Of a DNA stretch of 36,852 bases, positions 1-36,852 are shown in pieces; the stretch's first letter is position 1, and every line of letters starts with the position of its first letter. The stretch spans positions 1-36,852 of the forward strand of contig NZ_JACJPX010000077.1 of assembly GCF_014696315.1 (NCBI RefSeq), written 5' to 3'. The notes below the pieces were generated by a model. It was not told the origin of the DNA and searched no databases. It saw nothing but the letters and a program-made list of their open reading frames with translations. The translations under genes were made by a program, and so were the position numbers. The DNA is from Calothrix membranacea FACHB-236 (GTDB lineage: Bacteria; Cyanobacteriota; Cyanobacteriia; Cyanobacteriales; Nostocaceae).

Positions 1-88
1 ATTTTCTCCTGTCACTTGTGATTTTTTTGCCTCCATGCTCCCCTACATAACTACTCTTTTTTGTCAATCTTATTATTAAGAAAGATGT

Positions 89-2998
89 TTATAATGGATA
101 GCTTAATAAGGGGGGCGAAGAAATGGGACTAAAAGCTACAGGTAATGCCCAATCTGTATTACCGTACCAAGTCTTTAAGCATTGACCAGTAAAACAATCC
201 CACAGCCTAACGCTTTGGTCTAAACTGACACATACGAGTGTGTGACCATCTGGGCTAAAAGCGACAGAACAAACTTCATTGGTATGTCCATGTAGCGTTT
301 TGATGCAAGTATGGGTTTGACAATCCCAAATTTTGACAGTGCGATCGCCACTTCCACTGACTAAAATTTTACTATCAGGACTATAGGCAATGGAGTAGAC
401 GCTGTTATTGTGTCCTGTATAGGTTTTCAGACACTCACCTGTATGATAATTCCAAATTTTAATTGTGCGATCGCCACTGGCACTAGCTAGGGTTTGTCCA
501 TGTGCACTAAAAGCCACCGAACGCACCCACCCTGTATGTGCTTGCAAAGTTTTTAAGCATTTACCCTGTCGCACATCCCACAGTTTAATTGTGCTATCAG
601 CACCGCTACTAACTAAAGTTTCACCATCAGGACTGAAAGCAACGCAACGTACCCAATCTGTATGTCCTGTCAGTGTTTGCAAGCAAGTACCATCGTGGAT
701 ATTCCAAATTTTAACAGTGCGATCGCCACTTGCACTGGCTAAGATCCCCCCAACCCCCCTTAATAAGGGGGGCGAAGAAGGGGGGATCGGATGAAATGCT
801 ACAGAAAATACTTCATGCTCATGCCCTGTTAACGTTTTTATACAAACCCCATCCCGGACATTCCAGAGTTTAATATTCTGGTCAGCACCGCAACTCGCTA
901 AGATTTCTCCATCCGGGCTAAAAACTACAAAGCGTACCCAATTATTGTGTCCTTGACAAATCTGCAATAATTTACCTGTTTTCACCTCCCATACACGAAC
1001 ATGACAATCGGTATCGCAGGTGGCTAAAAGTTGACCATCTGGACTAAAAGCAGCCGATAAAATATTACCTAATGTTTCAGTAAAAACACAGCGTGATAAA
1101 TCTGAGTCAGCAAAATTAACATCGTGCAAATTTACGCCCTGAAGATAAGCTTGCCAAACAGTTAAACCGGAAAAATCATAGCCAGTGAGGTCAATTTGGG
1201 CTTGATGTAGCAAATTTAGAGCATTTCCGCCAGCATAGCCAGTTTCTTGGGGTGATTTACCACGCAGCTGCGCGAGAATTTGCTGCAAATAATTAGCTAT
1301 GTTTTCTCGACTGCCAAATTCTGTAATTAATTTATCAATTAGAGGCTGAAGAATTAAATTAATTTGCGTCTCCCGCACATAATCTTTAGCTTGCGCCTTG
1401 ATTAGTGCATGACTACAAAACATGGGAAAGGGGGAAAGGTGAAGGGGGAAGGGATGTAATTCTCCCCTTTTCCCTTTTTCCTTTTCCCAGTCTCCTATTT
1501 CCTTACACACTTGCTCAATTAACTGATTGCTGACATACTCCATGACTACAGGTTGCTGAGTAAAGCCACCAGCGCTTTTTTCAATTACAGAACGCCTTTG
1601 CAGTGACGAAAGCGACTCTAGTAATTCACGGGGTGGGATATAAGCTAGAAAATCTGCTTGTAACTCTGCTAAAGAGATAGGTTCGCGGTTGATGGCTAAC
1701 CAGTACATAATCTCTCGTTCCAAAGCTGTGAGACGATGGAATTGTTGGTCAAGCAAATCGCGAATATCATCAAAAATAAATGTACCTTGCTGAGAAATTG
1801 CCAAAAATTGGGAAACAGCACCGTCAAAAAAGTCTCGGATAGAAGAGGCGACAATTTTCAGCGCTAAAGGATTACCGCCATAGCGGGAAATTAAAACTTG
1901 CCATTGGTCTGGGGAAGCAGTAAATTTACCTTTAACATTAAATAATTCCCGCCCTTCGGTTTCTTGTAAACCTGTAAGTTGCAGAGAACGCACAGGTAAA
2001 CTATCACCTTCATACTTGGCGAGTCCTTGGGGTTTTTCCCGTGAAGTGAGAATTAAGCAACTTTGGTGAGAAGTTTCTGCCACATATTGCAGAAGTTGAC
2101 TGTAACCTTCACATCCAGGACGATAACGACCAGTGCGATCGCCTGCTTGTAAAATTGATTCAGCATTATCCAGAATCATCAGACAGCGCGACGAACGTAA
2201 ATATTTGAGTAACAGCGAAATTCTAGCGCTTAACTCACTTGGTAAATTTGTTTGTTGCTGTTCAGAAAAAAATTGAATCAATTGAGCCAAAATATCTTCC
2301 ACTGGTGGCGCGTTACGGAGGCTACGCCAAATTATGTACTGAGGCGACTGGGTAGATAAGGGAGATGAGGGAGATGAGGAAGATGAGGGAGATGAGGAAG
2401 ATGAGGAAGATGAAATTCTTTCTTGTCCCTCTGTACCCTTCTCATCTCTGCTAGCAATAATTTCCTGCGCCAGCTTCACAGAAAGCGTCGTTTTCCCAAT
2501 CCCACCCATTCCCAGCAGCGTCACCAAGCGACAATTTTCTTGTATAACCCATCGCTTAACAGTTTCCAGTTCTTCACTTCGACCGTAAAAAATTGATACA
2601 TCCGGTGCTTCACCCCAATCACTCTTGAGTTCTGAATGCTGATAAAGTGAAGAATTTTCTCCCTTGTGTCCTTTATCCCCTTCTGCCTCCTGACTCCTGC
2701 CTCCTGCCTTCTTCTCAACCACCTCTTCCCAATTCAGCCCAAGCACCTGACAATAGGCTTTAAACGCCTCAGGATTAATCGCCTGCTTTCCAGCTAAGAA
2801 ACGTTTCCAGGTTCCTTCTGATATCCCAACAGCGAGAACGCCTTTTTCTTGCCAACAGACACCTAAAACTTCACTAGCTAACTCTATCCATCGAAAATCG
2901 TCAACAGACCAACTCTTTTCACTTCTAGCTTGTTTAATTCTTGCGAGTCCCTGTTGAGAAGCTTTGAGAGTAGCCACAATTTTAAGTGCGTCCTGCAA
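89..2998 (-). CDS. NB-ARC ATPase with C-terminal WD40 propeller
   Basis: A STAND-type signalling ATPase, presumably cytosolic; ligand and output are unknown. Residues about 18-95 form a helical, HTH-like N-terminal region of the kind found on cyanobacterial NB-ARC/WD40 proteins. The NB-ARC core spans about 137-430: P-loop GMGGIGKTT near 162-170, Walker B LMILDNAE near 273-280, a TSRE sensor and a GNPLAL motif. A short pentapeptide-like stretch (about 603-634) precedes seven complete WD repeats (ending VRVWE, IKLWN, VKIWN, IKLWD, IKIWN, VKIWD, VRLWD). An eighth repeat stops after its first strand because a dispersed repeat supplies the stop codon. A second copy of that repeat is inserted in frame in WD repeat 3. 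The linkers hold Ser-rich and charged low-complexity runs from tandem repeats. The start is TTG with GAAGAGG just upstream; no in-frame ATG exists nearby, so the exact start is uncertain. Confidence 0.9.
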   Translation of the reverse strand: MQDALKIVATLKASQQGLARIKQARSEKSWSVDDFRWIELASEVLGVCWQEKGVLAVGISEGTWKRFLAGKQAINPEAFKAYCQVLGLNWEEVVEKKAGGRSQEAEGDKGHKGENSSLYQHSELKSDWGEAPDVSIFYGRSEELETVKRWVIQENCRLVTLLGMGGIGKTTLSVKLAQEIIASRDEKGTEGQERISSSSSSSSPSSSSSPSSPLSTQSPQYIIWRSLRNAPPVEDILAQLIQFFSEQQQTNLPSELSARISLLLKYLRSSRCLMILDNAESILQAGDRTGRYRPGCEGYSQLLQYVAETSHQSCLILTSREKPQGLAKYEGDSLPVRSLQLTGLQETEGRELFNVKGKFTASPDQWQVLISRYGGNPLALKIVASSIRDFFDGAVSQFLAISQQGTFIFDDIRDLLDQQFHRLTALEREIMYWLAINREPISLAELQADFLAYIPPRELLESLSSLQRRSVIEKSAGGFTQQPVVMEYVSNQLIEQVCKEIGDWEKEKGKRGELHPFPLHLSPFPMFCSHALIKAQAKDYVRETQINLILQPLIDKLITEFGSRENIANYLQQILAQLRGKSPQETGYAGGNALNLLHQAQIDLTGYDFSGLTVWQAYLQGVNLHDVNFADSDLSRCVFTETLGNILSAAFSPDGQLLATCDTDCHVRVWEVKTGKLLQICQGHNNWVRFVVFSPDGEILASCGADQNIKLWNVRDGVCIKTLTGHEHEVFSVAFHPIPPSSPPLLRGVGGILASASGDRTVKIWNIHDGTCLQTLTGHTDWVRCVAFSPDGETLVSSGADSTIKLWDVRQGKCLKTLQAHTGWVRSVAFSAHGQTLASASGDRTIKIWNYHTGECLKTYTGHNNSVYSIAYSPDSKILVSGSGDRTVKIWDCQTHTCIKTLHGHTNEVCSVAFSPDGHTLVCVSLDQSVRLWDCFTGQCLKTWYGNTDWALPVAFSPISSPPLLSYPL
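103..122. repeat. Partial second copy of the GC-rich repeat at the 3' end of the WD40 gene
   Basis: Exact match to 760-779. It covers only half of the palindrome. It overlaps the last codons of the NB-ARC/WD40 gene and changes the end of WD repeat 8 to ISSPPLLSYPL followed by a stop. Confidence 0.75.
743..788. repeat. GC-rich dispersed palindromic repeat inside WD40 repeat 3
   Basis: An imperfect palindrome with outer arms GATCCCCCC (743-751) and GGGGGGATC (780-788) and an inner CCCCCC-TTAATAA-GGGGGG. It lies in the coding sequence and adds about 14 residues (PPSSPPLLRG and flanks) where WD repeats normally have a three-residue DGx turn. The 20 bases at 760-779 recur exactly at 103-122. Confidence 0.85.
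2359..2414. repeat. GATGAGGRA tandem microsatellite coding for a poly-Ser linker
   Basis: Near-perfect tandem units of GATGAGG(G/A)A. On the coding (minus) strand they give long runs of Ser broken by Pro, between the P-loop and the following part of the NB-ARC domain. The length is a multiple of three so the frame is kept. Confidence 0.8.
2684..2708. repeat. Heptameric tandem repeat (TGCCTCC/TGACTCC)
   Basis: Three and a half heptamers: TGCCTCC, TGACTCC, TGCCTCC, TGCC. This is the class of short tandemly repeated sequence typical of heterocyst-forming cyanobacteria. It lies in frame in the linker before the NB-ARC domain. Confidence 0.75.
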
Positions 2999-3232
2999 TA
3001 CCTCTTCATAGATATATTTGCAGAACTACAACACTTCTTGCAATAACATAAAATTTTGCGATCGCCAAGATCAGTTATCCTGATGCTATTGAATCCAAAA
3101 CTGATCTAGGAAAATTCCCGTTACATCACAAATAATTAATAAATATAGAGAATTTATACACATCTTGAGAAAACAGGTAAATAGTTGGGGAAATCAGAGC
3201 AAGAAAGATATTTCGTCAATCACTAATCACCC

Positions 3233-4129
3233 ATGAGTTTTCATTCTGGAGAAATTATAGTCCAAACCCAGGCTGGGGTGCGAGAAGAGGCACAACGTCT
3301 ATGTCATGTCATCAGTAGCAGCATCAAGCCATCTGCGGAGGAATTTCTGCGTCAGCAACAATTAGCAGTTGCTAGTACAGTAGATACAAACGCTAGAGTT
3401 TGGGCATCTTTATTAACAGGACAACCTGGTTTTATAACAGCCTTAAATACGCAAACTATACAGATTAATGCTATTCCTATAGCAACTGATCCCTTACACC
3501 CAAACCTGCAAAGTAACGATGATATTGGGCTATTAGTAATTGATTTAATAAACCGCAGGCGTTTACGTTTAAATGGCAAAGCGGAGGTATATCAAGAGAA
3601 TATCAAAGTAGAAATTCAACAGGTATTTTTTAATTGTCCTAAATATATCCAGGTACGTCACATACAAAAGGCTGTGACTGATTCAATAGAAGCACCCGAA
3701 ACTTTTGTTACAGATACTTTAAATGAGACAAATCAACTTTGGATAACCCAAGCCGATACTTTTTTTATCGCCAGTTATCATCCAGAAAGCGGGGCTGATG
3801 CTTCCCACCGGGGAGGGTTTCCGGGGTTTGTGCAAGTTGTGAATAGTCATCAGCTGATATTTCCCGATTACTCTGGTAATAATATGTTTCAGACATTCGG
3901 TAACTTAAGTGTAAATCCGAATGCTGGTTTATTATTTATTGATTTTGCCCAAGGTCACACATTGCAATTAACTGGGAAAGCAAAGATAATTTGGGACGCA
4001 GAAAGATTAACTGAGTTTGCAGGGGCACAACGTTTAGTAGAGTTTGATATTGAACAGGTATTGGAAAGTAAAAATGCTACCTCTCTATGTTGGCGGTTTG
4101 GCGAATATTCTCCTGTGAATCCAAGATAA
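3233..4129 (+). CDS. Pyridoxamine 5'-phosphate oxidase-like FMN-binding protein
   Basis: A 298-aa soluble protein of the split-barrel flavin-nucleotide-binding superfamily related to pyridoxamine 5'-phosphate oxidase. It begins FHSGEIIVQTQAGV and has the N-terminal half RVWASLLTGQPGF...IGLLVIDL...RRRLRLNGKAEV and a second half with DASHRGGFPGFV, NMFQTFGNLSVNPNAGLLFIDF and LQLTGKAKIIW. So two barrel-like units are present in one chain (about 50-125 and 170-298). Family members bind FMN or F420 and reduce small molecules; the substrate here cannot be told. The gene stands alone, divergent from the NB-ARC/WD40 gene with a 234-bp spacer. No clear ribosome binding site precedes the ATG; the N-terminus matches the family from residue 4, which supports this start. 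Confidence 0.85.
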   Translation: MSFHSGEIIVQTQAGVREEAQRLCHVISSSIKPSAEEFLRQQQLAVASTVDTNARVWASLLTGQPGFITALNTQTIQINAIPIATDPLHPNLQSNDDIGLLVIDLINRRRLRLNGKAEVYQENIKVEIQQVFFNCPKYIQVRHIQKAVTDSIEAPETFVTDTLNETNQLWITQADTFFIASYHPESGADASHRGGFPGFVQVVNSHQLIFPDYSGNNMFQTFGNLSVNPNAGLLFIDFAQGHTLQLTGKAKIIWDAERLTEFAGAQRLVEFDIEQVLESKNATSLCWRFGEYSPVNPR

Positions 4130-4255
4130 AAATTCGAGATATCCTACCTACTAGGACTTAACTTTTCTGAGAGTGAATTGCAATATCGCGCTGTATACTT
4201 CTAACGTCTACCACCGCATTCTTTTTATAACCATAAAAGGAATTTTTTGTCAAGG

Positions 4256-4289
4256 TCAGTTTTTCAAGGGCTGCTGCGCTAAAAACTGA
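4256..4289. repeat. Inverted repeat (possible weak terminator)
   Basis: TCAGTTTTT (4256-4264) and AAAAACTGA (4281-4289) are perfect 9-bp arms around a 16-base loop. It lies after the flavin-binding protein gene and before the coiled-coil gene. The arms are AT-rich and no long T-run follows, so termination is uncertain. Confidence 0.4.
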
Positions 4290-4366
4290 TCTTTCATTGG
4301 GTGGTGCGATCGCGTAATCCTAGAAAGATAAAGATCCGCACACTACCAACACAGAGGTTAATAACT

Positions 4367-4792
4367 ATGCCGCAAAATTCTCTTGATATCGGTATCGAAG
4401 CAGTCCCCAGCAAAATTATTAGCTTCACTGCGTTTAAGAATGCAGCGACGAACAATATTCTCATGCCTTTTCCTGCAAAACTCACCCGGAATCAGTTGAG
4501 GAAGGATAAGGTAAAACACAAGGCTAAGTATGACTCGCAACATACTCAAGAGAGTTTAAAAGCGGAAGTTGCGGCTTTGCAACAGGAATTGGCAATTGTC
4601 AAGCAGCAGAAAGCCGAATTAGAAAATCTATTAAAACAGCAGGAAGAGGCGAGAAAAAGCCAAGTTCAAGAGATGCAAATAGAGATTGATTTAAACAAAC
4701 TCGCGCATCAAGTAGCAGAAATTACTCAAACTGATTACTTTCAAAAACTGCAAATAGAAATTGAATTTCTTCGCCATACCAAAATACATTAA
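4367..4792 (+). CDS. Small coiled-coil protein, first gene of ParA/AAA_35 cassette
   Basis: A 141-aa protein of unknown function. Residues about 1-45 (MPQNSLDIGIEAVPSKII) are not recognised. Residues about 55-141 are rich in Glu, Gln, Lys and Leu with heptad spacing (AEVAALQQELAIVKQQKAEL), predicting a long coiled coil. It lacks signal peptide and membrane segments. The open frame extends to a GTG at 4301, but ATG 4367 is preferred because AGAGG lies nine bases before it. It is followed after a 32-bp spacer of heptamer repeats by a ParA-like gene. The context suggests an adaptor or scaffold partner of that ATPase; this is inference. Confidence 0.7.
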   Translation: MPQNSLDIGIEAVPSKIISFTAFKNAATNNILMPFPAKLTRNQLRKDKVKHKAKYDSQHTQESLKAEVAALQQELAIVKQQKAELENLLKQQEEARKSQVQEMQIEIDLNKLAHQVAEITQTDYFQKLQIEIEFLRHTKIH

Positions 4793-4820
4793 TTACGAAT
4801 TACGAATTACGAATTAATTA
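4791..4820. repeat. AATTACG heptamer tandem repeat between cassette genes
   Basis: Three tandem copies of AATTACG followed by AATTAATTA, ending four bases before the ATG of the ParA-like gene. It occupies the position where a ribosome binding site would be expected, and none is visible. Confidence 0.8.
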
Positions 4821-4824
4821 TGCT

Positions 4825-5574
4825 ATGTCTAAAATTATTGCAATTCACTCATTCCGGGGTGGAACTGGTAAATCTAACATAACGGCAAATTTAGCAGTCA
4901 CAATGGCACTGCAAGACAAACGAGTTGCTATTGTAGATACTGACCTGCAATCTCCTGGTATTCATGCTCTATTTGGTATTGATGAAACAATTGCATGTAA
5001 GACTTTGAATGACTATTTATGGAATCGTAGTTCCATTGCTGATACTGCCTATAATGTTAGTTCTTGTATAGCAATTTCTCCAGGTAAGATTTTCCTGATA
5101 CCTTCTAGTATCAATGCTGATGAGATTGCCAAAATTATCAGCGAAGGATACAACGTTAGTTTACTTAATAGTGGATTTAAAAGATTAATTCAAGAGTTAG
5201 AGTTAGACTACTTATTTATTGATACCCACCCAGGATTAAGCCGAGAAACTTTACTATCTATAGCTATTTCTGATTTGTTAATTGTGATTCTTCGTCCAGA
5301 CCGCCAAGATTTTCAAGGCACAGCAGTTACTCTTAATATCTCTCGTCAATTGCAAGTTAGCAATATGATGATAATCGTTAATAAAACTCCCAGCCGCATG
5401 GACTTTTATTCACTCCAGGAAAAAATAGAGAAAACTTATAATGTTCCAGTTGCAGGTATATTTCCGCTTTCAGAAGACATGGCACAACTCGGCAGTAGTG
5501 GATTATTCTGTTTGCAATACCCTGACCATTCCTTTACTCAAATATTGCAACATTTAACAGAGAAAATAAGTTAA
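4825..5574 (+). CDS. ParA/MinD-family ATPase with Arg-variant P-loop
   Basis: A 249-aa SIMIBI-class ATPase. The deviant Walker A is SFRGGTGKSN (residues 9-18), where Arg11 replaces the signature Lys of the ParA/MinD motif KGGxGK[ST]; the catalytic Gly-Lys-Ser is intact. Walker A' is VDTDLQSPG (D38, D40) and Walker B is YLFIDTHPG (D133). ParA/MinD proteins dimerise around ATP and place or segregate cargo on DNA or membrane. There is no C-terminal amphipathic helix like that of MinD and no ParB gene next door. The gene sits between a coiled-coil protein and an HTH/AAA_35 ATPase on the same strand, so a role within that cassette rather than plasmid partition is likely (inference). Confidence 0.85.
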   Translation: MSKIIAIHSFRGGTGKSNITANLAVTMALQDKRVAIVDTDLQSPGIHALFGIDETIACKTLNDYLWNRSSIADTAYNVSSCIAISPGKIFLIPSSINADEIAKIISEGYNVSLLNSGFKRLIQELELDYLFIDTHPGLSRETLLSIAISDLLIVILRPDRQDFQGTAVTLNISRQLQVSNMMIIVNKTPSRMDFYSLQEKIEKTYNVPVAGIFPLSEDMAQLGSSGLFCLQYPDHSFTQILQHLTEKIS

Positions 5575-5626
5575 AAAATTAAGCCTAAATTTGAAAATAA
5601 TAAAAATATTTAATTAACATAAGACA

Positions 5627-7039
5627 ATGATTGAACATGTTCAAGAACAAGCAATAACATTTGAAACTGCTTTAAAAGTAGCAGATGAATCTGTATTTGC
5701 CAAACATAATAGACATTTAAAAAATATTGAAGTAGCTGTATTGCGAGGAAGTTTACAAGGTCAAAAGTATGACCAAATAGCCGCAGAATGTGACTATGCT
5801 CCAGAATATATCAAGCATGATGTGGGGCCAAAATTATGGCAGATACTTTCATCTAGCTTAGGCGAAAAAGTCAGTAAAACAAATTTGATGGCTGTTCTCG
5901 CACAAAGAACATCTGAAAAATTCAAAGTTGAAGAATTTTCTTCATTTCCTAGTCTGCAATCTTCAGTATTAAATTCTCAATCTCCAGAAATAGAGTCACC
6001 TGTTGGACTGATACCATTAGATTCTACTTTGTATGTAGAACGTCCTCCGGTAGAATCTCGCTGTTATGAAGAAATTACTAGGTCGGGGGCATTAATTCGC
6101 ATTAAAGCACCTAGTCAAATGGGTAAGACATCTTTAATGGTAAGAATTTTAGCTCATGCTAAACAACAAAATCCTACGGAAGTACGTACTGTAGCTTTAA
6201 GCTTGCAGCGAGCAGAACGTTGTATTTTTAATGACTTAGATAAATTCTTGCGTTGGTTTTGTGCTGCGATTACTCGCAAACTTCAGTTACCCCATAAAGT
6301 TGAGGATTATTGGAGTGAAACTTTTGGTAGTAAAAGCAACTGCACAGCTTATTTTGAAGATTGTTTACTTCCAGATATTAATGGGGTTTTAGTATTAGCT
6401 TTGGATCAAGTTGAGGAAGTATTTTTACACCCAGAGATTGCCGATGATTTCTTTACATTATTACGTTCCTGGTATGAAGAAGCAGCTTATGGAGATAGCG
6501 GTAATCCTTTGTGGCAAAATTTCCGTTTGGTTATTGTTCATTCCACAGAAGTATATATTCCTCTAGATATTAATAAGTCACCATTTAATGTGGGTTTAGC
6601 AATTGAGTTGCAAACATTTACTGACCAACAAGTATTTAATTTAGCCCAACTTTATAGAATTAATTTATCTGAAGCTGAATTATCAGAATTGATGCAGCTT
6701 GTTGGCGGACATCCCTATTTAATACAACAGGCTTTATATCATCTAGCGCAGCAAGATTTGACTTTCAAGCAGTTAATTCAAACCGCAGCGACAGATGCAG
6801 GTATTTATAGCGATCACTTGCATCGCCATTTAAGAAGCTTACAAGAACATCCGCAATTAGCAGCAGCCTATGAGGAAGTAATTCATTCATCAAATCCTGT
6901 AGAGTTGGAACAGATTTTAGCATTTAAGTTGCACAGCATGGGGTTAGTCAAGTTGCAAGGAAATCAGGTTATATCCAGTTGTGAACTATATCGAAAGTAT
7001 TTTGAAGAAGCTTTACGACCAAACGCTATACGTAATTAA
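5627..7039 (+). CDS. HTH plus AAA_35-type ATPase (vMAP-like)
   Basis: A 470-aa cytosolic protein. Residues about 10-92 match the N-terminal HTH domain seen in cyanobacterial vWA-MoxR-associated and AAA-like proteins (FETALKVAD, IEVAVLRGSLQGQKYDQIA, GPKLWQILSSSLGE, KTNL). After a Ser-rich linker (about 100-130), an AAA_35 ATPase domain starts at LYVERPPVE. Its P-loop is APSQMGKTS (G166, K167, T168) and Walker B is VLALDQVEEVF (D260). The segment GGHPYLIQQALYHLAQ (about 362-377) is typical of this family. Such proteins often carry a sensor or effector domain after the ATPase; here the chain ends shortly after the lid, so any effector must act in trans. It is 52 bp downstream of the ParA-like gene, probably in one operon. 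Confidence 0.85.
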   Translation: MIEHVQEQAITFETALKVADESVFAKHNRHLKNIEVAVLRGSLQGQKYDQIAAECDYAPEYIKHDVGPKLWQILSSSLGEKVSKTNLMAVLAQRTSEKFKVEEFSSFPSLQSSVLNSQSPEIESPVGLIPLDSTLYVERPPVESRCYEEITRSGALIRIKAPSQMGKTSLMVRILAHAKQQNPTEVRTVALSLQRAERCIFNDLDKFLRWFCAAITRKLQLPHKVEDYWSETFGSKSNCTAYFEDCLLPDINGVLVLALDQVEEVFLHPEIADDFFTLLRSWYEEAAYGDSGNPLWQNFRLVIVHSTEVYIPLDINKSPFNVGLAIELQTFTDQQVFNLAQLYRINLSEAELSELMQLVGGHPYLIQQALYHLAQQDLTFKQLIQTAATDAGIYSDHLHRHLRSLQEHPQLAAAYEEVIHSSNPVELEQILAFKLHSMGLVKLQGNQVISSCELYRKYFEEALRPNAIRN

Positions 7040-7149
7040 AAATGTAAAATTCAAGGCATTTTTGGTTGGGGATTTAAACCATACTTATATTCTTAATAGC
7101 AGTTACTATGCGCTCCTATCTATCGTATTCTGTTGCTAAATTTGTCGCT

Positions 7150-8490
7150 TTAGCTTGGGAAACACTTACCAAATGCTTGAAGTAGTTTAGGCGAACCACT
7201 GATCTGTATTTTGCGCCGCAACAATGCCCAAATCAGGTTTTGTTCCTTGGCAAGAAAACCTAACCAAGTTTCGCTGTCTGCAATGACAGAAAGATTTGCT
7301 TTCCCAATGTGCCCATCTTTAATTTGTAGTGTTTTATTTTGAATTGTTACCGTTGCTTTGCGGGACTCGGAACCAGTGAATGTGAAGTGGTAAACAGCAT
7401 TCAACCCCTCCGATTGATGGCGTTGAAATAATAATGGTAATCCAAAAAGAAAACCTTGAATCGATTGAGAACGAATACCACTGCTGACTCGTTTAACTTT
7501 TTTGTGGGGAAAGCGTTTGGCAACATACATCTCTGCATCTGAGCCTGGTACTACATAAATTGTTTCGGATTTGTCTTGCAATGGTTTAACAATCTCTTGG
7601 ACAAATCCTTTGCGATCGCGCAAAAATGGAGCAATCACATCTTCACCAGCTGGACAAGCAGCCATACAATAGGCGGCTTTATAGTTGGCTTTGAAAGACA
7701 AACTCTGCCACATAGAAGCTGATTCGGAATCGCTGACTTTTCGCCGATAATCGCGAGCATTCTTACTTTCAGCGATGGTTTCTGCCCAATCTGTAAACCC
7801 ACTCATGAACTCGCGGTAGTTATGGGTATAACAGGCAGAAAAATTGAAGTGTCCATCTGCACCAATCGCACCCACTGGGCAAGCTGCGACGCATAATTTG
7901 CACTCTACACAGGGATTGTAATCGATGGGCTGGCCATATGCCGTCACTTGGGCATCAATCAGAATTGTTCCCAAGGAGATGAAACTGCCAAACTGGGGAT
8001 GAATTACCAAGCGATGAATTCCCATGTGCCCTAAACCAGCTGCGACGGCGACGGGTTTATGAGAAACTACCCACACCTTACCAGGAAATCGATCCATTTC
8101 CATAGGAAAGCTAGCGCCGGGAATCATGGCTCTGATTCCAGTTTGTTCCAATGCTTTGGCAATAGTGCGTGCAACTTCATTCACATGATCGTAGTTGGCA
8201 TGAAATTCGATATTTGCCGCAGAACGCACAGGGGTACGAATATTTTCTCGATTCATGCGGCAGACAAAGCTAATGAGTGTTTTGGTGGCGGGAAATGCAG
8301 CTAGGATATCTGCACGTTGATTGGCGATCGCATTTCGTTCAATCTCCACAAATCCTACATCCTCAGCCCCCAACTCTAAACAAAGCGATCGCAATGACTC
8401 AGCATTCAAGGTAACTGGACTTTGTGGTTCCTTATTTGCAGACTGTTCGCGCCACCACTTGACGGTGGGATGACGATCAATTTTAGCCAT
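7150..8490 (-). CDS. QueG-like 4Fe-4S protein fused to SCP2 sterol-carrier domain
   Basis: A 446-aa protein. The N-terminal two thirds resembles the epoxyqueuosine reductase/reductive-dehalogenase-like ferredoxin family: GAEDVGFVEI, then the first cluster ligands CVECKLCVAACP (CxxCxxCxxxCP) and a second set including FSACYT and YCMAACPAGED. The last 90 or so residues match an SCP2 lipid-binding domain (YHFTFTGSESRKATVTIQ, ANLSVIADSETWLGFL, KIQISGSPKLL). It is not QueG itself, which has HEAT-like C-terminal repeats instead. A redox reaction on a hydrophobic substrate is plausible but unproven. ATG 8490 is chosen over the upstream TTG 8502 because GGAGG lies five bases before it. It follows the MarR gene on the same strand, with a MarR-type palindrome in the gap. 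Confidence 0.85.
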   Translation of the reverse strand: MAKIDRHPTVKWWREQSANKEPQSPVTLNAESLRSLCLELGAEDVGFVEIERNAIANQRADILAAFPATKTLISFVCRMNRENIRTPVRSAANIEFHANYDHVNEVARTIAKALEQTGIRAMIPGASFPMEMDRFPGKVWVVSHKPVAVAAGLGHMGIHRLVIHPQFGSFISLGTILIDAQVTAYGQPIDYNPCVECKLCVAACPVGAIGADGHFNFSACYTHNYREFMSGFTDWAETIAESKNARDYRRKVSDSESASMWQSLSFKANYKAAYCMAACPAGEDVIAPFLRDRKGFVQEIVKPLQDKSETIYVVPGSDAEMYVAKRFPHKKVKRVSSGIRSQSIQGFLFGLPLLFQRHQSEGLNAVYHFTFTGSESRKATVTIQNKTLQIKDGHIGKANLSVIADSETWLGFLAKEQNLIWALLRRKIQISGSPKLLQAFGKCFPS

Positions 8491-8509
8491 TGCATCCTCC
8501 AAGAAATAT

Positions 8510-8521
8510 ATGTATATACAT
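8510..8521. promoter_or_regulatory. Probable MarR operator, copy 1
   Basis: The perfect palindrome ATGTATATACAT lies 20-31 bp upstream of the 4Fe-4S/SCP2 start codon. A 21-base block containing it (8508-8528) is identical to 9004-9024, in front of the adjacent MarR gene. Confidence 0.75.
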
Positions 8522-8544
8522 GTTTTTGCGAAAAAATTTTTAGC

Positions 8545-9000
8545 CTAGCTAACAGTTGTGATATCGGATAACAGCGATAGCAAAGTCTGCCATTTTTCTT
8601 CCCCAAATTGCTGCATTACTTCTGTTTGAGCTTGCTCCCACAAAGGAATTGCTTCAGCTAGAACAGCTTCCCCCTCAGTTGTTAGAGACACCAACTTCAC
8701 CCGCCGATCCTCCCCAGGTGCGATCGCAACTAATCCTCTTTTTTCTAATAGTTTGAGATTACGGGTTAAGGTGGTTTGATCCGTAAATAACTCAACAGCC
8801 AAACGGGTAATCGGCGTAGATTCCACCAAGTGAATAGCCACCAATAGTGTAAATTGGTTTACAGCCAACTCTACAGGACGTAAAGCAGCATCATATACTT
8901 GCGTCACAATGCGTGAGGCACGACGGACGTGCATCCCCATGCAAGTTGCAGGTACTTGCATTACCTTCGCTAGATTAGCTTCAGCAAATTGGTTGCTCAT
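8545..9000 (-). CDS. MarR-family transcriptional regulator
   Basis: A 151-aa winged-helix regulator of the MarR family. The recognition helix region is TDQTTLTRNLKLLEKRGLV and the wing is EDRRVKLVSLT. The N-terminal segment CMGMHVRRASRIV holds a Cys in the position where some relatives sense oxidants, but this is not shown here. ATG 9000 (MSNQFAEAN) is chosen; the frame extends further upstream only through the operator and an unlikely leader. Identical palindromes lie just upstream of this gene and between it and the 4Fe-4S/SCP2 gene, so it very probably represses both itself and that gene, and is released by an unknown ligand. Confidence 0.92.
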   Translation of the reverse strand: MSNQFAEANLAKVMQVPATCMGMHVRRASRIVTQVYDAALRPVELAVNQFTLLVAIHLVESTPITRLAVELFTDQTTLTRNLKLLEKRGLVAIAPGEDRRVKLVSLTTEGEAVLAEAIPLWEQAQTEVMQQFGEEKWQTLLSLLSDITTVS

Positions 9001-9005
9001 AAAAT

Positions 9006-9017
9006 ATGTATATACAT
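9006..9017. promoter_or_regulatory. Probable MarR operator, copy 2 (autoregulatory)
   Basis: ATGTATATACAT, 6-17 bp upstream of the MarR start codon, overlapping the expected ribosome binding site. It shares its flanks with copy 1 at 8510-8521. Confidence 0.75.
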
Positions 9018-9058
9018 GTTTTTGATAATTGTCAAGACATTGCGATCGCCCGCTGATG

Positions 9059-9325
9059 TTATCCGAGAAATATATGGGAAGTGGGTAAGTTATACTTACG
9101 ACGCTGCTCGTCAGCAAACTCATGAAAAGACCGAAACCGACCAGCCTCAAAGTCATCTAATCCTTGTTGAATACCTTTGATAGCTTCCTCTGAATCTTGC
9201 GCTTCCCACTCTAAAACATTAGCCAGTAATTCTGATGCCACAAGACTAATATCTTGACCTTGCCGAGCGGCTTTGTCACGTAATCGTGCCTCTAATTCCG
9301 GAGTCAGGGTCACAATAATTGCCAT
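9059..9325 (-). CDS. Orphan ribbon-helix-helix antitoxin-like protein
   Basis: An 88-aa protein. Residues 1-42 have the strand-helix-helix pattern of a ribbon-helix-helix domain (MAIIVTLTPELEARLRDKA, then SLVASELLANVLEW), and the tail IQQGLDDFEAGRFRSFHEFADEQ resembles toxin-binding tails of ParD/RelB-like antitoxins. ATG 9325 is supported by AAGGAAG about seven bases upstream. A RelE/ParE-type toxin would be expected directly downstream (below 9059), but only 58 bp and the MarR gene follow, so the toxin is missing from this locus. It may regulate DNA alone or pair with a distant toxin. Confidence 0.7.
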   Translation of the reverse strand: MAIIVTLTPELEARLRDKAARQGQDISLVASELLANVLEWEAQDSEEAIKGIQQGLDDFEAGRFRSFHEFADEQRRKYNLPTSHIFLG

Positions 9326-9410
9326 ACAGCTACTTCCTTTGGCATTATGCCTTTGCGCTTCATTTTAGCAAAAGTGAAGAAATAGCGCGATCGCATCTTA
9401 TTCCTTGCAT

Positions 9411-9440
9411 AAAAATGCGTGAGGCTTTTTCCTCACGCAT
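9411..9440 (-). terminator. Rho-independent terminator of the giant LamG gene
   Basis: Read on the minus strand, the 10-bp stem ATGCGTGAGG / CCTCACGCAT encloses AAAAAG and is followed by TTTT. It lies 34 bp after the stop of the giant gene and before the antitoxin gene. Confidence 0.85.
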
Positions 9441-9473
9441 CCTACATTTTACGTATTATTTAGAGGGTGTTAA

Positions 9474-12400
9474 CTAATTCACTCCCTCCACATTGAAGTA
9501 ATTAGCCAACGTCAACACAACCTCCTGAGTCAAACCCTCAGATAACTCTGGCAAGTAAACCCGAATCGCATTCCTGACAGCAGCATCGAATTCGCCAGCG
9601 TTAGCCGTAGCATTACGGACAAATGGCTCAATTAACTTGATTAATTCGTAACTACTGCTAAGGTCAGTATTTTGAATTGCTCTATCCAGTGGTGGGGCTG
9701 TGGGGTCGGGGAATTCTGGCAGAATGCGGCTGACGAAGGTGACGCGGTGGAAGATGCGCCAGCAAGCAGGGCCGCCTTGGGGTTGTCGGGCTTGGCGGAG
9801 TGCTTGAGCATTGGGGGAATTATTCTCTTCTAACCAGATGGGATCGACAATTTCATTAAAGAAAGCGTCGTAATTTTGGGTATCTGGAGTGAGGTAGAAG
9901 CTCAAGAAACGATAGGCGTTGACTTTACCGGGAGTATCCAAAGGATTGCCATTGGCATCATATTCGCGGATGGGACGACCGGCTTCATCGCGCACTAAGT
10001 TACCTCGTTCATCGATTCTAAATCTCTGTAAATCGCCGGGAGTATCGTTTCTCAGGTCGATGCTAAAAGATTGGCTGGCTTCTTTGGTTTTGGATTTAGT
10101 CAGGTTGAGACTACCACCAAAGGATGCTTTAGTTTCTACGTTTAAACTGATACCAACTACTTCTCCGGTGGCGGCAGCGCTAAAGGTGGCGTTACCTGTG
10201 AAATTATAAGCCCCACTGGTAGATTCTTGCTGTATATCTGTGGTTTCTGTGGATTCAGCGAACAGTCCACCATCGGCTGTCCAAATGTAGCTGTTGACTA
10301 AGTTACGTTTACTGTATTGCTCTGGTAAACCGTTGTTGGAACTTAAAGCATCGATTAAACCACCGGCAGCAATTCCCGCAGCTGCGACAAAGGGGGCGGC
10401 TGCACCGGCAACTGAGGCTCCAGCGATCGCGCCTGTGAGTCCTCCAGCTAAGACACCAGTGGCACCGGGGGGTGTGGTACTGAAGTCTTCGTAGTAGGTA
10501 CGTAGGCGGGTTTCTTCGGCTTGAATGCGTTGGCGCAGGGCGTAAGCTTCGCTGGGTTTGAAGTAGCTGTACTCACCGTAGTTGCTAGCTTCGGGATAAT
10601 CTGGATCTAGTACCTTGCCGTTTTGGTCATAACCCACAGCACCATCTAGTGTGCCTTGCTTGGTGTAATCCGGTTTGATGGGGAAAGGAATGATATTGGT
10701 ATCCTTGGGAATATTGGGATTGGAAACCATGCGGAAGGAGACTAGGGCGCGGTTGTGTGCCAAGCGGATGGCATACATATCAGCAGTTTCCGATTCCACG
10801 AGGGCAAAACCGACGTTAGAGGGTTGGTAACGGCGAGGCATGGCTTTATTCAGCCGTCGGTCAATATTTGGATCTTCCCACGCGCCACCTAAGCCGACGG
10901 TGGTCATTTTACTGACATTGGTGATGTTACTTTGTTGTTGGTTACTTGACCATTTCAACTCGGTGTCTAATTTGACTGAAGCACCTAATTTCACACCACC
11001 GGCAATCACATCTCTGGTAATAAATCCAAAACCCAAAGGAGCAACTACACCATCGATGTTTTGACTAACTTCGCCAGTTATGGATGCTTCAAAGGAGGAG
11101 GTGAAACTACTATCTTTACTGGCTGCAATGGTATAAGAAACACTATCAGCTTCGACAAATTCAACAGAAGTTGTATCAACATAGGTGCTAGAAGAATCAT
11201 CAATTGGCCCGGCTGTTAAGTTTTCCGAGGGAACAGGAGGCGCACCTTCGATGAAACCTTTGATTTGGGGGTCAAATTGGACTTGACTAATCCATTCGGT
11301 AATTAAATTGCCGACTTTGTAACCTGTCAACAGATACCAATGATTATTTTGAATGAAAGCGTAGCAGCGTTTGTGAACTCCGGTGATTTCGCCGTTGTTG
11401 GCGGTTTGGATGTCTGCGTATTCCGCGATCGCAGGACGGCTAGTAATATTACTTTTGTATCTGTTTCTTATGCTACCCAGAGCATTCCTAACTAAAGGAA
11501 TGTCATCAGATAAAGGTGCGCGGGAGAAGATATGTTGAATATCTGCATTGTTGCTAGCTTTGAGGTGATGACCGCGCAAGCTGCTGTCATTGACGGTAGT
11601 GACTCTACCTGCGGTTGTCGGATCGGATGCAAATTCGTAGTAAGCTAGCAGATTTTCGCGATCGCCTTTGAGTTGTCCAAACAGGTTATCAAGAATTTGT
11701 TCTTGGGTGCGGAATTGTTTCCAAATGCGGACTTCATCAATTGCGCCCCGGAAATCTCGACCCAAGGTAAACTGATTTTCTGGGAGGGCTACAGGATTGA
11801 TGGGGTTGACCTGGGCTGGGATACCATTGATGTATAATTCCAGCCTGGTAGCTGTGGGTGCAGGATCGGCAACCCAAGTAGCACCGATAATTCTGGCTTC
11901 ATCGTTACCAATTAAATTGGCGGTAGTGTTACCGGAACCTTCGTTAATGCGCCATTCACCTGCTAATTTATCGCGATCGCTATTATTTTGGTGCAATTCG
12001 CTCATACTTAAAGCACGGTTCCATACCCGCAAGCTGCTAATAGTTCCCAACAAATAACGGGGATAACCATTAACTATTCTTGTGCCTTGGGGTATACCAT
12101 TACACCTACCTACTTCTAGAGGTTGTAAACTGGTGACTGGTTTACCGCTACCTGAGATAGTTTCGGTTCTCCGTAATTGCCCGTTCCAGTATAAATTAAC
12201 GGTGTAGCTATTATCACTCTGTCTGCCTGTGACGGCGATGTTCACCGGTGTACCAGGGGTAGGTGCGTTAACAGAAGCAATGATGAGGCGTGGTTGTTGA
12301 TTATCTTCATAACCAAAGCACAGGCTGTAGTTTGTCGCCGAATCTCGTCTGACGTATAGCCAAGCAGTCAGTTCGGGGTTGTCTCTGCCAATTCTACCTT

Positions 12401-15400
12401 TTTGCAACAAGGGGTAGAACATTTGGTTATTGTTAGGCAGAGTTACAGTTAGTTCAATTGTGAGTTCGTTGTCTACACCCAAGCCCACTTGATTGCCACA
12501 GTCAAGGTAATTATCTACACCATTAAATCTTAAAGCATAAGCTTCGGCGTAGGTGGCGGCGATGTGTTCCCAGGTAGTTGTCCACATGGGTTCGGTGGTG
12601 CTGAGGTAGCGGTTTCTCACGCCGGCGACAACGTTGTAGGCGGTGAGTCCTGATTCTACCCTGGGGAGACTGCCGAAAATTTGCCCATCATTGGCAGAGT
12701 TACCAGTGCGATCGCTTGCTGTTCCATCTTCAAAGTGATAGTATGCCCGCAATCCTGCTTCATTGCCATCTAAACGGCAATTTTTAGTATCATTAATCTC
12801 TAGTTTACTACGTACTTTCCCCCAAACCCGGATTTCATCAATTGCACCTTGGAAATAAAACTGCTTGTTGGGATTCTCAATCACCCCAATTAGTAATCCC
12901 CCTGTACCTTGGTAAGCGGCGGTAGCGATATCTTGCTCCACTACTTCCCCATCTTTGTAAATGATCCGTTTGCGGCTTTGGGCATCATAAGTACAAGCCC
13001 AGTGATGCCAATTAGTATCGTTTGCTACACCATTTGGTGTATTCAAATCATTATTAAAGAAGGCGAAGGTGAAGACTCCATTTTGGCGGAAACCGAAATG
13101 TAGTTGGTTATTATTGGTAGGTCTACCTTGGGTGAGAACTGCGGAGAAGAAAGCGTTGAGGTTGGCTGAGTCTCGTTTTGCCCAAAATTCAATGGTGAAG
13201 GATTGATTCGCTAAATTCAAGTTAGCGGCTTGGATATAGTCACTTTGTCCATTAAATCGCAAAGCAGAATTTACAGGCTGTCCTTGAACTCCCAAGCTGT
13301 ATTTAGATGTGGGCGAATTTTGTGAGACTATCCAAGTGATGTTACGAGAGATTTCCTTATCAGGACGAATCCAAGCTTCTAAGGAAATGTCGCCTTGATT
13401 TGATAACTCGGTAGCATCGCCGCTTAAATTTCCACTGCGAATTTGCAGCGCATTTCCTGGAGTGTCGGAAATCCAAGCGTTGGGTTGAGATAAACCAGTT
13501 AGGGGACGGGTAGCAATATTTTCGATATTACCTGCGTTGGATACTCCAGCCACTTCTACCAAAACCGAACCAAATTTGAGATTATACGGAGCATTCATCA
13601 GCTCGCCTGTGTTGCTGAAGCTGCTGTAACTGTCATAATCGTATTCAACCAAGTTGATGGTTGTACCAGCAGGTAGAGTATCTGTAAAGGTAATTTCACT
13701 AATGCTAACTTCTTTGTCACCAGGTGCGATCGCCTTTCTTAAAGAAATAGTACCTGTACCAATTACCAGGGTTGCACCTTGTTCGTAACGTTGAGTTGCA
13801 GGTTCCGCCAGAGTAATTGTATCAACTGTACCTGTGACAGCTGCACCCAATCGACCGAGATAAACCACATCCCGCGCCTGTCCACTCAGCACCCGTGCAA
13901 AACCCATCGGGTTGCGGGGGACTCGTTGCCAAGTTTCGGTAATTTGCAGCAAGCTATTTTCTAGGGTGACATTGCAAGTATTAGCATCTGACTCATCGCT
14001 AATCTTGACAGTAGTGGTTTCAGGGTTAGCATCACTAGCCATAATCACCTTAATTTCGCTGCGTCCCAACCCTGGGGAACGTTCTTGTAGTTGCACGCTA
14101 TTAGAAAGTAAAATATTCGCACGAGCAACATTAGTGTTGTAACTTACAGCAAAAAATTGGTCTGCATCACCCCGGAAATACAACCGCAGCATTCCGTTAG
14201 CACTTTCAAATAATTGCGGTGCGTCATTTGTCCAAGCAAAATCTAGCAGTCCACCCACTACATTTAAACCATTGGGGTCAATATGAATTAAGCGCATGGG
14301 GAAAGCAAATTTTCCTTGCAATTGGGCGCGTAAATCTGCTAGTGTAGCTCTGAGGTTTTGCAGATGTTCTGTTTGTGCTACTAGTTGCTTATTTAAGTTG
14401 GGAAGAATTACCGTTTGAATGTTGGTGATTTGGGCGTTGATGGTGTCAATTTGCGAGTTATATAAGTTAATTTGTTGCTGAAAACTCGCAGTAGTTAGTA
14501 CCCTCGCACTTCTGTAATTACTCAGAAAATAAGTGCCGCCTAATCTACTATTATCCTCATATTGGGCGCGAGAAGTTCCTTGGAAGTTTGGTTGTTCATA
14601 AAGGATGACATACAACCCTGTATCTGGCTTTACCGAGTTAATGGCAATATTTAATGTGGGATGATCGCCAATGCCTAATCGCTGACTAGCACCGAGAAAT
14701 CCAGTTTGAGAATATCCTGTAATACCCTTACTATTTTGTAAATTTGCTCTCAGTCTGGCGCTATTTGCCCTATCAATAATTAATGTTTGAATTGCTGCTT
14801 GTTGCATCGCAATTTCTCTATTGAGAGAGTCAATTTCCCGTTGGGTATTGGGAATTTCGGTTTGTTCTAACTCAATAATTTTATTGATAAAGGTACTGGG
14901 GTCTTTTGTCTTTGTGTCTATCAACGGTAGATTGATATTGTCGGGAATTTGCGATAAACGCCCCCGTTTACTGACAGCAAAATCAAGGACAGCTATTTTT
15001 TTCTGAGTATCATTTTCATCTGCTGTGGCTACCGCCACCAACACACGGGCATTTTGTTTGATGGGTGCAGGTGTTCTATCATGTCCCGTAGGTAGTTCCT
15101 CTTGCTGATAATACAACATAGCAGAGATACCTTTACCTGCCACAGTGCGATCGCCAAATCCAAAACTTGTCCGTTGAATACCAGGATTATCGCCTATAGG
15201 TGCGTCAGACTGTAACCACTCGGCTTGCCCTTCGACAATACCATTGTTGAGGGTGTCAGTGCGATCGTAAACAGTTGTGCCGTTACCTTCATCAAATTGC
15301 CAATAGGTAATTAAACCAGGTTCATTTCCCGCCTTACGGAACTTTTTAGTCTCTCTAACTTCCAGTTCTGAACGTTCCCGTTCCCAAATCGATAATTCAT

Positions 15401-16742
15401 CAACAGTGGCGACAATAGGTAAAGCGGGTTGTGTTCCACCATACAACGAAGCAACATTTCTCCCCACAACCATATAAGTTGTCGTTGCAGAGGTGGTAGG
15501 AAACAATAAATATTGATTGTCTTCGCCTTCACCATTAACAACTGCATCCCCAACTTGAATTTTTACCACACCAGAATTAGCTGGCGCATTCATATTATCG
15601 GGAGCTGGAGCCAGAGAAATACTAATATGGTTCCATTCCCCCATTTTGATCACATTAGCCGCAGAAGTGACAGTTTTGGAATTAGCGCTTACCTGTAAAC
15701 CGTACCCAGGAAGAATTTGTCCATTAGTATTTAACTGAGTTTCTACCAAGCTAATTTGAAAAACTGCTGCTGGTGTTCCTTCTGAATAGATTACGCCAAT
15801 AGTTTCTGGTTTAATCCAAGCAGAAATATTAAACTCTTGCTTGTTGATGACTTGCGCTTTACCTGCAATATAGGTATCAGCATCCAGCTTTAACGCTGTT
15901 TCTGCATAACCCATTTTCGCAAATGCATCTGGACTTTCTGTACCTTGAGTATTGAAAAATCCATCAGCAGAACGTTCGATATTGTACGCATCAATTCTGT
16001 TAGTCCGTTGATTATGGGCAAATATCTGCCAACGTTTAATATCAGGAATACCCGTTGGGACTTGCAAAACCGTAAACCGTCCATCAATCAAATTCCCAAT
16101 AAAGCTTAACTCCATAGTTGGCTCATAAAATGGACGATTATCCATATCTGTAGCGCCGAGAGTATCTTTAGCACCATTTTTGATAATTTTATGACGACTG
16201 CGACGATAGCGGACTTCTCTAGCTGTTTTGAGTTGCGTACCAGAAAGGATAAATCTATCTACTAAAAGAGTTTTGTCAACAATAGGAATAGATGTTTGTC
16301 CATCTGAATTTATGACAGTGACGTTATCAGGATGATTACCATCTATAGACTGACGGAAGAGGTAAATATATTGTCCATCACTCAAGGCTTGAAATGGTGC
16401 ATTTGCTGTGAGTCTAGCGGTGGTAGAACGAAAGAAATCGATTTCTGAACGATTAATCGCAGGTTGACCATTACTTCTAACTGTAGGTAAAACTTTGTTA
16501 GGCAGAATCCCAAAACCAACTTGAGTAATTTCGTTGGGAAAAATCAATTCTTGGGGTGTAGATGACCAATTTCGCGCATCAATTGGGTTAGGGTCATATT
16601 GTTGGTTAAGAACAGTGTAATATATGCGGCGATCGCTATCCATTGCCAAGGATATCAACACCCCTGTATGCTCTACTAAAGTTGTGTACTGATAAGCTTT
16701 GCTGGTGTATTTTTGTAAATAATTATCCCATTGAGGTTGCAT
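9474..16742 (-). CDS. Giant multi-LamG, beta-gamma-crystallin protein
   Basis: A 2,422-aa protein of unknown function. In order: an N-terminal beta-rich region (about 1-270); LamG-like domain 1 (about 277-510, ISAWIKPE...VDELSIWERER); coiled coil (616-668); a beta-gamma-crystallin motif (709-749, YEQPNFQGTS); coiled coil (754-808); a large block (about 1088-1750) in which two complete LamG domains seem nested inside a third; long alternating Ser/Thr-rich strands (about 1864-1947 and 2179-2231); a Gly/Ala-rich hydrophobic hairpin (about 2089-2129); and a helical C-terminus. LamG folds bind glycans or proteins. No signal peptide or anchor is seen, so its location is open. ATG 16742 is chosen because AGGAG lies eight bases upstream; the TTG at 16811 falls in a hairpin loop and has none. 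It probably shares a transcript with the lipoprotein gene upstream. Confidence 0.9.
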   Translation of the reverse strand: MQPQWDNYLQKYTSKAYQYTTLVEHTGVLISLAMDSDRRIYYTVLNQQYDPNPIDARNWSSTPQELIFPNEITQVGFGILPNKVLPTVRSNGQPAINRSEIDFFRSTTARLTANAPFQALSDGQYIYLFRQSIDGNHPDNVTVINSDGQTSIPIVDKTLLVDRFILSGTQLKTAREVRYRRSRHKIIKNGAKDTLGATDMDNRPFYEPTMELSFIGNLIDGRFTVLQVPTGIPDIKRWQIFAHNQRTNRIDAYNIERSADGFFNTQGTESPDAFAKMGYAETALKLDADTYIAGKAQVINKQEFNISAWIKPETIGVIYSEGTPAAVFQISLVETQLNTNGQILPGYGLQVSANSKTVTSAANVIKMGEWNHISISLAPAPDNMNAPANSGVVKIQVGDAVVNGEGEDNQYLLFPTTSATTTYMVVGRNVASLYGGTQPALPIVATVDELSIWERERSELEVRETKKFRKAGNEPGLITYWQFDEGNGTTVYDRTDTLNNGIVEGQAEWLQSDAPIGDNPGIQRTSFGFGDRTVAGKGISAMLYYQQEELPTGHDRTPAPIKQNARVLVAVATADENDTQKKIAVLDFAVSKRGRLSQIPDNINLPLIDTKTKDPSTFINKIIELEQTEIPNTQREIDSLNREIAMQQAAIQTLIIDRANSARLRANLQNSKGITGYSQTGFLGASQRLGIGDHPTLNIAINSVKPDTGLYVILYEQPNFQGTSRAQYEDNSRLGGTYFLSNYRSARVLTTASFQQQINLYNSQIDTINAQITNIQTVILPNLNKQLVAQTEHLQNLRATLADLRAQLQGKFAFPMRLIHIDPNGLNVVGGLLDFAWTNDAPQLFESANGMLRLYFRGDADQFFAVSYNTNVARANILLSNSVQLQERSPGLGRSEIKVIMASDANPETTTVKISDESDANTCNVTLENSLLQITETWQRVPRNPMGFARVLSGQARDVVYLGRLGAAVTGTVDTITLAEPATQRYEQGATLVIGTGTISLRKAIAPGDKEVSISEITFTDTLPAGTTINLVEYDYDSYSSFSNTGELMNAPYNLKFGSVLVEVAGVSNAGNIENIATRPLTGLSQPNAWISDTPGNALQIRSGNLSGDATELSNQGDISLEAWIRPDKEISRNITWIVSQNSPTSKYSLGVQGQPVNSALRFNGQSDYIQAANLNLANQSFTIEFWAKRDSANLNAFFSAVLTQGRPTNNNQLHFGFRQNGVFTFAFFNNDLNTPNGVANDTNWHHWACTYDAQSRKRIIYKDGEVVEQDIATAAYQGTGGLLIGVIENPNKQFYFQGAIDEIRVWGKVRSKLEINDTKNCRLDGNEAGLRAYYHFEDGTASDRTGNSANDGQIFGSLPRVESGLTAYNVVAGVRNRYLSTTEPMWTTTWEHIAATYAEAYALRFNGVDNYLDCGNQVGLGVDNELTIELTVTLPNNNQMFYPLLQKGRIGRDNPELTAWLYVRRDSATNYSLCFGYEDNQQPRLIIASVNAPTPGTPVNIAVTGRQSDNSYTVNLYWNGQLRRTETISGSGKPVTSLQPLEVGRCNGIPQGTRIVNGYPRYLLGTISSLRVWNRALSMSELHQNNSDRDKLAGEWRINEGSGNTTANLIGNDEARIIGATWVADPAPTATRLELYINGIPAQVNPINPVALPENQFTLGRDFRGAIDEVRIWKQFRTQEQILDNLFGQLKGDRENLLAYYEFASDPTTAGRVTTVNDSSLRGHHLKASNNADIQHIFSRAPLSDDIPLVRNALGSIRNRYKSNITSRPAIAEYADIQTANNGEITGVHKRCYAFIQNNHWYLLTGYKVGNLITEWISQVQFDPQIKGFIEGAPPVPSENLTAGPIDDSSSTYVDTTSVEFVEADSVSYTIAASKDSSFTSSFEASITGEVSQNIDGVVAPLGFGFITRDVIAGGVKLGASVKLDTELKWSSNQQQSNITNVSKMTTVGLGGAWEDPNIDRRLNKAMPRRYQPSNVGFALVESETADMYAIRLAHNRALVSFRMVSNPNIPKDTNIIPFPIKPDYTKQGTLDGAVGYDQNGKVLDPDYPEASNYGEYSYFKPSEAYALRQRIQAEETRLRTYYEDFSTTPPGATGVLAGGLTGAIAGASVAGAAAPFVAAAGIAAGGLIDALSSNNGLPEQYSKRNLVNSYIWTADGGLFAESTETTDIQQESTSGAYNFTGNATFSAAATGEVVGISLNVETKASFGGSLNLTKSKTKEASQSFSIDLRNDTPGDLQRFRIDERGNLVRDEAGRPIREYDANGNPLDTPGKVNAYRFLSFYLTPDTQNYDAFFNEIVDPIWLEENNSPNAQALRQARQPQGGPACWRIFHRVTFVSRILPEFPDPTAPPLDRAIQNTDLSSSYELIKLIEPFVRNATANAGEFDAAVRNAIRVYLPELSEGLTQEVVLTLANYFNVEGVN

Positions 16743-16798
16743 ATTTTTTCTCCTAGTTATTAGTTCAGATAATGGGGATTCAAACAGTTTCGGTATCA

Positions 16799-16831
16799 AG
16801 AACTTACACAAAATTTTTAAGTGTAAGTTCT
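16799..16831. repeat. Hairpin between lipoprotein gene and giant gene
   Basis: Perfect 11-bp arms AGAACTTACAC (16799-16809) and GTGTAAGTTCT (16821-16831) with an 11-base A/T loop. No T-run follows on the minus strand, so it looks more like an mRNA processing or stability element, attenuator or protein site than a terminator. Confidence 0.6.
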
Positions 16832-16871
16832 ATGATTTGGAATAACTACAGCCGGGAAAACTTAGATAAAT

Positions 16872-17051
16872 TTAATTACCAGCTTGATTGAGTGGATAGT
16901 TCACAGAATTATCTACATTAGGTTGTGTAGATATCATTCGAGAAGGAGGTGGCGCACAAGCTTGTGTCAATAACAAAATGCTGATTGGTAAGGCTAATGT
17001 AAGTATTCTGTTCTGGCGCATATTGTGCATAGAATTCATTACACGATTCAT
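16872..17051 (-). CDS. Small lipoprotein, 59 aa, upstream of giant gene
   Basis: A short gene found by reading the minus strand. It encodes MNRVMNSMHNMRQNRILTLA, continuing with hydrophobic LPISILLLTQAC and a polar tail rich in Pro and Asn (APPPSRMIST, ending NYPLNQAGN). The basic start, hydrophobic core and Cys32 after LLLTQA look like a lipoprotein signal peptide with an imperfect lipobox (Gln at -2). AAGGAG lies eight bases before the ATG, and a promoter with fixed spacing lies upstream. The mature peptide would be only 28 residues. Its stop is 129 bp before the giant gene on the same strand, so the two are probably co-transcribed. Function unknown; it may anchor or assist the giant protein. 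Confidence 0.75.
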   Translation of the reverse strand: MNRVMNSMHNMRQNRILTLALPISILLLTQACAPPPSRMISTQPNVDNSVNYPLNQAGN

Positions 17052-17086
17052 CAGTTCAACTCCTTGATTACAGGTGTGATGTTATC

Positions 17087-17132
17087 TTTATAGAATTTGC
17101 CAAGGTAAAAGTCGATACAGAAAAGTTAAGGA
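17087..17132 (-). promoter_or_regulatory. Shared promoter module, lipoprotein-giant unit
   Basis: On the minus strand: a 22-bp motif (17132 to 17111; TCCTTAAC...ATCGAC), 18 bp, then TATAAA (17092 to 17087), then 35 bp to the lipoprotein ATG. The 22-mer is identical to the copy before the exporter gene. Extra CTTAACT heptamers lie upstream at 17151, 17163 and 17184. Confidence 0.7.
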
Positions 17133-17188
17133 ATTAAATTTAGAAGCTAACTTAACTAGATACTTAACTTTTACAACATCACTCTTAA

Positions 17189-18472
17189 CTAAAGGCGAAT
17201 CTGCAATTTTTGATGCGATAAAAATGGTCTTTCCAGCAATTGCAAGGCAATTCTTTTACCTGTACACCAACCGTAATATCCATAAGTTGCGGATGCGCCT
17301 ACAATTTTCTCAAAACCTACAAAGTAAAGTGTAGGATCAACAATAGATTGGCATTTACCATCTGTTTTTGGTAATAATCTATCGTTCTCATTAAGATATA
17401 ATTGCGGCTGTCTCAAAATTTTATTGATACCAGGACGAAAGCCAGTACCTAAAATAATTGCATCGTAATCTTGTGCTACACCATTAGTAAAGATTACGCC
17501 TGTTTTTGTGAGTTGCTGAATACTATTAGAGATGACTCGAATATTTCCTTTTTTGATTTGTTTAACAGTACCTCTATCTACCCAAGCCACACGTCCCTGA
17601 TTAACTTCTATATCCATTGGCCCTTTATCTTCTGGATAGATAGAGTATGCAGTCAAATCTAAAGCAAAACGCTGAATAAATTTATCAGTTTCCTTGATAT
17701 CTGCTTGCAATTCTTCAGGTGAGAAATCTATGGCTTTTTCCATAGCTTTTATTCGAGAATCTATTGTATTATTTTTAAACAAACGTTTAAAGTATGACCT
17801 ACTGCGCCATAACCAATATTGTAGCGATCGCAGTTTTGGATAAAGAGGAAATACCCAACGTTTACCGCGAATTAACATATCTACACGCGCAGCACTATGT
17901 TCATATAAATCGAGTGCTATTTCTGCTGCGGAATTTCCCGAACCAATGACTAAAACCTGCTGATTTTGATAAGGAATGCCATTTTGATAGGTGCTACTAT
18001 GAATAATCTTACCTGAAAAATTTTCTTGCCCCACAAACTTTGGTATTACAGGTTCATTAGTTAGTCCAGTACAAATAATAAGAACCTTGCAGTGTAAAAT
18101 GTCTTTAGTTGTTTGTATTTGCCAGGTTTCATCTGTTTGATTCTGATGATAATTTTTAGTAATATTTTGTACTTCCTCACCAAAACGAATATGTGAATCA
18201 ACTTGGAAATGATATGCATATTCTGCTAAATACTCCACCATTTCCTCTTTCGTCTTAAATGTAGAATATTTTTTCTTGCCCTCAAAAAAAGGTAAAGTAA
18301 AATAAGGATTTTGAGTAGCTAATCGCTCATAGGCGTTTTTCCAGATAGTTGCGACAGTTGCACCTTTCTCTATCACCACAAAGTTATCAATTCCAAATTT
18401 TTTTAAACTAGCAGCAACAGTAATACCGCAAAAACCAGCCCCAATAATGATAACGTCTAGTTCAGCGTTCAT
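17189..18472 (-). CDS. FAD/NADPH flavin-containing monooxygenase
   Basis: A 427-aa class B flavoprotein monooxygenase of the FMO/YUCCA-like type. The FAD Rossmann motif is IIIGAGFCG (residues 8-16), the FMO signature FSGKIIHSSTY (152-162) fits FxGxxxHxxxY, the NADPH motif is VIGSGNSAAE (175-184), and the C-terminal DAIILGTGFRP matches the second conserved FMO segment. Such enzymes add one oxygen atom to N, S or activated carbon substrates using NADPH. The substrate is unknown. The gene starts from a promoter with the same architecture as those of the lipoprotein-giant unit (downstream, same strand) and the divergent exporter. That suggests it tailors a product handled by the exporter (inference). 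Start ATG 18472 has no clear ribosome binding site but fits the promoter spacing. Confidence 0.9.
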   Translation of the reverse strand: MNAELDVIIIGAGFCGITVAASLKKFGIDNFVVIEKGATVATIWKNAYERLATQNPYFTLPFFEGKKKYSTFKTKEEMVEYLAEYAYHFQVDSHIRFGEEVQNITKNYHQNQTDETWQIQTTKDILHCKVLIICTGLTNEPVIPKFVGQENFSGKIIHSSTYQNGIPYQNQQVLVIGSGNSAAEIALDLYEHSAARVDMLIRGKRWVFPLYPKLRSLQYWLWRSRSYFKRLFKNNTIDSRIKAMEKAIDFSPEELQADIKETDKFIQRFALDLTAYSIYPEDKGPMDIEVNQGRVAWVDRGTVKQIKKGNIRVISNSIQQLTKTGVIFTNGVAQDYDAIILGTGFRPGINKILRQPQLYLNENDRLLPKTDGKCQSIVDPTLYFVGFEKIVGASATYGYYGWCTGKRIALQLLERPFLSHQKLQIRL

Positions 18473-18507
18473 AAAATTGACTTGGATTGCAAAACTTAAC
18501 TCTTATC

Positions 18508-18553
18508 TTTATAAAATTTGTGGCTTTAATAGTCGATGTAGATTAGTTAGGGA
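18508..18553 (-). promoter_or_regulatory. Shared promoter module, monooxygenase gene
   Basis: On the minus strand: a 22-bp motif (18553 to 18532; 17 of 22 identical to the other two copies, ending ATCGAC), 18 bp, TATAAA (18513 to 18508), then 35 bp to the ATG. The segment TATAAAGATAA is also shared with the lipoprotein promoter. Confidence 0.65.
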
Positions 18554-18644
18554 ATTTGAAATGTTTGCAAACCTCTTGAAATCTCGTTCCTTATTGCTCT
18601 ATGGATTATTTGAGTTTGCAAGTTAAGCCATTTTCTTATCCATA

Positions 18645-18690
18645 TCCTTAACTTTTCTGTATCGACACTGTAATGGATAATCTCTATATA
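18645..18690 (+). promoter_or_regulatory. Shared promoter module, exporter gene
   Basis: A 22-bp motif (18645-18666) identical to the lipoprotein copy, then 18 bp, TATATA (18685-18690), then 35 bp to the ATG at 18726. An AGTTAAG heptamer lies upstream at 18621-18627. Confidence 0.7.
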
Positions 18691-18725
18691 TAAACAGCAA
18701 TACTATTCATAACGAAACAATTGAG

Positions 18726-20375
18726 ATGAACTTAACAACTTTGCTGTTACGTGCTTCTGGGAAAATTCTGGTTCTTGCTGCTTTCATTGGATTGTTAAGT
18801 GGGGTTAGCACAGCAGGCTTGCTAGTAACCATCAATACAAGCTTTAATAGCTCATCACAGCAAGCAACATTAATTTGGAGTTTTATCAGTCTTGGCTTAA
18901 TAAAATTTGTAAGTAATATAATATCTAAATATATGTTAATAAATTTGGCAGAAAAAGCAATTGTAGAATTGCGTCTTACATTGAGTGAAAGAATTTTATC
19001 CGCACCGTTATATCATCTAGAAATTTTAGGTAAACATCGGCTATTAGCTACCTTAACAGATGATGTTTTAGCAATTTCGCGCATAGTTTATATTATTCCC
19101 ACTTTGTGTATTGATATAACCATTGTAGCCAGTTGTCTTTTATATTTATTTTGGTTATCCTCAACCATATTTTTTTTAGTACTGCTTTCTTTATTGCTAG
19201 GAATACTTAGCTATCAACAGGTTGCACGCAAAGCAAATTTATTTTTTACCTTAGCTCGTCAGCAAGAAGATAAATTATTTAAGCATTTTCAGAGTCTAAC
19301 TGAGGGAACTAAAGAACTAAAGCTTCACAAAGAACGACGACAAATATTTTTAAACCAAGAACTGAGAGAAACTGCACAATTATCTAGAAGCAATAATGTA
19401 GTTGGCATGACTATATTTGCAGTTGCTGCTAGTTGGGGAAATAGCTTATTTTTTGTAGTTGTAGGATTGGTAATTTTTGCTTTGCCTATTTTCCAAACTA
19501 TCCCCACTCATATTTTATCTGGATATGCACTGACAATTCTCTATCTGCTTTCACCTTTAGACTACATTATGAGTGCTATTCCTACTTTTAGCAAAGCAAC
19601 TGTTGCTTTAAACAAGATTGATGTTCTCAAACTATCATTGTCTGATTGCTGTCACGAAGGTAATTTAATGATTTGGGATCGGGCAGATAATTTTTGTCAC
19701 AGTTTAGAATTTGTCGGTATCACTCACACTTATTACCAAGAATCAGAAGATACAGCTTTTACTCTTGGCCCAATTGATTTGACGGTTTCTGGTGGTGAAA
19801 TTGTTTTCATTGTTGGTGGTAATGGAAGTGGAAAGTCTACGCTGCTCAAATTAATCGCTGGTTTATACATTCCTGAAAGTGGAAAGATTTATTTCAATGG
19901 CAAATTAGTGATTGCGGAAAATCAAGAATGGTTCCGCCAACATTTTTCAGCGGTGTTTTCTGATTTTTATCTATTCGATAATTTCTGTAATTTAGGTAAA
20001 AATATTCCTGACGAGCAAATTAAAGATTATCTAGTCAAATTAAAACTAGATAAAAAAGTTCAAATTACCAACGGCATACTTTCAACAACTTTATTATCTC
20101 AAGGACAGCGAAAACGCCTAGCCTTGTTAACAGCTTATTTAGAAGACCGTCCTATCTATGTATTTGATGAATGGGCTGCCGATCAAGATCCTATATTTAA
20201 AAATATTTTTTATACCCAAATATTACCTGAATTGAAAAATCAAGGCAAAACTGTAATAGTAGTCACTCACGATGACCAATATTTCTATTTATCAGACAGG
20301 ATAGTCAAGTTAGATTATGGCAAGGTAGAGAACTTTTATACTTGTCTGATGCCTAGTGAAAAGAATTTAGTTTAA
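18726..20375 (+). CDS. SyrD/PvdE-type (cyclic peptide) export ABC transporter
   Basis: A 549-aa fused permease-ATPase, the usual length for the cyclic peptide/siderophore exporter family. About six membrane helices lie in residues 1-300. The ATPase holds Walker A VGGNGSGKST (about 363-372), signature LLSQGQRKR (about 457-465), Walker B YVFDEWAADQDP (about 478-489) and switch His in VVTHDD (about 514). The DEWAADQDP form is characteristic of SyrD/PvdE proteins, which move peptides or precursors across the inner membrane to the periplasm. No nonribosomal peptide synthetase or precursor peptide gene is nearby except the small lipoprotein. It is divergent from the monooxygenase gene and shares its promoter architecture. 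The stop is 11 bp from the convergent kinase gene. Confidence 0.92.
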   Translation: MNLTTLLLRASGKILVLAAFIGLLSGVSTAGLLVTINTSFNSSSQQATLIWSFISLGLIKFVSNIISKYMLINLAEKAIVELRLTLSERILSAPLYHLEILGKHRLLATLTDDVLAISRIVYIIPTLCIDITIVASCLLYLFWLSSTIFFLVLLSLLLGILSYQQVARKANLFFTLARQQEDKLFKHFQSLTEGTKELKLHKERRQIFLNQELRETAQLSRSNNVVGMTIFAVAASWGNSLFFVVVGLVIFALPIFQTIPTHILSGYALTILYLLSPLDYIMSAIPTFSKATVALNKIDVLKLSLSDCCHEGNLMIWDRADNFCHSLEFVGITHTYYQESEDTAFTLGPIDLTVSGGEIVFIVGGNGSGKSTLLKLIAGLYIPESGKIYFNGKLVIAENQEWFRQHFSAVFSDFYLFDNFCNLGKNIPDEQIKDYLVKLKLDKKVQITNGILSTTLLSQGQRKRLALLTAYLEDRPIYVFDEWAADQDPIFKNIFYTQILPELKNQGKTVIVVTHDDQYFYLSDRIVKLDYGKVENFYTCLMPSEKNLV

Positions 20376-20386
20376 TTCAGACATAT

Positions 20387-21808
20387 TTAACCTTTTAAAG
20401 GCAAACAAATAGTGAAAGTTGCACCTTGATTAGGAGTGCTAATAGCTGTAATACTACCTTGATGAGCTTCAATAATCCTCTTAGTGATAGCTAATCCCAA
20501 ACCATTACCACTACTTTTACGTGAAGGGTCTGTAGTATAAAATTGCTCAAAAATGCGGGGTAAATCGCCTTCCTTGATTCCTTTCCCCTGGTCTTGAATT
20601 TGAATAATTGCTTGTTTTCCTTTGCTGTATCCAGAAATAAATACTTGAGAGTTGGGTGGTGAATGTTTAATCGCATTATCTAACAAGTTGAGAATCGCCT
20701 GTAATAGTCGCTCTGGATCGCCTTGTATTATTAGATGTTCCACATTCACTTGTAGAGAAATTTTCGCGGTTTGCATTCGTGGTTCCATTGCATTCACAGC
20801 ACGGTTAATTAAGCCTCGCAGTGAAACGCTTTGTTGTTCTAGTTGCGTAACTCCCGCTTCTAAACGTCCTAAATCCAGAAGGTCATGAATTAATCTTGCT
20901 AAACGTTTGATTTCGCTGTCGATAGTTTGAAAAAAGCGATCGCGTATTTCTGGTTCTTCATAGGCTCCGCCTTTGAGTGCGTCCACTGTTACCTGAACAT
21001 TACTGATGGGAGTACGCAGTTCGTGGGAAACATTGGCTAAAAATACCCGGCGCTCTTGATCTAGGGAAGCTAATCGTTCACTCATCCGGTTGAGTTCTGC
21101 GGCTAATTGATCCAACTCATTGTTCTCCTGGATGATCAGCTTATCGCCAAAATGACCTCCACCCAAGCGAATTGCAAAGTTCTGCATAATCTCAATCGGT
21201 TTAGAGAGACTGCGAGCAAAGCGACTGCTAATCAATGCACACAGTAAAATTGTGATTGCTAGCGTACCCAAAACGCTCCAAAACACCCTTGCAAACTGTC
21301 GCTGAAACTGCTCCAGGGTAATTGACATTCGCAACACACCCAAAAATTGACCGTTGCGTTCAATCGGTCTAGCAATGTAGAGGCGATCTTTGTTAGATAA
21401 AACTCCTTTAGCAATTCCTTGTTCTACACGATTTTTTAGAGCTGCGCGCATTCCTGGAATTTGATACCAGTCTTTAACTTGAGAGTCTAACTTTGGGTCA
21501 GAAGTAGCTATCAGATTACCTTGTTGATTAAAAACACGCAACGTCAAATTTTGCGGTGCGCCGTACCGTTGCACCAGCAATTTTACCTGTGGAATATCTT
21601 TTTGTTCTAGTCCATCTGCAACACTTTCACTTAATGCACTTGTCCAGTTATCCAAATCTACTTGTCGCATTCGCATGAAATAATCAGCGAACGACCACAG
21701 GATATAACCTGCTAGCAGTGACGTTCCAAAAGCTGTCAGCATCAAGTATGTGCCAAACAGCTTCGCATGAATTGTATTTAATTTAATTCGGGGTAAGAAG
21801 CCTCTCAT
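20387..21808 (-). CDS. Membrane sensor histidine kinase (HAMP, HisKA, HATPase)
   Basis: A 473-aa transmitter. TM1 lies at about 16-40, a periplasmic sensor of about 130 residues follows (with SESVADGLEQ and IARPIERNGQFLGVLRMS, a Cache-like pattern), TM2 is about 172-193, and HAMP is about 195-250. The H-box is FLANVSHELRTP (phospho-His near 263). The ATPase has the N-box LLDNAIKHSPP, G1 DQGKGI, F-box IFEQFY and G2 GNGLGLAI, so it should be active. Its ATG overlaps the stop of the response regulator by four bases (ATGA), implying translational coupling. The signal is unknown. Confidence 0.93.
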   Translation of the reverse strand: MRGFLPRIKLNTIHAKLFGTYLMLTAFGTSLLAGYILWSFADYFMRMRQVDLDNWTSALSESVADGLEQKDIPQVKLLVQRYGAPQNLTLRVFNQQGNLIATSDPKLDSQVKDWYQIPGMRAALKNRVEQGIAKGVLSNKDRLYIARPIERNGQFLGVLRMSITLEQFQRQFARVFWSVLGTLAITILLCALISSRFARSLSKPIEIMQNFAIRLGGGHFGDKLIIQENNELDQLAAELNRMSERLASLDQERRVFLANVSHELRTPISNVQVTVDALKGGAYEEPEIRDRFFQTIDSEIKRLARLIHDLLDLGRLEAGVTQLEQQSVSLRGLINRAVNAMEPRMQTAKISLQVNVEHLIIQGDPERLLQAILNLLDNAIKHSPPNSQVFISGYSKGKQAIIQIQDQGKGIKEGDLPRIFEQFYTTDPSRKSSGNGLGLAITKRIIEAHQGSITAISTPNQGATFTICLPLKG

Positions 21809-22182
21809 GAAGGCTGTTCCTCAGAACGACGACGCAACACTGCTTTGATGCGTGCTAGCAATTCACGAGTATTGAAGGGCTTAGTCACATAATCATCCGC
21901 TCCAGCTTCTAAGCCCCATATTTTATCTACATCCTGATCTTTAGCTGTGAGCATGACAATGGGTACATTGGAAAAGGCTCGAATTCGCCAACAGACTTCC
22001 ATACCACTCACTTCCGGTAACATCAGGTCGAGCAAAATTATATCTGGTACTTGCTTGTGGAACTGTTTGATTGCATTATGCCCATCAACGGCTGTACTCA
22101 CTGTATAGCCTTCTTTTTGTAATGTATATGTGAGACTGTCGCGCAAGGCCGCTTCATCATCCACGAGTAAGACGTGTGGCAT
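21805..22182 (-). CDS. Receiver-only response regulator (OmpR-type, lacks DNA-binding domain)
   Basis: A 125-aa CheY-like receiver. The acidic pocket is D8/D9, phospho-acceptor D52 (LLLDLMLPE), T79 and K101 (VTKPF). The end (NTRELLARIKAVLRRRSEE) is the linker that in OmpR/PhoB regulators joins to the winged helix, but the protein stops there and the kinase gene starts at once. The DNA-binding domain has therefore been lost, perhaps by deletion. It may act by protein contacts or as a phosphate sink for the kinase encoded just downstream. Confidence 0.9.
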   Translation of the reverse strand: MPHVLLVDDEAALRDSLTYTLQKEGYTVSTAVDGHNAIKQFHKQVPDIILLDLMLPEVSGMEVCWRIRAFSNVPIVMLTAKDQDVDKIWGLEAGADDYVTKPFNTRELLARIKAVLRRRSEEQPS

Positions 22183-22565
22183 TTTACATTGTAAATTTGA
22201 GACAACTTTTTGTAATTATAAGATGTATTATTTTTTTATATTTGACATCTATCAATAGAAATAAATTAAGTTAATCAATAGTAAATAAAAGCTAAAATAA
22301 AAAATTTATTTTTATCAAAAAAATTGCATTAAATACTAGAAACTCATAAAATTGTTTAAATAAATGTATTTAAAATTTATTTTGCTTATCTTTTATAGAG
22401 ATACTTTTAAAGTTTCAGAGAGTAGTATTCTTATTTGAGGAAGGCAAGACAATCTATAAACCTGAACTGCCTGAAATTTAGAAGATATCAGAGATAACAA
22501 AATACTCCCTTAGTTAGAGAGCGCAGTTGTCCGCAATGCGAGATGGTTAATAATAAAAGGGTGCT
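22183..22565. other. AT-rich intergenic region between divergent units
   Basis: 383 bp with no convincing reading frame. It must hold the promoters for the regulator-kinase pair (minus) and the DUF389 gene (plus). It is very AT-rich with A/T runs (22300-22380). No specific site could be assigned. Confidence 0.5.
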
Positions 22566-23852
22566 ATGCGTCAGATTATTATCCAAGTACAACATGGCTG
22601 CGGCAAACAGGTTCTCGATATGGCAGAATCTCATAATGGCACAAACCTGTCACAAATTGAGGCGAAAAACAGCAACGAAGCAATTGACCTGGTGATTGTT
22701 CACCTTTCTAATCACAAGGTTGGGCAGTTTATAGATGAGTTGCAACACTTACCGAAAGTACATATTACCCTACTCCCTACAGGAGTTTTGGCTTTAAAAC
22801 CACCGCCAGAAGAAGCAGCACAGCAAGTCAAAGATGTAGAAGAACGTAGCCCGATTGAAGTTTTTCTCTCTAGTTTGCAAAGTGTTGGCTCTTGGCGTGG
22901 TTTTCTGGGTTATGCAGCATTAGCTGGGGTAGTAGTTTGGATTGGGTTGTTTACCAATACAACTTATTTATTAGTAGCAGCAATGCTGATTGCACCATTT
23001 GCAGGCCCAGCAATGAATACTGCGATCGCTACCGCCAGAGGCGATCGCCAACTGCTATGGCGGAGTCTATTACGTTATTTTGCTGCATTAGCAGTGACGA
23101 TTGCAATCTCCTGGTTACTAAGTCTAATTCTGCGCCAGCAAATCGCTACCAGCCTGATGATTGAACGCAGTCAGCTTTCTGCTGTCGCAGTACTACTACC
23201 CCTAGCAGCTGGTGCAGCAGGTGCGCTCAATCTCATGCAATCTGAGCGTAGTAGTTTAGTCTCAGGTGCCGCAACAGGAATGTTAGTAGCTGCTTCCTTA
23301 GCTCCACCTGCGGGAATTGTGGGTATGGCTAGTGCAATCGGTCGCTGGGAGATGGTAACGGCTGGGCTATTCTTGCTCTTACTGCAACTATGCGGTATCA
23401 ATTTATCAGCTTCCCTCTTATTCCGCATCTTCGGACTATCTACTCAAACAACTCGTTATCAGCGAGGTAAAAAAGGAGTATTTCGCTTTGCTTTGGCAAT
23501 TACAGTCATAGCGCTTGTAGGTCTATTAACTTGGCAATTTTCCAATTCTCCCAATTTAGAACAATCTAGTCGCGCCCAACGTGCAAATGCTGAAGTTCAA
23601 AAAGCGGTGGAGCAAGTTGGTTTAGCAAAATTAGTCGAATCCAATGTTCGCTTTACCCGTGCCAATATTTCTGGACAAAATACCCTGTTATCTGTTGTTT
23701 ATGTTCAGCGTCAACCAGGAGTTAGTGAATCATCTGAGAAAATTCGTTCTCGTCTCACCCAAGCAATTCAAACTCATTTATTAAACCAAGGCTTTAATGT
23801 TACACCATTAGTTGATGTTAGCGTTTTAGAAGTACCTACTAATAATAAATAA
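22566..23852 (+). CDS. DUF389 multi-pass membrane protein
   Basis: A 428-aa membrane protein of the DUF389 (uncharacterised hydrophobic domain) family. Residues 1-75 form a soluble ferredoxin-like domain (RQIIIQVQHGCGKQVLDMAE). The membrane region, about 115-330, contains the family-type segment LLVAAMLIAPFAGPAMNTAI followed by ARGDRQL, and later LAPPAGIVGMA. A soluble tail (about 335-428) ends the protein. The family has no established transport function. It is 31 bp upstream of a channel-like gene on the same strand, so the two are probably one operon. The purine-rich AAAGGG precedes the ATG. Confidence 0.9.
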   Translation: MRQIIIQVQHGCGKQVLDMAESHNGTNLSQIEAKNSNEAIDLVIVHLSNHKVGQFIDELQHLPKVHITLLPTGVLALKPPPEEAAQQVKDVEERSPIEVFLSSLQSVGSWRGFLGYAALAGVVVWIGLFTNTTYLLVAAMLIAPFAGPAMNTAIATARGDRQLLWRSLLRYFAALAVTIAISWLLSLILRQQIATSLMIERSQLSAVAVLLPLAAGAAGALNLMQSERSSLVSGAATGMLVAASLAPPAGIVGMASAIGRWEMVTAGLFLLLLQLCGINLSASLLFRIFGLSTQTTRYQRGKKGVFRFALAITVIALVGLLTWQFSNSPNLEQSSRAQRANAEVQKAVEQVGLAKLVESNVRFTRANISGQNTLLSVVYVQRQPGVSESSEKIRSRLTQAIQTHLLNQGFNVTPLVDVSVLEVPTNNK

Positions 23853-23883
23853 GTAAGTATAGTTTTAAATATTATGGCTACTC

Positions 23884-24726
23884 ATGAGTAACCTAAATCT
23901 TTCTGAAAAACAAGCTTTAGAACAAGAGCGCAACGAAGTTTTACAACAACTTGAAGATTGGCTAGAATTGCCGATGTTGATATTAGCATTTGGCTGGCTA
24001 GCACTATTTATTATCGAGTTGACTTGGGGGCTAAATCCTCTTCTGGAGGTTGTCAGTACAACTATTTGGATTGTATTTATTCTAGATTTTGCAATTAAAT
24101 TTATCCTAGCTCCGCGCAAACTTCCATATTTAAAAAGCAACTGGTTAACTGCCTTTTCTTTGCTATTACCCGCTTTACGTACTTTTCGCATTGTCCGAAT
24201 AGCGCGAAGTCTCTCATCATTACGGGCTGTACGAGGGTTGCGGTTGTTGCGCGTAATGACCCGTGCCAACCGAGGAATGAGGGTTTTAGCAGCTAGTGTT
24301 AAGCGTCGAGGGTTTGGTTATGTAGTGTCGCTGACAACAATTGTCACTTTGGTAGGTGCTGCGGGGATGTATGCGTTTGAAAGCGATATTCCCGATGGTT
24401 CTGGTTTAGATAATTACGGCACAGCCTTATGGTGGACAGTAATGCTGATGACAACAATGGGTTCTGAGTATTGGCCCAAAACACCAGAAGGTCGAGTGCT
24501 TTGTTTGATTCTGGCAATATATGCTTTTGCTGTGTTTGGCTATGTTACGGCAACACTAGCAACCTTTTTTATCGGTCGTGATGCAGATGATGAGGAAGCA
24601 GAGTTAGCTGGTGCAAAATCAATAGCAGAACTTCATACAGAAATTACTGCATTAAGGGCTGAAATACAAGCACTGCTGCATCAAAATACAGAAGCAAAAA
24701 AAAATGGGCTAGACAGAGAAAAATAA
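23884..24726 (+). CDS. Voltage-gated ion channel-like protein with atypical filter
   Basis: A 280-aa protein of the ion_trans/voltage-gated channel superfamily. S1-S3 lie within about 28-95. S4 carries regularly spaced Arg (about 99-130: RTFRIVRIARSLSSLRAVRG then LRLLRVMTR). S5 is about 145-163, the pore helix WWTVMLMTT, and S6 about 205-230. The filter is TTMGSE (190-195) rather than the potassium TVGYGD, so ion selectivity cannot be assumed. A soluble C-terminus with a short coiled coil (AELHTEITALRAEIQAL, about 248-264) could support tetramer assembly. It is downstream of the DUF389 gene with a 31-bp gap. Confidence 0.88.
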   Translation: MSNLNLSEKQALEQERNEVLQQLEDWLELPMLILAFGWLALFIIELTWGLNPLLEVVSTTIWIVFILDFAIKFILAPRKLPYLKSNWLTAFSLLLPALRTFRIVRIARSLSSLRAVRGLRLLRVMTRANRGMRVLAASVKRRGFGYVVSLTTIVTLVGAAGMYAFESDIPDGSGLDNYGTALWWTVMLMTTMGSEYWPKTPEGRVLCLILAIYAFAVFGYVTATLATFFIGRDADDEEAELAGAKSIAELHTEITALRAEIQALLHQNTEAKKNGLDREK

Positions 24727-24781
24727 ATATTTTCATTGTTGGCTGATTTAATTACAGCGATTAGTGCGATCGTTCTATTTC

Positions 24782-24901
24782 TTGGACTGTTATCTGACTA
24801 TTTCCGCCGTCATTGGTGGACTTCTGATACTGACTACTGCATTCAGCAATCTTGTCCATGCAGTAGCCAGTATTTATGATGAATTACGCAGTGGCCATTG
24901 A
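24782..24901 (+). pseudogene. Possible remnant of a small membrane protein gene
   Basis: Reading in one frame gives LTISAVIGGLLILTTAFSNL and then VHAVASIYDELRSGH with a stop at 24899-24901. This is a plausible hydrophobic helix and polar tail without a good start codon. A second frame just upstream (from about 24739) gives ADLITAISAIVLFLGLLSDY. Two hydrophobic open stretches in different frames suggest a frameshifted relic. The end overlaps the convergent copper-protein gene by 18 bp. Confidence 0.3.
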
Positions 24902-25252
24902 CATTTGCCGACAAGATTCAGCACAGCGACGGCACATATCAGCGCAAGCTTTCATTTGAGCATCATTACCCATGCGATCGCACTCCTGAGCGCATCGCTG
25001 ACACACTTCTGCACAAACCCCACAGGTACGAGCGTGTAACTGAGAAGTCCGCAGCATAAAATTAGCACTGGTTTCACAAATTTCAGCGCAATCAAGCAGT
25101 AGGCGAATATGAGCTTGTTCTGCATGATTACCGCCCTTTTGTAAGCAGTAAGTCACAGTATTCAAGCAGATGCTATGGCAATCTAAGCAGTTTTGAATAC
25201 ACTGCTGCATTTCTTGGTTAACTTGATTCAATGTTAGTTGTTGTATAGCCAA
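24884..25252 (-). CDS. Four-helix-bundle copper-binding protein (Csp/DUF326-like)
   Basis: A 122-aa Cys-rich helical protein with 16 Cys, mostly in CxxxC and CxxC spacing facing one side of each helix (C18, C22, C25, C29; C55, C59; C77, C80, C84, C87, C91; C103, C107, C110, C114). This is the pattern of copper storage proteins of the Csp/DUF326 family, which hold many Cu(I) ions inside a four-helix bundle. No signal peptide is present, so it resembles the cytosolic Csp3 type. It stands alone, facing the channel gene. Metal content cannot be proved from sequence, and zinc binding is possible. Confidence 0.88.
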   Translation of the reverse strand: MAIQQLTLNQVNQEMQQCIQNCLDCHSICLNTVTYCLQKGGNHAEQAHIRLLLDCAEICETSANFMLRTSQLHARTCGVCAEVCQRCAQECDRMGNDAQMKACADMCRRCAESCRQMSMATA

Positions 25253-26223
25253 GATTCTTACCTCTGTATTACTTAGTTACAGGCACCATTGCCTTTAGCC
25301 CTACCTTATAAATGCAGAGATGCAAATGCGTCTATCAATAGGAATAAGGAGTATTTATTACTAATGAGTTATCAGTATTTCATACCAATTTCATATATAT
25401 GTGTATCATTTTGATCTGTTATATTTTCAGGATTTTGATTAAATATGTAGACTCTCATAAGTTTTGAAAATAGCGTGACTTTAGTCCGTGGTAGACATCA
25501 CATTTTGAAGATTTTTGCCAGTTTTGAGGCAGGATCGCTATCAAATTTATGCCACCAACTACCTGCTATTTAAATAAATACCCGATTTCTGCCCAAATTT
25601 TGCTCGTTATTTTCACAACAGATTGTTAGACTAATAATTAAAAATCACTATCTTCATAATTGAGGGCAAAGTCACCTTAATTTCTAACGTTGCTGCCTCA
25701 TAGGATAATTGTATAGAAATTAGAACTAATCATTAATAGTTTTATCTGCTAATTTATCCCACATCTATGCAACGCATGATTTATTAATAAACCAGTTTTG
25801 ATATGCTGATATTTATTATGTAGCGTCTAAGTTAAAAGCTGGAGTTTTTCCGCATATAACAGTAAATCAGGAACCGTGTAAGATTGATGAATAAAATAAA
25901 AATCTAAAAAATTAGGGATTTTAAAGTAAACACTGTTTAAATAGATTCTCTGACTTCAGATAGTGGAAGTAGTCTTGACGAAACTCAGATTCTATACATA
26001 GCAAGAAGAACACGCTTAATGTGTTGATAGAAGAGAAATAGTAATTTTTGTTTGATTATTTCCCCCATATTTTAGATAAATACTATCTTTTATTTATTTT
26101 TTTTAATAATTTATTCTCTGGAAGTCCCTAAAGCTGTCACATTCTCTTCACATTTATCGCAAATACTGAAAATATCGACTTACTCGATTGCAATCACAAT
26201 ATTACCGATCAGGAGTGATTCTT
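25253..26223. other. Long gene-free AT-rich region
   Basis: About 970 bp between the copper-protein gene (minus) and the holin-like gene (plus). Stops are frequent in all frames and no RNA gene was recognised. The only clear signal is the CACATT direct repeat near 26138-26155. A small RNA cannot be excluded. Confidence 0.5.
26138..26155 (+). promoter_or_regulatory. CACATT 11-bp-period direct repeat (possible regulator site)
   Basis: CACATTC (26138-26144) and CACATTT (26149-26155) start 11 bp apart. The same pair with the same spacing and the same leading GT is found at 32079-32096 before the fasciclin gene. Tandem half-sites about one helical turn apart are typical of OmpR-type response regulators. 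Confidence 0.45.
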
Positions 26224-26574
26224 ATGGTTGGTCTGATTATAACTTGGGTAGTAACGGCTATAAGCTTTTTGATTATTTCGCGTCTACCCATAGGAGTGGA
26301 AATAGACAGCTTTGGTAAAGCATTAATTACCGCCGCAGTTTTTGGAATTTTGAATGCACTTTTACTGCCTGTTTTAACATTTTTTACATTGCCATTCATT
26401 ATTATAACCATAGGGTTATTCTTCCTGGTTCTTAATTCGATTATCTTTGCTTTATCAGCTGCTATAGTGCCTGGTTTTCGTTTAAGGCACGGTTTTTGGA
26501 GCGCTTTCCTTGGCTCAATCACTTTGGCAATTATTAACTCTATTCTCTTAAGGTTTATAGCACCGCTTACTTGA
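26224..26574 (+). CDS. Phage holin family 4-like membrane protein
   Basis: A 116-aa protein with four predicted membrane helices and the pattern GKALITAAVFGILNALLLPV ... LPFIIITIGLFFLVLNSI ... FWSAFLGSITLAIINSIL, matching the small membrane family named phage holin 4 superfamily. In bacteria these are chromosomal membrane proteins with no proven lytic role. ATG 26224 is preferred over TTG 26188 because AGGAG lies eight bases before it. It precedes sodA on the same strand by 76 bp. Confidence 0.8.
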   Translation: MVGLIITWVVTAISFLIISRLPIGVEIDSFGKALITAAVFGILNALLLPVLTFFTLPFIIITIGLFFLVLNSIIFALSAAIVPGFRLRHGFWSAFLGSITLAIINSILLRFIAPLT

Positions 26575-26650
26575 TAAAAAAAGTGAGTGTTCTATTTAAA
26601 AATCTTAAATAAAGAAGAAGTATCAGCTTTTAATTGTGGAGCAACAACTA

Positions 26651-27466
26651 ATGACCGCAAAATTTTGGCGACAACAATTTGTCTTGTTTATCACAGGAAT
26701 TTTTTTGGTATCTGTACTATTTGCTTGTCAAGGAACACCAATTGCAGAGTCACCAAATGCTACAACTACACCTGTAACTGAGCAAAATCTTGCTGCTAGC
26801 AATTTCCCGCCTGTCGCATACCCTGACAAAGAATTAACTGCTACTCCCGCACAGCTACCAAAATTACCCTACGCTTATAACGCCCTAGAAAAAGCTATTG
26901 ATGCAGAAACAATGAAGTTGCATCATGACAGACACCATGCTACTTATGTGAAAAACCTCAATGAAGCATTGCAAAAGCATCCTGAACTAAAAAATAGAAG
27001 TGTAGAAGCAATGCTGCGCGACTTAAATAGCATACCAGAGGATATTCGGGAGACAGTACGCAACAATGGCGGTGGTCATTTGAACCATACAATTTTCTGG
27101 CAAATTATGAGTCCTAATGGTGGCGGACAACCAACAGGAGAAATAGCCCAACAAATCAATCAAACCTTTGGTAGTTTTGATGCCTTTAGAAAACAGTTTA
27201 ACGAAGCAGCTGGAGATAGGTTTGGTAGTGGATGGGTTTGGTTAGTGCGTAACGCTCAAAATCAACTCCAAATTGTGACTACACCTAATCAAGATAGTCC
27301 AATTATGAATGGTTTATACCCAATTATGGGTAACGATGTGTGGGAACACGCATATTACCTCAGATATCAGAATCGTCGTCCTGAGTATCTCAACAACTGG
27401 TGGAATGTGGTGAATTGGTCGGAAATCAACAGGCGATCGCAAGCCGCATTGCAACAAAAAGCTTAG
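26651..27466 (+). CDS. sodA: Lipoprotein manganese superoxide dismutase
   Basis: A 271-aa Fe/Mn-type superoxide dismutase (superoxide to oxygen and hydrogen peroxide). The first 26 residues are a lipoprotein signal ([17 protein letters not shown], Cys26), then a Pro/Thr-rich spacer to about 60, then the SOD fold. Metal ligands are present: His in [11 protein letters not shown], His in [10 protein letters not shown], and Asp and His in DVWEHAYYL. Membrane-anchored Mn-SOD named SodA is known from Anabaena/Nostoc. Mn rather than Fe is inferred from that likeness. ATG 26651 is chosen over GTG 26636 because GGAG lies nine bases upstream. The next gene follows after 12 bp with a strong ribosome binding site, so the two form an operon and probably act together at the envelope. 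Confidence 0.93.
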
Positions 27467-27478
27467 GAGGTATGGCTG

Positions 27479-28822
27479 ATGAGAAGTTTATTGATGAAAA
27501 ATCCTGTAGTCATTGGGGCATCTTGGATTGCTGCATATATTGTGATTATCCTGTTTCCCCTATTTGTACTACTTTTATACCCACCTACTCCCAGTGATGA
27601 ACGCAGTTTTTGGTTGGAATTGTCTGCTGCTTTGGGTTTTATCGGTTTAGCAATGATGGCAATGCAGTTTGCCCTCACTGCACGTATCAAGCACATCGAA
27701 GCTTCGTATGGTGTTGACCTAATTCTTCAGTTTCACCGTTACACGTCGATAGTTGCGTTCTTTTTTATCCTGGTTCACCCCATAGTTTTATTCATTAATA
27801 ATCCAGAGACACTGCAACTATTGAATTTTATCCAAGCACCGTGGCGAGCAAGGGCAGCAGTTATTGCTACTTTGGCGTTAATTGGGATTATTGTCACCTC
27901 TATTTGGCGGCAACAACTGAAAATTCCCTACGAAACTTGGCGTATAGCTCATGGCATCTTAGCAGTGATGATTGTTGCATTTGGTTTAGGGCACGCCTTG
28001 GGTGTGGGTAATTATTTAGGATTGTTTTGGAAAGCAGTGATTTGGACTGGTATTGCTATAGCAGCATTGTGGCTATTGATTTACGTCCGCTTGGTTAAAC
28101 CTTATTTTATGCACAAAAAACCTTACTTGGTGGAAGCAGCTATCCCCCAAAGAGGCAATGTCTGGAATTTGGTTTTGCGCCCTATAGGACACGAAGGAAT
28201 TATTTTTCAACCAGGTCAATTTGCTTGGCTGACTCTGGAAATCTCGCCATTTAGAATGCGGGAACATCCATTCTCTTTTGCTTCTAGTGCAGAAAATCGC
28301 GATCGCGTTGAATTTGGCATTAAGGCTTTAGGAGACTTCACAAACACAATTAAAGATGTGAAACCTGGTACTAAAGCCTTCCTTGACGGCCCCTATGGGG
28401 TTTTCACTACAGACCTCTATGAGAATACGGCTGGATTTGTCTTTATTGCTGGAGGAATAGGCATCACACCAGTTATCAGTATGCTTTTTACCTTAGCAGA
28501 ACGTAAAGATGAGCGCCCACTACTGTTAATTTATGGCAGTAAAAATTGGGAAGACATAACTTATCGAGAAGAAATCGAAGCCTTAAAAGATAAGTTAGAC
28601 CTAACAATTATCCACGTGCTTCGCAAACCTCCAGATGATTGGTCAGGAGAAAGCGGATATGTTGATCAAGAACTGCTAGAACGCTACATTCCTAAACGTC
28701 CCGCAACTCGGAATTACTTTATCTGTGCTGCACCAAAAATGATGGATGAAGTAGAGAAAGCTTTACACAAGTTGGAAGTACCTGTTACTAACATTCACAT
28801 GGAACATTACAACCTTGTTTAA
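27479..28822 (+). CDS. Ferric reductase-like flavocytochrome (NOX/FRE type)
   Basis: A 447-aa membrane oxidoreductase. About six helices (residues 8-215) form a ferric-reductase-like haem b domain, with His in LQFHRY, ILVHP, RIAHG and GLGHALG as candidate haem ligands. A ferredoxin-reductase-like FAD/NAD(P) domain follows (about 220-447): FAD motif REHPFSF (near 263), GDFT, the nucleotide motif GGIGITPVISM (about 325), and a C-terminal aromatic-containing tail. It would pass electrons from NAD(P)H across the membrane to iron or oxygen. AGGAGG lies eight bases before the ATG. Its coupling to lipoprotein SodA fits an enzyme that makes superoxide, or a partner that reduces metal while SodA removes by-products (inference). 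Confidence 0.9.
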   Translation: MRSLLMKNPVVIGASWIAAYIVIILFPLFVLLLYPPTPSDERSFWLELSAALGFIGLAMMAMQFALTARIKHIEASYGVDLILQFHRYTSIVAFFFILVHPIVLFINNPETLQLLNFIQAPWRARAAVIATLALIGIIVTSIWRQQLKIPYETWRIAHGILAVMIVAFGLGHALGVGNYLGLFWKAVIWTGIAIAALWLLIYVRLVKPYFMHKKPYLVEAAIPQRGNVWNLVLRPIGHEGIIFQPGQFAWLTLEISPFRMREHPFSFASSAENRDRVEFGIKALGDFTNTIKDVKPGTKAFLDGPYGVFTTDLYENTAGFVFIAGGIGITPVISMLFTLAERKDERPLLLIYGSKNWEDITYREEIEALKDKLDLTIIHVLRKPPDDWSGESGYVDQELLERYIPKRPATRNYFICAAPKMMDEVEKALHKLEVPVTNIHMEHYNLV

Positions 28823-28845
28823 CTCCATTTCTAAATAATTTATAG

Positions 28846-28901
28846 GCTCATGCTGAATAGCACTATGCACCATTCATCTTGTTGTAATGTGAGCTTTTTT
28901 T
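28846..28901 (+). terminator. Candidate terminator after the sodA operon
   Basis: GCTCA (28846-28850) can pair with TGAGC (28890-28894), followed by seven T. A small inner hairpin (TGCT-GAAT-AGCA) lies in the loop. The stem is short and the loop long, so this is tentative. Confidence 0.35.
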
Positions 28902-28987
28902 GAGTAAAGCATTCATCATATTCATGCTTACTCTTAGATAAAATCTTGATTTGAATAGCAAAAATTGGCATTTTCATCATTTTTATT

Positions 28988-29140
28988 ATGCGTTACAGTA
29001 TCATGTTGCAAGTGGTAGCTACTATAACTTTAGTTTTCCTTGGTACGGCTGCTTTATTTGCTTGGTTACAATATCGTCCCGGCCCAGAAGAAACAAATAC
29101 ACAAATACCAAAAAATTCGATTTCAGTAAGAAAAGAGTAA
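28988..29140 (+). CDS. Small single-pass membrane protein, 50 aa
   Basis: A short frame: MRYSIMLQVVATITLVFLGT, then AALFAWLQYR and a polar tail PGPEETNTQIPK...RKE. One hydrophobic helix (about 6-27) with a charged C-terminal tail predicts a small inner or thylakoid membrane protein. No ribosome binding site is clear before the ATG. It lies between the flavocytochrome and the next membrane protein gene on the same strand, 50 bp before the latter. Its composition is protein-like, but conservation must decide whether it is real. Confidence 0.55.
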   Translation: MRYSIMLQVVATITLVFLGTAALFAWLQYRPGPEETNTQIPKNSISVRKE

Positions 29141-29190
29141 TTATTTAATAGTTAATAATTAAGTATTTGCTCAAGGAGTTTACAGAAATT

Positions 29191-30582
29191 ATGAGATATC
29201 CTGCTGATCGCAACCGTTTGCTGAAACGATTGACGGCAATTTTAGTATTGCTTAACTTATGTTTATTCTGCTTCGATTTGACTTATATACATTGGCGAGA
29301 TTTCTATCTCCAAACATGGCCAAGTTTAACTCAAATTTATGACCCAATTAAGGGCATTCAACCCCACCCAGAAACACAAAACTACCTCAAAAAGGTGGCA
29401 GAATTAGAGAAACAGGTTTTGCAAACTGGTTTGCAGTCAACCCCAGCAGAAAATTTGCTAGGTGAATTACGCCTTCTTAGTCATCAAATGATAGAGGACG
29501 ACCCATTTGCTGTAGCTAATAAAAGTGGAACTTTAGAAAAAGTTAAAAATGAAATCCGCTTGCGGACAAATGAACAATCTGCAAGGAACGCCTTGACTCT
29601 ATTTTGGAGTCAAGATTATTTGTCTCAAATGGGATGGCAATCAGAAATTAACTTTATTAATTCCCAGATTCAACCACTAATTAATAGTAACTATTATCGC
29701 GATATTGATAGATTTGGTAATTTTGTTAATCGGTTCTGGCTGATTGATTTACCTTTTGTGATTATTTTTGCCTTAGATTTCCTGGCACGTACTTTTTATA
29801 TCAGTCGCCGCAATCCCGATTTAAATTGGCTAGAAGCCATATTACGACGTTGGTACGATTTATTTTTGCTGCTTCCCTTTTGGCGTTGGTTGCGCGTCAT
29901 TCCAGCCATGATTCGTCTTTACCAAGCAGATTTACTCAATCTTGAACCGTTGCGATCGCAATTAAATCATGACTTTGCCGTAAGTTTTGCGGAGGAAATC
30001 ACAGAAATTGTAGGAATTCAAGTGATTGACCAGATGCAGGATGCAATTCGCCAGGGTGAGTTAGCACGCTGGTTATTTCATCCAGAAACGCGCAAACCCT
30101 ACGTGCAAGTGAATGAAACGAACGAGGTAAAAGCGATCGCAACTCGCTTAGTCAATGTCAGCGTCTATGATGTTTTACCTCAAGTCCAGCCTGACATCGA
30201 AGCTTTGATGCAACATAGTATTGCCAGTACCCTCAACGAATCTCCGGTTTATCAACATATACAGAATATACCCGGTCTCAATCGCTTACCTCATCAACTA
30301 ACAGAAAATTTGGCTCGTGATTTATCTCACTCAGCCTATAACAACTTAATCAAAGCACTGTCAGATCCAGTTGCAGCAAAACTTACCTCACGGCTACTGA
30401 CAAACTTTCGTGATGTGTTAGAGATGGAATTACAGAAAAAGCATAACATTCAGGAATTGCAATTTTTACTTATCAATATGCTTGAAGAAATTAAAATTAA
30501 CTATGTTAAAAATATTGCTGATTCTGGATTAGAAAACATCTTAGCAGAAGCAAACAAGATTCATAAAATTGTTTACCGTTAA
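29191..30582 (+). CDS. Conserved cyanobacterial-type membrane protein, unknown function
   Basis: A 463-aa protein that I do not assign to a named family. One membrane helix lies near the N-terminus (about 13-32), followed by a helical domain of about 140 residues. A second hydrophobic segment (about 180-205, LIDLPFVIIFALDFLARTFY) and an amphipathic stretch with aromatic and Arg residues (WYDLFLLLPFWRWLRVIPAM) come next, recalling the S3-S4 part of ion channels without a pore. The C-terminal 250 residues are soluble and helical. ATG 29191 is chosen over TTG 29167; AAGGAG lies 12 bases before it, a rather long spacing. It is 49 bp upstream of the sugar dehydrogenase gene, likely in one transcript. 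Confidence 0.75.
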   Translation: MRYPADRNRLLKRLTAILVLLNLCLFCFDLTYIHWRDFYLQTWPSLTQIYDPIKGIQPHPETQNYLKKVAELEKQVLQTGLQSTPAENLLGELRLLSHQMIEDDPFAVANKSGTLEKVKNEIRLRTNEQSARNALTLFWSQDYLSQMGWQSEINFINSQIQPLINSNYYRDIDRFGNFVNRFWLIDLPFVIIFALDFLARTFYISRRNPDLNWLEAILRRWYDLFLLLPFWRWLRVIPAMIRLYQADLLNLEPLRSQLNHDFAVSFAEEITEIVGIQVIDQMQDAIRQGELARWLFHPETRKPYVQVNETNEVKAIATRLVNVSVYDVLPQVQPDIEALMQHSIASTLNESPVYQHIQNIPGLNRLPHQLTENLARDLSHSAYNNLIKALSDPVAAKLTSRLLTNFRDVLEMELQKKHNIQELQFLLINMLEEIKINYVKNIADSGLENILAEANKIHKIVYR

Positions 30583-30631
30583 TCATCAACAATATCTCTT
30601 AAGTAGCTCAGTTTTTTGGAGAGAATAAATC

Positions 30632-31858
30632 ATGAAGCTCAAAACAACTATTGCTGGAAAATTACTTTTTGGCATGGTTTTACTAGGACTTTCTGCCTGT
30701 AACTTACCAACAAATGAGTCCGCAAATACTAACAATCAAGAAACACAACCAGCCCAACCAGTCAGTCAAGAAACTGCTGCTAACAACCAAGCCTGTACTT
30801 TAGTAGAAAATGGCTTCGGTTCCCCAAGACAGGTAAATCTGCGAGCAGAAGAAGTGGTAACAGGCCTAGAAGTTCCTTGGGGAATAGCTTTTCTGCCCAA
30901 CCAAGATATGTTGGTTACGGAAAGACCTGGAAGAGTTCGCCTCGTGCAGGATAGTAAACTGATTGCCAAGCCAGTAGCTACCATTGATGTGACAGATAGC
31001 GGTGAAGGTGGTTTACTTGGCATTGCAGCTCATCCCAACTTTGCCGAAAATCGACTTTTCTATGTTTACTATACTGCTGATAGAAATGGAGCGCAGGTTA
31101 ATCGCGTTGAACGATGGCGGCTATCTCAGAACGGACTGACTGCTTCACCAGATCGGGTAATTGTGGACAATATTCCCGTAGCGCAATTTCATAATGGGGG
31201 TCGCATCCGTTTTGGCCCCGATAGAATGCTTTACATTGGGACTGGTGATGCCCGAGAACCGCAAATTTCTCAAGATGTTAATAGCCTTGCTGGTAAAATT
31301 TTGCGTGTGACTCCTGATGGACAAGTACCACCAGACAATCCATTTGCCAAGAATCCTGTATATATCACTGGGATTCGTAACACTCAGGGGTTTGATTGGC
31401 GTGATACATCAACGTTATGGGTAACAGATCATGGCCCTAGCGGCGAGTTAGGTAGAAGGGGTCACGATAAACTTAGTTTAGCAAGAGCAGGTGACAACCT
31501 CGGCTGGCCTACTATCTACCGTTGTGAATCGGGGAAAGGACTTGTAACTCCGTCTATTGTTTGGCGCGAAGCTCTGCCACCTGGTGGAGCAGCAATTTAT
31601 ACTGGTAATTCTATTCCTGAGTGGAAGGGTAGCTTAATTATTGCTACTCTGCGTTCCCAACACTTGCAGCGTGTCGCCTTTAACCCCCAGTCTCCTCAAC
31701 AAGTCGAGCGTTATGAGGTGTATTTACAAGGTAAACATGGACGACTGCGAGAGGCCATTATGGGGCCAGATGGTGAATTATATGTCACAACTAGCAACTG
31801 TGATGGACGAGGTAATTGCCCATCACAGCAAGACAAAATTCTCCGCATTACTCGATAG
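30632..31858 (+). CDS. Lipoprotein glucose/sorbosone-dehydrogenase-like (PQQ-type) protein
   Basis: A 408-aa beta-propeller of the soluble aldose sugar dehydrogenase (GSDH) family, which oxidises sugars with PQQ. The lipoprotein signal MVLLGLSAC gives Cys23, followed by an Asn/Gln-rich spacer. Family motifs: VPWGIAFLPNQDMLVTERPG, GEGGLLGIAAHPNF, the catalytic-His region FHNGGRIRFGPDRMLYIGTGD (His near 187), GIRNTQGFDW, ELGRRGHDKL and LREAIMGPDGELYVTTSN. Length is normal. PQQ synthesis genes are not in the window, so use of PQQ is inferred from the family. It would act in the periplasm, anchored to a membrane. A terminator follows. Confidence 0.9.
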   Translation: MKLKTTIAGKLLFGMVLLGLSACNLPTNESANTNNQETQPAQPVSQETAANNQACTLVENGFGSPRQVNLRAEEVVTGLEVPWGIAFLPNQDMLVTERPGRVRLVQDSKLIAKPVATIDVTDSGEGGLLGIAAHPNFAENRLFYVYYTADRNGAQVNRVERWRLSQNGLTASPDRVIVDNIPVAQFHNGGRIRFGPDRMLYIGTGDAREPQISQDVNSLAGKILRVTPDGQVPPDNPFAKNPVYITGIRNTQGFDWRDTSTLWVTDHGPSGELGRRGHDKLSLARAGDNLGWPTIYRCESGKGLVTPSIVWREALPPGGAAIYTGNSIPEWKGSLIIATLRSQHLQRVAFNPQSPQQVERYEVYLQGKHGRLREAIMGPDGELYVTTSNCDGRGNCPSQQDKILRITR

Positions 31859-31895
31859 AATCCACAACGCACTGACTCCTCCATTCCTCATGCTC

Positions 31896-31930
31896 AAAAA
31901 CCCCACCCCGTTGTGGGTGGAGTTTTTTTA
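31896..31930 (+). terminator. Rho-independent terminator after the sugar dehydrogenase gene
   Basis: AAAAACCCCACCC pairs with GTGGGTGGAGTTTTT (one G-U or mismatch), with a short CGTT loop and a run of seven T at 31923-31929. It lies 38 bp after the stop codon. Confidence 0.85.
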
Positions 31931-32078
31931 TATATGAAAATGTCGCTAATTCATACCAAAAATATATACAGTTCAGTTAAAGATTTTTGTTGGTAATTTT
32001 AGGAAATCTAGAAATATTAAAATCAATTTTTTATGAACTTATGATTTTAAATGAACCGAATTGAACAATAATTAGCGT

Positions 32079-32096
32079 CACATTCCATTCACATTT
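32079..32096 (+). promoter_or_regulatory. CACATT 11-bp-period direct repeat before fasciclin gene
   Basis: CACATTC (32079-32085) and CACATTT (32090-32096), start to start 11 bp, followed five bases later by TATAAC (32101-32106), a possible -10 box. Matches the pair at 26138-26155. Confidence 0.5.
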
Positions 32097-32155
32097 CATC
32101 TATAACATCAAAAGCGAATGAAATACTTCTGTGTCTTTTAATCATGGTGAAAAAT

Positions 32156-32758
32156 ATGAAGACTCAAAATTTCGCTACGAGTATTAAAAAGTTTGCCTGC
32201 TTTACTACAGGTATTTTGCTAATTCCTGTTGTTGCAGCCTGTGCGCCCAACGAAACTGCTCAAGTTCCTAATACTGTCACACCTGAAGCTGTTCCCACTA
32301 CTCCAACAACATCTCCTGCAATCCCTAATACAACAGTGAATGAAGACATTCAGACTGTTGTACAAACTAATCCTTCATTAACTACACTGACAAATCTGAT
32401 TAACGAGGCGAATTTAACAGATCAATTAGGTGCTGGCCCTTATACATTATTTGCCCCTTCAGACGAGGCCTTTGCGGCACTTCCAGACTTGACTAGACAG
32501 CGACTCTCACAACCAGAAAACCGTGAACTTCTAAGACAGGTGCTAGCTTATCATGTTGTTCCAGGTAATCTTACCGCTAATCAGCTTCAGTCAAAAGAGG
32601 TTAACACTTTGGGCAATAACCCAGTAACCATTCAAGCTGACCAAACTAATAACGAAGTTAGAGTCAATGATGCTCGTGTGATACAGCCTGATATTCCAGC
32701 GAGTAATGGTGTCATCCATATAGTTGACCGAGTAATTCTACCGCCAACTATTCAATAA
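32156..32758 (+). CDS. Lipoprotein with a fasciclin (FAS1) domain
   Basis: A 200-aa secreted lipoprotein. The signal (basic start, FTTGILLIPVVAAC) gives a lipid-modified Cys29, followed by a Pro/Thr-rich spacer to about 60 and one complete FAS1 domain to the end. The FAS1 motifs are H1 YTLFAPSDEAFAALP, the central YHVVPG and H2 NGVIHIVDRVILP. FAS1 domains mediate adhesion at cell surfaces; the partner is unknown. The start could also be ATG 32144; 32156 is preferred because GGTGA lies five bases before it. A paired CACATT repeat and a possible -10 box lie upstream. Confidence 0.9.
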   Translation: MKTQNFATSIKKFACFTTGILLIPVVAACAPNETAQVPNTVTPEAVPTTPTTSPAIPNTTVNEDIQTVVQTNPSLTTLTNLINEANLTDQLGAGPYTLFAPSDEAFAALPDLTRQRLSQPENRELLRQVLAYHVVPGNLTANQLQSKEVNTLGNNPVTIQADQTNNEVRVNDARVIQPDIPASNGVIHIVDRVILPPTIQ

Positions 32759-32835
32759 AAAGAGAATCTATGAACAGACAATCAATGCCATAAGTCTTTA
32801 ATGATACAGGTCGAGATTTCTCAAGGAGTAAAAAT

Positions 32836-35529
32836 ATGACAGCAGAACAGAATAGACTCAAACAAGACCGCAACCGTGAAGCATATTGGCGCAGATGGGG
32901 GCCTTATTTGAGCGATCGCCAATGGGGAACGGTGCGAGAAGATTACAGTGGAGATGGTAGCGCCTGGGATTATTTTCCTCACGAACACGCTCGCTCTCGC
33001 GCCTATCGTTGGGGAGAAGATGGGATTGCGGGTATTTCTGATAATCATCAACGTTTATGTTTTGCGATCGCTCTTTGGAATGGTGCAGATCCTATCCTTA
33101 AAGAACGGCTATTTGGGCTGTCAGGGCCAGAAGGTAATCACGGGGAAGATGTCAAAGAATATTACTTTTATCTTGACAATACCCCGTCTCATGCATACAT
33201 GAAATACCTCTATAAATATCCCCAAAAGGCATTTCCTTACACACGATTAGTGGCAGAAAATCAGCGACGGGGCTACTACGACCCAGAATTTGAATTAGTA
33301 GATACAGGTATCTTTGACCACGATGAATACTTTGATGTATTTGTCGAATATGCCAAGCATTCACCAGAAGATATGCTAATTCAAATTAGTATTGTCAATC
33401 GTGCCTCAGAAACTAAAGATTTGCATATTTTACCGACAATCTGGTTTCGTAATAGTTGGTCTTGGCAAGATAATAGCCAAAAGCCAATTCTGAGGCAAGA
33501 TTCTCCCAATGTGATCAATGCTTTTCACCCAACTTTAGGCAACCGTTGGCTTTACTTTCAGAATTGCCAAACTACGTTATTTACTGAAAATGAGACCAAT
33601 TACGAGCGATTATTTGGCGTGAAAAATCAATCTCTTTATGTGAAGGATGGGATTAATGACTATATCATTTACGGGAATCAGCAAGCAGTCAATCCCAAGC
33701 AAACAGGTACAAAAGCAGCAACTCATTACCATTTAAAAATTGCTGCCGGAGAAACGCAAGTTATTCGGCTAAGATTGTCTAATAATTTTGATTTAGCAGA
33801 ACCTTTGGTCAGGGAGTTTGATACTACATTGCAGCTGCGTCAGCAAGAAGCAGACGAATTTTATCAGCTTCTATCTGTGGGTAATTTATCAGCAGATATG
33901 CGGTTGGTGCAGCGACAAGCTTTTGCTGGTTTGTTATGGTCAAAACAATTTTATTTCTATGTAGTAGAAGAATGGTTGAATGGCGACCCTAATCAACCAT
34001 CTCCTCAACGAAATTCCCCCCGTAACCAAGAATGGCTGCATCTTTATAACGATGACATTATTTCTATGCCTGATAAATGGGAATTTCCCTGGTATGCTGC
34101 TTGGGATTTAGCTTTTCATGTCATACCTTTAGCAATGATTGATCCAGATTTTGCTAAACGCCAAATGGATAGATTAACGCGAGAATGGTATTTGCATCCC
34201 AATGGACAAATTCCTGCCTATGAGTGGCATTTTAGCGATGTCAATCCGCCTGTTCATGCTTGGGGTACTTGGCGGGTTTATCAAATTGAAAAGGAATTTT
34301 ACGGGCGTGGTGATACAGATTTTTTAGAGCGCGTCTTTCAAAAGTTAATGCTCAATTTTACATGGTGGGTTAACCGCAAAGACAATGATGGTAATAATGT
34401 TTTTCAAGGAGGATTTTTAGGTTTAGATAATATTGGTATTTTTGACCGCAGTTCTGAATTACCTACAGGTGGTTATTTAGAGCAGTCTGACGGTACAAGC
34501 TGGATGGGAATGTATTGTTTGAATATGTTAGCCATTGCTTTGGAACTTGCAAAAACTAATCCTACTTATGAAGACATTGCTAGTAAATTTTTTGAGCATT
34601 TTCTCTATATTGCTGATGTGATGAATCACATGGGTGAACCTAATATTAACCTGTGGGATGATACTGATAAATTTTTCTATGATGTACTAAATTTACCTAA
34701 TGATGAGCGTCTACATTTAAAAGTGCGTTCAATGGTAGGTTTAGTTCCCCTATTTGCCGTAGAAACCTTGGATGCTAATGTTTTACAAGCTTTTCCTGGG
34801 TTTAAAAAACGCTTTGAATGGTTTATTAAAAACCGACCTCATCTGCAACGAAATATTGCTTCTTTAGAAACCACAGGCAATGAAGCTAGACGCTTACTCG
34901 CCATTGTCAGCCCAGAAAAGCTGAAATCAATTCTGCAAAAAATGCTAGATGAAACAGAGTTTTTGAGTCCACATGGTATACGTTCTGTTTCGAGATTCCA
35001 TGCCGAACATCCTTATACTTTTGAAGTCGATGGGCAAAAGCATTCTGTGAATTATGAACCTGCAGAATCAACTAGTGGGATGTTTGGAGGAAATTCTAAC
35101 TGGCGTGGCCCTGTTTGGTTCCCGATGAATTACTTAATCATTGAGTCTTTGGAAAAATTTGATTGCTACTTGGGGGATGATTTTCAAGTTGAATGCCCTA
35201 CTGGTTCGGGTGAATTTATGACCTTAAAAGAAGTAGCAACCGAATTATCCCATCGGTTAATGAGTATCTTTGCACGCAATGAAGCCGGCTATCGTCCCGT
35301 TCATGGTAGTAATTCTCTGTTGCAAACCAATCCCCATTGGCGTGATTTGATTTTGTTTTACGAATACTTTCACGGTGATCATGGTGCTGGGTTGGGAGCT
35401 AATCATCAAACTGGTTGGACGGGGTTAGTAGCAATGCTGATTCATTCCTGTGGAAGTGTTTACCGTTCCTGTCAAGTTCTGCCACAACCAGAAAATACTC
35501 ACTCAGCGATCGCTTCTCAACTGTGGTAG
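32836..35529 (+). CDS. GH63-like glucosidase (MGH1-like glycoside hydrolase)
   Basis: An 897-aa cytosolic protein related to mannosyl-oligosaccharide glucosidases (GH63). It begins [24 protein letters not shown], split here only by the domain's conserved Trp and Asp residues. The alpha/alpha-barrel half contains [54 protein letters not shown] and [21 protein letters not shown], all typical of the family. These enzymes release alpha-linked glucose; in bacteria the substrates include glucosylglycerate and other small glucosides. The precise substrate here is not shown. AAGGAG lies nine bases before the ATG. It is 77 bp after the fasciclin gene and its stop lies 37 bp from that of the convergent antiporter gene. 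Confidence 0.9.
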
Positions 35530-35566
35530 ATAATATACATCCCACCAATATAGAGAGCAATCAGTG

Positions 35567-36520
35567 TCAGCCCATCCCAGGAATGTATAGCCGTGATGGG
35601 CGTGCAGCATGGTAAATTAATCCTACAATTGCCACTGAAGTCATCATCAATGCTATGACGGCTGTGAAGATATGTACAGAACTGAGTTTAGACCACAAAT
35701 CGCCTTGGAAATAGGCTATATCGTAAATCCCTAAAATTGCCATATTGAAGATATTAGAGCCAAAGATATTGGACACGGCTAGATCTACAGCATTGAGTCG
35801 GATCGCTGCTAATCCCGCCACCACTTCTGGTAGTGAGGTGGTAGCTGCTAGTAGTAATGCGCCGATAAAACTTTCCCCTAACCCTGTCACAGTGGCAACG
35901 CGATCGCCTAATGATGCTAGCCACACCCCCAATACTACAATTGTGAGGGAAAGCAACACAAACACCAGATACGCTTGCCGACGCTGAATATGTTGATATT
36001 GAAAGACTTCAGCTTCTTGTTCTAAAACCTCGGTACGTCTGCGTCTCTCAAACTGAGCAATCATGCGTGTACTTTGGAAATAAACCATCAGCAGTAAAAT
36101 ACTGGGAATGCCAACCCAGCCCAAAGTTAAATGATAGTTGCTTTGAGCCAGTAACATTCCTACTGCAGCCACACCTAGCAGTATAGATCCCAACGCAGCC
36201 GCCAATCCGTGACTAATATGCGCTCGTTGAAACAGTGGCCCTGGCCCTGTAACAATATCCAATAGCGCCAAAATTAACAAGTTAAACAAGCAGCTACCAA
36301 AGATACCTCCGGCTGCTAGATCTGGTGCATTAAACACAGCTACGGCGCTGATTCCTGTTGCTAACTCTGGTAAGGAAGTAGCACCAGCCAACAAAATTGC
36401 ACCCACCCAACTACGCCCTAAGCCAGTCTTTTCAGCCAAGATATCGGCGCTGCGCGAAAGCCATGTACCAACAATCACCACTAGAACAATACATACAACG
36501 ACCTGAATCAAAAGCAACAT
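35567..36520 (-). CDS. Sodium/calcium antiporter family protein, C-terminus frameshifted
   Basis: A 317-aa cation/calcium exchanger (YrbG-like) with two inverted alpha-repeats: AILLAGATSLPELATGISAV with GGIFGSCLFNLLIL, and ALLLAATTSLPEVVAGLAAI with SNIFGSNIFNMAIL. The acidic residues and Ser/Thr that bind cations are kept in both. A cytosolic loop rich in Arg and Glu (about 165-185) links the halves. The reading frame stops at RPSRLYIPGMG. One frame over, the DNA continues as [19 protein letters not shown] to a stop at 35517, which would be the last membrane helix, so a one-base loss has truncated it. ATG 36520 is preferred over GTG 36547 because AGGAG lies seven bases before it. Confidence 0.88.
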   Translation of the reverse strand: MLLLIQVVVCIVLVVIVGTWLSRSADILAEKTGLGRSWVGAILLAGATSLPELATGISAVAVFNAPDLAAGGIFGSCLFNLLILALLDIVTGPGPLFQRAHISHGLAAALGSILLGVAAVGMLLAQSNYHLTLGWVGIPSILLLMVYFQSTRMIAQFERRRRTEVLEQEAEVFQYQHIQRRQAYLVFVLLSLTIVVLGVWLASLGDRVATVTGLGESFIGALLLAATTSLPEVVAGLAAIRLNAVDLAVSNIFGSNIFNMAILGIYDIAYFQGDLWSKLSSVHIFTAVIALMMTSVAIVGLIYHAARPSRLYIPGMG

Positions 36521-36571
36521 GGCTTGTCTCCTGATGCTATCATCCACAATCTACGATGCTTACTGATACCA

Positions 36572-36599
36572 TTTTGGATTTTAGATTTTAGATTTTGGA
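36572..36599. repeat. Heptamer tandem repeat TTTTGGA/TTTTAGA
   Basis: Four tandem heptamers: TTTTGGA, TTTTAGA, TTTTAGA, TTTTGGA. Same class of short tandem repeat as those at 2684 and 4791. Confidence 0.8.
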
Positions 36600-36802
36600 T
36601 TGTGAAAGAGTGATTGACTCGGCTTTTTGACGATCCATCTGTCGCAATCATTTTTCAAATTGGTATGAGGGTAAATTCATTTTCTACCCCGTGAAGCAAG
36701 AATCACCGCACTTATAGGGAAATACAGTTCAGTTAAGAAAATTAATTGATCACAAAACCAAAAAACTAGTTACTCAACAAAAAACAGAACAATAATTTTG
36801 GA

Positions 36803-36848
36803 GGGGGTTTGGGGGACGCAACCGTCACCCAATCGGGGGTTTGGGGGA
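36803..36848. repeat. G-rich direct repeat (GGGGGTTTGGGGGA)
   Basis: The 14-mer GGGGGTTTGGGGGA occurs at 36803-36816 and 36835-36848. Between them is a short segment with weak dyad symmetry. Four G5 tracts could form a quadruplex. It may continue past the window. Confidence 0.7.
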
Positions 36849-36852
36849 GAAT

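Follow-up and report, generated by a model that had tools for sequence, protein, structure and literature searches.

Activators of the MalT and LAL type combine a LuxR-type HTH with large ATPase sensors, and colicin-type regulons comprise a lysis lipoprotein and a LexA-repressed promoter that is common to the weapon and to its release. Likenesses to both kinds of systems are found in the locus described here, a window of 36,852 nucleotides from the cyanobacterium Calothrix membranacea FACHB-236 (contig NZ_JACJPX010000077.1; Table 1). As in MalT/LAL proteins, a putative LuxR-like HTH is joined to an ATPase in the protein encoded at 5627-7039, which would likewise employ a site abutting the -35 region and activate a sigma-70-type promoter. 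Unlike in those proteins, the HTH is N-terminal, the ATPase belongs to the AAA_35 family (PF14516) and a Pfam match to GerE is absent; the protein is a predicted DNA binder. As in colicin regulons, a small lipoprotein precedes a large protein without an evident signal peptide and the promoter is shared, but this promoter is putatively of the activator type rather than LexA-repressed, and a lysis role is suggested by analogy.

NTP-dependent conflict systems with STAND/AAA ATPases, WD40 and toxic-looking mixed effectors are enriched in multicellular cyanobacteria (Kaur et al. 2020, PMC7159879). The present locus and its relatives resemble these systems in their ingredients; here, however, a shared promoter is the unifying feature, and the words "promoter" and "MACPF" do not occur in the text of that paper. 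In Anabaena, a thylakoid-anchored contractile injection system (CIS) and ghost-cell lysis have been described (PMC8894136). A contractile sheath gene follows a site of the type analyzed here in the relative G193, and stress-linked lysis would be a plausible setting, but the sheath stands behind a site in this one genome only; the string "regulat" is absent from the main text of the CIS paper.

In this work, we computed the promoter element, its geometry and distribution, the genes behind it, its co-occurrence with the HTH-AAA_35 protein and the similarity of the HTH. In the reading that we consider probable, the three sites of the window form one regulon of sigma-A-type promoters with an antagonism- or lysis-like output, and the likely activator is the HTH-AAA_35 ATPase of the same cluster. 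A description of the element was not found in open-licence PMC papers, which were also searched with literal sequence strings.

Table 1. Features of the window (positions from its first nucleotide).
Feature	Position	Strand	Details
WD40 protein, grouped with the AAA_35-WD40 family of these clusters	89..2998	-	
PPOX-type flavoprotein	3233..4129	+	conserved neighbor
Coiled-coil protein	4301..4792	+	same cassette as ParA; start codon uncertain
ParA/MinD-type ATPase	4825..5574	+	upstream of candidate regulator
Candidate regulator, HTH-AAA_35	5627..7039	+	N-terminal LuxR/sigma4-like HTH (~aa 30-66), AAA_35 ATPase (aa 125-461)
Giant protein	9474..16742	-	four LamG (Laminin_G_3) stretches
Small lipoprotein	16872..17051	-	59 aa, lipobox-like LLTQAC (translation); 56-66 aa in relatives
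Promoter 1, lipoprotein, probably with giant LamG protein	17087..17132	-	TCCTTAACTTTTCTGTATCGAC-N18-TATAAA
AGTTAAG half-site, -28 from promoter 1 core	17151..17157	-	commonest class in 84 regions
AGTTAAG half-site, -40 from promoter 1 core	17163..17169	-	preferred position
AGTTAAG half-site, -61 from promoter 1 core	17184..17190	-	in 2 of 84 regions
Flavoprotein	17189..18472	-	Pyr_redox_3 / FMO-like group
Promoter 2, flavoprotein	18508..18553	-	TCCCTAACTAATCTACATCGAC-N18-TATAAA
AGTTAAG half-site, -27 from promoter 3 core	18621..18627	+	preferred position
Promoter 3, cyclic-peptide exporter	18645..18690	+	TCCTTAACTTTTCTGTATCGAC-N18-TATATA
Cyclic peptide export ABC transporter	18726..20375	+	TIGR01194, 471.1 bits (cut-off 286.2)

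Build of the promoters

The original prediction of three window promoters of the same build was reproduced in coordinates, identities, spacers and boxes. Direct reading and a script agree that the 22-bp core TCCTTAACTTTTCTGTATCGAC is identical over 22 of 22 bp at 17111-17132 (minus strand) and 18645-18666 (plus strand), and that the third core, TCCCTAACTAATCTACATCGAC at 18532-18553 (minus strand), matches it at 17 of 22 bp. At all three sites the script measured an 18-bp spacer from the core to the -10 box (TATAAA at 17087-17092 and 18508-18513, both on the minus strand, and TATATA at 18685-18690 on the plus strand) and a gap of 35 bp from the box to the ATG. The heptamers noticed around the promoters were found again by script at all five positions (CTTAACT at 17151, 17163, 17184 and 18495, AGTTAAG at 18621), the one at 18495 lying downstream of the -10 box. 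Two further claims held in part. The 35-bp leader is exact at the three window sites and recurs at 16 of 21 lipoprotein sites, but leaders of approximately 23-61 bp precede the recognized gene classes in relatives, hence it is no general rule and was rejected as a part of the motif. A partial match at 4157-4169 is indeed present, but this half-site lies upstream of the same cassette in only 2 of the 14 relatives checked (the window itself and G200), a third one having a weaker form; it was rejected as a fourth window promoter on account of this poor conservation. The short pattern ATCGAC-N18-TATAWA with up to two mismatches occurs in the window about as often as chance predicts (6 seen, 6.24 expected), and the three sites are missing from the output of a sigma-70 consensus scan because its rules demand a T at the sixth -10 position.

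Across genomes, 115 perfect copies of the element were collected, of which 110 have a -10 match and five do not. The TATA box of a sigma-70/sigma-A promoter follows ATCGAC at 18 bp in 104 of these 110 copies, at 19 bp in five and at 17 bp in one. When any base is allowed at the third position of ATNGAC, the 115 copies carry C in 100 cases, G in 8, T in 6 and A in 1, so that the -35-like TNGAC, 17 bp from the -10 box, rarely has T as its second base (6 of 115). Conservation extends to columns outside the search pattern: in 52 de-duplicated copies, TCC precedes the core at 92, 85 and 98%, and A occupies each of positions -6 and -5 at 87%. The AGTTAAG heptamer, which was not part of the selection, occurs 82 times in 84 de-duplicated upstream regions against 1.1 expected from mononucleotide shuffles (~75-fold enrichment); 63 of the 84 contain at least one, with distances from the core peaking at -28/-27, -19 and -40. 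In the opposite orientation it was counted 10 times (1.08 expected).

The long fixed block and its constant spacing to the -10 box could also be explained if a dedicated alternative sigma factor recognized the element as its -35 region, and the HTH of the candidate regulator resembles sigma region 4 too. We judge this explanation improbable: the -10 box has the ordinary form TATAWA, variation in the -35 part is confined to the position at which a TTGAC-like hexamer would vary, direct upstream AGTTAAG sites at several distances suit an activator rather than a sigma factor, and Pfam shows no sigma region 2 in the HTH-AAA_35 protein. An activator is preferred because the promoters combine a TATA -10 box with a TNGAC -35-like sequence at 17 bp and because no sigma gene was seen in the mapped clusters, the latter being weak negative evidence. 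The heptamer itself raises another explanation. The cyanobacterial Pho octamer, PyTTAAPyPyT, is repeated with an 11-bp period, and CTTAACT resembles it in sequence only; the heptamer spacings are 9-12 and 21 bp with no regular 11, the core is an invariant block without repeats, and no gene of phosphate metabolism was found to follow the sites, which makes phosphate (Pho/SphR) boxes an extremely unlikely identity.

Distribution of the element and the genes behind it

The genome-wide and comparative search proposed with the original prediction found four copies of the full motif in the 8.8-Mb genome, compared with none for the reversed pattern, and 66 sites in 27 of 217 Nostocaceae genomes, compared with one for the reversed pattern. 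In other families of the order the element is present in 14 of 317 sampled genomes, and a scan of 84,980 species returned 54 stretches with the element, every one of them titled cyanobacteria. Random scatter unrelated to genes, the outcome that was to count against the prediction, was not observed: none of the 115 perfect copies lies inside an ORF of at least 150 aa, though 78% of that DNA falls in such ORFs, and recurring genes stand downstream. These figures, together with the reversed-pattern controls, led us to reject a chance origin. The near-identity of the copies, their patchy spread (one of eight genomes of the genus) and the location of one cluster on a 247-kb plasmid would also fit pieces of a mobile repeat, such as a MITE or an IS end, placed before genes by accident. 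Against this, the sequences of the 18-bp spacer and of the flanks vary from one gene class to another, the copies occur on both strands and yet precede recurring genes with the start codon at a similar distance, long ORFs are free of perfect copies, and none of 2.9 million viral contigs contains the element, viral spread thus being unseen; a repeat origin is hardly credible.

Nearly all sites precede a few recurring genes, namely those for AAA-WD40 ATPases (27 sites), DUF4278 proteins (17 sites), the small lipoprotein (21 sites in 21 genomes; 56-65 aa, in some cases 66 aa via an upstream ATG), the cyclic-peptide exporter (16 sites in 16 genomes) and the flavoprotein (14 sites in 13 genomes). 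Rarer cargo in relatives includes NRPS (G059 and G082), VanY, contractile sheath, HlyD and CSLREA/beta-helix proteins, and genes for MACPF, lipase and RTX proteins follow imperfect sites (1-2 mismatches); several cargo classes were seen only once or twice, and the flavoprotein, DUF4278 and PPOX cargo has no obvious weapon role. In the window, the lipoprotein has the short length and the lipobox, judged by eye and by regular expression, of a colicin-type lysis lipoprotein. The giant LamG protein likely starts at the ATG at 16742 (MQPQWDN), its ORF being open to 16811, and has no strongly hydrophobic stretch at its N-terminus. No site lies near the WD40 gene within the window. Close orthologs of the exporter (at least 855 bits) occur in 17 genomes only, all with the motif, and the exporter was rejected as the system-defining gene on the basis of this small number.

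The original prediction had postulated one activator or alternative sigma factor and one pathway. That the element is kept across families, is intergenic and precedes a small recurring set of genes supports one dedicated control system, with an activator favored; the single pathway proved too narrow, because the promoter also precedes NRPS, VanY, sheath, HlyD, CSLREA/beta-helix and AAA-WD40 genes. One secondary-metabolite or siderophore-like pathway, comprising the flavoprotein, exporter, lipoprotein and LamG protein, could accommodate three of the four window genes behind or near sites as parts of a peptide pathway and would agree with the NRPS genes of the two relatives. It is nevertheless very improbable, as the sites stand before the AAA-WD40, DUF4278, VanY, sheath and beta-helix genes as well, and no biosynthetic enzyme set was recognized in the window.

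The candidate regulator

The protein encoded at 5627-7039 matches AAA_35 at 500.1 bits (curated cut-off 27). Pfam names no HTH in it, GerE included, and a PDB sequence search gave no meaningful relative. In profile-profile comparison, the N-termini of 55 such proteins scored 32.5 against 25 GerE domains (E 1.2e-5; 30 column-shuffled controls at most 15.6) and 29.1 against 11 sigma70 region-4 domains (controls at most 14.4).

At E 1e-40, all but 11 of the 217 Nostocaceae genomes (206) contain orthologs or paralogs of this protein. When orthologs are defined at 582 bits or more, ortholog and strict motif coincide in 24 of the 217 genomes, with three discordant genomes of either kind (Fisher p 1.6e-25, a value that, like the other co-occurrence p values, overstates independence because the genomes are related); without G059 as an ortholog the table becomes 23, 3, 4, 187 (p 6.8e-24). 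When the pattern is relaxed slightly, a copy appears in each of the three genomes with the ortholog only; the genomes with the motif and no close ortholog are G070, G173 and G082, a MAG with three sites. In other families, the motif occurs in 9 of 10 genomes with orthologs (at least 643 bits) compared with 5 of 307 others (p 2.5e-13), and the tenth (G496) has copies with one mismatch beside the regulator gene. Two divergent relatives, G329 and G450, have a changed putative recognition helix and no motif copy; counting them as orthologs gives 9, 3, 5, 300 (p 5.3e-12). Among the remaining motif carriers outside Nostocaceae, G336 has a C-terminally short copy of the regulator and G487 a fragment, while G526, G265 and G461 show no match above the threshold. 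In most relatives checked, no element of this form lies upstream of the regulator's own cassette.

The three Nostocaceae genomes with the motif and no HTH-AAA_35 ortholog would also agree with the same regulon and promoter being served by another activator, either an unlinked factor or ParA/coiled-coil proteins together with one, with the HTH-AAA_35 protein as cargo or modulator. ParA (at least 363 bits) tracks the motif about equally in Nostocaceae, where it occurs in 27 genomes (26 with orthologs of at least 711 bits, and G006). This alternative is rather unlikely: ParA has no known sequence-specific HTH and is missing from the mapped regulator neighborhoods of G241, G258 and G490, the HTH-AAA_35 protein is the sole neighbor with a DNA-binding-like domain beside sites in several families, and few or no other clusters contain counterparts of the window's MarR and histidine kinase/receiver genes. 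MarR (8545-9156) was not favored as the regulator, having no shared cluster across the family loci, nor was the histidine kinase/receiver pair (20387-22182), the kinase cluster covering 5 genomes and the receiver cluster 3 among these loci.

Proposed mechanism and implications

Under the favored reading, with the HTH-AAA_35 ATPase as the activator, each site would be a sigma-A-type promoter with a TATAWA -10 box and, 17 bp apart, a deliberately poor -35 hexamer, T[C/G/T]GAC[A/T], ATCGAC being an A plus this hexamer. The block AAANTCCTTAACTTTTCTGTA, which abuts the -35, would be the binding site of the dedicated activator, and AGTTAAG half-sites 19-40 bp upstream would assist it there. The most likely activator, a STAND-like or MalT-like switch, would sense a signal through its ATPase part, perhaps together with ParA and AAA_35-WD40 partners, whereupon its LuxR-like HTH would attach to the element and bring in RNA polymerase. 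Since an AAA_35-WD40 gene carries the promoter, positive feedback could result. The output would be a mixed cargo resembling antagonism or programmed lysis: in the window, a small lipoprotein reminiscent of lysis proteins, LamG proteins of very large size that lack evident signal peptides, and a peptide exporter with a flavoprotein; in relatives, NRPS, VanY, contractile sheath and beta-helix proteins. This cargo may serve to attack other cells or to bring about lysis.

The element looks like the control of a transferable attack or self-lysis program, because it recurs in distant cyanobacteria before a small set of genes, several of them weapon-, lysis- or export-like, and travels with one candidate switch protein. 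More tentatively, it is possible that these loci represent a "weapon regulon" that has not been described before and that spreads horizontally among multicellular cyanobacteria, in which an HTH-AAA_35 sensor-activator and a 26-bp element cause plug-in weapons to fire together. Antagonism or lysis modules of unrelated kinds (LamG giants paired with a lysis lipoprotein, NRPS with an exporter, a contractile injection system, VanY, and proteins of the perforin-like or beta-helix type) would then join by acquiring the promoter and take part in one signaled, possibly suicidal, response. If true, the timing with which cyanobacteria deploy contractile injection systems, peptide exporters and large, poorly understood proteins that are secreted or lytic would become accessible from sequence; a very common, uncharacterized ATPase family would have a member proposed as a switch, and new antagonism genes could be sought by means of the element.

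Structure of the element

The three sites of the window lie where the original prediction had placed them, and direct reading of the sequence bears out their claimed build: two of the 22-mers are identical and the third matches at 17 of 22 positions, the spacer between ATCGAC and the box (TATAAA, TATAAA and TATATA) is 18 bp at all three, and 35 bp separate each box from the ATG. The short form ATCGAC-N18-TATAWA, with at most two mismatches, is no commoner in the window than in shuffled sequences (6 vs 6.24), so the claim stands on the longer conserved block. In the 8.81-Mb genome of the organism itself, TAACTNNTCTNNATCGAC-N17..19-TATA occurs four times (reversed control, 0), the fourth copy being located on contig C156 upstream of a 1197-aa AAA_35-WD40 protein. 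A shorter pattern with two mismatches and no -10 box yielded 54 matches in this genome against 81 for the control; therefore, only near-perfect copies carry information.

The fetched neighbourhoods contain 115 perfect copies, N being allowed in the -35 part; these copies come from 39 genomes (28 of Nostocaceae and 11 of other families). A -10 match is present at 17-19 bp in 110 of these, with a spacing of 18 bp in 104 of the 110. None lies inside an ORF of at least 150 aa (ORFs being called mechanically by us throughout), though such ORFs cover 78% of that DNA. Imperfect copies do occur within these ORFs: 1 of the 23 that carry one mismatch, and 3 of the 17 that carry two. De-duplicated copies conserve columns outside the search pattern, namely A at -6 and -5 and TCC at -3 to -1, and the heptamer AGTTAAG is found upstream of the core 82 times against 1.1 expected, in direct orientation and with peaks at -28/-27, -19 and -40; 21 of 84 upstream regions lack it. 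At the third position of ATNGAC, 100 perfect copies have C, 8 have G, 6 have T and 1 has A. Together, these features suggest that T[C/G/T]GACN, which stands 17 bp before the -10, is a poor -35 of the sigma-A type and that the block ahead of it is the putative activator site.

Distribution and the candidate regulator

Within Nostocaceae, 27 of 217 genomes carry the element, at 66 sites against 1 for the control, and they represent 15 of the 56 genera; in its own genus, it is present in one of the eight genomes, that of the window. Across the order, with N allowed in the -35, it occurs in 22 of 388 genomes (control, 2), comprising 8 of 71 in the same family and 14 of 317 in others. A 257-Gb collection of named species contains 54 stretches with the element, all with cyanobacterial titles and ranging from heterocystous genera through Microseira, Microcoleus, Cyanothece and Cyanosarcina, against about 0.2 expected by chance (equal base frequencies; 41 bits, 5.1e11 positions). 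None of the viral contigs searched carries it; in Nostoc sp. UHCC 0870, one cluster is plasmid-borne.

A 470-aa AAA_35-domain protein (500 bits) recurs in the mapped clusters, and this HTH-AAA_35 ATPase is likely their regulator, as its co-occurrence with the element suggests. Its orthologs in the family form a distinct group by score: 26 genomes reach at least 711 bits and G059 has 582, whereas no other genome exceeds 500. Ortholog and strict motif coincide in 24 of the 217 family genomes and are both missing from 187; three have the motif only (G070, G082, G173) and three the ortholog only (G185, G188, G209) (p 1.6e-25, for related, not independent, genomes). When the pattern was loosened slightly, each of these last three yielded a copy. 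The loosened search covered 15 selected genomes, in none of which the reversed control matched; for negatives, it covered G329 and G450 (0 each). Outside the family, among 317 genomes, the motif is found in 9 of 10 with the ortholog (at least 643 bits) vs 5 of 307 without (p 2.5e-13, the genomes again being related); in the tenth, G496, copies with one mismatch adjoin the regulator gene. The five are G336, with a short regulator copy whose HTH is intact, G487, with a regulator fragment, G526, 84% complete, G265, whose site lies inside a long ORF, and G461. Regulator relatives in G329 and G450 (59% identity) have YNHEYLKNNVGP in place of the YAPEYIKHDVGP seen in most others, and the loosened pattern found no site in either genome; if both are counted as orthologs, p becomes 5.3e-12. 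ParA is an equally good marker of the motif within the family, and the exporter picks out part of the set, 17 genomes.

Pfam returned no HTH match for the candidate regulator. A profile built from the N-termini of 39 orthologs and 16 paralogs (55 in total) scored 32.5 against 25 GerE domains of the same genome (E 1.2e-5, probability 81%; shuffled controls at most 15.6), with the EYIKHDV segment aligned to the LuxR recognition helix, and 29.1 against sigma70 region 4 (controls at most 14.4).

Genes behind the sites

Features of the window and of other clusters (G, genome; L, fetched locus)
Feature	Location	Remark
Site 1	window 17087..17132 (-)	
Site 2	window 18508..18553 (-)	
Site 3	window 18645..18690 (+)	
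4Fe-4S/SCP2 protein	window 7150-8502	weakly like QueG/reductive dehalogenase families
Histidine kinase, receiver-only response regulator	window 20387-22182	beside exporter; recur in few clusters only
Contractile-sheath gene (Phage_sheath_1)	G193, L095 9103-10516	behind perfect copy, spacing 19 bp
Site, DUF4278 ORF, 596-aa protein	G258, L140 12565-14668	last with FG-GAP and weak metallopeptidase matches
Giant LamG protein, ricin-type lectin match	G490, L149 762-7730	adjoins regulator; no site seen directly before it
Glutathione S-transferase	L160 16803-17399; L164 4761-5357	found beside the gene for PPOX in several clusters; absent from window
Plasmid cluster (247-kb plasmid)	Nostoc sp. UHCC 0870, L250 (NZ_CP091914.1 1-29106)	NRPS gene, spondin-domain and CSLREA proteins

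A script taking the nearest classed gene assigned 27 sites to AAA-WD40, 17 to DUF4278, 16 to the exporter, 14 to the flavoprotein, 10 to the lipoprotein (21 sites in 21 genomes under a corrected rule, including sites earlier labelled GIANT), five to GIANT, five to CSLREA-type (three labels pooled), three to beta-helix, three to NRPS (two labels pooled), two to VanY and one each to HlyD, GIANT2, AAA-WHD, sheath and DUF4915. Eight remained unclassed; five of these precede lipoproteins, as judged by eye, that of G023 precedes the exporter, cut by the locus end, and that of G336 a 197-aa ORF, and that of G070 has no long ORF. Pfam matched sheath (5.2e-17), VanY (1.3e-07) with PG_binding (5e-14), DUF4278 (3.1e-14), condensation and AMP-binding domains and HlyD. 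Solely behind imperfect sites are MACPF (8.7e-29; two mismatches) and class-3 lipase (6.5e-25) and RTX-like genes (one mismatch). The LamG giants, VanY, CSLREA, RTX and MACPF proteins checked lack a strongly hydrophobic N-terminus (at most 1.7 in a crude hydropathy window, a rough test giving 2.6 for the lipoprotein but 2.3 for one flavoprotein).

Many of the outputs resemble weapons or tools for lysis. No such role is indicated by the flavoprotein, by PPOX or by DUF4278, which is described as the N-terminal portion of IF17, the glutamine synthetase inactivating factor (PMC6316151). An injection-system cluster under the same element is possible in G193. Work on the Anabaena contractile injection system describes stress-induced lysis that leaves ghost cells with exposed injection systems (PMC8894136), a plausible setting for the element's regulon, although that work did not connect it with the element and, here, a sheath gene lies behind a site in one genome only. 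A signal-driven ATPase activator would act on one promoter, with an output gene set that changes between genomes.
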